A stretch of DNA of 64,000 nt from positions 124,001 to 188,000 of the forward strand of contig JAUPFP010000068.1 in the NCBI GenBank assembly GCA_036925085.1, given 5' to 3'. This DNA comes from Brachycybe producta. Taxonomy: Eukaryota > Arthropoda > Diplopoda > Playtdesmida > Andrognathidae. A program made the position numbers and the translations under genes. Shown piece after piece: positions 1 to 64,000 of this stretch. A model generated the notes under the pieces. It had not been told where the DNA came from. It was given only the letters and a program-made list of their open reading frames with translations, and searched no databases. Each line of letters opens with the position of its first letter. The first letter of the stretch is position 1.

Positions 1-6
1 TTTATT
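1..6 (-). terminator. Candidate poly(A) signal of first zinc-finger gene
   Basis: TTTATT on the plus strand reads AATAAA on the minus strand, about 100 bases past the stop codon of the zinc-finger gene at 108-1205. Confidence 0.45.
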
Positions 7-107
7 TTATAGTTTTTCCTTTAAATAAACAAGAAATTAGCCTCGAATTGCTTTAATGCTTCAAAAGCTACAAAACACACCAGATAAGTGTGGATTATGT
101 TCTGAAA

Positions 108-1205
108 TTATATCAAAAAATTTTCCAACTGAAGGGTACAATTATGTTTTAACAAATAAGTTCTATGAATGAACTGTTTTCCACACAATTCACAACGAAA
201 TGGTTTGATTCCAGTGTGAACGGTCAAATGCCTCTTCAAAACACAGTTCTGCCTAAATGCCTTACCACAAACGGAACAAACGTACGGTTTCTTGTTTTCG
301 TGTATCAATAGATGAGTCCTCAGTGTCTTTCTAGACAAAAGCGCTTTACCACAGTAAGAACAGACGTGAGGAGAAGCTCCTCGATGCCACAAAAGATGAT
401 CTTTCAGCTTCGTCCTACGTGTAAACGCCTTATCGCACAGTTCGCATGGAAAGGAGTGTCTTATCCCTTCGTGAATCCTTTCTCCGTGTCGCAACAGACC
501 CTGAATCGACTTGTACTGATTGCCACACTTCTCGCATTGATACGAAAGCGTATCGTCGTGTATCTTGACGTGGTTGCTAAGAAGAGACGGCTGTTTAAAC
601 GACTTACCGCAAATATTGCAACTGAACGGTTTCTCCTCCGAATGCGTTCTAAGATGCTGCTTCAGACTTCCTCTCGACGCCAAACTACGTAAACAAACTT
701 CGCATTTGAAAGCTTCAGGATCGCCGTGACAACGTCGGATGTGCATTTTAAGATATTGTTGCGACGAAAACTGTTTCTCGCAGCTCTCACAACTGAACGG
801 CTTCTCTCCTGTGTGTGTACGCAAATGAACTGTCATATAAACATTAGTAAAGAGTCGACTGCAAACTTCACAAGGAAGTTTCTTGCGAAATCGCTTCGGT
901 AAACCATTCTTCGTATCGCTTCTTTCACCATTAGGTTCTGCAGACGGTTTAGCTGCTGTTTCTTCTTGTTTCGAACGTTCCTTTGGCTTGTTCTTCAATC
1001 GTATCCTCCGCTTCTTTGCTCTTTTCACGCGGTGTCGCTTCTTTTCGTCTCTGTCACCGTCTGAATCCGATTCTGGCTCCATTTTACAATTCACAAGACG
1101 TAAAACGTGACTGTTAACATTGTAAATTGGACTATGAGATCTTAAATAATAAGGCGACTTTGATTCCCACTTCACTTTCTCCTCTTCTGTCGCTGTTGCC
1201 ATCAT
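108..1205 (-). CDS. C2H2 zinc-finger protein, nine fingers (365 aa)
   Basis: Single-exon ORF for a probable DNA-binding transcription factor. Residues 1-60 are unremarkable. A strongly basic stretch (KKRHRVKRAKKRRIRLKNK, about 54-73) could be a nuclear localisation signal. Nine tandem fingers follow from about residue 112 to near the C-terminus. Fingers 1-8 have C-x2-C and H-x3/4-H pairs; finger 9 ends HNC, so it is C2HC. Several linkers are of the TGEKPF type (TGEKPF, SEEKPF, ENKKPY, TGIKPF). An in-frame TAA directly precedes the ATGATG start, which fixes the N-terminus if there is no upstream coding exon. The first two fingers resemble the only two fingers of the gene at 5710-6444. The family expands by lineage, so no orthologue is claimed. 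Confidence 0.9.
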   Translation of the reverse strand: MMATATEEEKVKWESKSPYYLRSHSPIYNVNSHVLRLVNCKMEPESDSDGDRDEKKRHRVKRAKKRRIRLKNKPKERSKQEETAAKPSAEPNGERSDTKNGLPKRFRKKLPCEVCSRLFTNVYMTVHLRTHTGEKPFSCESCEKQFSSQQYLKMHIRRCHGDPEAFKCEVCLRSLASRGSLKQHLRTHSEEKPFSCNICGKSFKQPSLLSNHVKIHDDTLSYQCEKCGNQYKSIQGLLRHGERIHEGIRHSFPCELCDKAFTRRTKLKDHLLWHRGASPHVCSYCGKALLSRKTLRTHLLIHENKKPYVCSVCGKAFRQNCVLKRHLTVHTGIKPFRCELCGKQFIHRTYLLKHNCTLQLENFLI

Positions 1206-2292
1206 TTACACACATGCAAATAGACAACACACGTGAAAACCTGTTCATTTAAAACGATGTTACATATTAGTAAACTTTAAACCAAGCAAAATTGATGTAG
1301 AAACAAACAAAAACCTCAAAATTACTATTAAAATAAATTTTTTTCGCCATATGTATTTTTGCAAAATTGCATGTCGAACCGGACATTCACTATTTTACAT
1401 TCTGTTAATCAACGAATAGCAATAGGCAATGTTCATCGATTTATCCATCTATATAACCTGACGTCACATTGATAGATACTAGAGAAATTTAAAATGTAAG
1501 ACATGGTATTGACTGTGGTATATACCCTTGAGGAAAGAGTTGAAGCACGAAGTGTCAGTCAAAAACGCAAACCAAAAAAAAAAGCTGAAGATATCCAAAT
1601 AAGGCGCTTAGAAAGAAGCCATCATTGTACAACCTACTACAGCTGATCAACAGTAGACTTCAAAACTGTGACTTACTGGCAATTTATATATCGATACAAA
1701 AAACATATATATATATAGTTGAATCATGTTGCCAGATCAAGAAAAATGACAATAAAATACTTATAGATTCTAAAATAGTCCCTACACCAAAGTAATGCGC
1801 CAATTTCAAATATTAAATAAATATAATTTTTGTACTAATTATCACAATGTTGTCATACATATATAGACAGAACTTAAAATAAAAAAAAATCCAATTATAA
1901 ATTAAATTCACGAAACCATTTATATTTAATCTAGAAATCGTAAACTGCCAATTGTTATGTAAAACTGTGATTACGTTAATTAACTTAAATGACAGATAAA
2001 TTTACTTTCACACCAAAACTTCAATAAAATAATCACGAAATTATGACAATCATACAATATGATGTCCCTGCTTGTGTGCTAATATTTGTTGACTATCATA
2101 TTATGTTGTACACCAGCCAGTGGCAGTCATATGACAATATTTGTCATAACAATATTTTGTAATTTGCTTTTGTGACTTTTAGAAGGTTATGAGCTAGATA
2201 GGACAAATTACTGTCATAGGAAAGTCATATTGCCTTTCTGTAATGCGGCCCCTGATTACTATGCATTTTCAACTAGACGAGTAACTGAATCA
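1206..2292. other. Intergenic spacer, no gene seen
   Basis: AT-rich, with no ORF or splice-bounded exon I can defend. It has an (AT)n tract near 1705-1720. At about 2040-2250 the word TATGACA and its complement TGTCATA recur several times, like the word-amplified elements elsewhere in the window. Confidence 0.6.
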
Positions 2293-2686
2293 CTTAGGTT
2301 GGTTTTAACGTGTAAACGGTACTCGAACTCTCATCAATCTGTGTTTAAGGAGGAAAATGAAGAGAAACTAGAACGTGTTTTAGAAACTAGAAGGGTAGCT
2401 TAATCACTTACGGGGTATTTTCGTGTTTGATATCTTTCGAAATAAACTTATTATAGAGAAAAATTTAAAAATATAGTTTACTAAGTGTAATCTTCTTAAA
2501 GTCGAGTCTTCTTTAAATTCACGTAAAAAGTTTCTTTTGAAAAATGTCAATATTAAAATACCCTTAGAGGATTGAGCTACCCTTCTAGTTTCCAAAACAC
2601 ACTCAAGTTTCTCCTTATTTTTTCCACCTTAAAGACAGAATGATAACAGTTCAAGAGTCGTTTACACGGTAAAGCCACCTTAACGT
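2293..2686. mobile_element. Foldback element family A, copy 1
   Basis: Palindromic, non-coding element of about 400 bp. Left-arm words (GAAACTAGAAGGGTAGCT, TGATATCTTTC.AAATAAAC) return as their reverse complements in the right arm (GAGCTACCCTTCTAGTTTC). The right end reads GCCACCTTAACG, so it abuts TTAA. More than twenty copies of this family lie in the window. Confidence 0.8.
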
Positions 2687-2818
2687 TGAATCTAAAATGC
2701 AGAATAACTGTAGTTCTACTTGATTCTTGTCGTTCATTTTGCATATATTATATATTAAAATCACAAACACACGATTTCATATGAAATTATATTAGAAAAT
2801 AATAATTAAAAAAGGTCC

Positions 2819-4627
2819 TTAAGGCTTTGTCTTTGCTGCCGATGACGCAGCGGTTGAACCCTTTGTCACAACCACAACACAAGGCACATGCTGAACTTGA
2901 GGTTTAGGCTGAATAGTTTGCAGTTGTCGCTTCGACGACCGATTCGATTTATTTTTCTTCGGAATCAAAGTTCCCGCTAACGGATGGATCACCTTAAGGT
3001 GATGCGTCAACGTTTCCTTCTGTCGAAACGATTTGTGACAAACGTTACACTCGAACGGTTTGATTCCGTCGTGAATCAAATGATGCTTCCGCAGATGATG
3101 CGGTTCGAAGAACTTACGGCCGCAAACGTCACATTCGTGTCGCCTCGTATCGTTGCTATGATGTTTCTGATGACGAAACAACGACTGCGGATTACGATAA
3201 ACCTTACCGCACGTCACACACGTGTGAGTCTGTACTATATTATCGTGTACTTTCTCTTTATGCACTTTGTACAGCTGTTTGTACTTGAATTTTTTACCAC
3301 AGAGGTCGCATTGATACGGTTTTTTATCGCTGTGAACTTTACGATGATGATACTGCGATTGACGCGTTTTAAAAGCTTTATCGCATATCTTACATTTGTA
3401 AGGTCTTTCTTCGAGGTGGACCTTACGATGCGTCTTTAGACCGTCTTTGGAAGAGAAAGTCTTATCGCAAAGATCGCACTTGTGATCACCCGTGTGAAGG
3501 CGTCGAAAGTGCGACGCCAAACGCGGTTCGGTCGCAAAACGCTCGTCGCAAACCTCACAACGGAACGAAGGTTCGCCATCGTGTTGCTTTTTATGACTCT
3601 CCAGTTCAGAAATCTTTACCTTTTGCCCACAAAACCTACATAAAATAAGATTCGTTGGAGTGTCATCCTCTTTTTCCGGCTCTTCCTCGTCTTCCTCTTC
3701 GTTTTCTTCGTTCATGTTGCTACTGTTGTCTTCTTCTGCTTCAATTTCTTTTGTAACGTCATCATATTCCGTCTCAGACGATTCCGATAATGTATCGTCC
3801 ACAGTTTCCTCGTCAACAGATAATTCTAAAGTACAGTTTTCGTCTTCCGAAATCATTCTGGACATTTGCGACTTTCGTTTTACGGGTCCAAAAGAAGGTC
3901 CCGGTTTTGAGAAATCAATACTCGGAAGAGCTTCCGAATTCTCGTCGGTTTCCATTTCGAGGCCGCAAATCGAACCATCGTCGGTTTCCACCTCTTTTTC
4001 ACAGTTTGTCGTAGTCTTCACTTTGGTTCTCTCGACTTTGTCACTAGTTTCTGCTGAAATCGAAAGTATAGTTGGAGGTAAGTTACTAACCATAACCTTC
4101 TCCATTGACTCGCAATCTTCGTCATCATCTTCGATCACGACCGGAACTACATCATCCTCCACTTCCACCTTCACTAGACTCACATCTGGATACGAAATCT
4201 CCGAATCTGGATTTCTATCCGGTAAAATCGATCGTTGTTCTTCGCTCGCCTTCGGAACTAAAGAAACCGGTTTCGGTACGGGACATTCTAAAATCGCGCG
4301 CAGAACTCTGTGCGAATCACCTAAAATCGAACAAGATTCTAAAACATTCTGTTCTCCATTAGTTAAAATCGGTCTTTCATTTTGGTACGAATTTAATTCG
4401 AGTTCCGTCTTAATCACATTTCGCACGGATCCGACTATATGAACTTCACTTTCGAACGGATTTGTTATTGTTATGCCGTCAGAATCGTCCTTTTTTAAGT
4501 TCACACTCATCATGTAGTCGACGTAAGCTAAAACGAAATGGTTAAAATACTTCGGATCTTTGATTGATGCTATCGAATCGATTAGTTTGCTGATTTTGAA
4601 GTCATTCTGTTCATCAGAATCGTACAT
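2819..4627 (-). CDS. C2H2 zinc-finger protein with novel N-terminal module, eight fingers (602 aa)
   Basis: Probable nuclear DNA-binding protein. Residues 1-125 form a module shared with the gene at 5710-6444 (NDF..KLIDSIA, LVL.YIDY, ER..LTN..QN, LR..LECPV). An acidic, Ser-rich segment follows, with a nearly pure Glu/Asp run around residues 290-320. Eight fingers with C-x2-C / H-x3/4-H pairs lie at about 330-560. The tail is basic and rich in Ala, Ser and Gln. The coding part is one exon. A TTTCAG acceptor lies 8 bases upstream of the ATG, so the 5' UTR is spliced. The long plus-strand ORFs over this interval are shadows of the acidic repeat codons. Confidence 0.9.
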   Translation of the reverse strand: MYDSDEQNDFKISKLIDSIASIKDPKYFNHFVLAYVDYMMSVNLKKDDSDGITITNPFESEVHIVGSVRNVIKTELELNSYQNERPILTNGEQNVLESCSILGDSHRVLRAILECPVPKPVSLVPKASEEQRSILPDRNPDSEISYPDVSLVKVEVEDDVVPVVIEDDDEDCESMEKVMVSNLPPTILSISAETSDKVERTKVKTTTNCEKEVETDDGSICGLEMETDENSEALPSIDFSKPGPSFGPVKRKSQMSRMISEDENCTLELSVDEETVDDTLSESSETEYDDVTKEIEAEEDNSSNMNEENEEEDEEEPEKEDDTPTNLILCRFCGQKVKISELESHKKQHDGEPSFRCEVCDERFATEPRLASHFRRLHTGDHKCDLCDKTFSSKDGLKTHRKVHLEERPYKCKICDKAFKTRQSQYHHRKVHSDKKPYQCDLCGKKFKYKQLYKVHKEKVHDNIVQTHTCVTCGKVYRNPQSLFRHQKHHSNDTRRHECDVCGRKFFEPHHLRKHHLIHDGIKPFECNVCHKSFRQKETLTHHLKVIHPLAGTLIPKKNKSNRSSKRQLQTIQPKPQVQHVPCVVVVTKGSTAASSAAKTKP

Positions 4628-4635
4628 TTTACGGT

Positions 4636-4817
4636 CTGAAACGTATGAAACAAATTAAAACAACTACATAAATCATTTTATCCACTTAATAAACATAAAA
4701 CACGGAATTATCCACTGTATATCAAAGAAATCATCCAAACCCGCTCAATTTCCGGTTTTTCAAAGACATTTAAGTATTTTAAAAGCAAACAAACGAGTAC
4801 AATTACATTAAACTTAC
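4636..4817 (-). other. Probable 5' UTR intron of the eight-finger gene
   Basis: Read on the minus strand, TTTTTG|GTAAGTTTA (donor at 4817) and CGTTTCAG|ACCGTAAAATG (acceptor at 4636) bound a 182-base intron ending 8 bases before the start codon. The paralogue at 5710-6444 keeps the same arrangement, TTTGTTTCAG|ATTACGAAATG. Confidence 0.7.
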
Positions 4818-4938
4818 CAAAAACTGTGTCAAAAATGGAAAATCAATAAAAACCACAATAGAAAAATCGGTAAAACGAAACAAACACAAATGCTAAATGA
4901 GAAGTAAAACAGTAAATAAATATGATAAACACATGGAA

Positions 4939-4949
4939 GCCGCCATTTT
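4939..4949 (-). promoter_or_regulatory. YY1-like initiator candidate
   Basis: GCCGCCATTTT, the reverse of AAAATGGCGGC, matches the YY1-type motif common at metazoan promoters. It sits just upstream of the predicted 5' UTR exon of the eight-finger gene. Confidence 0.4.
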
Positions 4950-5017
4950 TTTATTAATGCGACCAGACGAAAGTTAAATTTTCCCTATTTTAAGATAACA
5001 AATCCCCCATGTGAATA

Positions 5018-5310
5018 TTCTGTCTTTCAGAAATTAAAAAAAATTAAAAGAAACTAGCAAGTATTTAAAAAAAAAAACTAAACGGGCAGCTCAACCACTT
5101 AAGGGTAATTTGAACTAATTTCATGTTGATATCTTTCAAAACATACGATTTATAGTTCAAATTTAAAAAAAATATCGTCTGCAAAACGTCGTCTGCTTAA
5201 AGTTGGATCGTTTCCAAACAAACAAGTTATTTCGAAATATATTAACACCCTTGAGTGAACCTTCTAGTTTCCAAAACATATTCATGTTTTTTTTCATAAA
5301 AAAAATACAC
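5018..5310. mobile_element. Foldback element family A, copy 2
   Basis: Left arm runs from CTGTCTTTCAG with AAAAGAAACTAG; right arm has ACCTTCTAGTTTCCAAAACA. It lies between the two paralogous zinc-finger genes. Confidence 0.7.
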
Positions 5311-5709
5311 TTCGAAAGTTCTAACAAAATTTACTGCAAGAAATGAGTCAAATATTGTTGAGAATCTTGCACAATATGTATATGAAAAATTGTTCCGGAA
5401 GCAGTCAAGAAACAAAAGTTATATTGCAACATACGAAATGCACTGTCAAAACCTAACTTCAGCTTAAGCCAGTGGCTTGAAAGATATTTTTGTATGCATA
5501 AAACTTAACTTTCAGTATGAAACTCTTTACCGCACAACGGAATACAAACACAAATTCAATTCGACTTAATCTCATTCCGTATTAAACGCGAATAAATAAT
5601 TCGCTCAATCATGGTCCACGCAAACGTCGCCTCGATGTTAATCAATAATACACTTCCAGTCGAAACACTTTTCAATTATAATATGACTCATATCATAGTT
5701 ATGTGACAG

Positions 5710-6444
5710 TCATGATTCGTGACACTGAACGTGTCTTTTTAAATAGCTCGCATTACTAAACGTTGTCGAGCAAATATCGCACTTGTAGGGCTTCTCGCCT
5801 GTGTGAAGTCTCATGTGACACTTCATGTAATAACTGTCGTATTCTTTACAACAAATGGAGCAAATCTCTTTTTTTCTACCCGGTTTCCCAAGACGTTTCA
5901 TCTTTTGGTTACCTAGATGAACTTCCTTTTGTCCCCTTACCGTTTCGTTATTTCTAATCACTTCTTCAGGTTCATTGTTCGAGAGTACATCAGGATTAAA
6001 ATATGAATCTCCCTCTCGTAACTCGATTTCCTCGTCGAGAAAGTAATATGCATTCACTTCCTCATTTTCTCGGCCGACGTCCGATTCTAGATTCGCCTCA
6101 CTTCCATTCAAAACCGGACACTCCAACAACGAACGTAAAGTTCTGTACGATACATCTAACGTATTTTGTTTGTCGTTAGTCAAAAGTGACCTTTCGTCTT
6201 GGTTCGAAACCAATCCGATTTTCGTATTAACCGTGTCCTGTACGATCACGAGTCCCTCGTCTTCTATCGGATCTATATTTCCTGCAACGATTCGATTTAC
6301 GTTTATGCTCGTCACGTAATCGATGTAATATAAAACGAGACTCTTAAAACCGTAATTCTTATCACCGCTAAGAATACAATTTGCTATCGAATCAATTAGT
6401 TTCTTTTCTTGAAAGTCGTTCGGTTCATATGCAGAATCGCTCAT
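5710..6444 (-). CDS. Short C2H2 zinc-finger protein, paralogue of the eight-finger gene (244 aa)
   Basis: The N-terminal 125 residues align with the protein encoded at 2819-4627 (NDFQEKKLIDSIA, LVLYYIDYVTSINVN, ERSLLTNDKQNTLD, LRSLLECPV). The rest is reduced: a modest acidic spacer and only two C2H2 fingers (about 195-243), after which the protein stops at CHES. These fingers (YM at mid-finger, TGEKPY linker, YLK.H...CH) look more like fingers 1-2 of the gene at 108-1205 than like those of its N-terminal paralogue. A TTTCAG acceptor lies 8 bases before the ATG, as in the paralogue. No second half with further fingers is seen downstream, so this may be a truncated or recombined copy that is still open. 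Confidence 0.85.
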   Translation of the reverse strand: MSDSAYEPNDFQEKKLIDSIANCILSGDKNYGFKSLVLYYIDYVTSINVNRIVAGNIDPIEDEGLVIVQDTVNTKIGLVSNQDERSLLTNDKQNTLDVSYRTLRSLLECPVLNGSEANLESDVGRENEEVNAYYFLDEEIELREGDSYFNPDVLSNNEPEEVIRNNETVRGQKEVHLGNQKMKRLGKPGRKKEICSICCKEYDSYYMKCHMRLHTGEKPYKCDICSTTFSNASYLKRHVQCHES

Positions 6445-6551
6445 TTCGTAATCTGAAACAAATAAAACACAAAATATTACACGATTATTTCAAATCTTGA
6501 ACGTGAATTTGACGAAAAAGGTATTCTTTCGATTAGAAGCCACGTGTAGCC

Positions 6552-6690
6552 AAGGCCAGCCCTAGATTATGCGAGGCTGGAGGCAGCAAGCGATGAATGG
6601 GGCCGGGAAAAAAAAATGTTTAGACAGCAGCGAGGAGCTCCTGAAATCGCGGAGCCCAAGGCGGTTGCCTCGCGCTAACACCGGCCCCAC
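6552..6690. mobile_element. Short GC-rich MITE, hAT-like
   Basis: About 138 bp with inverted ends (GGCCAGCCCTAG.TTATGCGAGGC on the left, GCCTCGCGCTAACACCGGCC on the right). It is flanked by identical GTGTAGCC (6544-6551 and 6691-6698), part of a perfect 11-base match CACGTGTAGCC. The 8-bp duplication and end sequence fit a hAT-derived MITE. Confidence 0.65.
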
Positions 6691-6698
6691 GTGTAGCC

Positions 6699-7011
6699 TC
6701 TAATTTAAGGCCTTGTAGAAGTGTTATTTAAGCTGTGCCGAAGGCGCGAAATAAGAAAAGCTACAGTTTCCTGCATAGAGGCTGAGTGGCTGCTAATAAC
6801 CGTTAAAAATAGAAATCAGTACGATTATATAATATTTACATTAAATTACGTCCGAAAACATTTATTAACGATAGAAGAAAAAAACCGCAAAACAGAAGCA
6901 TCAACAAAGAAAAGACAAAAAGAGTTCGCCGCCAAATGTCCAATGTTGTCAATCATCAAACCGCACGTACCCCATTAAAATGATAAAAATCCCTGTCTGT
7001 ATTTCTTTCTT
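6699..7011. other. Spacer with dispersed repeat, no gene seen
   Basis: Holds a repeat (TTTAAGCTGTGCCGAAGGCG) resembling sequence near 17770-17830 and 19505-19560. The open frame here has no family resemblance. Confidence 0.5.
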
Positions 7012-7558
7012 AAGGTGCGTCCACACCTAACGAACAAGCGGAGTAAATAGAAACCTACGAAAAATGTATACGAGCAATCAAGGTTGAATTCGAATACATT
7101 ATATTCGTTACCGTTCCATCGAACAATCAGTTTCTAGCATATTAAAACAGTATTTACAGATTTACTTTCACATCTACACTATATTACGAACGCAAACATT
7201 TTACTTTGAAGTACCGACAAGTGACGAATCGCTGTTCGAAATGAGTTGTTCACCTTCGTTTGTGTTCGCCGAGGACAGGCAATTAGAAATCGGGACAAAC
7301 ATGCGTTGGCTCCGCGCCTTTTTATGACGATCAGCAACTTCTAATTGGTTTGTTGTGTGGTTCGACGTTGAAAAGGGCGGAGCATGTGACGTCAAAATAC
7401 ATAACCAACCAATTAGAAGTTGCGTTTGTCATAAAAAGGGCGGAGCCAACTTATGTTCATCCTGATTTCTAATTGCCTGTTCGCCGAGGTGTCCCACATT
7501 GCATCCGATTGTGTTCGATGTTCACCGTCGCTTGTTAAGTATGGATTCACCTTTACAA
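7012..7558. mobile_element. TTAA-associated foldback with a nested MITE
   Basis: The ends TTAAGGTGCGTCCACACC... and ...ATGGATTCACCTTTA are inverted and continue inward as AACAAGCG / CGCTTGTTA. A family C MITE (7275-7480) is inserted inside it. Confidence 0.65.
7275..7480. mobile_element. MITE family C (MULE-like), copy 1
   Basis: Terminal inverted repeat ACAGGCAATTAGAAATC / CTAATTGCCTGT, flanked by a perfect 9-bp duplication TCGCCGAGG (7266-7274 and 7481-7489). Inner arms carry GGCTCCGCCC-like / GGGCGGAGCC and AACTTCTAATTGG words. Confidence 0.9.
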
Positions 7559-7869
7559 GGAATCCTACGTGACGTCATGTGAATAGATACGATGTTCAGA
7601 AAAGAAACGTCATACCTATAAGCACGAATTCAGTTTTAAAACGTTATTAACTTTCTTTTTTATTGTAAAAACTTAATAAAAAAATATTTAAAAGAATCTT
7701 TAAAAAATCTATAAGAAATATTTAAGTTTTGAATTGTCATTAATTGTAGTCATTTTGGCGTAAAGTAGGAACCAATTTATACAACAAGTTGGGCAAACTT
7801 TTATTCAGAGGGAAAAAAGTGACTGTAGCTCATTTAAATAACCGAACCAGTAAAATAAAGTGGGCCTAG

Positions 7870-8785
7870 TGTCGTAAAAAACTAGAAGAGTTACTGAATT
7901 ACTTCAGGATACTTTTAATGTTGATATATTTAAAAAAATAAATTCCCATCACAGATAACAATCATCAAATTATTTATTTTTAGCTATTTGACCCAACTAG
8001 AAGTAAAAAAATCAAATTCTAGTAATTAAATTTTCAATAAAAAGTTTACTTTAAAAGATGTCAAAGTTTAAACATCTTTAAGTAGTTCATTTACTTTTGT
8101 AGTTCCTAAAACAATTTCAATTTTTCTGAAATGCAAAGTAATTAGAATCATTAAATCGTTCTCTTTTATTAATGTTGATATCTATCAAAATAAACTTTAT
8201 AAAGAGAAAAATTTAATAAAATACTGTTTGCATAAAGTTGGGAAAGCATAAAAAGTTCATTTTAAAAGATATACAGATATGAAAATACTATTACGTGAAT
8301 GAGCTACCCTTCTAGTTTCTAAAACACTTTCAAGTTTCTCTCAATGTTGCTCCTGGTCCTGCCGATTCAAAACCAGAAGAAATAGGAAGTGTTTTAGAAA
8401 CTAGAAGAGTAACTCAATCGTTTCAAGTGATTTTCTTTTTAATATATTTAAAAATAAACTTTATTTAGGCCTATATTTGGAAGATATCAACATTAAAGTA
8501 TTAACGTTACCCTTCTAGTTTCTAAAACATAGTCAAGTTATTCTCAATGTTGCTCCTGTCCTACCAATTAAAAACCGGAAGAAATAGGAAGTATTTTAGA
8601 AACTAGAAGAGTAACTCAATCGTTTCAGGTGATTTTCTTTTTTAATATATTTAAAAATAAACTTTATTTAGGCCTATATTTGAAAGATATCAACATTAAA
8701 GTGATTGCGTTACCCTTCTAGTTTCTAAAACACAATCGAGTTTCTCTTCAATTTTGCAACTGAAAAAGAGAATAATTTTCCATCA
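7870..8785. mobile_element. Cluster of four foldback family A copies
   Basis: Degenerate copies at about 7870-8100 and 8130-8345 are followed by two near-identical shortened copies in tandem (about 8385-8565 and 8575-8785). The last two share TTTATTTAGGCCTATATTTG and the flanking ACCGGAAGAAATAGGAAGT, so the last step was a local duplication of a deleted element. Confidence 0.75.
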
Positions 8786-9480
8786 GCTTTGTAGACAGAC
8801 GATTCGCGTTGCGAAACAGTTTATTATTTCATCCATAAATCCTAATTATAGCAATAACTGCTTTCAATTTCTAGCAATAAACACATTTTTTAAACTCAGA
8901 CTGAACTAGTTGCGTCTGCTATGACGTCACGTCTATAGATATTAAGGATGATAGATCCCCTTCTTCATATGCATAAACGTGACGTCACAACTGATTACAT
9001 GTGCTGTATGTTTTCTTAAATTTACGTTATACGCTGCATACGCAACGGTAAAGACAACTAGGCACCATTATCTTGTTTGCTCCGTAAACGTAACCGTATA
9101 TTGTTTCGAGCGGTTACGTATTAGCATGCTACACATCTAAACCATCTGTCAAACTAAAAAAAAAAAATATTACGTCATATTGCTTCATCTAGAATTTAAT
9201 GGAACATGCCGCGTTTAGTCATTTTCTCTCCAATGAAATCCAATAGAAATTAGCAGGAAAAGAACTGTGAATACCGAGAAAATAAATAAAGAATATAATA
9301 ACAGTCGCATGCTGTTTTTTTCCCCAATCCATAAACATGCATCATTACCATAAGGCGAATTACAGCCACTCCCACAATCCCACCTATAGAACCAGCCAAT
9401 GCATTAGAAGTCGCGTCATAAAAACAACCAATCAGAATAAAGGATCTTTTTTGAACGTATTTCCCCATTCTTTGTAGATA
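8786..9480. other. Spacer upstream of the small mitochondrial-type gene
   Basis: No exon seen. Several TGACGTCA-type motifs lie near 8920-8985. The minus-strand frame at 9250-9498 has hydrophobic stretches but no recognisable family and overlaps the promoter. Confidence 0.5.
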
Positions 9481-9486
9481 AGAGCC

Positions 9487-9495
9487 TATATAAAG
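9487..9495 (+). promoter_or_regulatory. TATA box of the small mitochondrial-type gene
   Basis: TATATAAAG lies about 150 bases upstream of the ATG at 9642, preceded by a CpG-containing stretch. Its position suits a start site near 9520. Confidence 0.45.
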
Positions 9496-9641
9496 CACTG
9501 AGCACGCTCACGTTTATACATTGATTTACTACTGTTGAGACCTTTTCGTTTGTTGTTTCATTGACTTCACATTGAAAAATTATTTCAATAGAAAAAGTTT
9601 TAAATCAGTAAAATAATTTTCCATTTTCATCACAAAATTTA

Positions 9642-11012
9642 ATGAAAATGATTTCAACCGCTTCTGTAAAACAGGTAAAACATTTTATTATTTTTAAGAT
9701 ATTTGTAAAAAAAAAATTCTAAATATAAAATAATTCATAATTTATATTTATAATTTTTTTTTCTAAAACAAAAAAAAAACATTTTTGAGAAAAAGGTTTG
9801 CGGATTCATACCGAATCCGCAAACCTTTCCTCCGCAAGCAAATGCATGACGTCACACCTTCATGTTTTCTATACGAATGCATGTCTCTGACGTCACTTGC
9901 TACTTTTATGCAGATAAGATTTTTTCCGCATTCAGTTTTAGTATTTTTGCAAATGCTCCCCCTTACGCAACTTCTCAGCATGACAGTTCCTCTTAAAAAT
10001 TTATTATTTCATTTGTTTTCTTCAAGGAAAAATTTCAATACAATTGGTTTTAAAAGTCATGCAGTGTTGAAATAATGACTATTTTTTTTATCAAAACTCC
10101 TTGAAATCAATTGTTTATTTTTACTATGTGCAATTTTTTCTAGATTTTTCTTTTTATTGATATAGGTTGCCCGTGTTGCCCTTCAAGCTAATCGCATTGG
10201 AACGGCGCCATCTAACGGTGTTGTTCGAAGGTAAACAAACAGATAATTATTGATTTTTCATTTACGGACAGGTTACGCAATGACTTAAAAGCCGTTGCGT
10301 AACCTTACGACCACTCAAAGTCTTTAATTTAGAAGCTTACGAGGGTGAGACAATTCACACACTTGCGTTTGCGGTACAAGCAGTCATTTAGAAACTTGCG
10401 TTTGCTTGACATCCTGTTGCTTACGTTTAGTTAAACATCTCGCAAACGCATGCGTCTGCGCTGTCATATGTAAACAAGAAGGATGTAGAAAGATATGAGG
10501 GTATGAACAGTACCTTTAAAAGCGCAGTTGTGAAGTACAAGGTGTGTACTACTTTAACAAAGAAACGAGCGACATGAGTGTACAAACATGGCGTTCTTCA
10601 CCGTTAATACAACGATAAACGACACATTAGTACACTTATTTGCAAGACAAATGTAGCTTCAAAAATAAGATGACATGTCACCACTATTAATCTCCATATC
10701 CCGTTTCTCAAGAAACAAAACAGGAAAGACAAAAAAAAAAAACTTTTGCCAAAATAAATAAACTTATAATTTTGAAGGCTATTTATTTAGTTGATAAATA
10801 ATATATTTTTTTTTCTCTTCTTGTTGTTACGATATAGATTTGCATCGACAGCTATAGAATCGGAATCGAATTCGCTTTCTAAAAAGCTGAAATTTTCCGC
10901 CTACATTTGCTTATTTGCGATTCCTCCGTTGATTTTTGTCGCAATAAATTCTCTGGATACATCAATTGAGCAAAGAGAAGTTGGAAGACGTTTGGAAGCA
11001 AACAGGAAATGA
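9642..11012 (+). CDS. Small probable mitochondrial membrane protein, three exons (90 aa)
   Basis: Exons 9642-9674, 10166-10230 and 10838-11012 join in frame through CAG|GTAAAA, ATATAG|GTT, GAAG|GTAAAC and ATATAG|ATT. Residues 1-36 look like a mitochondrial targeting sequence: no acidic residues, Arg/Lys spread among Ala/Ser/Val, ending VVRRFAST, which fits processing after RRF. One hydrophobic helix follows (about 53-71, with a Pro-Pro pair), then a charged tail rich in Glu and Arg. This layout is typical of small inner-membrane respiratory-chain subunits. The K.L.F...A.P...N pattern weakly recalls COX6A, but the conserved COX6A C-terminus is absent, so no family is assigned. Intron 1 contains a perfect 16-bp hairpin. 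Confidence 0.7.
9792..9828. repeat. Perfect 16-bp inverted repeat
   Basis: AAAGGTTTGCGGATTC, a 5-base loop, then GAATCCGCAAACCTTT, within the first intron of the small mitochondrial-type gene. Confidence 0.85.
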
Positions 11013-11056
11013 ATACGCACAGTCAACCTGTCAATCATTCATTAAGACAAAATGAA

Positions 11057-11208
11057 TTATGCGTTTTTTAAAATCAATGATGCTGTTTAGAGGCTATAAT
11101 TTTTTAAATTAATTTAATGTTAATAGAAGAGACGGCAACCTTGCAATTAATCCAGTTGTTCTAGCCTCTAAACAGTCTCATTGTTAGAAGGAAAAAAAAA
11201 ACGCATAA
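11057..11208. mobile_element. Short foldback element
   Basis: Ends TTATGCGTTTTTT / AAAAACGCATAA, with inner arms TGTTTAGAGGCTA / TAGCCTCTAAACA; about 150 bp. Confidence 0.75.
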
Positions 11209-11415
11209 CCTTTTTGGCCTTAATAATTAAATTATATTAATTGTATTAATTAGTTAATACGCGGCCTCTAGTCTTATTTGTAAACAAATGTATTATTATT
11301 AGCATTTTCTTTTATATGTAAAAGTGAAATCAAATAAATATTTTAACCATTTTTTGTTGTCAATTCACCTTTTTTCTTCTTCAAACAATTACGAGGTTTT
11401 TTTCAATCAAAGCCA

Positions 11416-11479
11416 CTGGTTAGAGGCTAGAACTCTTAGTTGACAACTAGTAGTAACCAGGCATCTAGCCTCTAACCAG
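11416..11479. repeat. Palindrome with GAGGCTA arms
   Basis: CTGGTTAGAGGCTAGA and TCTAGCCTCTAACCAG are perfect 16-bp inverted arms around about 30 bases. A related word occurs near 52155. Confidence 0.85.
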
Positions 11480-12609
11480 CCTTTTTTATATTAAAAAGTG
11501 CGTAATTTGAGGTTGCAGTCATGAGTTATTATTTAAGACTGTAACACTGTACAGCATTATTAATTTACAACTCAATGCGGCAATGTACGCATACCTCTGA
11601 ATCCTTATTTACAGCGCAGTACTTACAATGTTACATGTAGCATTCCTCACAAACACGTTTTTGCAAATTATAGCATAATACCATAACGGTAAAATAACAG
11701 TAGAAACCGTTTAAGGTGGTTTACTGCTCGTATGAACAGCTGATTTTCGAACCTTTGATTAATTATCCTGTCATTCAGAACAACAAAATTACTAGAAACT
11801 AGAAAGTGTTTTAGAATCTAGAAGGGTAGCTGAATCACTGAATAGTATTTTCATGTTATCTTTCAAAATAAACTATTTATAAACAAAAATGAAAAAAAAA
11901 ATATCCTCTGCTTAAAAGTTGGGTCGTTTGCAGACTCATAATATAAAAGGCTTATTTTAATTTTAAGCTTGGTTTAAAGTGTAAAACGTCTCAAACTCTG
12001 GCTTTCAGAAACAAAACTAAAACAAACTTGAAAGTGTTTTAGAAACTAAAAGTATAGATCAATCTCTTAAATTAAAAGTTTATTTTGAAAGATTTCCATA
12101 TGAAAATACTATTAATGATTGAGTTACCTTTCTAGTTTCTAATACACTTTCAATTTCGCCTTATATCTCGTTTCCACTACAAAAATTAACTACAGTTATA
12201 TAACCAAGGTTATAGTTAACTGCAGACAAGTTAGATGTGTTACTGTGGTTAAATGATTTTGTTTGGTTTCACTTCCTGTTAAACAGTAGTGTATTTTGTG
12301 AAATTTTCACTATTCAAAAATTTAGTGTTCTCACTCAGTGGCGTAGCTAGGCTTGGTTGTGCCCCACCGCCACTTAAAACTTTGCTCCCCCTTACCTTCA
12401 TCTCCACATAGCCCTCATACTGGGTGGGGGTACTATTTTGATGAACGGCGGAACAGGTGTGAACAACAGTACAGTTACAATTAGTACTCTGCTAGCAGCC
12501 AAATAGGCCTATGGCAGAGGGGCATAAAAGTCCATATTTCAGCATTAAGCATTGTCAAGCACATATACATGCACATATAAAAAACAAAATGAATATACAA
12601 ATGTCAATC

Positions 12610-13080
12610 CGACAAAACAAAATTATCTCCATTCACCACTTCTTCCTCAGGAAGAAAGTTCCATTGACTTATAACTAGGGGGGAAAAAAAAGACCAATAA
12701 TATGAATCTTTGCTAGCAAAAATCTCCCTAATTTTCTTAGAGTGGTCAGCCCTGCCCATGTATAGTGCTTTATGAATATCACTGGACTGCAGTTTAGGAC
12801 AATCACCCCGTGTCCTTTTTCACAAACAATTTCAAACTTAACTCAGCCCTGCAATGTGCCAAAGTATGCCATTGTAGCACTGACAGCAGCATCTCAGTGA
12901 CACTATCTGTAAATTTGTGCCTGCCACAAACAAATCTAGCTGCCTTACGCTGAACCATTTCAACTGAGTGAGTGAGTGAGTGTGACAGAATGAGGATTCC
13001 ATACACAGCAGCAATACTCAAGATGAGGCCGAACCAATGCTTGATAGGCAATAGTTTTAACTTGTGCTGGGCAGGTGCCC
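12610..13080 (-). pseudogene. Non-LTR retrotransposon reverse-transcriptase C-terminal fragment
   Basis: In three minus-strand frames the sequence reads AQVKTIAYQALVRPHLEY, then VQRKAARFVCGRHKF, then SFFSPLVISQWNFLPEE, in that order. This order is characteristic of the end of CR1/L2/Jockey-type reverse transcriptases. Breaks lie at a (GAGT)n tetranucleotide run near 12966-12984 and near 12805. The rest of the element is missing. Confidence 0.8.
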
Positions 13081-13081
13081 A

Positions 13082-13336
13082 GTAGGAACAGTTGGAAGGT
13101 TAGGAAATTAAGCTTGTTGGAAGGGGTTTGGGGGCGCAGCCCCCCATTTTTAAAGAATTATTAAAACAAATTTGTCCATTGTTCCGACCGTTCTTCCCGT
13201 TAATCAAATTAGGAAACAGTCGAACAATGGACTAATTTGATTTAATAAGAATAATTCTTTAAAAACTGGAGGTTGCGCCCCAACCACCCTGCAACGAGCT
13301 TAATTTAACTAAACCTAACCTTCCAACTGTTCCTAC
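13082..13336. mobile_element. Foldback inside the hAT element
   Basis: GTAGGAACAGTTGGAAGGTT and AACCTTCCAACTGTTCCTAC are perfect 20-base inverted ends about 255 bp apart. The arms continue inward, with AATTTGTCCATTGTTC matched by GAACAATGGAC. Confidence 0.9.
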
Positions 13337-13501
13337 AATTTTTTCAAATATTCCTACCGTTGTTCCTCCGTGCCCATTGATCTCTATAAAGTGCAACTAT
13401 GTAGTTTTTAAAAGTAAATATTAAATGAAAGTCGATTTATTCAATTATTTTTGAAACTACATAACTTTCATTTCGTTTTTTGAGCCCCCAAACCTCCTGC
13501 G

Positions 13502-13515
13502 CCCCCCCCCCCCCC
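13502..13515. repeat. Poly(C) run
   Basis: A run of about 14 C residues near the right end of the hAT element; similar C runs occur near 14006 and 50380. Confidence 0.7.
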
Positions 13516-14054
13516 GGCAGTTGCGGGTCTTGCGGTTACCTAGCTACGGCACTGTTTTCACTTATCCGCGATGTTGTTTGTGGGCTAACATTGTTTAAAC
13601 ACAGGAAGTGACGTATTTAACCATACAATAACGTGGTTAACTACACTGTGTCAATGCAGTTGAGTTAACTCCAGTATTCAAAAATGTAACTATGGTTAAT
13701 GTAACCATATTCGTTTCCACTAAAAAAATTAACTGTGGTTAACTTTTTAACGTCAGTTAATTTTTGTAGTGTAAACGAGGTATAATTGTCGCAGTTCTAA
13801 ACCGCTGAACAACAGTGAATAACCAAGAGTTCGAAAATCAGCCGTTCGTAAAAACATATCAACTTTATAATAATATAAATATTCACCTATTAATAGATAT
13901 CAGATTGCATAAAATTCAATAAATAGCCCTTGTATTTATTGACAATAAACACAAATTATAAAAAAAATAACTGAGTAACTGCCGATAATGATCGATGAGC
14001 CCCCCTCCCCCCCCCCCCAAAACATTAACAGTTAAATAAATAAACAAACCAAAA

Positions 14055-15362
14055 TCACGTATGAAGTAACCTCGTATACACGACGTGAGCTACACCAGAA
14101 ACCAAAACGTTATTCAGAAACTCGAGAGTCAACTGAACGACAGAGTATTTAGCCGGATCGACAACCACAAAGTTCGAGTCTCCGCTCCAAATCGTCGCGT
14201 TACTTTCGATTCTGATTCGTTTCGAAGGATTCAACACTTGACCGGTGTCCAGAGGAACGTTACTGGACACTCGCGTCCTCTTATCCTTCGTTGAAACGTA
14301 AGTGTGATCCTTTCGAGTGGTCTGTAACGACGAACTCGGACTCAATTCACCAGTTTCGTGTTGAGCAACGTAAGTGTGATCCTTACGTTCGACCACGTGT
14401 TGCGTCTCGATCGAATTACCCGTAGGAGACGAAGACGAATAACTGTGATCGACACGGTTATTATTATTACTAGTAAACGTTTGAACGTTACGAGTCGTAC
14501 CGGTGTCGCCACCTACCGTTGGATCTTCCTTCGAAGTCGAATAACTGTGATCTTCTCGGTTACCGAACTTACCTTTATGAGCAGCTATCTGCACGTCGTC
14601 TTCTGCCGTAAACGTACCGGAATTGACGTCACTCACCGTTACGTTTCTATAAAGTCCACTCCAGTGACCGACCAGAAGTCGCATACATTCGGGAAAAAGT
14701 TCGCCAAACAACGTTTCGGATGTCGGAAGGTCTTCGAAACTACCCAAATGTTCCAGTTTGAAACGATCCACTTTCTCGGCAATCGCCTTATTGAATATGT
14801 TCATGTATTTTCCGAACCATTCGCCGACTAAACACAAGAGGGCGTCTTGTCGCGAGTCGACACACCACGGTGTAGCTCCGAATCGCTTCAAAGTGGTCAC
14901 GTCACTGGTTATCGACTCGTAACTAGCGATCATTTCCATGAAGGAAACGAAAGTACTGTCTTTGATCGCGCTTTTCGACGCGGTCCGTACGAGTTTCAAC
15001 GTCGCGACGACTCCAACGACTAGATGACATTCGTCAACGCGGCAACGTGACGCGTAAGCTTCAACTCTACGTATCATTTCTCCGCACAAACACCATAGAG
15101 AATCGGCCGTAACCGTCAAAGATGCAACTTCGGCCGTATCGTCTTCCATTTCGATGTTCTCGTCGCCTTCACAACTTTGCAATAAAGTTTCTTCTACTTG
15201 ATGCTGCTGCTGTTGCTCGTGTTGTTGCTGTTGATTAATAACGTGACAAGACTCAAGTAACTGGCTGAGAAACGATGAATTGCAACCGCTCTGTAGTTGT
15301 TCCAGTGAAACGTTTAGCGTTTCGGACAAATTAGGACTTGCGTGATCACTTTTCCACAGATC
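14055..15362 (-). CDS. Last exon of a gene with four HCF-1-binding-type motifs
   Basis: A 435-codon open exon entered through TTTTTTAG|GATCTGTGG at 15363; no ATG begins the frame, so upstream exons are missing. The N-terminal part has an acidic, Gln/His-rich patch. A predicted helical region (about 80-235, with SLWCLCGEMIRR and LLCLVGEWFGKY) follows. The low-complexity section carries four tetrapeptides DHSY, DHSY, DHTY, DHTY (14541-14552, 14439-14450, 14370-14381, 14298-14309), spaced 34, 23 and 24 residues. (D/E)-H-x-Y is the known HCF-1 Kelch-binding motif of CREB3, THAP proteins, PGC-1 and E2Fs. A conserved-looking C-terminus ends the protein. I infer an HCF-1-partnering nuclear regulator; the family is not recognised. 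The upstream coding exons were not found. Confidence 0.75.
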   Translation of the reverse strand, partial: DLWKSDHASPNLSETLNVSLEQLQSGCNSSFLSQLLESCHVINQQQQHEQQQQHQVEETLLQSCEGDENIEMEDDTAEVASLTVTADSLWCLCGEMIRRVEAYASRCRVDECHLVVGVVATLKLVRTASKSAIKDSTFVSFMEMIASYESITSDVTTLKRFGATPWCVDSRQDALLCLVGEWFGKYMNIFNKAIAEKVDRFKLEHLGSFEDLPTSETLFGELFPECMRLLVGHWSGLYRNVTVSDVNSGTFTAEDDVQIAAHKGKFGNREDHSYSTSKEDPTVGGDTGTTRNVQTFTSNNNNRVDHSYSSSSPTGNSIETQHVVERKDHTYVAQHETGELSPSSSLQTTRKDHTYVSTKDKRTRVSSNVPLDTGQVLNPSKRIRIESNATIWSGDSNFVVVDPAKYSVVQLTLEFLNNVLVSGVAHVVYTRLLHT

Positions 15363-15394
15363 CTAAAAAATAAAATAAAAATTAATATGTTTTA

Positions 15395-16010
15395 TATATA
15401 AAAAAGCTGATTTTCAAACTCTTGATTTTAAAATTAAAAGAAACTAGAAAATGTTTTAGAAACTAGAAGGGTAGCTTAATCATTTAAGGTGAATATTTCA
15501 TGTTGATATCCTTCAAAATAAATGCTTATGCAAAATAATTGCAAAATAATTGCTTAAAGTTAGAGGTGGCAACGGGTAGAACCGAACCGTTTCTATTCGG
15601 TTCAAAACCGGTTTAATCGGTTTGCGGTTCGCGATTTTTTGGAAACCGGTTCTGATCAGTTCGTAGATCTTGACGAACCGGTTGCCAATATGCGTTAGCA
15701 GAGTTGCGCAGCACATTAGTTAGACGTGGCGAAGGGTGTGGAACCGAACCAAATCTATTCGGAACCAGTTCGACCTATACTGGCGAACCGGTTGTATCAG
15801 TTCCAGTAATTGGCGAACCAGTTCTACCGGTTCCGAACTGCTGATTTCTCTCCTTAACTAACTCAAACTATCTTAAAAAAGTTTATTTTGTAAGATACCA
15901 ACATGGAAAATATGTTGAAGTGATTGAGCTACTCTTCTAGTTTCTAAAACACATTCTAGTTTCTCTTCATTTTGAACCTGAAAAACAAAATAATCAGAAT
16001 ATAATAGTAC
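15395..16010. mobile_element. Foldback family A copy interrupted by a GAACCGGTTC-rich element
   Basis: Family A left half at 15395-15550 and right half at about 15870-16010. The insert (about 15556-15860) starts TTAGAGGTGGCAACGGG, a hAT-like end, and is filled with GAACCGGTTC words; a second such start (TTAGACGTGGCGAAGGG) lies at 15719. It lies in the intron upstream of the last exon of the HBM-motif gene. Confidence 0.65.
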
Positions 16011-17015
16011 ACTTTAAAACCACGACAAAAATAACTTTTATGCCAATTAAAACTTTTAAAAACACATTTAAGTAGATATTTTGATAATTTACGACGTGAT
16101 TTTTTTTTTAGTAAAACAATCGCCTCTTTTTTTCGGCATTTTTCGAACGAACCATAAAATGACAATTGATTTAATTGTAACGTACAAAAAGAACAGCGGC
16201 TATCTTCAGTTGAACTTTACGGCTTTGATATTCAAATATAAGTTGAAAAACTCCCTGCAAACTGTAAAACCACGCACCACTTTGGCAGTTGTGAATTCCT
16301 GCAATGTTCACATCTAAAAAAACAGACAAGAATAATAGAAACATTTACTCAAATCTGAAAGTTTTTCATGCGTTTTTTCTTTTTTTATTGCAGTTTTCTG
16401 CAAAACTTTTACAATTTTCTACAAATAGCAACAGCATTTTTCAAAAACTGATTGAAGTATTCTGCAGAAAAATATTTCTTTTGTGTATATTTCAGTCACA
16501 TTTTCAAAAATTACCTTCTATACATTTCTTTATTATATCATATAAATTTCTTGCATTTAGAATTTTCTACAAATTTACTTTTTGGTTTTCTGAAAATTTC
16601 TTTTCTAAAAAAATTCGTATTGTTTCGTGCAAAATGATCTTCCAAAAAAGACGACAGCAATTTTTTTAGGCACAAAATTAAGAGAAACTTGAAATTGTTT
16701 TAGAATAATAACGCTACTTATGTCAGGTTGAAAATGGACCAACTTTCAGAATGCAAGTAGATCATTTACTTTGTCACTGTATAGCATTAGATGACGCCAC
16801 TAGCCCTCCTGCCACAGAAATGTACTGACACTCTTCAACTCTTGACTCACCACTCAACCTTTTAATTTGCGTCATCGCTATTCGCTCTACACGTGCTCTC
16901 TCTCTTAACTTATATTATGTTCTCGGGTGTAAGTTTGTCACGTGCTGATAACTAAGGTTGTTTTGGACTCTTTTAGAGCTAAAAGGAGGCTGCATTGAAC
17001 TGCATCATAGAAAAT
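16011..17015. other. T-rich spacer, no gene seen
   Basis: Dominated by T-rich sequence with repeated TTTTCTGCAAA/TTTTCTACAAAT words (16370-16630) and a family A scrap near 16675-16710. The open frames have low-complexity codon content. Confidence 0.5.
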
Positions 17016-17069
17016 TACTTGTGTAAATGCAAGGTAGATGGCGCCTGCAACCTTGCATTTACACAAGTA
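17016..17069. repeat. Perfect 20-bp inverted repeat
   Basis: TACTTGTGTAAATGCAAGGT and its exact reverse complement at 17050-17069 flank a 14-base loop containing TGGCGCC. Confidence 0.9.
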
Positions 17070-17084
17070 TTTTTTTTTATAAAG

Positions 17085-17268
17085 CCCTCTTAAGCAGACG
17101 ATATATATTTTTAAAAAATTTCTCCTGTTCATTTTGAATAAACATCAATATGAAAATACTAAGCTACCGTTCCCGTTTCTAAAACACTTTCAATTTCCCT
17201 TTTATGTGTTGCTCTTGAAAAACAGAAAAACAGAGTTCGATAATCAAGTGTTCATAAAACATGTTTAA
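17085..17268. mobile_element. Foldback family A right-half copy
   Basis: CCCGTTTCTAAAACACTTTC and GAGTTCGATAATCAAGTG mark a right arm. Its right border overlaps the stop codon of the candidate ORF at 17265-18090. Confidence 0.6.
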
Positions 17269-18090
17269 GTTTTAATACCATTTGGAAACATGACTTTGGT
17301 AGCCAATCCCTTTTTGGCATAACGAACGTGAATTCTACAATAATTGTTCTTTGCAATACCCGTTTGATGTAAGAGATCGATTCCCAAGAACAGAGGAGTC
17401 GAGACCTTCAGATCCTAAACAACAAAAAGAACAAAAACATTCAGCAAACGTATAAAAACAAAAGAACCACGTACTTAAATTACGAGTAAGAACACAGTTC
17501 ACTGTCCGCCACGTACCAGTAATTAAAAATATCTTCAATTAGGAGCCACTTAGCCTCAATGTACCAGGTTATACCTTAGACCATTCCCTTGACGCAAGGT
17601 AATAGTCTAAGGTTGTACAGCTTTTTCACCTTATTGCGCTCCTGTGGCGCAACTTACATAGCAAAACCGCAGCCTTAGCATGAAGGCTGAAAAAATAACC
17701 CAAACAATAATAATAAGGGTATTCATTTCATTTTAGAGTCTCTAGCCTCAAAGCTACGGCTACAGAGTTGCTAAATATGATGCGCCGAAAGCGCAACAAA
17801 ATGCGAAAGGGCTTTAAGAGGTCGTACGCGAGGCTACGCGGTTAATAACACAAAGAATATATAAAATAATAATTATTTAAGACCATTTTCCTAAGATAAT
17901 AAAACCTATGCTAATGGCCGCTTAATATATAAACAACATTCAGACCTATTTTTACAGCAAACGTCATCTTATCAACAATAACACTACACTTTTAATAAAA
18001 ATTACTCACTTCTGAGGGTCCAATTATGATGTATCTTAGTTTTTTGTTGCATATTTTAAAAAATAAGAAGTGGAAAATTGTTTGTGCCAT
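17265..18090 (-). CDS. Doubtful two-exon small ORF (76 aa)
   Basis: Exon 18010-18090 (ATG, ending CCCTCAGAA|GTGAGT) and exon 17265-17414 (GTTTAG|GATCTGAAG) join in phase 0. The product begins MAQTIFHFLFFK and continues through LFLGIDLLHQTG to a stop. The stop falls at the edge of a family A transposon, so the C-terminus may be recent. No family is recognised. The second exon could instead end at CAC|GTTCGT (17328) and splice to the exon at 15362, which also starts GATCTG in phase 0. These could then be the missing 5' exons of the HBM-motif gene. Coding status is unproven. Confidence 0.35.
17530..18000. other. Spacer with dispersed repeats
   Basis: Contains CTTAGCCTC/GAGGCTA words and a GCGCCGAAAGCGCAAC hairpin-like segment resembling sequence near 6725; no exon is evident. 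Confidence 0.4.
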
Positions 18091-18094
18091 ATTC

Positions 18095-18730
18095 TTAACA
18101 TCTGATGACATAATTTACAATCATTGAAAACCTACAAAATAGCCGCCGCCGCCGCCGACAATGTTATAGTAAGAAACAATTAGTCGTCGCCGAAACAACT
18201 ACAGACCTTTTTTTTTTTTTTGGTTGATTTTCAGCACATTCTGTTATTCATCTATTTATCCAGCCATAAACGTCATGTTCATAGATAAACATAACGTAAT
18301 ATTAAACCGCTGAATAAATCAACAAATAAAAAAATGTGCGGTTTCTTTATTGTTGATCAGGGAGGGTGCGGCGGCCGCCGACTTCAACCGAGCAGCAACC
18401 GTAAGCCGTTACAACTATTTCTGATTATGGTTGTGTATGCGGACATTACCGAGTTCGTAATAATCGTAAGACGGTGATGACGTCACGAAATGCATTGACT
18501 ATCAATTGTAGGCGTCACATTGCAGTAACCGCAACAGCTTACCGTACTTACGTATAATGCAGACGACTGTACTGTCACTTTCCCCAAATGAACGTTTTAG
18601 TCAGTATCTGTTTTTTTTAAAAGTGAAATAAAGGAATATTTTGATAAAAACAAACTTCATAATCACTTTTGTATATTTTTCAGCCATATTTCGTATAATT
18701 ACAGTCAAATTTGAACAATTAAACTAAAGC
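18095..18730. other. Intergenic region upstream of ARPC3
   Basis: Has a (GCC)n tract (18143-18160), a GCGGCGGCCGCCG palindrome near 18369 and a TGACGTCA site near 18478. It behaves like CpG-containing promoter sequence between divergent units. Confidence 0.5.
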
Positions 18731-18736
18731 GACAAA

Positions 18737-18744
18737 CCGGAAGT
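18737..18744 (+). promoter_or_regulatory. ETS-type site in ARPC3 promoter
   Basis: CCGGAAGT lies 121 bases upstream of the ARPC3 ATG. ETS sites are typical of TATA-less housekeeping promoters. Confidence 0.4.
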
Positions 18745-18864
18745 TCCGTTGACTCATATTAGTTTGTTTTTTTAGATTTCATCGCTTGCATTTTTCAGCT
18801 GGAAATTATTAAATAGTTGGATATTTTGACAAGTATTTCTAGTTTTTAAACAGTCTAGGTTAAA

Positions 18865-20319
18865 ATGCCTGTAAGTATTGTAAATGTATACAAAAGAAAA
18901 CGTTTTATTTTAATGGTTTTAATGGCTTAAAACCTAAAAAAAAAATAACTAAACCGGAAACCACTCCCGAAAACCTCCTTTAAAAAACGATTATTTTCTC
19001 TTTTAAAAGATGTTTTTCTTCGATATTATTACAGGCATATCATTCACAATATGTGAAATCAGCTCAATCGATTGGAAACATGGCTCTTTTGCCGATTCGA
19101 ACCCAATTTCGAGGTCCAGCACCCAAAGGAGGTTCGAGGGATAGAAAACGGGACCGAAATTTCAATGAAAATAAATTTTAATAAACGTGTTTTTTTTTTG
19201 CTTCTCGGCATTTATTTCAGTTGCTGAACAAGACATAATCGACGAGACTTTACTTTATTTCAAAGCAAACGTTTTCTTTCGTGAATTCGAAATCAAGGTT
19301 TGTAATTTCAAAGACGAATTAAGCGCGTTTATTTCTCTTAAGGCCCATAAACGCTGTGGAATTTAGGGGGCTACTGGTATTTGATAATTTTTTTCGTATA
19401 TTTGACGAAAGTTTTAACTTTTTGGGGCACCTAAAATTTGGTGGTCGTACTTTCGCTTTCAAAATTCGGTTATTCTTTCGATTAGTAGTCGCTAGCTACC
19501 AAGTGAAGGCTGTATAGCTGTGATTTAGGTTGTGTTGAAGGAGCGCAATAAAGGAGCAAAATTAAGACGAACTTAGTGTTTTAGAAAGTAGCAGGGCAGC
19601 TGATTCACTTTATTTTGAAAGCTAGCAACATGGAACTACTATAAAATGATCGAGCTACCCTTTTAGTTTCTGAAACACTTTTAATCTTTGAAAATCAGCT
19701 GTTCATACAATGTGTTAATCTCTTTTGTTCTTCAGAGTGAAGCGGATCTCGTGTTGATTTATCTTACTTTATACACGATCGATTGCTTAAAAAGACTTCA
19801 GAAGGTTTATTACTAAGAATAACGAGATCCAAAGAACGTACAAGTTCATTAAGTTTGGTTTTTCGCTTTTTTGCAGAGTGCTACAAAGAATCAGGCAGTT
19901 CAAGAAATGTACACGTTAGCGATCTCCAAGTTCGACTTACCAGGTGACCCGGGTTTCCCTTTTAAAACCGGGTTTGCTGCTCCAACGTCTTCACAAGAAG
20001 CTGGTTCGAATCGAATACAAAGAATTGTAGTTTTCTTTCCACAGCGTTAACCAACGATATTTTTTCTCGTTTTATAAAGATCTTATGAGACAGTACTTTA
20101 CTCAGTTACGACAGGAACTCGGACTTCGTATTTGCGATAAGGTTTTTGACACCGAAACTGGAAAAGCGAGCAAAGTATATCGAGATATCTGTGGCGTTTT
20201 ATTTTTCAGGAAAACGTAGATTTAACGCGTTGCTTGACTTATTTTTGTTGTTTTAGTGGTGGCTTTGCTTTGCAAAGAGGAAATTTATGGATAAAACTCT
20301 TTCGGGACCTGGTCAATAG
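18865..20319 (+). CDS. ARPC3: Actin-related protein 2/3 complex subunit 3 (177 aa)
   Basis: Seven exons: 18865-18870, 19035-19131, 19221-19297, 19736-19804, 19877-20003, 20080-20174, 20257-20319. They total 534 bases and one open frame of 177 residues, against 178 in human. It starts [20 protein letters not shown] and retains the family signatures [32 protein letters not shown] and [24 protein letters not shown]3 (p21) is a structural subunit of the seven-protein Arp2/3 complex that nucleates branched actin filaments at the cell cortex. The first coding exon is only two codons. Introns 2 and 5 use G|GTTCGA donors and introns 3 and 4 also have T at +3; homology makes these junctions unambiguous. 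Intron 3 holds a transposon copy. Confidence 0.97.
19560..19715. mobile_element. Foldback family A, deleted copy in ARPC3 intron 3
   Basis: AGTGTTTTAGAAAGTAG on the left and GAGCTACCCTTTTAG on the right, with the centre lost. It ends within 25 bases of the exon 4 acceptor. Confidence 0.65.
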
Positions 20320-20432
20320 TCGAAGGACATCGTCTTAAACTGAACACGAAACTATGGAGATAGGAGATAAAAAAACAATGTAAAAGCTTCGAGTCGAAGT
20401 TCTGTTATTTCAATTGTCTTTTCTTCGTGAAT

Positions 20433-20438
20433 AATAAA
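20433..20438 (+). terminator. ARPC3 poly(A) signal
   Basis: AATAAA 114 bases past the stop codon. Confidence 0.6.
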
Positions 20439-20857
20439 AACGTTACTGAAAAATAAGTTTGAATTTTATTTGTAATGTTTTTTTATGATCCAGAAATCTT
20501 AACCCTTTTACACGAACCAAATTAATTTCGAACGTAAAACGAATCCATTTTAAACAGAGACTAGAACAATTAAATTAAAATCTCTTATTTGGAAAAAAAA
20601 AAACGACGAAAAAATATATAATTAAATTTTCCAAGGGTTTCACACATAAAATATATAATGAAAAAAAAAAATTCATTAAGATTTTACAAGTCAAGAGGTT
20701 ACCCGCATTGGTAAGGTTAAGAAAATAACCAGCAGATGGCGCCAGCATTTCCTATAAGAGTCTACATTTAAAAAATGACATTATGATGGTATTGCAATTT
20801 GACACAGTGTTCCGTTTTTGTTTACATTTCTCATTTTACACACAGTTATTTTTTTTT

Positions 20858-21145
20858 AAACGGAATTTTAAGTGCAGTAAGCACTCAACTATTCTGTGAA
20901 TCCACTGATATTTTTGCAAAACCTAGTTATTGTTCTATTTTGAAAATAATTCTGAAAATAAGCCAAGAGCTAATTTTCATAGACAATTAGAAACGAACTG
21001 TTCGTCTATGGAAATTAGCACGGAGGCTATTTTCAAACTTTCTTTAAAAATTGAAGAAATCATAACTAGGTTATGCAAAAGTATCAGTGGATTCATAGTA
21101 TATTTGAGGGTTTATTGCACTTTAAATTACGTTTCAAAAAATGTA
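20858..21145. mobile_element. Foldback element of about 290 bp
   Basis: Inverted arms: GAATCCACTGATATTTTTGC with AACCTAGTTAT on the left, ATAACTAGGTT with GCAAAAGTATCAGTGGATTC on the right. Inner arms are GCTAATTTTCATAGAC / GTCTATGGAAATTAGC, and outer arms AAACGGAATTTTAAGTGCAG / TTGCACTTTAAATTACGTTT. Confidence 0.8.
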
Positions 21146-21477
21146 TGCGAGAAGAGAGAATGGAAACGAAAAGTGAATACATACACATACCATGTTAAAC
21201 TGACCCATGCCGATAGCCTCTTAAAACATAAATAAAAGCATTTCATGTCATCATATTTAAGGTGCCCCCCCCCTTTTCGTAATTTTTTTTTTGCACGATG
21301 TCAAGTATAAACGTCAGATGTCTCTAAACATGGACTGATCGAAATTCATTGTGATCAAAAAAACATGGTTTTCGAATAAAGCTAAAAAAAAAAAAATCAC
21401 TGAAAAATTAAATCACATAATTTAGTTAAAAAAAAAAATTAAGAGTTTGCTTTTCGCTATCGCATTGCGAAATTATA

Positions 21478-21760
21478 CATAAGATGGTTTATGAACAGCT
21501 GATTTTCGAACAGTAATTATTCTGTCTTTCAGAAGAACAAAATTAAGCGAAACTAGAAGAGAAGCTCAATCACTTTAAATATATTTTCATGTTGGTATCT
21601 TTCAAAATAAACTTTTTATAGAGAAAAGTTAAAAAATAAATCAGCTTAAAGTTGGGTCACCATGAAAACATCCTTTAAGTGATTGAGGTACCCTTCTAGT
21701 CTCTAAAACACATTCAAGTTTCTCTTCATTTTGCACCTGAAACACAGAATAATCAAGAGA
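21478..21760. mobile_element. Foldback family A copy
   Basis: Starts AAGATGGTTTATGAACAGC and ends ACAGAATAATCAAGAGATCG; both arms carry the diagnostic GAAACTAGAAG / CCTTCTAGT words. Confidence 0.75.
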
Positions 21761-23266
21761 TCGAAAGGCATCATCACATTCGAAAATAAATTCCCTTGAT
21801 GATAACGATAATAACTTATAAGAAGAAATGTTAGAAGAAATTAAAATATATCTAATAAAAATCCGTTTTTTAGATAATTGTCTAAATTTAACTCTAAATA
21901 ACTAAATAACTTAAGTTTCTTTACAAACTTCACTTAGAGAGGGTAATATACTGAAAATAAAAGTAAAAGAAGTCAATTCCGCGGTCCCAAGAGGGCCAGG
22001 AATTTAAAAGCACGCTAAGAAGAAGTGCCCCAAACGGAAACGAGCGAGAACCAGCCACGCCAAATAAAGAGTTAAACCGAAGAATCAAAACCAAACTATT
22101 TACATACATAGTGAGGAATCAAACTCACCTAATAATAATAGTAATATTCCTAATATATTTTATACTTACATGTTAGAATTCATTCATATAATAAAATTTC
22201 ATTCTCTCTCTTTATCGTATCTTACATAATAAAAAGCTCGATTCGGTTAAGATCGTAACTTGAGTCATTTTTTCTTTTTCCTTCTTGCACATAAGAGGTT
22301 CAGAAATTAAGGTTCTTAAATTTTTGCGTAGGAAATTTAACGAAAAAATCAAAAATCTATTTAAAACTAGAAAAGTAAAGAAAGACAATATAGTTTGAAC
22401 TATATTATCTTTGTCTTATTAATGTACCTTGAATACTTTTTATGGTTGTTTTAAAAGACAACAAAATGTTTACTTTTTCGTATGGAAAAACTGTCACAAA
22501 AAGTTCATTATTAACAATAATGTTAATTAAACAATTTTTTTTTACATTATTAACAATAATAGTCATCAAAAGTACCAACAACTCGTCTCGTTTCAAATAA
22601 CTTTTAAACTTCTTATCGAGGTTGATTCGATAAAGTTAAGAATCAATTTACTGTTATTTTCATTATTAAAAAATTCTTTCCAATAGGGGTTTTTCTTACT
22701 TTTCCGATAACTGACATTCCATTGTAATTGAAAAGACAGTTTTGAAAAATGTCAAAAAAGCTTTTTTTTCTTCTTCTTCGAATTAAAAATACCATAAAAA
22801 GTTCATTTTTTAACTATCAGTTTATGAAAATACAACTAAAGTACCCACATTATGGCCTGCCAGTTTTGGCTTGTTAATCCAAGATTGTAATTCAAAACAT
22901 TACTTTTCAAATTTTCTAACTTTTAATTAATTTTGCATTTTTAAATTATGTTTAATTAGTTTCACTGACATAATCGGTAAGTGTAACGAATTACGTTTCA
23001 AAGTAATTTGTCTCAACACTGCTTTCAGTGGCAGTTATAAAAACGTTAGTCAGAAACATATTTTTGTAAAAAAAAAAAAAAAAATGTCGCAAAAAAGTCC
23101 TCCTTTTAAAGCTAAGGTATTGAAAGTACAACTAAGAAAATCCCTAACTCTTCTAGTTTAAAATAACCTTTGAACTTCTTATAACTGTTGATTCTAAAAA
23201 GTTAAGAACCTCAATCACAGTTTCCGACCTACGTCAAACAAAAAAAAATTTTCTTTCAGTTACGTC

Positions 23267-26200
23267 TTAAGCCTGCGCTTTACGAAGTCTCACACGGCTC
23301 CTAGTTATGTGGTAAGTGGGACTGCTCGATAGCAAACAAGGCGAAGAAGGAATACCGGATCGACGGTACAGTCTAGAATGCTTCACTAAAATAGACGAGC
23401 GGCCGCCGTGAACTAGCTTTCGTTTCAGCGCTACCGCTGCCGTAGAAGCTGCCTCCGTACTTTTATTAGAAGAAGACTGCACACTTCCCTTAAGATGCTC
23501 CGATGCGGCCGACAACAATTGCTGAGCTTGTTGTTCTAGTATCTTACGCGAAGACAAGCCGATAGCATCGTCTCTCTTCTCTCGATCCATCTCGAAAGAG
23601 TCCGAAGTCGCACTACCGGCGTCCGATGTACTTACGACACCGAGTTTCTCGGCCATCGTTTGCGCATCGTAACACCTCTTAGTTCTTTGAAGAGAAACGG
23701 GAAGTTTAGTACTCGAAGTGGGTAAGCTGCGACGCTCGGCCAGTGGAACCGGCGGCGTACGAGCACGTCTCAAGTTTCTTATACTGTCGGATTCCGATTG
23801 TTCTGGCTGAGTCTGTGGGAAAACGGCACCGACGCAAGATCTCCTCTTTGGTGGAAGCGGAGGTCCACAAAGAGGAGAAACGTTCGCACATCGATCCAAA
23901 AGGCGACAATTTCCAGGCTCGTAAGAATCGTATTCGGGAGCGTGAGTCACGAGAACTCTCGGCTGCTCTCGTCGATCGTTCTCGGAGAGTAAATTTACCT
24001 CCGATTCGTCGCGAGGTCTCAACTTCTGCAACATCCTCTGTCGTAAAAGTACTTCACTTCTCGGAGGTCCAGGAGGATCCAACATAACCGTAACTACGCT
24101 TGTGTTGTCCGCACGCTTCTTACGAAGCATCCAGACGTCGAGAGCTCTGTCCACGAGCAACTTCGAAGGATTGACCCATGGTTTACACTGTTAGAAAAAC
24201 AAAAACAACTTCGTGAGATATAGGTTCACTGTAGTAACAAACAGGGTTGGAAAAAATTCAGTGAAAACGATTCTTAATAAAACTACTCCTTTTGAGAACA
24301 GCCGATTCTCGAACTCTAGTTATTCTGCGTTTCTGGATAAAGAACATTAAGGAGAAAATGAAATTATTTTCGAAAATAGACCAGTAGCTCAATCATTCAA
24401 TAGTATTTTTATGTTGATATCTTACAAAATAAACTTTTCATAGATAAAAAAAATTATGACTATCATTTGCTTAAAGTTGGTTTATTTTCAAACTGACATA
24501 AAAAGCTTATTTTAAAAGATATCAACCTAAAATACCTTCTAGTTTCTAAATCACACTCAAGTTTCTCTTAATTTTTCTCCTGAAAAACAGAAGTAACCAG
24601 TGTTCGCGGGGCGTTTACACTTTAGAACCACCTTAAATGAAACAAGTCATAGTTAACAAAAAAGAAAATACGTACTCCTATCTGTCTCGATTCGTCTATC
24701 AGAAAATGTCGTTCGTTCTCGTGTTCGGCAGCTTCGACAACTCTGACCGCCTCCTTATAGGAGATCATATTCCAGACGCCGTCCGTAGCCAGAACGAGAC
24801 AACGATCCCGTTTCGGATCCAGAGTAACAACGTGAACGTCGGGTTCGGGCGAAACGATGAACTGGCCGTGTAAATAGTCGTAACTCCAGAGATCTCCTTC
24901 AATAAAAATAAAAAAAACGAAAATAATCAATCATACACGCAAAAGAAATAACAAAAATGAAACAAAAACAAATTATGAAAATAAAAGTGAATTAAATTAT
25001 CACCACCATCACCACTGAAACAAATGAGCTAACGAGAATAACGAACCTAACGATCTAGCGACAGCCAAGAAAGGAATCTGGTCGATATGGGTGCTCCTCC
25101 TTACTGGCCCCTTGTGTCCTATTCGAGGTCGGTTCCAGACAACTCTCTGGACGCCACATTTACTAACGACGGATCCTCCAACATCTTCAATCCGTTTCCT
25201 TTCGGCCGGAGACTCGGGTTTATGGTCGCAAGTCAACGGACGAGCGCCGTAATGCTTTCCATCTACAGTCCCAAAAGAAGATAACAAAAATGGAACTTAA
25301 CATCGTCCATTTTTGATTGATACCAAGCCTCAAAGGTATGAAAATTAACCTGGTTCTTTGTAGCCCAATACAATTGCTGAGTCGCCGACATGTCCAACGT
25401 ACATTTTTCCTTTTCGTATAAAGATGACACTGGCTGTAGTTCCGGACGTACTCGGAAGTCCAGAAACGGTTTGTGGCCATTTGGCTACAAACAAAAGACG
25501 CATTAGAACCCAAATAGTTTAGTTTTCTCTATGAAATTAAATCATTGAAGACGCAAGTCAAATAATTAATATTTATAGCGCAGTCATTAATCTTTAAAGT
25601 TTCCACTAGATTTTTGCAAGTGCGAGCGTTTGATTGCGAATTTCACAAGTTTCCCGCAGGTATTTATTCCATTTCTGTTATTTCTTGTAGTTTGCATCAA
25701 ATTTCTTGCAGATTTTTGTCAAGTTTTTGCCACTTGAACATTGATTATTCTGTCTTTAAACTGAAAAATACAGAGAAACTTGAATATATTTTAGAAAATT
25801 GAATGGGTAAGCTAATCATTCAAGGGCATTTTCATGTTGATATCTTTCAAAATAAGCTACATTTTATACGTGAATTTGAAAACAACACAACTTTAAACAA
25901 AATATATTTTGTAATTTTTGTCTATAAAAAGTTAATTTTGAAAAATATCAACACGAAAATATTTTTAAGTGATTGCGACCCTTCTATTTTCTCCTAATGT
26001 CGCTCCTGAGAACGCAAAGGCACGTGGGTTAGGAGAACGTTCCTGTTTTACGTCACGATGCATGACATCATCCTATTGGCACCTACTGTGTGCCCTCGCG
26101 TGCCCAGAAAACCGGGAGGCGTGACGATGAGTGTAAACATCACAACACATTTTTATCTGGGTCGACGCTAGATAGGCTTTTTTTATGACTCAGATATAAG

Positions 26201-27119
26201 TTCACAATCGCTCTATTTGTCATTGTTTCAAGCAGAAACACGAACTCAATGATGTCATGCATCCAGATAACGAGGAAGTCAAAGGTTACGCAACATTTAA
26301 CAAGTTCAAGCAAATATTAAAAGCAATGTCTTCCATGCTTTAAACGTTAAAAACTACAAGTTTCCGCTTGAAAAAGCTAAATTAATACGTACACACAATG
26401 CAATTTGCATTCAACACTTGAAAACCGACCTAAAATAGCAAACAACCGTTTAAAAATGTCTTATTTCGGATTTTTAAGATGTTATTTGCGGTCACAGACC
26501 TTAAACCAAGCCGCTGAAACTCAGCTACAAAGCGGCTGATTTCTGAAACACGCCCCGATTTAACAGTTTTAACGTCATTTAAACACGCAAGCAATTGTAT
26601 GACGTCACTCGTGACTTCTAATATGATTTCCGGTATCCTTACGGATGTTATTAAAACTCCGTAAACTCGTTAACCGCAAAGATAAGACATTAATAAGCCA
26701 GAAAAAAAAATAGGCTTGCTTAAAGAAATGGCGCTTAAAAAAAACATCCGCAGTTCAAACAAGTCCCTCGTCTTACTTCTCTACGCGAAGGAATAAAACG
26801 TGACGATTGACTTACAAACTTGTTTCCACATTGCCATATGCGTCGCAACGAAACCGTCTTTTATAGCTTTGAGTACTTCTTCGTCGCTGTCCGACCAGAA
26901 ACTCTTTTGACTGACGATGAAGTTCATGAGATGTTCTTTAGCAAAGAGAGCCGCATCACGACCTCCATGGCCGTCGAAGATACCAAAGTAAGCGTACTCA
27001 AGATCGCGCTCGTCGTCCGTCTGCTGGTAAGCTACAGCGAACGCGTCTTCCATGTAACGACGTCCTCCTTGGTTACAATGACCGGTAACGCGAAGATTAA
27101 CTCCAATGCTTGGAGCCAT
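23267..27119 (-). CDS. PPM1D: PP2C-family protein phosphatase, PPM1D/WIP1 orthologue (598 aa)
   Basis: Five exons in transcript order: 27119-26816, 25484-25350, 25262-25047, 24896-24676, 24187-23267; 1797 bases in one frame (human 605 aa). Metal-dependent Ser/Thr phosphatase; in vertebrates it dephosphorylates p38, p53, ATM and gamma-H2AX targets in the nucleus. Metal-ligand residues are present in E24-D25 (MED), D49 (FDGHGG), D257 (ATDGVWN) and D319 (RADNTS). The basic B-loop that separates WIP1 from other PP2Cs is intact ([19 protein letters not shown] followed by [14 protein letters not shown]). The C-terminal 270 residues after the catalytic domain are Ser- and Arg-rich and diverged. An upstream in-frame ATG at 27143 would add eight residues; I prefer 27119 by comparison with human MAGLYSLG. 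Intron 3 has a G|GTTCGT donor. Confidence 0.95.
24285..24640. mobile_element. Foldback family A copy in PPM1D intron 4
   Basis: Starts near GAACAGCCGATTCTCGAACTC and ends ACTTTAGAACCACCTTAAATG, so the right border abuts TTAA. Confidence 0.7.
25735..26015. mobile_element. Foldback family A copy in PPM1D intron 1
   Basis: GAGAAACTTGAATATATTTTAG on the left and GACCCTTCTATTTTC on the right, with GATATCTTTCAAAATAA between them. Confidence 0.6.
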
Positions 27120-28233
27120 TATTAAAGATACCCGTTCGATCACATATAGAAAAGTTTTTATAAGGTTCTCACATCACATTCAACGTCGTCACTATACGCC
27201 ATTAAAAATACACAAACATTCGCTTAAAAATCGATTTCAATTGTATCGATATAGACGTATAAAAAAAACGATAAAAATGTCATGCAGTGAACGTTCACCG
27301 ATCATGTTTTGAAAACCAAAGCGCATATACAAATGTTTACGCAGGATGTCATAATATGGCGTCAACAAACCGTGCATTACTATGTAAAAATCGCCTTATT
27401 ACTACAGTTCCTTCCCCGAAATACTACCTTCAGAAATGTGACGTTATGTTCCTATCGTATCAAACTCTAATAGCTGTAGCAACAATTGCGGCGGCGGTGC
27501 GCTGACCAAGGCACCAAAAAATAAATTTCACATTTTCTCATTTCTCATGAACGAAAATATTTTCACATGTGTTAAAAATAAAAATAGCCATTGAATAGAT
27601 TTAAAAATTATAAGTTAATTGATAAATGTAACCTATTAAAGCAACTAAAGTAGAAAACAGTGCTAGCGCCGCTTAAAAACATTTTTAAACTGAACTCGCG
27701 GCGGCTAATTGTTTAATATCGTGATACGCAATATATCGAATTAATATTTATTGAGATATCGATACTAAAACCAGGCAAATACACACGCTCTTTGACCTTT
27801 AACACTATTGGTTGAAACAATCTCTCCAACTGTCTGATTGGTTAAATTCATATTTGTAACCGTTATGAAGATTATAAAAACATAAAAAAAAAAGAAATCC
27901 GTGACGTCATTCAACTGTAGGAACCTGGCTAAAATAGCTACACTTGATTGGCTGTTGCTATGCTCATTGCATAGCTTGTTTTGGTCGGTCGGCGTTTTAA
28001 AAAAAAACCTCCCAAAAATCAAAGTAATTTTCACGTCATCATTCTTTGCATTCTAACATTGTTAATTATGTATTCAAAAAAATAAGATTGCCGGTGAACT
28101 TTAAACCGGCACATTCCACATGGTGAGTGTGAAACAATTTTCCAATTGTTATTCAGGATCTGTCGCATAATAATATCTTGCATTCAGAAAACGAATTGAG
28201 TTTGTTGACAACCGTTTATGACGTCATTTGTGA

Positions 28234-28253
28234 CCATGATGGCGGCCGCCATT
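28234..28253. promoter_or_regulatory. Double YY1-like palindrome
   Basis: ATGATGGCGGCCGCCAT presents the YY1-type core on both strands. No transcript is identified next to it. Confidence 0.3.
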
Positions 28254-29239
28254 TATTGTTTTTGCTTGTAATTGACGCAAAGGGGCGCTGATGATAAAAC
28301 CGTTTCTATATATAAAAATATAAACTGCAAAAAAATAGGCAGCGTTTTGCGTGAATTTCCTGTCGTTTTCATACTAATATACGTGACAAGCGTTGAACAC
28401 TTAAAAATTAACATTATTTTTACAAAAAAAAAATTTTGGTTCCATGTTAGACCATTATCCTCTAAACGTGTCCCTTTAGAAGTTTTAACCCGCTTTTCGG
28501 GTGAATTTTTTAAGTTGTCATTGTTAATGACAAATAGGTCATTAAAATAAATGTCAACTGTCTCTTACACAAACAATGGGTTACAAGGGTTTTATTTTAA
28601 TAATATTGCGAAACACTCAAAATTCCGATGTTATGTATATTTAATGAATGAGGCGGAAATACGAATTGCTTTAATAGTTTGCTAATATTGTCGCTAGATG
28701 GCGGTAGGTTTCCAATTTAGCTTACAGAATACACTTGCCTCTTCGTAAGATGAAGTTTGTGACGTCAGAAGGGAATGATCAAAAAAAAAAAATATAGGCT
28801 TGTGTCGTTTTGTTTGATTAAAAGGACTAAGGAGTAATAACAAAATAGTGCCAAACGTTTTGTGTTAAACTGTTGAAAACGTTTGCTATCATCCATTTTC
28901 TTTCAGACACAATCCTAAATTTTATGTCAACACCCGCTGACGTCAGACGCTTTCATTTTACGGGTTAGGCATTTGTAGATCTGTTTATTGTTTTGTTGAT
29001 TGACAGTAAAAATACACGATTTCAGTGATTGAATACTTAAGTTTGACCAAAGAGCTTCTAAAAACCTCTTTGGTTTGACTAGTGGGAAGAAAATAGTTTA
29101 AAACTAGTTATTAATGATGTCATATTTTACTAATAAATGGTGAAGACACCATTTTTAGAAACATATTTTTCAATATCAATACAACTTCAATAGTTTTACT
29201 TAATTTCGACACTTGTTTCTTATTATTGGTTACTTATAA

Positions 29240-29690
29240 CTATAAGTTATAACGCGATGTAAATTTTAATTAGATCCAAAATTATAGATGTAAATGACAT
29301 TTGATTTAGATTATTTATTTTTATTTAATTATTTTAAATCGCAATTTAAATATATACAATAAAACATAAAAATAAAGTGAATTAAATCACATTTTATAAT
29401 TTTTTTTAGACTTTTTTCTTTTTTAAATTGTAATTTTATAAAATTTTAAATAAAAAAATTCTGTTTTAAATAAAAAAAATCTGATTTAAATAAAAAAAAT
29501 TCTGATTTAAATAAAAAAAATTCTGATTTAAATAAAAAAAATTCTGATTTAAATAAAAAAAATTCTAATTTAAACAAAAAAAATTCTGATTTAAATAAAA
29601 AATTCTAATTTTAATAAAAAAAATTCTGTTTTAAATAAAAAAAAATCTGTTTTAAATAAAAAAAATTCTGATTTCACTCCCAATTATGGC
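29240..29690. repeat. Tandem array of a 20-21-bp word, probably a decayed hAT end
   Basis: About eleven copies of TCTGATTTAAATAAAAAAAA run from about 29458 to 29668, ending CTGATTTCACTCCCA. The unit is the reverse complement of the subterminal word TTTTTTATTTAAATCAGA of the hAT element at 62633-63511, whose end reads ATTTAAATCACTGCCACCC. Confidence 0.75.
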
Positions 29691-30503
29691 ATATATTTTT
29701 GTGTTTCATACGAAACAATATATTATAGAAGGTTATTTTAATCGTTATTAACGTTTTCAACTCCACCCTGTATTACTAAATTAGTAACATTTTTATGTTG
29801 CTCATTGTCAAGGTTGAAAATTTTCTATATATATTTTTATTTCTATGTTAATTATATGTGAAGATAGATAACTTCCGCGTTGAGAGCAACATCTATCAGT
29901 CTGTCTCCTAGTTTTCTATTGCCCTCAGGGATTGGTTGCTTCTTACGTAACAATGGCGTAATCTACAATTGGCGCACATGTTTTCAGAAAAATGGGAAGA
30001 AAAAAACGTTAATCGTGTCGCATTTATAGTTTTCATCTCTTTGATTCCAAACTAAAAGGACATCGTTGCGAAAATGACTATAAATACGGCATTTACTCAT
30101 TTTGTTGTGTTGATGCACGGACATGTGGCCCAATTGGTCATAGATACATGTATAAAACAAGAGGTGTGAACTAATATGGCGTTCTATTTAATTAGAATCA
30201 AATGATAAAGATGCCATATTGGTTATACCTACCTGTAGCTAAATACAGTTTCAAAATAGACGTCATGCCGCAATATATTTTTATAATAATCATCATCTCC
30301 ACTGGAGCGTTTATTTCATTTTCGAACAAATGTTTTGAGTGTGACCCACATGAGACCTTGATAGTAGCTGATAGCTATTTTAATAATAACACCTATAATC
30401 ACCTAACAACAATTTACTTTATATTTTCAAATTAAAGGTGAGTCATTTACTACGACAATGTTTCGTAACACCAAGGCTTACTAGGATAGAATATACAGTA
30501 GTA

Positions 30504-30830
30504 GGGCCTGGTACACACGATCAATTATAAAATTGAGGATCCTGGCTTTTCAAAAAACAAAACTAGGAAACGAGGTATAACCTAACTAACCTAAACTTCA
30601 GGCATGACTAGTTCGAGTGTGGCGTATAGACAGATAACCCTGGATGAGTGAGAAAATAAAAATAAGTGCAAATCATGTTTCCAAACATGGGAACAAATTA
30701 GTTACTAAGGAGAAAACAATCTCAACTCACATATAATTTCAAAATAAAACCTAAGATTATACTTTGAATGGTTTTAAATACTATGGTGATTTTGAGACGA
30801 TCCAGAATTTGATCGTGTGTATCCAGCCTT
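30504..30830. mobile_element. Foldback with ACACACGATCAATT ends
   Basis: GGGCCTGGTACACACGATCA on the left; GATCGTGTGTATCCAGCC on the right. Related words occur near 33790, 34140 and 49745. Confidence 0.7.
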
Positions 30831-31339
30831 ACCTTAATTATATTCTTGTGACAGGACATCCCAATTTTGATGCCAAGTGCCGAATTTTTATATTGAACTG
30901 CTTCAAAAGGCAGTGTAGAGAAAAGTCGCCATACTTGTTTACCCCTTCTCAGTCAAATTTTGTGTTTTTCATCACGGTTTACAATGCTACACAATCTGTG
31001 CTTCAAATCTGAACGTTTCGTTATGCGGGCTTTCCCATTATGCACGAGCAAGTGTTTTTAAAGAGAGAGAGACGTTGCTCTTTTACTATTTGTTAATAAT
31101 TAAAATGGTATTGGACATTCTCATCTACATTATGATCTCATGGTAAATAACATCTGATAACTCTTCTTAAAAGAAACTGAATGAAAACGTTATTACCACG
31201 TATATCAATATGAAGGACACTTATAGTTACACAAGCTATGCAAAACAGGACACAAAATGGACACCAACGACCAATATAGTAGTGGCATGTAAGATACATA
31301 CGTGGTAGTCAGCTCTTCGCTTTTTTTTTTGTGATGTAA

Positions 31340-31669
31340 CAGAGAGCGAACGGTGCAGCAAAGATTACTTATCCGAACGCTCTGCTCTCGTTCCGCTTCT
31401 GTGTCCCCGTTTGCCGGTTGATCGCGCTCCACGAGCTCTCGGTGTCATTCGGGGCCGGTTTCTGTTTAGGTGAAGTGCGTTTAATTCCATTATAAATATA
31501 AATAAGGATACCGAAACGACATCGGTTTTTTTAATTTTAAAAGTACCGTATGCGTACGAAAAAACGTAAAAATCATCGGTCTTTCGACTGTCGCGATTAG
31601 TGTTTAATATTTTAACTTGTTTTTATCTTTTTTTTAACGTGTTGATTAAGTTTTTAATCATCATGAAAG
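31340..31669 (+). other. Candidate 5' UTR exon and promoter of SPECC1L
   Basis: A CpG-richer stretch ends ATCATCATGAAAG|GTGAGTCTC, a strong donor. The next compatible acceptor is TTTATAAG|GTGAAAGATTAAC at 37083, just upstream of the SPECC1L start. Joined this way the ATG at 31663 opens a short upstream reading frame out of frame with SPECC1L. The exon may instead belong to something else. Confidence 0.45.
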
Positions 31670-31989
31670 GTGAGTCTCTTGAGACACGTTTTAATTAGGA
31701 TAGGGAAAAATTAGGGAATACGGTTCCTAATCGACTAACAACACTGTTTTTAAATAGCATTTTATTAACTTTTATTAAAAGTTGTTTCGTTTATATTGTA
31801 AGTTTGTAACAATCGTTTCTTTTCATTCATTTAAATACGTATTATTATTATATCTTAACAAGGAATTGTGGTTGTGTGTTGTGTTTCTTTTCTTTTCTTT
31901 TATTTTTGTCTTTTCTTTCAATTGTTTACTTTGTTTTGTCGCCATTTTGTCTGTTCCAAAAATAAGAATAAATAAACACACACAAAAAA

Positions 31990-32200
31990 AGATACTTACT
32001 ACCACCTCCTCATCCTCCTTTCTCTCTCTCACCCTAGTCAAGGCTAAATGGGTGGGTCCTCCTCAATCTCCCTGTGTCCTTTTTCTAAAAAAAAAATCAA
32101 CCAAATCCACCCCCCACGCGAAAAAATCAACAAAAGTAAAAAAAAAAAAAGACTGATGAGTGCAATGGGAGGGGCAACTGTCACTCATTATTATGCACGG
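31990..32200. other. Low-complexity intronic sequence
   Basis: Pyrimidine-rich (CCTCCT, CTCTCT) followed by A-runs; no coding evidence. Confidence 0.4.
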
Positions 32201-32207
32201 TTACGCA

Positions 32208-32400
32208 ACAGACAATTAGAAAACGGGATGAACAGAAGTTGGCTCTACCCTTTTTATGACGAAACCAACTTCTAATTGGTTGGTTATGTAGTCTGACGTC
32301 ACATGCTCTGCCCTTTTCAACGTCGAACCAATTAGAAGTTGCCGTTCGTCATAAAAAGAGCGGAGTCAACTTCTGTTCATCCCGTTTTCTAATTGCCGGT
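32208..32400. mobile_element. MITE family C, copy 2
   Basis: ACAGACAATTAG / CTAATTGCCGGT ends, flanked by a perfect 9-bp duplication GGTTACGCA (32199-32207 and 32401-32409). The centre reads CTGACGTCACATGC. Confidence 0.9.
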
Positions 32401-32442
32401 GGTTACGCATGCATATACATGTAATTATGGAGGGTTTAAGTG

Positions 32443-32860
32443 TGCTATAGGATGACAGACGTTTAAAGTCAGCACAAGAAATTCGTTTGCCCCGTCTTTT
32501 TATGAGCGTTAGACCAAATATCAACCAATTAGAAATTGAAAAGGGCGGAGCATATGATATCAGACCAAATAACTAATTTGAAATTGCCGTTCCTCCAAAA
32601 AGGGCGGGGCAAACAATGGATTTGTGTTGAGCACACCTGCCTGTGCTAGGATGACAGGTGTTTGGATTCAGTGCAAGAAATACGTTTGCCCCGCCCTTTT
32701 ATGAGCGTTAGACCAAATATCAACCAATTAGAAATTGAAAAGGGCGGAGCATATGATATCAGACCAAATAACTAATTAGAAGTTGCCGTTCCTCCAAAAA
32801 GGGCGGGGCAAACGAATTTCTTGCGCGGAATCCAAACGCCTGTGCTAGGATGAATCCAGG
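32443..32860. repeat. Tandem pair of diverged family C derivatives
   Basis: Two units (starting near 32443 and 32642, period about 199 bp) each contain CAAGAAAT(T/A)CGTTTGCCCC, AAATTGAAAAGGGCGGAGC and GGGCGGGGCAAAC. Each begins GTGCTAGGATGA, which recurs once more near 32851. Confidence 0.8.
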
Positions 32861-33468
32861 CAGAGTGCTGGTGAGCTCAATTGAGCTTTCTAGCCTCGTA
32901 TTCTTAATTGCTAACGTCAAAGGTCCCATCCCTCCCCCATATACGATGGGATCAGGTCACAGTTCAGATCCGTTCCTTTTTTTTTTAGCTATTGGCAAAC
33001 GGATCAGATCTGACTGATCTGATTACGTTTTTTCGCCTATTTTGTTTCAGTTATCAACCTAGTCCTTGTTGAGAACTGTACAAGTAAAGCGAATAAGCGT
33101 GTTCTCTCCCTCTCAGATCTGATGGACCTGGACTGCTTGTTGTCAGTCCGGATCCGTCACTCCAGATTTCATCATGAATCGGTGCATTTAAAATACGGTT
33201 CATTTGACAGTCCAGTTATTATCATCATCTTGTGTAAAATTAATGAACTTGCAGCACTTATTATGGTTTCAAGAAATAACGGTTCCGGTTCATATATGTG
33301 TATAATTTGCGTGTGACGTCATGCCAAGACATATACTGGAAAATTGATGACGATCATAAAAGGGCGGAGCCAATTCTGAGGCTGTCTACAGATACCTGTC
33401 CTATCATTTGCCTATTTGAGAGTTTGCCAATATATTGAGTTTTGTAGCATTAAATGGATTGATTTACA

Positions 33469-33672
33469 AAGGCAGTTAGAAATCGGTCAGAACTTCAGTT
33501 GGCTCCGCCCTTGTTATGACGACCGGCAACTTCTAATTGGTTTGTTGTATGGTTCGACGTTGAAAAGGGCGGAGCATGTGACGTCAGACTACATAACCAA
33601 CCAATTAGAAGTTGCCAGTCGTCATATCAAGGGCGGAGCCAACAGAAGTTTTGACCTATTTCTAACTGCCTG
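33469..33672. mobile_element. MITE family C, copy in SPECC1L upstream intron
   Basis: GGCAGTTAGAAATCGG / CTAACTGCCTGT ends with GGGCGGAGC and TGACGTCAG inside. A right-arm fragment of the same family lies at about 33880-33930. The flanking duplication is not clear. Confidence 0.8.
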
Positions 33673-33885
33673 TGTCTGTGTGAGACCAGCCTCGATTAAC
33701 GATTAATTCTGGCTGATCGGTCGAGTTAAGATTGAAGAGCAAGAAGAAGAAAAATGGATTGAATTAAAAACCGCCACACATGATCAATTTTTGGATTGAC
33801 AAGCCGGAATTGATCGTCTGAGGCCAGCATTGTTGTATAATGGATTGGCTCACGAGCCACACGTAAAGAAAGAACACCTTTTACA
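33672..33885. repeat. Dispersed repeat shared in inverse orientation with 49680-49875
   Basis: GAGACCAGCCTCGATTAACG, then GATCAATTTTTGGATTGACA and AATGGATTGGCTC, match the reverse complement of the ZSWIM7 intron 2 sequence over about 200 bp. Confidence 0.8.
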
Positions 33886-34534
33886 AGGGCGGAGCCAACT
33901 GAAGTTCTGACCGATTTCTAACTGCCTGTTTGATTTACTGTGTAGATAGTTAATTATGAGAAAGCAATCTTTATGCTGCTTTTGGACTTTGTTATCCCTC
34001 TGCCATAGGCCATTCGAGCTGTTCTAGTTTCGAAAACATTTTCAATTGCATGTCGCTTCTGAAATGCAGAATAAACTGTTAAATTTTTTCACTTGTTTCG
34101 TTTAACTTTGCAATACATTAATTAAGAAATCCAGAATGGACAAGCCAGAATTGATCGTCTGTACCCAGTTTTAGATCAGTCATCCAAACAAGGACAGCCC
34201 TTAGTATTTAACACTAGTGGGGTAACCCGTCATAAATGACGGGAGCAAAATTCACAGGCAATTGTGCGCATGCGCGTCGTTTTTTCCTTTTTTTACTCCT
34301 TTCATTTCAATTTCAGTCACCCCTCCCACTTTTCTCTCTCTCCCCCCTTCTACACTTTCCAAAGGAAGAGTTCAACATATAGTTGACCTTGAGAGAAAAA
34401 AAAAAAAAAACGGTTCATTTATTCAAATTTATATAAATTCCAACGTGCTTCAATGGGTTTTTTTACTCCACACACACACACACATACATACATAGACCTG
34501 GGATATTATATATATAATTATTATCGTTATAATG

Positions 34535-34740
34535 TCATATTTTATTATTTGTAAGTTTATTTTGAAAGATATCAATCAACATGAAAAAATAACCTTAAGT
34601 GATTGTGGCGCTACCCCTTCTAGTTTCCTAAAACAAGTTTCTAGTTTTTTTCTCTCTTAAATTTTGCTGTTCTGAAGGACAAAATAATGAAAGAGTTAAA
34701 AAAAAATCAGCTGTTTATAAACCCATCTTAAACTGCTAAA
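34535..34740. mobile_element. Foldback family A right half
   Basis: TTTATTTTGAAAGATATC and CCCCTTCTAGTTTCCTAAAAC mark the right arm; the left arm is missing. Confidence 0.6.
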
Positions 34741-34906
34741 TTTGGTAAGCATCACTTAATATATAATAAATAATCAATATTTATTTCTATTGATTACTCT
34801 TATAATAAGTGATGCTTATCAGTTTAATAAGCTTTTTTTTTTGCCAAACTAATGGGCCCGCGCTGTCTGACTAGTGCCTAAACGCGAGGGCTAAACAGAA
34901 CAGAAA

Positions 34907-35121
34907 ACAGGCAATTGGAAATCGGGACAAACAGAAATTGGCTCCGCCCTTTTTATGACGACCGGCAACTTCTAAATTGGTTGGTTATGTAGTCTGACGT
35001 CACATGCTTTCCGCCCTTTTCAACGTCGAACCACACACACACAACAAACTAATTAGAAGTTGCCGGTCGTCATAAAAAGGGCGGAGCTAACTGAAGTTCA
35101 TCCCGTTTTCTAATTGCCTGT
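34907..35121. mobile_element. MITE family C, copy with perfect target duplication
   Basis: ACAGGCAATTGGAAATCGG / CTAATTGCCTGT, flanked by GAACAGAAA on both sides (34898-34906 and 35122-35130). Confidence 0.92.
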
Positions 35122-35592
35122 GAACAGAAACCAAACGAGAGCTAACTCCCGGAAGAAGTTTAGCTCTTGTTTTTTTGTTTTTTTAAATAATGATGTTTTT
35201 AGCCGTTTTGATCATTCATACGAAACACATTTTTCCAAAACGAAGAAAGTTTTAAGAGCCGCCGCCGCCGTAATTAGTGTGGGAGTTGGTTGAATTTTGT
35301 TTCTCTCTTCAGAAAAACAGAAAGAAAAACAAAAGTTGACCAAATAAACAAGGGGAGGAGGAGGGGGGAAGTGTGTGTGTGTGTGTGGGGGGGGGTGTTT
35401 TCTGTTTCTCTCTTTTGCTTTAAATCTTTGAAGTTGGAAATTTCTTTTAATTAGTTTATTCGAAAGGAAATTATTTATTTTTCATATTATTATTTATTAT
35501 GGGATGGTTTCTCTCTTCGTTTCCCTCAAGTGAGTGTGTGGGTGGAATAATAATTATTTAAAAAAAAGATGAAATAAGACAAAATTAAAGGG

Positions 35593-35862
35593 AGTCTCTC
35601 TCTCTCTTTCCTTCTCTATCTCTTTCTTTCCTTCTCTCTCTCTCTCTTTCTTTCTCGCTTTCCTTTTCTTTCTCTCTTTCCTTCTCTCTTTCTCTCTCTC
35701 TCTCTCTCTGTTTCTTTCCTTCTCTCTCTCTCTCCTCTCTTTCTTTCCTTCTCTCTTTCTCTCTCCTCTCTTTCTTTCCTTCTCTCTTTCTCTCTCCTCT
35801 CTCTCTTTCTTTCCTTCTCTCTCTCTCTTTCTCTCTCCTCTCTTTCTTTCCTTCTCTCTTGC
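35593..35862. repeat. Polypyrimidine microsatellite
   Basis: About 270 bases of almost pure CTCT/TTTC/CTTC on the plus strand, in the predicted first intron of SPECC1L. Confidence 0.95.
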
Positions 35863-36054
35863 TTATTTTTTTTAGTTGTTGTTTTTGTTTACACTTGTGT
35901 GAACAGGAAAATAATAATAATAATAATAATGCATTTGTAATTGCAAATTTTTCGTTACGCCTTTGAAGAATTGAGCGTGGGGGGAGAGAAGGAGGTGAAG
36001 AATTAATGGGTGGGTCAACTCATAGCAGTGGATTTCTATGAAAATCATCAATGA

Positions 36055-36830
36055 CTTTAAAGCGGCGATCACACTGGCTATTTTTCTCGCAAGACGTTAC
36101 GGTAAACCTGTCAGGTATGCCTGCTCAGGCCTTTCGCCGAGGCAGGTCGACCAGACGACAGTAGTGGATCGTGCACACGCTCCGATAAAACTGAACCCCA
36201 TTCTTAATTCAGTCTGCTGACCATCGTCTGCGACGACGATGACGGCTCCTGAACTGACGCCAGACTCGTCGCTACACGCTCCGATCAACCTACACAGGCG
36301 TGCTTGTGCAGGTTTACCGGAACGTGTTAGGGCAGCCTTAAGACGGTGTTGCAAGAAACCACTTTAAAGCACAGGCATTTAGAAATCGGGAAGAACATAA
36401 GTTGGCTCCGCCCTTTTTATGACGACCGGCAACTTCTAATTGGTTGGTTATGTAGTCTGACGTCACATGCTCCGCCCTTTTCAACGTCGAACCACAGAAC
36501 ACACCAATTAGAAGTTGTCGGTCGTCATAAAAAGGGCGGAGCCAACTTATGTTCTTCCCGATTTCTAAATGCCTGTGCTTTAAAGCAGCGTTCACACTGG
36601 CAATATTTAAAGCAAGATTCACTGTAATCTAGCATTGAATTGATTGCAATTACCAATGTGATTAATACTCTTGCAAGACTTTAAAAGTGGTTTATTGCAC
36701 ATCCGTCTTACAGAATACGTTTGATCTTCGTTTTTTTTTTTTTTTTTTGCAAGAAACTTAAGATTCAAAGCAATATTTGACTTATTTCTTGCAAGAAAAA
36801 GTCAGTTTGAACACCGTTTAAAATCTTATA
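36055..36830. mobile_element. Foldback sequences carrying a nested family C MITE
   Basis: AAAGCGGCGATCACACTGGC (36060) and AAAGCAGCGTTCACACTGGC (36583) are similar starts. Inverted ends lie near 36340 and 36790-36820 (TCTTGCAAGAAAAAGTCAG and GAACACCGTTTAAA). CTCGCAAG/CTTGCAAG words recur. The MITE at 36371-36576 sits between them. Confidence 0.6.
36371..36576. mobile_element. MITE family C, copy near 36.4 kb
   Basis: ACAGGCATTTAGAAATCGGG / CTAAATGCCTGT, flanked by ACTTTAAAGC and GCTTTAAAGC (9 of 10 bases identical). Its two long arms explain the paired ORFs seen on both strands here. Confidence 0.9.
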
Positions 36831-37140
36831 AGGGATTTTTTTTAAGGACATTTAAAAGACAAAATTTTTAAGTTAACTTCTTGACTTTTTTTTTTCCTTG
36901 GAAATTCCATATTTTTTTGGTATTCCTAATGATGTGTTCATTAAATAAGACACATAAAAGCAGGATATAAACTAGAAAAAAACAGTAAAAACCGTGTTGA
37001 AAAACGCATACAATAAAGTAAAATACACAGTATGTGGTTCAAAGTTCTTGGTATTGGATTTTTTTTCCCTTTCCATTTATAAGGTGAAAGATTAACGGAG
37101 GTCAAGGAGAAGCCGTCGTCTAGACGAAACTCCGACCGAA

Positions 37141-40100
37141 ATGAAGAAGAGCACAAACAGCGGCAGACCGCGTACTAGACCGAACGCTACCTCTACTACG
37201 ACCACAACACAAACGACGACCACAACTACTACCACACCGACTGCGACGAGATCAAGACCGGCCGGTGGAATCTCTTCCATTCCGACGCCGACAGCTACTC
37301 GAACTATCATTGGTGGAGCGAGACCAAGAGCCATTCCAAATCGGATTCCGGCGACGGGAGCGACGGCCTCTTCGAGCGTTCGAAAGAACACCGAGAAACC
37401 GATCGGGTTAGAAACAAGAGTTTCGGAACGCTGATGAAAACGACCCGAGAGAGAGAAAGAGAACTAACATCTTTTTTCTGTCTTTGGCAGTTCTTGTTCA
37501 GCTGCAACCAAAAGCGATCATTTCCCATCGAGGATCCCCGGAACGTCCGTCAAGAGGAAGTTATCGATCGCGACGCGATCGAAAACGGTGAATTCCGGAG
37601 GGATTACGTCCAAACGAGAGAAAACGGATCCGGAACGAGTTTGTAATCTGATTGCCGGACGAACTTCAAAGTAAAGAAGAGAATCTGGAAAGAAAATTGA
37701 TCGGATTCTTGTTGAATCTTATGGGAGCTTTCTTTTTTTCCTTGTTTTCGGTCACAACAGAAAGGTCGGAAGAGCGAATCCGATCAAGATGAGTTTTGCT
37801 GGAATGAAAGACAATGTCGAATCGGAAAACGGCGCCAATTTGAGTCGACTCGAAAAAGAGAAGTCGGAACTCGAACGAAGGATGTCGGAGTTGGTTCACA
37901 ACGCCGAGACGAAGAAAGTCGAAGTGATGACTCTCAAGATGGAGGTTGGAAAACTAAAGGTAATTATTTGACTTACCTCGTTTTCCTTTAACTCTACGAT
38001 GTGTTATTTTTTATAGATTATGTACATTTATAAGTGGAACTTGAATTTTAATTACAGAAAATGTAATTTTCTTCTCGATTTGGGGGTCGGAACCCGTGTT
38101 CGGAGAGAGTTCAAGTTGAAATTGAAGAGCCAAATTTCACTCTTGAATTTTGAGCTTTAGCATATGAAATCTCTGAATTAGGAGTTCCAAACACTATTCG
38201 AGAGGGTCCTTGATTAAAAACGAATGATGGAATCCTTTTTATCGATAACTTTCTCTACGGGGTACCGTTAATACGTTCAATTATGGATTGTCAATCTTGG
38301 CATTTTCAAAGCGCAAAAATGGATCGTGTACGGTGTTGGATTTTGTTGATTCAGTTTTTTTTTTTTTGAATTGGCTTTTCATCTTCGTTCGAACTTTCTG
38401 CTCCGTCAGATGTTCGCTTCAGTTTTGAAGGCGTGGTCAATTTTTGTGAGGGGCGGGATCAAAATAAGAGGCGGCGGTGTCAAACGTATAATTTAAAAAA
38501 TTACAGAAGCAATGAATTAAAATGAGAGAGAAAATAAAAAAAAAAAAACAATTCTTCTCAACGTACAAATTCAAAAGGAAAATGAGCAGGAATGGATTGT
38601 GATCGTGTTTGTGTCGAATTTTAGAAAGACAATCTTGAATTAACAAGCCAAAACTGACCAGCCCTAATTGAACGTGTATGGGGTACACCCACCTAACGGG
38701 GTTTCTCAACTTGGATGTTGAAACCATCTTACTCCTCCTCCTCCTCCTCGTCGTCGAGAGAGAGAGAGAGAGAATTTGCCCGTTTGATGCTTGCGAAATT
38801 TCATTGTCGAAATCCAAAGATATAAAACAAAGCGATTTGTAATAAATTCCTATTTTAATGAATGAACTTTTTTTATTTTAATCACTTTTTTTTTTTTTAA
38901 CAAAAAGTGATAAAAATCAAAAGGAATTTGATTTCGTTTAGATGTTTATTTAATTTGTTTACTAAATCATTTGATAAAAATGCTTTCAACACCTTCATTC
39001 CGATTCAGGAACAACAGAAGTCGAGAAGCGAAACCGTTCTCTTGGAGATCGAGACACTCCATGCCGAAAACCGCCTTCTTAGAGACCGTCTCGAGGAACT
39101 CGGATTTCCGCTCGATCACAGCGCTCTCTCAGATACCGAAAAGGAGTTGCTTTTGTCAAAAAAGTGCAACTCGGCTCCTCCTTCCATATCTGGAGCGCAG
39201 TCTATGGTGAGTCCAACAAATAAAATACTTTGGAGTTTTTTTTTTTATTCGAATTAAAAGACGGCGTCTTTTGTCGAAAGGGCTTAACGATGGCGTCATA
39301 CAGAGGAGGAGACGCGATGGAGGCCGAGTCAGACGGAGGAGGAGAGTACGCTTCGATGGAACGAGCGATGTCCGAACGAGGATCACTCGAGTGGGACAAC
39401 AAGAGTAGCAGTAGCGTTAGCGAAGTTTCGGTCGCTTGTCTGCAAGACCGCATTATGCAAATGGAAGAAACTCATTACAGGTTCGATAATATATTTAACG
39501 AAAAACATCGTGACGTCGTGTCCTCAATTCTCGTTCTAATCTCGCCCTATAGTACGAGCGAAGAACTTCAGGCTACTCTTCAGGAACTGAGTGACCTGCA
39601 GGACCAACTTACAGAACTGCAAAACGACAACGAACGGCTTTCGGACGAGAAGGCGATGTTTCTAGAGTCGTTATGTTCCAAAGTACAGCAGTTAGAAGAA
39701 TGCCGAGGGCAAGTGGACAGTCTGAGGCAACTCCTCTTGCAACAACACGGCGAAGGAAAACTTCCTCAGCTCGGAGCTTCCGACAGAGAGAAGAAACTCC
39801 TCGAACTGTTGAAAGTTAGCCGTCACTCGTTGATATTCTGTCGACACTTCTCAAAGTCCGTCATCTAACGATTCTCCTTTTTATCGTAGTGTGCCCAAGA
39901 AGAGAAAGAGGTTCTCCTGCAAAAGATCGAAGATGTAAAACGTGATTTGGGTCAAGGAAAGGAGGAAGTGGCCGAGGCGCAGTTACGAGCGGCTAACGCG
40001 GTGGAACGCACGAAGTTGCTCGAATCGATGGTTGAAAGCACGAATACGGACAAGAGGCTCCTCGACAGACAGTTTGCGGAGTGTAGAGAACAACTCTCGA

Positions 40101-43100
40101 ACGAAGGCATCGAGGCTAATCGCATCCGAATGCTTCTCGATACAGAAAGAGCTAAGGTATACGATTGATCGGGACCACACAAAAATCGATTCTATGATCA
40201 ATCGAATCAGAATCGAACATCTCCGTAGTAAGCAATTCTTTGTTCGACGGTAATTTTAACGTCGTTTTCTCACCCGGCTAAAGGTTTTAGAGCTACAACA
40301 GACGAGACTGGTTCAAGACAAGTCCGAATTGGATGAGCTTTTGGACGAAGCTCGGAAAGAGAAGGATCGCTTAGAAGGTCGAACGACCGAACTTCAGGAA
40401 CAATTGGCTTTGAGCCAGTGCGAAGCGACGCGTCTCAAAGAGCAACTGAGCGTTCAACAGGAGGATGCGATGGTGGCAAAAAATAACGCCAAGAAACAGA
40501 TGAGCGACCTACAGTACAAACTACAGCAGGTGACGGCATCGAAAGACGAGATGCACACTCAGGTCATCGACCTACGAGAAGTGGTTCACGAGTTGGAACG
40601 AAAGTGTCAGAGGCACTTGGAAGACAAGAGGGAACTGAGGGTGACGATCGGTGAACTGCAGAAACAGTTGAACGAATCGACGGGAAGAGCCGAAATGGTT
40701 CAGAGGCAGCTGGAGGAACATTGTCAGAAACACGAGAAAGAGGTGAAAAAAAAAGAGATCTCGGAAGAAACTTCCATTTCATCAGCAAGCCATTTGCAAA
40801 ATATACAAATGAAAAAGAAAGAAATCGAGTAGAATCTCTGGTTATTTTGTGTGCTTGTGAAAGTTTTAAGAAACTAGAAAAAGTAAATTGAATCATTTAC
40901 AATGTTTAAAGGCGCGTTTAGACCAAAGCTCTGCGAGCCGTTCTAAAATGGAAACAGACCTCGGTTCAGACGAGAGCTCGCGAACAGTTCTAGAGCTATT
41001 TCGAACAGGTACAAAGTTCGCTCTCGAGGCAGTACATCAAAGGGTTCGTTATCGAACATCTGCCGAACAGAAAACCCAGTCTAGACTTGAGTGAGCTCGT
41101 CTCGCCAGTTGATAATTATTACAGCTTCATCGTTTGATGACATCTTTAATAAAACACGGCCGCTTGACGTGCTAACAAACAACATCTCGAGAGCTGTCCG
41201 TCATGCGAACGTGCTACTTTTTCTAATATTTCCTGAGCGGTTTGTGAACGTCTGAATTTTGTCTAAACGCGCCTTTTATGAGCAACTGATTGGAAAACTT
41301 TGGTTATTCGTTATTTCAGAACATCAACACAAAAGATAAATGGAAAAATGTGTTAGAAAGTAGAAAGGTAGCTGAATCAATTGTATTTTCATGTTGATAT
41401 CTTTCAAAATAAACTTTTTATAGACAAAACTTAAAAAAATATTGTCTATTTAAAGTGAAGTCAGTTTTAAACTGGCATAAAAAAGTTTATTTTGAAATAT
41501 ATATCAAACATGAAAATACAATTGATTCAGCTACCTTTCTACTTTCTAAAACACTTTCAAGTTTGTCTTCATCTTGTTTATCTGAAAAGACAGAATAAAC
41601 AGTGTTTACACTTTAAAACCAGCTCAAGAAGAAAAGTGTTTCAGAAACTAGAAGAGTAAATAAATCACTTCAGTTGATTTTCATATCATATTAATATATT
41701 TTAAAATAAACTTTTTTCAGTTTGGACCAAAACTTGTGAAGAATCTACCGAAATAGATATTTCACCTCTTGGTAGATTTTTCACAAGAAACAAAAAAAGC
41801 TTATTTTAAACGATATAAACATGAAAATCTTACGTGGTTCAGAGTTACTCTTCTAGTTTCTAAAACACTTTCAATTTCTTTAATGGCTGCATTGGAAATG
41901 CAGAATAATTAAAAGGCTGCTAAGTCCCATTGTTCTCATTCTTTTGCACATTTTGTAAAAAATAGTAACTTAAAAAACAAATAAACTGAATAGTATTTTA
42001 GAAACTAGAAGAGTAAACAAATCGCTTCAAGGGATTTTTACGGTGTTATCTTTTAAAGTTAACTTTTTACGTCGATTTTGAAATTCTACCTTTTTATTTT
42101 TCACTTCAAATTTGGACCAAAACTTGTCAACAACAAAAAAAAAGATTTCTAGTTTCTAAGACACTTTCAAGTGTTTCTTACGATTCTTTTCGAAACGCAG
42201 GCAGAATAAAGAGAATTCTAGTTACTTGTTTAGATTTTCAAATAAACTCGTGCCAAACTGTGCTTCGTGTGTTACAGACCGAAGAATGGAAACAGTTTCA
42301 GAACGATCTCCTGATGACCGTCCGGGTCGCAAACGACTTCAAGACAGAAGCTCAGCAGGACGTCGAGAAGCTTGTCGTCGAGGTTCACCGCTTATCGGAC
42401 CACATTCAGAGCCTAGAAGCGGAAAACGAGAGACTGAAGGCGATGAAGACGACAACGTCGCCTACGTTTCACCGTAAACCGTTACAAAGCGGTCCCACAA
42501 CGTTCTCCGACTGTAACGTTCTCATGAGCAGCGTAGAACAACAGATCGTGTCGTTACGTCAGGGAAGACCACCGCGTCCCGACACGAGACAATCCGTCAA
42601 GAGTCTCATCGAGTCCATCGAGAACGCTTCTTCCCAACAGACCAAAGAATCGATCTCACCGACTGGAACCGTCTCACCCACGGGTTCGTTCTCGCTGCAA
42701 ATTGGAACGAAAATGCTGATGGTCACTTATTTGCTTTGATGGTTTTTTTTAGTAGTTCCTACGTCTCCCAACCGAACGTCTTCGTCTGGAAACAGTGGTC
42801 AGTCTCCGGAAAAGCCTATTTTGGCTCCGATTTTGAAACGACACGATGCTGATCTGTACATTAAAGTGAGAGGCTACTTCTCAACGTTGATTTTATTAGC
42901 ACATTTCTAAGCAAATTGCATCGCTTAAAACGATTGCCGGATGAGGAGGCTACAAACTTTTAAGATTACTTTCTTTCCGTTTAGCCTCCAACCTGTCCCG
43001 TCTCGATCGACGGATCCTCGTCCATCTTGAGAGATCAGAAGAACCAAGCCAATTCGAGTGCAATGCAGTCGTCGTCCGTGCGCCTTTCAAACGGAAACAA

Positions 43101-45177
43101 GACTTCCTCTGCAACGGACCGGAACAACGTTTTGTCTCCTCCTTCTTCTTGCCGAGGAGAGTCGGACGTGCCTAATTTGAAACCGGCCGCCGTCGTATCA
43201 CCGACTCCGGTCTCCATTCTTACGAATAAGGTGGATTCGGTGAGGAGGACCAGCTACGGGTTAGTTAGCTCGGTTTTAAAATAACGATCGTCATTCTAAC
43301 TCTCAATCGTTATTGGGATCTTCCGTGTGTCTAGCGATTCGAACAATGACAAAAAGGATCCTTTAGCGATGTTGGCGAGAGGCGGTGGATCGAGACGAAA
43401 CGCTCTCTTGAAGTGGTGCCAGAATAAGACGATCGGCTACAGTGGAATCGACATCACCAACTTCAGCAGCAGTTGGAACGACGGTCTCGCTTTCTGTGCG
43501 CTGCTGCACACGTATTTGCCGGATCTTATTCCGTACGAGACGTTGGACAACAAGGACAAAGTATTAACGACTTCTATTCCTTAACGTCCACTTAAATTCG
43601 AATCTTTCCGGTGTAAAATGAAGAGAAACTTGAATGTGTTTTTAGAAACTAGAAGGATCCCGTCAATCGCTTAAGAGCACATTTTCATGTCGATATCTTT
43701 CAAAATAAACTTTTTATGCGAGTTTGACAGACGAATTTTTTTTTTACATTTTTGTCTATAAAAAGTTTATTTTGAAAAGTATCAACGTGAAAATACTATT
43801 AAGTGATCTAGTTTCTAAAACACTTTCTAGTTTCTCTTCATTTTGCTCGTTAAGAGTTTGAAAATCATCTTAAGTGATTTATTTACACTTCTAGTTTTTT
43901 AAAATACTTTAGATTTTTCTTAAGATGGTTTTTGAACAGCTGGTTTATTCTGTCTTTCAGGAGCAAAAATTAAGAAAAACTAGAAAGTGTTTTAGAAACT
44001 AGAAGGGTAGCTCCAATCACTTAAGGGTATTTTCATGCTGATATCTTTCAAAATAAACTTTTTATCTCAGTTTGAAAATGACCCAACTTTAAACTGAAGA
44101 CATTTTTTTTTAATTTGAAAATACCCCTTAAGTGATCGAGCTGCTACCCTTCTAGTTTCTAAAACACATTTTAGTTTAGTAGTTTGTCTTCATTTTTACA
44201 CCATTAAAAAATAATCAGAATTTGAGAGACATTTAGACTTTAAAACCACCTTAAGTGATTGAGCTGCCCTTCTAGTTTCTAAAACACATTCAAGTTTATT
44301 TCCGATATATATCGAGTTTGACATGTAATCTTTAAAATATCCGATATTTTAAATTTTATATAGAAATATCGATTCATTCAGAAATTTTGGCGACCCTTCT
44401 GCTTATAAAACGCCTTAAGCCTCGTTTTCATGGCGATAGTTTTCATTCATGAGAGTAGCTGTCAACAAAGTTGCGATAGTTCACTCTCACGATAGCAACT
44501 GTCTACATGTCGTGAAGTAATCGTGATAGTTGTCTGTCACATGTGACAGTGTGACGTCTAACTTCACAGATATCATTGAGTCAACAACAGTGTTGCCTCT
44601 CTCTCTCCCTCCACAAGCCAAATTTCCCTACAAAGTGGATATTTTTCCCTACAAGCTCAATTACTATTGCGACAGTACTATCAACCAACTAAGTCAAACG
44701 AGATAGTTGTGATAGTACTATTGCGACAGTGTGATAGTGACTATCACGTGGTATTCACAATGATAGTTCTCGCGATAGTTGCTGCTCTCATGACAGCAAC
44801 TATCGTGACAACAACTAGCATCGTGAAAACGAGGCTTACAAATAATGCAAGAGTCTCGGTTACGCCTGCGCGCTCTCTCACCCGTGTAAACGTCTTTTCT
44901 GCTTTTAAATCTCTTTCTTTTCGTATTTTTTCAGCGTCGTAACTTCACCATGGCTTTTCACGCGGCCGAATCCGTTGGAATTCCAACTCTATTGGTCAGA
45001 CTTTGTCGTTTTTGAACTTTTGTTTCGTTAAAAGAGACTAAAACCGCACAGACAATCGCGTTAACCTTATTATATATTCATTCTTAGAACACGAGCGACA
45101 TGATCTCCATGGAAAGACCCGACTGGCAATCCATCATGGCTTACGTCACATCCATCTACAAGCATTTTGAGACGTGA
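37141..45177 (+). CDS. SPECC1L: Cytospin-A / SPECC1L, calponin-homology coiled-coil protein (1066 aa)
   Basis: Fourteen coding exons: 37141-37406, 37491-37670, 37761-37959, 39009-39206, 39281-39480, 39553-39814, 39890-40156, 40284-40742, 42278-42683, 42753-42865, 42985-43259, 43335-43560, 44935-44994, 45088-45177. They sum to 3201 bases in one frame; human SPECC1L has 1117 residues. Starts MKK like human. A Thr/Pro/Arg-rich basic N-terminus is followed by long coiled coils with the signature [20 protein letters not shown] then [13 protein letters not shown] Ser/Pro-rich spacer precedes the C-terminal calponin-homology domain (about 957-1064; [40 protein letters not shown]). The vertebrate protein links actin and microtubules in adhesion and cytokinesis. 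Donors GTTCGA (after exon 5) and GTTCGT (after exon 9) are unusual. Introns 8 and 12 are packed with transposons. Confidence 0.97.
38085..38220. repeat. GGAACCC..GTTCAAGTTGA palindromic repeat in SPECC1L intron 3
   Basis: GGAACCCGTGTTCGGAGAG then GTTCAAGTTGAAATTGAAG, with a degenerate inverse copy. It belongs to the family tandemly arrayed at 56165-56880. Confidence 0.6.
40911..41273. mobile_element. Foldback with GGCGCGTTTAGAC ends inside a family A copy
   Basis: GGCGCGTTTAGACCAAAGC on the left; GTCTAAACGCGCC on the right. Family A sequence (AAGAAACTAGAAAAAGTA at 40870, then GAGCAACTGATTGGAAAAC at 41280) brackets it. The interior repeats GAGCTC/CTCGAG/GAACAG words. Confidence 0.7.
41275..42215. 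mobile_element. Three foldback family A copies in SPECC1L intron 8
   Basis: Copies at about 41275-41640, 41625-41905 and 41975-42215, each with a GAAACTAGAAG left arm and a CTAGTTTCTAA right arm. Together with the foldback at 40911-41273 they make up nearly all of the intron. Confidence 0.75.
43610..44300. mobile_element. Family A copies in SPECC1L intron 12
   Basis: Copies at about 43610-43870 and 43925-44265, plus a partial right arm to 44300. The second begins TCTTAAGATGG and ends ACCACCTTAAGTG, so both borders abut TTAA. Confidence 0.75.
44415..44838. mobile_element. Foldback filled with GATAGTT/AACTATC words
   Basis: Ends TTAAGCCTCGTTTTCA and TGAAAACGAGGCTTA. Inside, GATAGTT or its complement occurs more than a dozen times in both orientations, with CGATAG and GACAGT variants. 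Confidence 0.85.
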
Positions 45178-45635
45178 TTTTGTAGCTCGAAATCACTGGA
45201 GACACTAGATCTAACGAAGTCTCTCGCACGAAAGAGATGGAGAATCATCCTCCCCCCTCCTCCTCGGACGAAGATTCGTCAACCAACTAGTCTTATTATT
45301 ATTATTATTAATTCATTTGTCGTTTACCCTGGTTAGAGAGTTTGTGTTCAGCGAAACAGGAAAGTGCCTTCGAGAAGAAATAAGATTCGTAGAAAAAAAA
45401 ACATAAAAACGACAAAACTTTTTCTCTTCTTCTTCTTCTGTGTTTTATATTACTTGGATCTCTTTTTCTTATTGGACCATTTCGTCATCGTGATCGAAAG
45501 TAGCTTTAAAAAAAACAAAAAAACTTTTAAATAACACATAACGAAGATTTTAAGATTTTTTTCCTCTCGAGGGTCGGATTCGTTATTATTTCATTCGTTT
45601 TTTTTTTTAAAAAAAGAAAATTATCTCAGTATTAA

Positions 45636-45641
45636 AATAAA
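45636..45641 (+). terminator. Candidate SPECC1L poly(A) signal
   Basis: AATAAA, 459 bases past the SPECC1L stop and 83 bases before the convergent ZSWIM7 stop codon. Confidence 0.45.
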
Positions 45642-45723
45642 AATCGTATTTAAGGCAAAACCCGAACGAGAAAATAAAAAAGTTGATTTCTCATTTTAGA
45701 AAGTCTTTTTCTAGTTTTTATCT

Positions 45724-48700
45724 TCATATTGTTTTCAAAATGTCCGTCATCTGCTGGTCAGTTACAAGTGATTCTTCGCTTTTGTTCATCGCTTCCGAGA
45801 GACGGATCGCCAATAAATGTTTACACTGAATAGACGAGAAACGGTCGTTAACGGAGGAGCGCTACGACTTTTTTGAGTTTTCAAACACATTTTGTTGTTA
45901 CCATTGTTTGTTCGCCTCTTCGTAAAACTTTAACGATTGTTGTTTCGGAAAGAGAGAGAGAAAAAAAAATAGTGGAATTTGAAAGATTAGGACTTAAGGT
46001 GGCTTTATAGAAATTTATTTTGCTTTTGTCTCCTCCAGACGGCGCCACTGCGGTGGCTAACACTATGCTCCATAGACGTTTTTTTTTATTAAAATTTGGG
46101 TGTAAAAATGTCAAGAAAACGGTTTTTTTTTTAGGAACAACATTATGAAAAAATTCAAATTGTTTTCAAAACTAGAATGGTAAAAGATTATGTTAGAAGT
46201 TATTTCGCGGCAATATCTTAAAAAATAAACAATTTTATAGTTCAGTTTGAAAATGACTCGTTTTTTTTTTAGGTTTTTCCATCGACATTTCATGAAAAAA
46301 TATTTTCGTCTTTTTTTCAAACTTGTCATAAAAAGTTTATTTTGAAAGATATCATCATCGAAAATACTTTTAGTATTATCACCAACTATTCCAGTTTCTA
46401 AAACACTTTGTATTTTTTTTCGTAATGTTTCTCCTGAAAAAACGTTCGCTTGAAAAATATAAATTATCTCAAAACCGCGAGTTTGGGGCGAAGAGACCTC
46501 CTCCTCTATAGAACACAATTGCCACTGCAGTGGCGCCATCTGGAAGGACAAAAACAAAATAAATATCTATAAAATCACCTTCAGTGGTGCACAGTTTTGA
46601 AACCAACTTTAAACATGTTTTATAACCAGCTGATATTTGAGTTATGGTTATTCAGCATTTCAAAAGAGTAACCACTAATGAGAAATTTGAAAGTGTGTTA
46701 AAAACTAGAAGGGTAGCTTAATGACTTAATAGTAGGATTGGGCCATTCGAATCCTGCAAATCTTGAAAAATATTCGAGATTCGAAAACTCGAATCTTCGC
46801 GTTTTTTTCGTCTTTCGAATCTTTCGAATTCTAACCTTAAAAAAAAACTTAAAAACTTTGTTAAAATTAGTTTTAACTCCATTGACGTCCAATAGAAGCG
46901 TTCACTAACAAAAAAACCGGCGATTGTTGCAATTTCGGTGGTTATCCGGGTCACCAATATCATCACCTTGTGGCAACCCTGGGTGCCACTTGTTTTTTTA
47001 TTATTAGTAATTTAATATTACTATTTCCTTTATTTGTATTTTCTTAATGAATAATATAGGATTCTTATATGAAGGATTCGAGAGATTCGAGAAACTTTTA
47101 GGATTCGGATTCGAGAAACTTTTAGGATTCGGATTCGAGAAACTTTTAGGATTCGGATTCGAGAAGCTTTTAGGATTCGGATTCGAGAACCTTTTAGGAT
47201 TCGGATTCGAGAAACTTTTAGGATTCGGATTCGAGAAACTTTTAGGATTCGGATTCGAGAAGCTTTTAGGATTCGGATTCGAGAACCTTTTAGGATTCGG
47301 ATTCGAGAACCTTTTAGGATTCGGATTCGAGAAACTTTTAGGATTCGGATTCGAGAAACTTTTAGGATTCGGATTCGAGAAACTTTTAGGATTCGGATTC
47401 GAGAAACTTTTAGGATTCGGATTCGAGAAACTTTTAGGGTTCGGATTCGAGAAACTTTTAGGGTTCGGATTCGAGAAACTTTTAGGATTCGGATTCGAGA
47501 AACTTTTAGGATTCGGATTCGAGAAACGTTTAGGATTCGGATTCGAGAACCTTTTAGGATTCGGATTCGAGAAACTTTTAGGATTCGGATTCGAGAAACT
47601 TTTAGAATTCGGATTCGAGAAACTTTTAGGATTCGGATTCGAGAAACTTTTAGGATTCGGATTCGAGAAACTTTTAGGATTCGGATTCGGATTCGAGAAA
47701 CTTTTAGGATTCGGATTCGAGAAACTTTTAGGATTCGGATTCGAGAAACTTTTAGGATTCGGATTCGAGAAGCTTTTAGGATTCGGATTCGAGAACCTTT
47801 TAGGATTCGGATTCGAGAAACTTTTAGGATTCGGATTCGAGAAACTTTTAGGATTCGGATTCGAGAAGCTTTTAGGATTCGGATTCGAGAACCTTTTAGG
47901 ATTCGGATTCGAGAAACTTTTAGGATTCGGATTCGAGAAACTTTTAGGATTCGGATTCGAGAAACTTTTAGGATTCGGATTCGAGAAACTTTTAGGATTC
48001 GGATTCGAGAAACTTTTAGGGTTCGGATTCGAGAAACTTTTAGGGTTCGGATTCGAGAAACTTTTAGGATTCGGATTCGAGAAACTTTTAGGATTCGGAT
48101 TCGAGAAACGTTTAGGATTCGGATTCGAGAACCTTTTAGGATTCGGATTCGAGAAACTTTTAGGATTCGGATTCGAGAAACTTTTAGAATTCGGATTCGA
48201 GAAACTTTTAGGATTCGGATTCGAGAAACTTTTAGGATTCGGATTCGAGAAACTTTTAGGATTCGGATTCGGATTCGAGAAACTTTTAGGATTCGGATTC
48301 GAGAAACTTTTAGGATTCGGATTCGAGAAACTTTTAGGATTCGGATTCGGATTCGAGAAACTTTTAGGATTCGGATTCGAGAAACTTTTAGGATTCGGAT
48401 TCGAGAACCTTTTAGGATTCGGATTCGAGAAACTTTTAGGATTCGGATTCGGATTCGAGAAACTTTTAGGATTCGGATTCGAGAAACTTTTAGGATTCGG
48501 ATTCGAGAAACTTTTAGGATTCGGATTCGAGAAACTTTTAGGGTTCGGATTCGAGAAACTTTTAGGGTTCGGATTCGAGAAACTTTTAGGATTCGGATTC
48601 GAGAAACTTTTAGGATTCGGATTCGAGAAACGTTTAGGATTCGGATTCGAGAACCTTTTAGGATTCGGATTCGAGAAACTTTTAGGATTCGGATTCGAGA

Positions 48701-50498
48701 AACTTTTAGAATTCGGATTCGAGAAACTTTTAGGATTCGGATTCGAGAAGCTTTTAGGATTCGGATTCGAGAACCTTTTAGGATTCGGATTCGAGAAACT
48801 TTTAGGATTCGGATTCGAGAAACTTTTAGGATTCGGATTCGAGAAGCTTTTAGGATTCGGATTCGAGAACCTTTTAGGATTCGGATTCGAGAAACTTTTA
48901 GGATTCGGATTCGGATTCGAGAAACTTTTAGGATTCGGATTCGAGAAACTTTTAGGATTCGGATTCGAGAAACTTTTAGGATTCGGATTCGAGAAACTTT
49001 TAGGATTCGGATTCGAGAAACTTTTAGGATTCGGATTCGAGAAACGTTTAGGATTCGGATTCGAGAACCTTTTAGGATTCGGATTCGAGAAACTTTTAGG
49101 ATTCGGATTCGAGAAACTTTTAGAATTCGGATTCGAGAAACTTTTAGGATTCGGATTCGAGAAACTTTTAGGATTCGGATTCGAGAAAATTTAGGATTCG
49201 TCCCACCTCTAGTTAATAGTATTTTTCGTGTTGGTATCTTTCAAAATAAACTTTTTTTTTTACAGACAAAAAAAATTAAAAGATTATCTTCTGTTCAAAG
49301 TTGGATCATTTTCAAAGTACCGTAAAAAAGTTTATTTTGAAAAATACCCTTAAAGTGATTGAGCTACCCTTCTAGTTTTTAAGACACTTTCAATTCATTG
49401 TTGGTGTTGCTCCTGAAAAGTGGAATAAAGTTGAAAATTTAAAAGGGTTTTTGCGAGATTAACCTGAGTAATGAAACGAGCGACACTCGCAGTGTTTTCC
49501 CATTCCCAGGCAAGTGTACGTGTTCTTCGTTGATCCCGTGACGCGAAACACAATCCGTCCACTCGGCGATCGAGTACGGGTTACTCCGTGACGGTCAACG
49601 ATGTCCAGTGCCAGTATAAGGGTTGATTGGAATACACTATGCAGCCTTTTAGCATTCATTGAAATAATAAAAGGTGTTCTTTTCTTTACGTGCGGCTCGC
49701 AAGCCAATCCATAATATATTACAATGCTGGCCTCAAACGATCAATTCCGGCTTGTCAATCCAAAAATTGATCATGTGTAGCGGATTTTAATTCAATCCAT
49801 TTTTTTCTTTCTTCTTGCGCTTCAATTTTAACTCGAACGATCAGCCAGAATTAATCGTTAATCGAGGTTGGTCTCACACAGACCACTTTGTGGCGCCACA
49901 AAAAGTGGTCGTCTTTATCAGACTACTCATCACATAGGTGTTCCTATGCAACCGGTAACAAAGAGTGGTCGACCTCTGCCACAGGTAGCAACCACCGGAT
50001 TTTTTCTTCCAGGCGGTGATCACTTGTTACTCTCAATGGCGCGACAGTGGCAAAAAGTGGTCGAGCTTTACCACAGGTGGCGACCACTGGTCTTTTTTTT
50101 TATCTTGGTAGTGATCAAAGTCATACCAGTGGTCCGCACCGACGACAGGCCATAGTTTTAAATGGCTGTCTTGACACAAATCATACGATCGAGCCACTTT
50201 GTGGCGACACTGAGTGATCTTCGTAAAGCAGGTCAAAGTTCGGCTACAAAAGAGAGAGAGGAGGGTGGTTTGGGATGGTAACACATACGTACGCGTTCAA
50301 AATATTCTCATTGACTGAAATGTAAAACACGTGACAATTACTAAACAGAAATGATTGACAGCTCGGTAGCTCCTCCCCCCCCCCCCTTGAACACGCTTAA
50401 TTATGAAACACGTGGTTATAAAAGCGAAACTTACGTTTCTTTTCTGCTTCGTAAATTCGTCTGACGTCCTCAAACAATTCTTCTTCGACGGACTCCAT
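45724..50498 (-). CDS. ZSWIM7: ZSWIM7 (SWS1), SWIM-type zinc finger recombination factor (131 aa)
   Basis: Five exons in transcript order: 50498-50435, 50314-50293, 49645-49464, 45927-45902, 45825-45724; 396 bases in one frame (human 140 aa). The product aligns through ALDIVDRHGVTRTRSPSGR, NTYTCLGMGKHCECRSFHYS, VLRRGEQTM, CKHLLAIRLSEAMNK and TDQQMTDIL. The SWIM motif C-x-C...C-x-H is intact (C81, C83, C99, H101). The family partner is SWSAP1; the complex promotes Rad51 loading in homologous recombination, notably in meiosis. Exons 2 and 4 are microexons of 22 and 26 bases. Intron 3 is 3.5 kb and contains a hAT-like element with a 2.1-kb satellite. The acceptor lies directly before the ATG, so the 5' UTR is probably spliced. 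The gene is convergent with SPECC1L; stop codons are about 550 bases apart. Confidence 0.93.
46010..46560. mobile_element. Family A relative with GGCGCCACTGC ends, in ZSWIM7 intron 3
   Basis: Ends TTTTGTCTCCTCCAGACGG.GCCACTGC and GCAGTGGCGCCATCTGG, with family A arms (AAAACTAGAATGG, CCAGTTTCTAAAAC) inside. The left border lies near CTTAAGGTGG. Confidence 0.65.
46733..49211. mobile_element. hAT-like non-autonomous element with internal satellite
   Basis: Begins TAGGATTGGGCCATTCGAAT and ends GATTCGTCCCACCTCTA; the reverse of the right end, TAGAGGTGGGACGAATCC, pairs imperfectly with the left. Flanks CTTAATAG (46725-46732) and GTTAATAG (49212-49219) are an 8-bp duplication with one mismatch, as expected for hAT. 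A short relative lies at 61746-62147, where the internal array is only about two units. Confidence 0.85.
47077..49194. repeat. 24-bp satellite, about 88 units
   Basis: The unit is TTAGGATTCGGATTCG followed by AGAAACTT, with occasional extra GGATTC dimers. Single-base variants (AAG, AAC, CGT, GAATTC, GGGTTC) recur in a fixed order, giving a higher-order repeat: the GAGAAACG variant is at 47521, 48103, 48625 and 49039 (spacings 582, 522, 414). The unit is a multiple of three, which creates a spurious 715-codon frame. Confidence 0.97.
49680..50165. repeat. Dispersed repeat and AGTGGTCG-rich segment in ZSWIM7 intron 2
   Basis: 49680-49875 is the inverse of 33672-33885. From 49875 to 50165, AGTGGTC/GACCACT recurs about eight times with CACAGGT and GCGACC(A) words. 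Confidence 0.7.
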
Positions 50499-50911
50499 CT
50501 GAAATCACTGACGGATGGCTCGGATTCGCCGAAGACTGCAAACATATACTCGGAAATAACTCGCACATTCACGGCATTTACAACGAAAAAAAACCACCCC
50601 GCTATTGACACAATGCACATGTAACTGTCACCAAATACATTACGTAATTACTGCAGTTGCTATTGCGCAACTTCCGGAGGGGGGGTGGGCAATAGTGACG
50701 TCACACGTATAAATTGAGAAGATGAAAAGGAGGAGGAGCTGTCATTTTATTACGTCGCTAGATCGTCTTTGTGATTGGCTGTCTAGCAAAATCTAAAGTC
50801 GGATTCATATTGTGACGTAAATGCCACAGATTTCTTTCTAAAAATGTTCTGTGATTTGTTGTCTCGCTGATGGCCGCAGTTTGCAACTTTTGGCGCTAAA
50901 TTTAAATGAAA
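50499..50911. other. ZSWIM7 promoter side, no gene seen
   Basis: Contains a G-rich run and AGTGACGTCACACG near 50694-50707. No TATA box is evident. Confidence 0.4.
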
Positions 50912-51712
50912 TAAAGAGGCTACATCGCAAAATTACTTCGAAAAATCTCCGCAAGGAGCGCTAGCATCGTTTTTCTATTGAGTCCATAGACCCCATATGT
51001 TAAAGAAAGAAAGGTTATTTTTTAAAATACACAGTTGCGGCGGCAATATGTTTATTTTTCATATTTAAAGTTGTCAAATTTTGATGGTTCAAAGTGCAAT
51101 GTGCACATATATGCTGATCTAGTGATAGAGCGTTGCAGTTATATTTTTTAAAAACTATTTTAAAATGGCGAATTTTTAACTCTTTATGTTAAACTCCATT
51201 GAGTACGCGCTTATAAGCAAAACAAATCCATTAAAATGTTCGTAAAATACGTAAAAAATAATTTTAAAAAACCAGAAAAAAATCACCACATCCTCCAATG
51301 TGTTGGCTTCACTGTGGTTTAATTGTGGTTTTTTTAAAAATTATTTTTACATATTTTGACGAGCATTTTAATAGATGTTTTTTCTTATTTGGGCTTACTC
51401 AATGGAATTTAACATATGAGTTAGACATTCGCCATTTTGAAATACTTTTTAAAAAATAGGAGCACACTTGCCAATTTTTTGTGATTATATCACTAAATGA
51501 ACATATATTTAAAATGCATATTACACTTTGAAAAATTAAAATCGGACAACTTTAAATATGAAAAATAAACATTTTGCCGCCGCGACTGTGTGTGTATTTT
51601 AAAAATTAACGTTTTTTTCTTTAACATTGGGTCTACGGGCTCAATAGAAAAAACGATGCTAGCGCTCTTTGCAGAAATTTTTGGAATTAATTTTGCGATG
51701 TAGCCTCTTATT
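50912..51712. mobile_element. Long foldback, about 800 bp
   Basis: AGAGGCTACATCGCAAAATTA / TAATTTTGCGATGTAGCCTC, then GCGCTAGCATCGTTTTT / AAAAACGATGCTAGCGCTC and AAATATGAAAAATAAAC-type arms. The match runs about 380 bp into the centre, where CACTGTGGTTTAATTGTGG lies. No reading frame explains it. Confidence 0.85.
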
Positions 51713-52208
51713 GGCACTGCTAACTTTTTTTAAAAATAATTTGATTTTTATTTCAATTAAACAAATAACTAATAATTTTAAAAATTATCAAAATATAATT
51801 AAATAAATAAATTTGTCATATAAAAAAGATCCAAAGTTTTTTTTTAAATGAATTTTAATTTAGACTGAAGTATCCATTTGCAAAATATGCAAATTAGCCA
51901 CAAAAAAAAAGAATAAATTCTATTTCTATTTTAATTTGCATTTCTGAAGCTATATTAAGAAACTTCAAGTGTTTTAATGGCCTTTTGACGTGAAGTAACT
52001 CCTAAATAATATTCTAAAAATAAATCCAAATAAAGTCCTATTTCAATAAGAAAACTTGACACTCCAAATTCAACTTGTACGCTCTAAGCAGGGTTCCAAC
52101 ATTGGGCAACAACAGGGTTCCAACAAACTACAATCATTTTTTAATAATAAAAAAAGCTGGTTAGAGCCTATATGTCCGGATACTATGAGTTGTTAACTAG
52201 AAAGTTCT
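51713..52208. other. AT-rich spacer, no gene seen
   Basis: Holds a degenerate copy of the GGGTTCCAAC / TTCAACTTG repeat (about 52060-52140) and a GCTGGTTAGAGCC word like that at 11416. Confidence 0.4.
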
Positions 52209-52415
52209 ACATGCATTTAGAAATCGGGACGAACTTCAGTTGGCTCCGCCCTTTTTATGACGACCGGCAACTTCTAATTGGTTGGTTATGTAGGCTGACG
52301 TCACATGTTCCGCCCCTTTTCAACGTCGAACCACACAACAAACCAATTAGAAGTTGCCGGTCGTCATAGAAAGGGCGGAGCCAACTGAAGTTCGTCCCGA
52401 TTTCTAAATGCCTGT
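52209..52415. mobile_element. MITE family C, copy near 52.3 kb
   Basis: ACATGCATTTAGAAATCGGG / CTAAATGCCTGT, flanked by GAAAGTTCT and CAAAGTTCT (8 of 9). Confidence 0.9.
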
Positions 52416-52550
52416 CAAAGTTCTAGCCTTAGAAACGAGATTGTTACTTCACAATTGGCCCGACTTGAGCCACAGATTGAGAAACATATTTGCATCAAAA
52501 TTATTCGAACCCTATGGTAATGACTAATGAGACTTCTGGTTCAATCAGAA

Positions 52551-52758
52551 ACAGGTAGTTAGAAATAGGTGAAAACTTCATTTGGCTCCGCCCTTGTTAT
52601 GACGACTGGCAACTTCTAATTGGCTGGTTATGTAGTCTAACGTTGAAAAGGGCGGAGCATGTGACGTCAGACTATACATAACCAACCAATTAGAAGTTGC
52701 CAGTCGTCATAACAAAGGCGGAGCCAACTGAAGTTTTCACCTAATTCTAACTGCCTGT
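52551..52758. mobile_element. MITE family C, copy near 52.65 kb
   Basis: ACAGGTAGTTAGAAATAGG / CTAACTGCCTGT, flanked by a perfect 9-bp duplication CAATCAGAA (52542-52550 and 52759-52767). Confidence 0.92.
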
Positions 52759-53141
52759 CAATCAGAATGTTTTAGTTGAAATTTCTTTTCTTGAATTTGG
52801 ACCTAAATCTGGACCCATATGTGATTCATATATATATATGAATTAATATTCAATCCCACATATTGTTCTCTTAAACCTTGATGCTTATTGTTGACTAATA
52901 AAACTAAAAGCCATATATTCTGCTTCTTAAGTGGATTAACTACTCTTAATAACAAGGACAAAATGAGGTCGTGTTACGACCTTTTATCCTAGTTTCGTAA
53001 AAAAAAAAAACTCTTCACGATATTTCCTTTTTTTCCCCCTCCATCACTTTGTGCAACACGGATTCTATTTCTCATCACTCGATTCACTTGTCAGATTTAA
53101 GCTAAAAGAAGCTGGTTGCATATTTTTTTTTTATCTTACAG

Positions 53142-53169
53142 AAGAAGAAGAAGAAGCAGAAAATCAATA
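53142..53169 (+). other. 5' UTR part of UPB1 first coding exon
   Basis: TTTTTTATCTTACAG|AAGAAG is a good acceptor 28 bases before the ATG, so an upstream non-coding exon is expected. Confidence 0.55.
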
Positions 53170-56100
53170 ATGTCCAGCCAATTTGACAGTTTGGAACGAT
53201 GTCTCGAAGATAACATTCCCGAAGAAGAACTACGAGAAGTTAAACGGATTCTCTACGGAAAAGAATTACAGTAAAAATAATGAGAGAAAGACGAATTTTA
53301 TAGAATATATTTTTTTTGTTGGCCACACGTTCAAAATCCATATAGACTATAGCTCGGCCACGTATGATAAAAACCAGTTATGTCAGTCATTAATATACCA
53401 CCTTTTTTTTTTTTAAAATGATTTTGTTTAAAGGAAACTAGAAATTCCAGTTGCGGCTCAGTCGATCGCCGACGAAAAAGACTTCGAGATTCAAGGATAT
53501 AGTTTTACGGCCGAACACGAAACGTTGCGGCCACCTCGAATCGTACGAGTCGGCCTCGTTCAGAATAAGATTGTGTTGCCGACCACCGATTGTCTCAATG
53601 CTCAGAGATCGGCTTTACATTATCGTATTGCGGACATCATCTCTGCTGCGGCTGCGGCCAACGTCAACATCTTGTGTCTACAGGAGACGTGGCGTGAGTT
53701 CCGATTTGGTCTCCGGTTAAAGGCTATATAGAGAGCTGAGAGCTCTCTCTGAAGGCTCCTTTCGAGCCAAACACGGCTTTGTATTAATTGAAGCACGTAA
53801 TTTAACCAAAATCCACACAAATAATGAGTATTTTTGATTTTTTTTCATGTTAGAACCCTGTTGAGAGGGTTCAAATTGAATTTCAAGTGAATTTGGGCTT
53901 ATTTTCAATTATTACTTTCGAATGTATACAAGTTAGGCTACTATTAAAAAATAACGCAAATAAGTTACTTTATATACAGTTACAAAGTGCAAAACCAGTC
54001 ACTTTTGAAAAGTAACTGTTCTATGTTTTTTAATAGTTACTTTTACTTTTAGATGAACACATTTTATAAATTTTTATAAAGAACTGTTTTCATAATTAAA
54101 GTAAAAGTAACTGTGTTAAAAACCATATAACAGTTACTTTTTTATACAGTTACTTTCATATGAACTAATTTTCTAAAGAACTGTTTTCATAAAGTAAAAG
54201 TAACTGTATTTAAAACACAGAACAGTTACTTTTTAATAGAGTTACTTTTACTTTTAGATGAACAACTTTTATAAAGAACTGTTTTCATAAAGCAAAAGTA
54301 ACTCTGTTAAAAACCACATAACAGTTACTTTTTAATACAGTTACTTTAAGATGAACAAATTTTTATAAAGAACTGTTTTCATAAAGTAAAAGTAACTGTA
54401 TTAAAAACAAAGATCAGTTATTTTTTTATACAGTTACTTTTATATGAACTAATTTTCTAAAGAACTGTTTTCATAAAGTAAAAGTAACTGTATTAAAAAC
54501 ACAGAACAGTTACTTTTTAATACAGTTACTTTTACTTTTAGATGCACAAATTTTATAAAGTAAAGTTTTCATAAAGTAACTTTTAATATCGCAATCAAAA
54601 CTTGTCGAAAATTTTGTTGCAGAAAAAATTACGGGAATCTTCAGTTAACCTTTCAAAAGTAACTGCACTATGTCTTTTTTGCAGTTACTTTTAATGTTAA
54701 TCATTAGCTAGTTTTATATAAAATTTCTTCCTGAAAGTAACTTTTAATATCAAAAGTTTTGTCACCAAAGTAATTGCACAAATTTCTTCAGTTAATTTTC
54801 ATAAGTAACTGTGGCTTGCGTTACAGTTACTTTAACACTATAAACCACGATTAAATTAAAAAAAAAAATTTTTTCTATAAACTAACTTTTTATGTCAAAA
54901 GTTTTGTTGGAGAAGTAATTGCCCCAAAATGCAGTTACTTTTCAAAAGTAACTGTGTTTTATAAGTTACAATTACTCTAAAGTTAAACCCTAGGTAACTT
55001 TTTAAAAGAAATTTCTTCCATAAAGTTACTTTTAACATTACAACAAAACTAGGTTTTGTACGATTCTTCAGTTAGTTTTCAAAAGTAACTGTGGCGTACG
55101 TTACAGTTACTTTAAAGCTATATATTAAATTTTCAAAGAAATTTCTTCCATAAAGTAACTAACTAACTAACTTTTAATATTACAACAAAACTTGTGATAA
55201 ATTTTGTTGCAAGAGCAATTTTACGAATCTTCAGTTAACTATTATTTTTTAAAAAGTAACTGTAGCTTATATTACAGTTACTTAAAGCTAAACCATGATT
55301 GTCACCTTTGACGCCAGTTAGTAATTATTTCGACCAAATGCGACCGTGAATTCAAACAAAAGTGGAGAGAAAAAAACTGAAAAAACCCTCAACAATTTCT
55401 GTATTTTTTTTCTTCCAGACATGCCGTTTGCTTTCTGTACTCGAGAAAAGTTGCCATGGTGTCAGTTTGCCGAAACAATCAAAGAAGGGCCATCGGTCCG
55501 CTTCTGTCAAGAGGTTACGACATCTTCCGATCGAATCCTCCTCTTTTTTTTTAAAAAAAAAAAAGAATGCTTCAATGATAGTTTTTTTTGCTTTTTCGAG
55601 TGTAGTTAGCCAAACATTACAACATGGTCATCATTTCTCCGATACTTGAGCGTGACGAGACTCACGGTGATGTCCTCTGGAACACGGCAGGTTAGATAAA
55701 AAAAAAACAAGATCGAGAGAAATAATACGAAATTTTCTTCTTCTTCGTAAAAACAAATAGTTGTCATTTCCAACTCTGGTAAGATCATGGGAATCAGCCG
55801 CAAGAATCACATTCCGAGAGTCGGAGACTTCAACGAGGTTTTGAAATCCTTCCTTCGATATTTTGTGTTCCGTGAATTCTTTTTACGATAAAGTTCCTCT
55901 AATATCGAATTATTGCCGTTCTTTTTTTTTTCTTCCTCAGTCCACTTATTACAACGAAGGAAACACTGGACACCGTGTCTTTCAAACACAATGGGGTAAA
56001 AAAGGCCGTATAGTTACGAGAAAACAACTTCGAGAGTTTGTTTTTTTGTGAATTTTGCTCAATTTCGAGATGGAAAAAAAAGACTTCAAAACTCGGCACT

Positions 56101-58905
56101 TGAACTCTTTTTTTTTTGAGCAAGGTTCCGTCACTGAGAAACCTTAAAATTAGGCTACTTAATAAAACAAGAGTTTATCTACTGAGAGTTTAAATTTAAG
56201 TTGAAGTGTCCACTTGTCTTCTTGAATTTTTCCGATCATATCACTTGAACCCTCAAAGCAGGGTTACAACATTGAAAACGCTGTTCAAGGTGACTCGATA
56301 AAACAGAATTATTTTATCTATGTTGGAACCCATACTCAGAGAGTTCCAATTCAAGTTGAAGCGTCAAGTGTTCTTGAATTTTCGAGCCATAGCACTTAAA
56401 TGTCAACTTGAACCCTCCGAGCAGGGTTCCATCACAGAAAACTCTGCTCAAAATTACTCAATGAAACTGTTTATCTATGCCGGAACCTTGCTCCGAGGGT
56501 TGAAGACCAAAAGTTGAACTTCAAGTGTCAAGTTTTCTTTTTAACTGTGAACCATCAACTTGAACCCTCCGAGCAGGGTTCCATATATCACATAGAAACC
56601 CTCAACTCGAGGTTATACTCATTAAAACAAAAATTTTTCTATGTTGAAACCCTGTTGTGAGTGTACAAGACTTGAGTTGAACTTCAAGTGCCAAGATTTC
56701 TGATTGAATTTAGGTCATGACACTTGGACGTCAACTTTGAAACCTTCCGAGTTGGCTTCCATCATAAAAAAAATACGTTCAAGGGGTTCTCAGTATACGT
56801 TTTTTTTTTCTTCTATATCAGAACCCTGTGTAGGAGAGTTCAAGTTGAAATTTTAAATAAAATGTTTTCTTCTTGAATTTCGGTTTTAGTTTCTTAGAAA
56901 CATATTATTTTAGAAGAAATTTAAAGTGTACTTGAAAGTTGACGAGCAAAAAAAAAAATTACGGGCCTTCATTTTATAACGATATATCGTTCAAAATAAA
57001 CTATCACAATTTGAAGACCATTTTCGTTTTATAATGTTTTGGTTGTCAATTTCTCATAAAAAAAACCATTGAATTTTTCACATTTTTTTTTCCTTCAAAC
57101 TGCAATAAATAGCTTATTTTGAAAGATACAGTTAGAAATATGCTATCAATAATTTTCCTTTTCTAGTCTTTAAAAAATAAGTACTTGAAGGTTTATAGCA
57201 AAATTCACAAACTCAAAATACCAGCTACACATTTCATCGTACCCAAGAGTTAAAACACGATTTTGACGTCAACTTTAGGTAAAATCTCCGTTGCCATCTG
57301 TTACGAACGTCACCATCCTCAGAGTTGGATGACTTACGGACTCAACGGTGCCGAGATTGTGTTCAATCCGTCGGCGACCGTCGGAGGACTGAGGTAATAC
57401 CCTAATTTATACGATCAAACGAAAAATATATGAACAATAACAGAGGCTTCGCATATTAAAACAGCGAACCGTTGTGGGGTATCGAGGCTAGGAACGCTGC
57501 CATCGCAAACAGTTACTTCACCTGTGCCATCAACAGAGTCGGAACCGTACGTTACTTTTTCTCTCTCGTTAAACGAGAACGGTTTCTTATCGTAAAATCC
57601 CTTCCCCTCTTAGTTAGTTGTTTAAATTTTATTATATTTTTTTAAGGAACATTTTCCGAATGAATTCACTTCCGGAGATGGTCAAGCAGGTAATTATGGA
57701 CATTGACGGTTATTTTTTTTGTTTGCGTTTTTTTTTTTTAGTTTAAAATCGAGAAAATCAACTCAATGCCTGTGTTTTTTTTTGGATTTGTAGCTCACAA
57801 TGACCTGGGACACTTTTACGGTAAAATACTACTGCGTTGAGTTGTTTTTGACTCTGAATGAATCGTCGAACTGTTTCCTTCTCACATGGGGCCGTGAATT
57901 TTCAGGCAAACTGCATGGTTGTGTTTGACCACTGAAACAGCTGATAAAAATAAAAAAAAAACAAGCCAAACACTTGATTGATCATCAAACTTTGATCGAA
58001 CAGCTGATGGATGATCAAATTCAAGTGAAAAACTTAATTGACCACTTGAATTTTGATTAGAAAACTGTTTTCTAAGTGTGCTTGCTCTAAACATCAGCAG
58101 TTGTGGTTTGACCAGTGTTCAATATGTCATCCTTTTTGACCGCGAACTGAGCGTTCAATGATCAGTAAAGGCTTGTGTTTCGTAATATAGCGGTGCCGTA
58201 AAAATACGGTAAATGACGACACAAAAAACCGTTTTCATAAACGTAAATGAATGGGGTTTTCTCGAGAACCGTAAGCAACACAGCTCTCGAGAAAACCACA
58301 TTCATTTACATCCACGAACACGGTTTTTCGTGACGTCATTTACCGTATTTTTACGGCACTGCTATATTACAGTACCGCTATTTTAGAAAACCCAGGCTTA
58401 AGGCCTGGCCCATTTGCATAAAGATTTTATATAAAAAAAATCATCCATTCAATTTTTGAAAATCGCAAATTTTGATTGCAAATAACAAACTTATATGAAT
58501 TTTCTGTTACATGCAATCGTAACGGACAGGATCGAGCTACGTTGCAGCTCCCGATGGCTCGCGAACACCGGTACGAGATCCATTACAACAATTCGCCTTT
58601 CGAAAATGTCTCTAACTAACTAACTTCGGTTATATTTTTTCTTCTTCAGGGTTTATCGCGTACAAGAGACGGTCTTCTCATTTCTGAAATGGATCTGAAT
58701 CTTTGCAGACAGATAAAAGACCACTGGGGATTCAGAGTAATTAAGACGGATCGTACGATTGGCTCACTCGGTTTTAAAGAAGTTTTCTTTTACATTATAT
58801 CTGTTTACACAGATGACTCAACGTTTGGACATGTACGCAGATGCGATCAATAAAACTCTCGATCCAGACTATCAGCCACCGGTTCTCGGAGAACCTTCGG
58901 ACTAA
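53170..58905 (+). CDS. UPB1: Beta-ureidopropionase (386 aa)
   Basis: Thirteen exons: 53170-53270, 53434-53693, 55419-55513, 55606-55690, 55761-55837, 55941-55995, 57279-57393, 57465-57546, 57647-57689, 57794-57820, 58530-58570, 58650-58736, 58813-58905; 1161 bases in one frame (human 384 aa). It hydrolyses N-carbamoyl-beta-alanine and N-carbamoyl-beta-aminoisobutyrate in the last step of pyrimidine breakdown, in the cytosol. The nitrilase-family triad is present: Glu near 118 (CLQETW), Lys195 (SRKNHIPR), Cys232 (AICYERHHP). Other signatures are [28 protein letters not shown] and [12 protein letters not shown]. The N-terminal [20 protein letters not shown] extension is that of the animal enzyme. 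Introns 2 and 6 hold tandem repeats, intron 10 a foldback. Donors after exons 3, 4 and 5 have T at +3. Confidence 0.97.
53940..55290. repeat. Array of AAGTAACTGT/ACAGTTACTT hairpin units in UPB1 intron 2
   Basis: Five well-preserved units of about 93-98 bp run from 54081 to about 54560, each with AAGAACTGTTTTCATAAAG, then AAAAGTAACTGT and ACAGTTACTTTTT. Two unit subtypes (TTTTATAAAG versus ATTTTCTAAAG before AAGAACTG) are interspersed. Degenerate longer units (about 160-180 bp) continue to 55290. Each can fold on its own. Confidence 0.9.
56165..56880. repeat. Tandem array of GGAACCCTGCTC..GTTCAAGTTGA units in UPB1 intron 6
   Basis: Four to five units of about 155-165 bp (near 56165, 56326, 56485, 56645, 56822), each palindromic: GAGGGTT(C)AAG..GTTGAA then CAACTTGAACCCTCCGAGCA. 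Single copies lie at 38085, 53852, 52060 and 60945-61080. Confidence 0.85.
56890..57200. mobile_element. Degenerate foldback family A copy in UPB1 intron 6
   Basis: TCGTTCAAAATAAACTATC and TAGCTTATTTTGAAAGATAC in inverse order, ending TTTTCTAGTCTTTAAAAA. Confidence 0.5.
58182..58370. mobile_element. Foldback in UPB1 intron 10
   Basis: GTAATATAGCGGTGCCGTAA at the left end and TTACGGCACTGCTATATTAC at the right; the 37-base arms differ at one position. Inner arms carry GTTTTCTCGAGA / TCTCGAGAAAAC. Outer sequence AAGGCTTGTGTTTC / AAAACCCAGGCTT also pairs. Confidence 0.9.
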
Positions 58906-59021
58906 AAATCGTGATGGGCTCGCTTTAACCAAAAAAAGAAAAAAAAAACCGCTTTCAGTCCGCTTTCTTAGCTTCTTCTTTATACACGTTTAGAAGCAAC
59001 AATATTTAAAAAAAAAACAGG

Positions 59022-59027
59022 AATAAA
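59022..59027 (+). terminator. UPB1 poly(A) signal
   Basis: AATAAA 117 bases past the UPB1 stop codon. Confidence 0.6.
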
Positions 59028-59052
59028 TATTAAGTTGGTTTATGGTACTTAC

Positions 59053-59222
59053 CTTTTGTCGTCGTTCTCGTATCTCGTACACAGATTTCTCCAAGTTTCG
59101 AATTGCCCGATCTTACGGTGTCCACACGGTAAACGCGAAGTCGCCCTCCGTCTGGTCGTACCGTTAAGACACTGTAATTGCGAACGGATCTCGAACTTAT
59201 CGACGGTTAGTTTTGCAAACAC
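59053..59222 (-). CDS. Possible coding exon on the minus strand (partial, unidentified)
   Basis: Between AACTTAG|GTG (59223) and a strong donor AAAAG|GTAAGT (59052) one frame is open for 56 codons (VFAKLTVDKFEIRSQ, CLNGTTRRRATSRL, CGHRKIGQFETWRNLC). The segment is CpG-rich like the real exons here. Upstream, GAATATGGCCGCC resembles a YY1-type start region, but that ATG runs into a stop. The transcript would run antisense into UPB1, and no downstream exon was found. It could be part of a 5' UTR or chance. Confidence 0.3.
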
Positions 59223-59429
59223 CTAAGTTACGAACGATTCGAATTACTTTTGCAAGATATACGGCCGGCGGCCATATTCTAAAACGTTGCTTTACGACAA
59301 AGCACTATAAGCTTAAACAAATTTAAATTTAAAAAACTTGTCTCTCTTCGTGTTTTAAGCTTTGACTTTTATTTTAAGCAACGTTTTAGAGTCTTAGACT
59401 ATACAGTGAGTTACTTTTACTTTCAAAAA

Positions 59430-60770
59430 GGAAATTAAAAATCTGTAAAATATTCAATGAATATAGCTGATTTTTGAACTGTTTGGTTATTTTGCGTTTC
59501 AGAAGAGCAACACTAAGGACAAATTGAAAATATGCGTTAGAAACTAGAATGGTACCCGGTAGCTGAATCACTTAGAGCGACCACAGATAGTCGGTGACGG
59601 ACTAAATTGTAGTAGGATCCGCGCACACAACCAACAGATGTCTGAGGCCGACAACGCAAGCGCGAGACGACCGTCAGTTTGTCGGTGGTTGTGCTTGTGC
59701 GTGGATGCGCCTACCATCATGCACGCGAGCACCGTCCAGAAACTTACGTAAAAAACTGTAAACCGCCCGACTAATTAGTAGCTCACGTGCGCGTCCACGG
59801 CCGAGTACAAAATCTTCGACAATCGGGTCGGTGGGAAAAATGAAACATGTCTCATCTTTTTTTGTTGGCTCGTCTATTTAGTCGGCCATGTGCGTTGCCT
59901 TCGAAGAAGCCATGCCGTTCATTCTGACCAACTAAACGTCTGCCACCGATTGTCTGTCATCTGCGGTCAAAATAAAAACTTTTCAATGCGCAACATAGAT
60001 ATTTCGAGCATATTCTTCATTTTTTTTTCTTTCCATTTTTTCGATGTTAAGATTTTTCGATTTTCTCGAGTACAATATTTTTTATAAAAATATCGCACGA
60101 TATTTAAAAAAATATAGAAATATCGCTATATCGAAAATTTTGCGAGCCCTACTTTTCATACAGAAAAATTTTAAAAAAATGTCCGCTTAAAGTTTGGATC
60201 ATTTTCAAACTTATATTTGTATCCACTTGTTGTGGTTTAGCGTATCGTATCACCGTTGCGTATCGTACCCGTATCATTCACTGATACGGATACGGTGTAC
60301 ACGCTACTCGATGTTTCTCGTATCGTCAATGCGTTGCGTTTCAAAATGCACGATACGAGATTGCAGACGTCCCCGTTTCATCTAGTTTCATTTCAACTGC
60401 CGAAATGACGTCGAGTTCCCAAACGCGAATGAACAAATATTGTGCAACGGAGTGACCTGAGCGCGCTGCGCTCGTCCCAACTTACTCCACCGCGTATATC
60501 GTATCGTTTCTTTGATGTGACGGGAAAACAACCTACAAATGACCGATCGGGTTCGTTGCGTTTCTTTGTATCATATTTTGATACGAAACGATACTACCGC
60601 TAGCTGTATCCATTGATACGCATCGGGGATACGATACGCAGAAATGCAACAAGTGGATACCTGGCTTTAAATGATCGAGCTACCTTTCTAGTTTCTAAAA
60701 CACATTCAAGTTTCTCTTAATTTTACTTTTAAAAAGCAGAATAACCGCAAAGATAATTATAAAACCAGCT
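59430..60770. mobile_element. Foldback family A copy with nested insertions
   Basis: Left half 59430-59577 (GTTAGAAACTAGAATGG), right half about 60660-60770 (GAGCTACCTTTCTAGTTTC). Between them lie a foldback with GACCACAGATAGTCGGTG / CACCGATTGTCTGTCATCTGC ends (about 59578-59975), a short CGATATTT-rich stretch, and the element at 60219-60660. Confidence 0.65.
60219..60660. mobile_element. Foldback filled with GTATCGTATC words
   Basis: Ends GTATCCACTTGTTGTGG and GCAACAAGTGGATAC. GTATCGTA or its complement GATACG occurs at least fifteen times inside, in both orientations. Confidence 0.85.
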
Positions 60771-61107
60771 TAAAGTAAAATAAAAACATGAAAAGTTTTT
60801 TTAAAAAAATTAATATACACTTAATTACCATAATTAACCAACATGTTTTAATTACTTTTTAACAATCACATCATATTTTTTAAATAAAGAAAAATCAAAT
60901 ATTTTTTTCTAAGACAATTTGAAATTTTTTTTTATCATTTTAAAGTTCACCATTGAAGTTCAACTTGAACAGAGTTACAACATAAGAGTGGAAAAAAAAC
61001 CCCGTTCGATGGTACTTTATATAAAAAAGGGGTTTCGTTAAGGTGGAACTCTGTTCAGAGGGTTCAAGTTGTAGAATCATGTACAAGATTCCATCTTGAA
61101 TTTGGTC
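60771..61107. other. AT-rich spacer with a GTTCAAGTTG repeat copy
   Basis: Mostly A/T runs; 60945-61080 holds one palindromic copy of the GAACTCTGTTC..GGGTTCAAGTTG family. No gene seen. Confidence 0.5.
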
Positions 61108-61616
61108 GTTATGCCCGATTCACATCAAGCTGACAAAACAACAAACAAAACAGAAACTCAATTAGTGTTTCGAGACAAATTGGTGACAATTCTAAAACAT
61201 TTCATGCAACTTTTGTGTTTTGTTTTGTCAGCAATTTCTCAAACTATTTTCATGTCTTGCCACAAGTCGGTAAACATAAAAAAGTTTTAATTTTGTCTCT
61301 GTATATTATGCAACATTTTTGTCAAATCTTGTCTGTGCAACTGTGGACCCAGTTAGTATTAAAACAACAACAGAACAGTTGTTTAGTAAAACAGTTATAG
61401 AAACCGTAAACAGTTATAGAAACAAAAACAAAACCCAATTTGTTTGTGTTGTGTCACAAATTTGTTGTGGTTTTGTCTTCTTGAGTATACTGCTGACAGT
61501 TGTTTCAGATTTGGTTTGTTTTCAAACTCTGCTTTTTCTGTCATTTTTGTTGTGTTTTTGTCTCGAACTCCGTGTTGCGTTTTTTTTTCGGCTTAATGTA
61601 AATCGGGCCTTCAGAA
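61108..61616. mobile_element. Foldback filled with ACAAAAC/GTTTTGT words
   Basis: GCCCGATTCACATCAAGC on the left; GGCTTAATGTAAATCGGGC on the right. The interior repeats GACAAAAC / GTTTTGTC and AAACAGTT in both orientations. Confidence 0.8.
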
Positions 61617-61745
61617 TCATTTCAAGAGAATTTTAAATCTTTGCCCAATTTTTTTTTCTGTTTATTTAAATGCACTGCATTTAATGTATACATTTTCATA
61701 ATTAATATCAATTAATTAGAGTGCCTGCTTTTAATAGTTTCTTTT

Positions 61746-62147
61746 TTGGGATGGGCCATTCGAATCTTCGAATCCTCGAATCCCGCGCGAATCTTGAAAA
61801 ATATTCGAGATTCGAAAACTGGAATCTTCGCGCTTTTTTTTCGTCTTTCGAATCTTTCGAATCCTAACCTTTAAAAAAATCTGCTAAAAACTTTGATAAA
61901 ATTAGTTTTAACTCCATTGACGTCCAATAGAAGCGTTCACTAACAAAAAAAAACCCGGCCATTGTTGCAACCCCGGATCTTACCAATATTACCACACTTG
62001 TTTTTTTATTATTAATAATTTAATATTTAATATTATTTCATTTATTTGTATTTTTCTTAATGAATAATATAGGATTCTTATATTGAAGGATTCGAGAATC
62101 TTTTAGGATTCGGATTCGAGAAAAGTTAGGATTCGTCCCCACCTCTA
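61746..62147. mobile_element. Short relative of the satellite-bearing hAT-like element
   Basis: GGGATGGGCCATTCGAATC on the left, AGGATTCGTCCCCACCTCTA on the right. It shares TCCATTGACGTCCAATAGAA and TTAATGAATAATATAGGATT with 46733-49211 but has only about two GGATTCGGATTCGAG units. Flanking duplication not clear. Confidence 0.85.
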
Positions 62148-62632
62148 GTATTTTTAAATTAAAAAAATGTATATGTTTTTTTTAAAAATAAAATTAAATA
62201 AAATAAGATAAGATAATAAGAATTGTTTTTAATCAATTTTTTTTAACTAACCCTTCTCAACCGGAAACAAAACTTACAGTGTTGCAAACGTTATAAACAT
62301 ACACTATGAGACGCGGTCTGCAGACACACCGTCTCTCACAGATAAAGTCTGTCAACTGTGTCAAACCAACGTAATACAATTGAAGTTAATTAACTTTAAA
62401 TGTATTTAAGCTCAAATGTATGCTCAAATGGTATAAAACACATCGACATAACTGACACCATAATAACACATTCTGTACTAAAAAAATATGATTTGACAGC
62501 GTAACATATGGCCTACTGGCTAGAACAACTATTTGTACAAGAAGTTCAAGAACTATTGCTAATTGCTATAACAATTATAGACTAGAGAGAGAGAGAGAGA
62601 GATCACTTCAATTAAAAGTGAAATTTTCAACT
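62148..62632. other. AT-rich spacer, no gene seen
   Basis: Contains a (GA)n run near 62585-62602 and scattered inverted words; no exon supported. Confidence 0.4.
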
Positions 62633-63511
62633 AGGGTGGCCGATTTTTTTTATTTAAATCAAATAAATCGTTTTTTGTTATTTAAATCAGATTTTTTTGA
62701 TTTTTTTTTTTCCATTTATATGAAATATTAAATTTTTTTATGATGATGTTTGCAAAAATGAGTAATAACAACATTGTTAATTGTTAAGTTGTTAGTAAAA
62801 TTAATTGCAAAATAATAAAAAAAATGTTAAGAAACATTCAAATTTGAAAATAATAAGTTTCAAGCACTTTTAATTTAACATTCTGAACTTATAAACACGA
62901 GCTTTGCAGCCTTTTCAGTTCCCAAAGCAAATCAGTGCCTCAGAGGTAAACTGTGTTAAGTCACTTTTTTTTAAAAAAAAAAAACACAATTTTACATCTT
63001 ATGAAGATGTAAAATTGTGTGTTTTTTTTTTTAAAAAAACACGAATTTTACATCTTATGAAGATGTAAAATTCGTGTTTTTAAACAGCTTGTCAAGTTCT
63101 ATCAGCAGTAAACAGTGTTAAGTCCACAGTTTTACACATTGGCTACTTGATGGTGATATACCATGTTACGTCCTATTCCTTCAATGAAGAACAAAACTAT
63201 TTAAATGACTCCACTGTAAAATTTACTTTTGGTGACGTTAACACAGTTTACCTCGGAGGCTCTTAAATAGATTACTATTACTATTTATATCTATGTGTCC
63301 CTTTTTAATGATTTCCACCAGTCAATTGGGGATACTTCCTCAAGCATACGTTCTTATTATCTTCATAAAAAAATACCACCGGACTTTATTTTATAAACAT
63401 CGAGAAAAATGCTGCGAACCGTTTTATTTTTATTGTAAAATTTAAATGTGAATTTTTTTTTTAAAAAAAAATCATTTGCTTTAAATTATGATTTAAATCA
63501 CTGCCACCCTG
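62633..63511. mobile_element. hAT-like non-autonomous element with perfect 8-bp duplication
   Basis: TAGGGTGGCCGAT on the left and ATCACTGCCACCCTG on the right; flanks TTTTCAAC at 62625-62632 and 63512-63519 are identical. Subterminal ATTTAAATCA words face inward from both ends. The interior holds an inverted-repeat insertion (62937-63260) and two adjacent hairpins. Confidence 0.9.
62937..63260. mobile_element. Foldback nested in the hAT-like element, with twin hairpins
   Basis: Arms GAGGTAAACTGTGTTAAGTC / GACGTTAACACAGTTTACCTC. Hairpin 1: CACAATTTTACATCTT, loop ATG, AAGATGTAAAATTGTG (62985-63019). Hairpin 2: ACACGAATTTTACATCTT, loop ATG, AAGATGTAAAATTCGTGT (63039-63077). Confidence 0.85.
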
Positions 63512-63519
63512 TTTTCAAC

Positions 63520-63956
63520 TAAATCTTTTGAAAAGTTTTAACAATAATTTTTGGTAATTATATCGATAAAAACTTTGTTTGGCATCAAAGAAATAAAATT
63601 AAAACACAGTTGAAACCGTATTTCAAAGAATTTTTATGCTGTTTAAAAAAAAAATATATATTTCGTATAAAACGGTTTCCACTGTTATTTTACTGTATTT
63701 AAGTAGATAATGTTTAATGTGTGACAAGAATCACAAACAAAACGAAAAATCGACAAATTCAAAAGTATATTATTGTTTATAGCACAGTTGCCGCACTCTT
63801 TAATTTGTAACTTATGACGTCATAAGGGTTTCGTCTCATAGAAACGAGATTTTAAGCAAAACTTCTCAACCGTTTGATAATAATCTCGGGTACTTTTGTT
63901 ATTATTATTACCTACTTTTTTCTAATCAGAGACCAAATAACGCAAGTCAAACTTTT
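63520..63956. other. AT-rich spacer, no gene seen
   Basis: Pieces of inverted AAAACTTTG / AACGGTTTCCACTG words suggest another decayed foldback (about 63560-63690); a TGACGTCA site lies near 63815. Confidence 0.4.
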
Positions 63957-64000
63957 ACAGGCAATTAGAAATCGGGACAAACAGAAGTTGGCTCCGCCCT
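63957..64000. mobile_element. MITE family C, left end cut by the window edge
   Basis: ACAGGCAATTAGAAATCGGG then AGTTGGCTCCGCCCT, identical to the family start. Confidence 0.9.

What the first reader, a model, noticed from the sequence alone, without database searches (positions are those of the whole stretch)
46733..49211. hAT-like element whose own terminal word has grown into a 2.1-kb satellite
The element has hAT-style ends and an 8-bp target duplication. Its interior is about 88 copies of a 24-bp unit built from GGATTC/TTCGAG, words also present in its termini. The sibling at 61746-62147 has the same flanking sequence with about two units, so expansion followed element formation. Ordered variants (GAGAAACG at 47521, 48103, 48625, 49039) show later block duplications of 414-582 bp. 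The array sits in an intron of a 131-aa recombination protein.
Basis: partly seen in the sequence, partly recalled or inferred. Interest (0 to 1): 0.85.

Follow-up and report, generated by a model that had tools for sequence, protein, structure and literature searches.

The report
Transposon end repeats expanded into minisatellite
A small piece of jumping DNA with no recognisable gene of its own, sitting between exons of what looks like an animal gene, has a short motif near one end repeated about 86 times in a row, an example of a known route by which jumping DNA gives rise to tandem repeats.

Summary
A 2,479-bp insertion (46733-49211) has a non-repeat left part (about 340 bp) and an array of 86 full 24/30-bp units. 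A 402-bp sibling (61746-62147) has the same left part and two units. The insertion is bracketed by an 8-bp duplication (7 of 8; 8 of 8 if shifted by one base), and unoccupied paralogues of the repeat it landed in show the empty site. Words of the unit cluster at both element ends, mostly in inverted orientation, and are absent from the middle, as in hAT subterminal repeats. Ordered variants show block duplications (582, 522, 414 bp). The 24-bp units hold no singleton substitution, while the bodies of the two copies differ at 19 of 321 sites, so the present array is much younger than their split. Most likely it is a non-autonomous hAT-type MITE whose right subterminal motif was amplified by slippage and unequal exchange. 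With two copies, 'short first, then long' and growth after insertion are plausible but not shown; the inverted ends are weak. Arrays growing from transposon-end repeats are known (Tetris, Galileo), so this is a new member of a known kind. The species is unknown; the non-animal collections searched gave no relative.

The parts
46733..49211 (+). Long copy of the non-autonomous hAT-type element (2,479 bp)
   Evidence: Empty-site paralogues and 8-bp duplication; sibling alignment
46725..46732 (+). Left copy of the target duplication, CTTAATAG (alternative register 46726-46733, TTAATAGT)
49212..49219 (+). Right copy of the target duplication, GTTAATAG (alternative register 49213-49220, TTAATAGT)
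46733..46840 (+). Left end with clustered words (3 CGAATC, 1 GATTCG)
   Evidence: outside the elements at most 2 such words in any 130 bp
46841..47070 (+). Middle of the element, free of GATTCG/CGAATC; holds a 55-bp stretch (46862-46916) identical to the sibling (61897-61951)
47084..49200 (+). Tandem array, 24-bp unit TTCGAGAAACTTTTAGGATTCGGA, 86 full units of seven types
47086..48273 (+). Two successive copies of a higher-order block: 47086-47691 (25 units) and 47692-48273 (24 units), which differ by one 24-bp unit
   Evidence: Unit string; coordinates
61746..62147 (+). Short sibling copy (402 bp) with two units at its right end
46600..49430 (.). Older, partly palindromic interspersed repeat (family with many copies in the window) into which the element inserted; limits approximate, set by eye
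   Evidence: Self-comparison (46687-46727 inverted against 49393-49353) and empty-site paralogues
45724..50498 (-). SWIM-domain gene, ZSWIM7/SWS1-like (name recalled): exon-like pieces 50498-50435 (then GTAAGT), about 49627-49464 (then GTTAAT; its start is unsure) and 45825-45724 (preceded by TTCAG, ends in TGA). The element lies between the last two. The model is probably incomplete
   Evidence: Translation; Pfam SWIM E = 0.0068; PDB SWIM-type E = 0.0048

Best explanation
This is a non-autonomous hAT-type transposon (MITE) that inserted into an older interspersed repeat, between exons of a gene. Both of its ends carry clustered copies of a short word (mostly CGAATC on the left, its complement GATTCG on the right), probably subterminal binding sites for a transposase encoded elsewhere. 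In its ancestor the right-end motif was present as about two 24-bp units, as in the sibling. In this copy it grew to 86 units by replication slippage or repair-template slippage, followed by unequal exchange or gene conversion that copied blocks of units (copies lie 17 to 25 units apart). Shown: the insertion, the shared body, the clustering of words at the ends, the block duplications and the youth of the present array. Inferred: hAT membership, transposase binding by the words, the two-unit ancestor and so the direction short to long, and the molecular route of growth.
For: Empty site: 35 BLAST alignments of the joined flanks, at 30 distinct places in the window, run through the junction without the insert. 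Of 9 sites that match the 15-bp target with two or fewer mismatches, one is the element's own right flank and one (41985) lies in another context; the other seven sit in the same repeat context, one of them exact (43790, minus strand). Words: the sibling has 7 GATTCG/CGAATC in its left 125 bp, 0 in its middle 200 bp and 4 in its right 77 bp, against 38 in the 61,119 bp outside the elements, never more than 2 per 130 bp there. Left words are mostly CGAATC (6 of 7 in the sibling, 3 of 4 in the long copy), the sibling's right words all GATTCG (4 of 4). Word number also varies at the left end: the sibling has two extra stretches of 8 and 10 bp, each with a CGAATC (alignment). Blocks: a six-unit string occurs 4 times against a maximum of 1 in 20,000 shuffles; an 18-unit perfect repeat. 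Youth: in the 81 24-bp units all 32 departures from the consensus are five variants present 4 to 12 times each, no singleton in 1,944 bp, and the five 30-bp units are identical. The bodies of the two copies differ at 19 of 321 sites; at half that rate about 62 private changes would be expected in 2,094 bp. The edge unit of the array and the sibling's last unit resemble each other (TTCGAGAAAATTTAGGATTCGTCC against TTCGAGAAAAGTTAGGATTCGTCC), so growth or loss took place between conserved edge units.
Against: The terminal inverted repeats are weak, and by the gapped test not distinct from chance in the short copy (1,445 of 5,000). The target duplication has one mismatch in the register that gives symmetric ends. 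The sibling has no clear target duplication. No transposase or third copy is available. The edge units could equally be what is left after a contraction in the sibling. The 5.9% divergence may include time before either insertion, so the array's youth does not prove growth in place.
Confidence: 0.7

Rival explanations
1. The ancestor of the family already carried a long array (captured or grown once), and short copies such as the sibling arose by contraction.
For: Two copies only; contraction between edge units would leave the same pattern. [quoted passage not shown]
Against: The unit is built from words present at both ends of the short copy, so no capture is needed. The 24-bp units hold no singleton substitution, so at least the present form of the array is young.
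Confidence: 0.18
2. It is a DNA transposon of another superfamily, or a foldback-related element like Tetris, that also makes an 8-bp duplication.
For: Weak terminal symmetry. Tetris, whose paper text does not mention hAT, has 8-9 bp duplications and repeats grown inside its ends (PMC4079207, passages).
Against: The register CTTAATAG fits the hAT pattern nTnnnnAn, and the right end TAGAGGTGGG resembles hAT ends (both recalled, from no call). The inverted similarity of the ends is short, unlike the TIRs of up to 1,735 bp of Tetris.
Confidence: 0.17
3. The array length or order is an assembly artefact.
For: Tandem arrays are prone to mis-assembly; no reads are available here.
Against: Partial blocks at three different spacings (582, 522, 414 bp) and a one-unit difference between the first two blocks are not a simple copy of one stretch. 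An error in unit number remains possible.
Confidence: 0.06

Closest known systems
Tetris of Drosophila virilis (PMC4079207; abstract and passages seen)
   Same: Tandem repeats of variable number inside transposon ends, which the authors suggest began as a duplication of part of the terminal repeat; 8-9 bp target duplications in complete copies; two allelic copies with three and four units; arrays of up to 66 copies; the authors suggest more transposase-binding sites as an early advantage.
   Different: Tetris units are about 220 bp inside long terminal inverted repeats. Here the unit is 24 bp, the array is at one end only, and the inverted ends are short and weak.
Galileo of Drosophila (as told in PMC4079207, passages)
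   Same: Tandem repeats within the ends that hold additional transposase-binding sites.
   Different: Another superfamily (P; abstract start of PMC4168063 in the listing); foldback-like.
miDNA4 MITE of Xenopus (Scalvenzi and Pollet 2014, as told in the reviews PMC12628747 and PMC9659126; passages; the original was not seen)
   Same: A MITE whose internal repeat exists as one monomer or as an array of variable number.
   Different: Tc1/mariner MITE; its repeat is suggested to have been captured rather than grown from an end motif.
Hermes and Kat1 hAT subterminal repeats (PMC10368747; PMC4763223; passages)
   Same: Short words clustered toward the two ends, largely with opposite orientation; bound by the transposase BED domain at the left end of Hermes, thought to stimulate Kat1.
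   Different: No tandem array in the passages seen; their motifs (AAGT/AAGC; TGAATT) differ from the word here; the Hermes right-end repeats were not seen bound.

Membership tests
hAT superfamily, non-autonomous (MITE) | 8-bp target site duplication | tested here: met
   Long copy: 7 of 8, or 8 of 8 in a register shifted by one base; unoccupied paralogues carry the site once. Short copy: not clear (5 of 8).
hAT superfamily, non-autonomous (MITE) | Short terminal inverted repeats | tested here: inconclusive
   Outer 12 bases: 8 matches in the long copy (36 of 5,000 random pairs as good), 7 in the short (143 of 5,000); gapped 26-bp comparison 159 and 1,445 of 5,000.
hAT superfamily, non-autonomous (MITE) | Subterminal repeats clustered at both ends (usual, not strictly defining) | tested here: met
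hAT superfamily, non-autonomous (MITE) | Mobilised by a hAT transposase; autonomous relative in the genome | not testable with these tools
   No genome is held for the window. The window's own ORFs were not scanned for a transposase.
Transposon-borne tandem repeat (Tetris/miDNA4 kind) | Unit number varies between copies of one element | tested here: met
   86 full units against 2; only two copies.
Transposon-borne tandem repeat (Tetris/miDNA4 kind) | Array shaped by exchange: homogeneous units, block duplications | tested here: met
Satellite DNA in the strict sense | Long arrays, abundant in the genome, also outside the element | not testable with these tools
   One 2.1-kb array in the window; apart from the sibling's two units no other array of the unit is listed in it. 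The genome is not held.

The most novel reading that the evidence does not exclude
The 24-bp unit is a transposase-binding subterminal site, and the array of 86 units acts in trans as a sink that titrates the family's transposase, or in cis makes the copy hyperactive, so that selection on transposition rather than drift drove the growth. A more remote form: TTCnnGAA, a two-pentamer heat-shock-factor-like site (pattern recalled), occurs 87 times in the long copy, which could make the array a stress-factor sink like human satellite III (recalled).
Probability: 0.1. Interest if true: 0.6.

Novelty: new member of a known kind. Interest (0 to 1): 0.35.

Why it matters
It shows one element family in two states within 15.4 kb: two units and 86 units of a motif from its own end. 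That makes it a tidy natural case for how transposon ends seed tandem repeats, and for testing whether extra transposase-binding sites or plain slippage drives the first growth. The principle is already in print for Tetris and Galileo, and a related one for miDNA4. In the passages and table seen here I saw no hAT MITE with an array grown from a subterminal word, but I saw parts of five papers and ran nine searches of one open-access library, so I do not claim that none is in print.

Tried and rejected
Searches for relatives failed. No whole genome is held for the window. Exact patterns found nothing in viral contigs (4 scans: the unit, the element body and two interspersed repeats) or in genome contigs (2 scans: the element body and one interspersed repeat). 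Blastn of the sibling found nothing in phages or plasmids. The species is therefore unnamed; that it is an animal is my inference from gene content.

Coding: the array is open in four listed frames, two on each strand (727, 750, 728 and 736 aa), as expected because 24 and 30 are multiples of three. Pfam finds nothing up to E = 1 in the two frames scanned (727 and 728 aa). I reject coding as the explanation.

DNA hairpin: four units fold less well than the mean of their shuffles on either strand (z = 1.11 and 1.95). Rejected as a driver.

More copies in the window: nhmmer and blastn with the two bodies found no third copy. The weak nhmmer rows lie in the array or the elements, or have E of 0.22 or more.

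Heat-shock element: TTCnnGAA is in the unit, but no three-pentamer site occurs in either copy, and TTCnnGAA occurs 23 times elsewhere in the window. Kept only as a remote reading.

A search of papers for the unit's letters gave 186 papers; the 20 listed look unrelated by title. A search for repair-induced array change gave a listing that I did not read further.

It changed the empty-site wording (35 alignments at 30 places), the block end (48273), the identical stretch (55 bp) and the splice-site notes.
Full report
What is there. The stretch 47084-49200 is a tandem array with a 24-bp period. Cutting it at TTCGAGA gives 88 starts, of which 86 are full units: 49 of the commonest type, five further 24-bp types present 12, 6, 6, 4 and 4 times, and a 30-bp type with one extra GGATTC present 5 times. 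To its left lies about 340 bp of non-repeat sequence, which a second place in the window, 61746-62147, shares at 302 of 321 ungapped positions, with 31 and 30 gapped positions besides. The longest identical run is 55 bp. That sibling ends in two units. No third copy was found in the window.

It is an insertion. The flanks continue an interspersed, partly palindromic repeat that is common in the window. Joining the two flanks and dropping one copy of the 8-bp duplication gives a query that aligns through the junction 35 times (of 46 alignments), at 30 distinct places. Nine sites match the 15-bp target with two or fewer mismatches. One is the element's own right flank and one (41985) lies in another context. 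The other seven sit in the same repeat context, and the one at 43790 (minus strand) is exact. The duplication is CTTAATAG against GTTAATAG, or exactly TTAATAGT in a register shifted by one base. The first register gives ends that begin TAG and finish CTA and fits the hAT target pattern as I recall it; the second needs no mutation. Both copies have a G after CCTCTA, which leaves the register open. The sibling shows no clear duplication.

The ends. The outer 12 bases match in inverted orientation at 8 positions in the long copy and 7 in the short (36 and 143 of 5,000 random pairs do as well). In a gapped comparison of 26 bp, 159 and 1,445 of 5,000 random pairs do as well. This is suggestive at best, and in the short copy the gapped test shows nothing. 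The stronger sign is the arrangement of words. GATTCG or its complement occurs 38 times in the 61,119 bp outside the two elements, never more than twice in 130 bp. It occurs 7 times in the sibling's left 125 bp and 4 times in its right 77 bp, and not in its middle 200 bp. The long copy has 4 in its left 108 bp and none in its middle 230 bp. Left words are mostly CGAATC (6 of 7 and 3 of 4), the sibling's right words all GATTCG (4 of 4). Hermes has subterminal repeats that are mostly antisense on the left end and sense on the right. They are bound by the BED domain at the left end, but the right-end repeats were not seen bound (PMC10368747, passages). Kat1 has hexamer repeats whose polarity differs between the ends (PMC4763223, passages). 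The number of words varies at the left end too: the sibling has extra stretches of 8 and 10 bp, each with a CGAATC.

History of the array. The unit order is far from random. One six-unit string occurs four times against at most once in 20,000 shuffles, and the longest repeated string is 18 units against a maximum of 16 in 1,000 shuffles. The first 49 units are two copies of one block, 25 and 24 units long (47086-47691 and 47692-48273), that differ by a single unit. Later partial copies give the spacings 522 and 414 bp. Among 1,944 bp of 24-bp units there are 32 departures from the consensus, all from five variants present four to twelve times, and no singleton. The five 30-bp units are identical. 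The bodies of the two copies differ by 5.9%. If half of this arose on the long copy's lineage, about 62 private changes would be expected in 2,094 bp of array without homogenisation. So the array in its present form is much younger than the split of the two copies. This does not tell whether the growth came before or after the insertion, because the 5.9% may include divergence of source copies.

Setting. On the minus strand, exon-like pieces at 50498-50435 (followed by GTAAGT), about 49627-49464 (followed by GTTAAT) and 45825-45724 (preceded by TTCAG, ending in a stop) encode a protein that resembles ZSWIM7/SWS1 (recalled). Joined with unverified junctions they match Pfam SWIM at E = 0.0068, below the curated cut-off, and a PDB SWIM-type protein at E = 0.0048. 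The element lies between the last two pieces. The length of 131 aa was not verified, and the model is probably incomplete. To the left lies a gene with a calponin-homology domain (Pfam CH, E = 4.6e-14). A gene to the right that I would call beta-ureidopropionase by recall got no convincing Pfam match with the piece submitted.

Reading. I take it as a non-autonomous hAT-type element whose right subterminal motif grew by slippage and unequal exchange. The route from a few end repeats to a long array, with extra transposase-binding sites as a possible early advantage, is what the authors of Tetris suggest, with Galileo as their comparison (PMC4079207, passages). Reviews list further MITE-borne arrays, among them miDNA4 in Xenopus (PMC12628747 and PMC9659126, passages). 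The present case is a new member of that kind, with a small unit and a hAT-like insertion. That no hAT MITE of this sort is in print I cannot claim: I ran nine searches of one open-access library.

Limits. The collections searched are viral, bacterial and archaeal, phage or plasmid, so the lack of relatives says nothing about other animals. The window's own ORFs were not scanned for a hAT transposase. Two copies cannot show direction of change.

Noticed in passing
50910-51712: A large imperfect palindrome (inverted self-match, 79% over 842 aligned columns), probably another foldback-like or MITE element.
   Followed up: no
7272-7481, 32207-32401, 33467-33689, 34901-35129, 36367-36577, 52204-52422, 52536-52767: A roughly 207-bp palindromic family with seven copies in the window plus a part at its right edge (63950-64000); two copies lie about 135 bp apart near 52.5 kb.
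   Followed up: no
for example 2347-2630, 8036-8746, 11794-12163, 15439-15965, 21550-21724, 24345-24564, 25773-25990, 41328-42068, 43623-44297: A second interspersed, partly palindromic family (AAACTAGAAGGGTAGCT...), frequent in the window, which is the landing site of the element.
   Followed up: partly
33674-33883 and 49668-49883: A 216-column stretch, 92% identical in inverted orientation; at 33.7 kb it lies directly between a copy of the 207-bp palindrome and a part of another, so one repeat may have inserted into another.
   Followed up: no
54072-54579: Another tandem array, 92-bp unit, 5.3 copies.
   Followed up: no
47084-49200: CpG observed/expected is 2.56 in the array against 1.27 in window 1-46000; none of the five substitution variants removes a CpG and one (GAGAAACG) makes one.
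   Followed up: no
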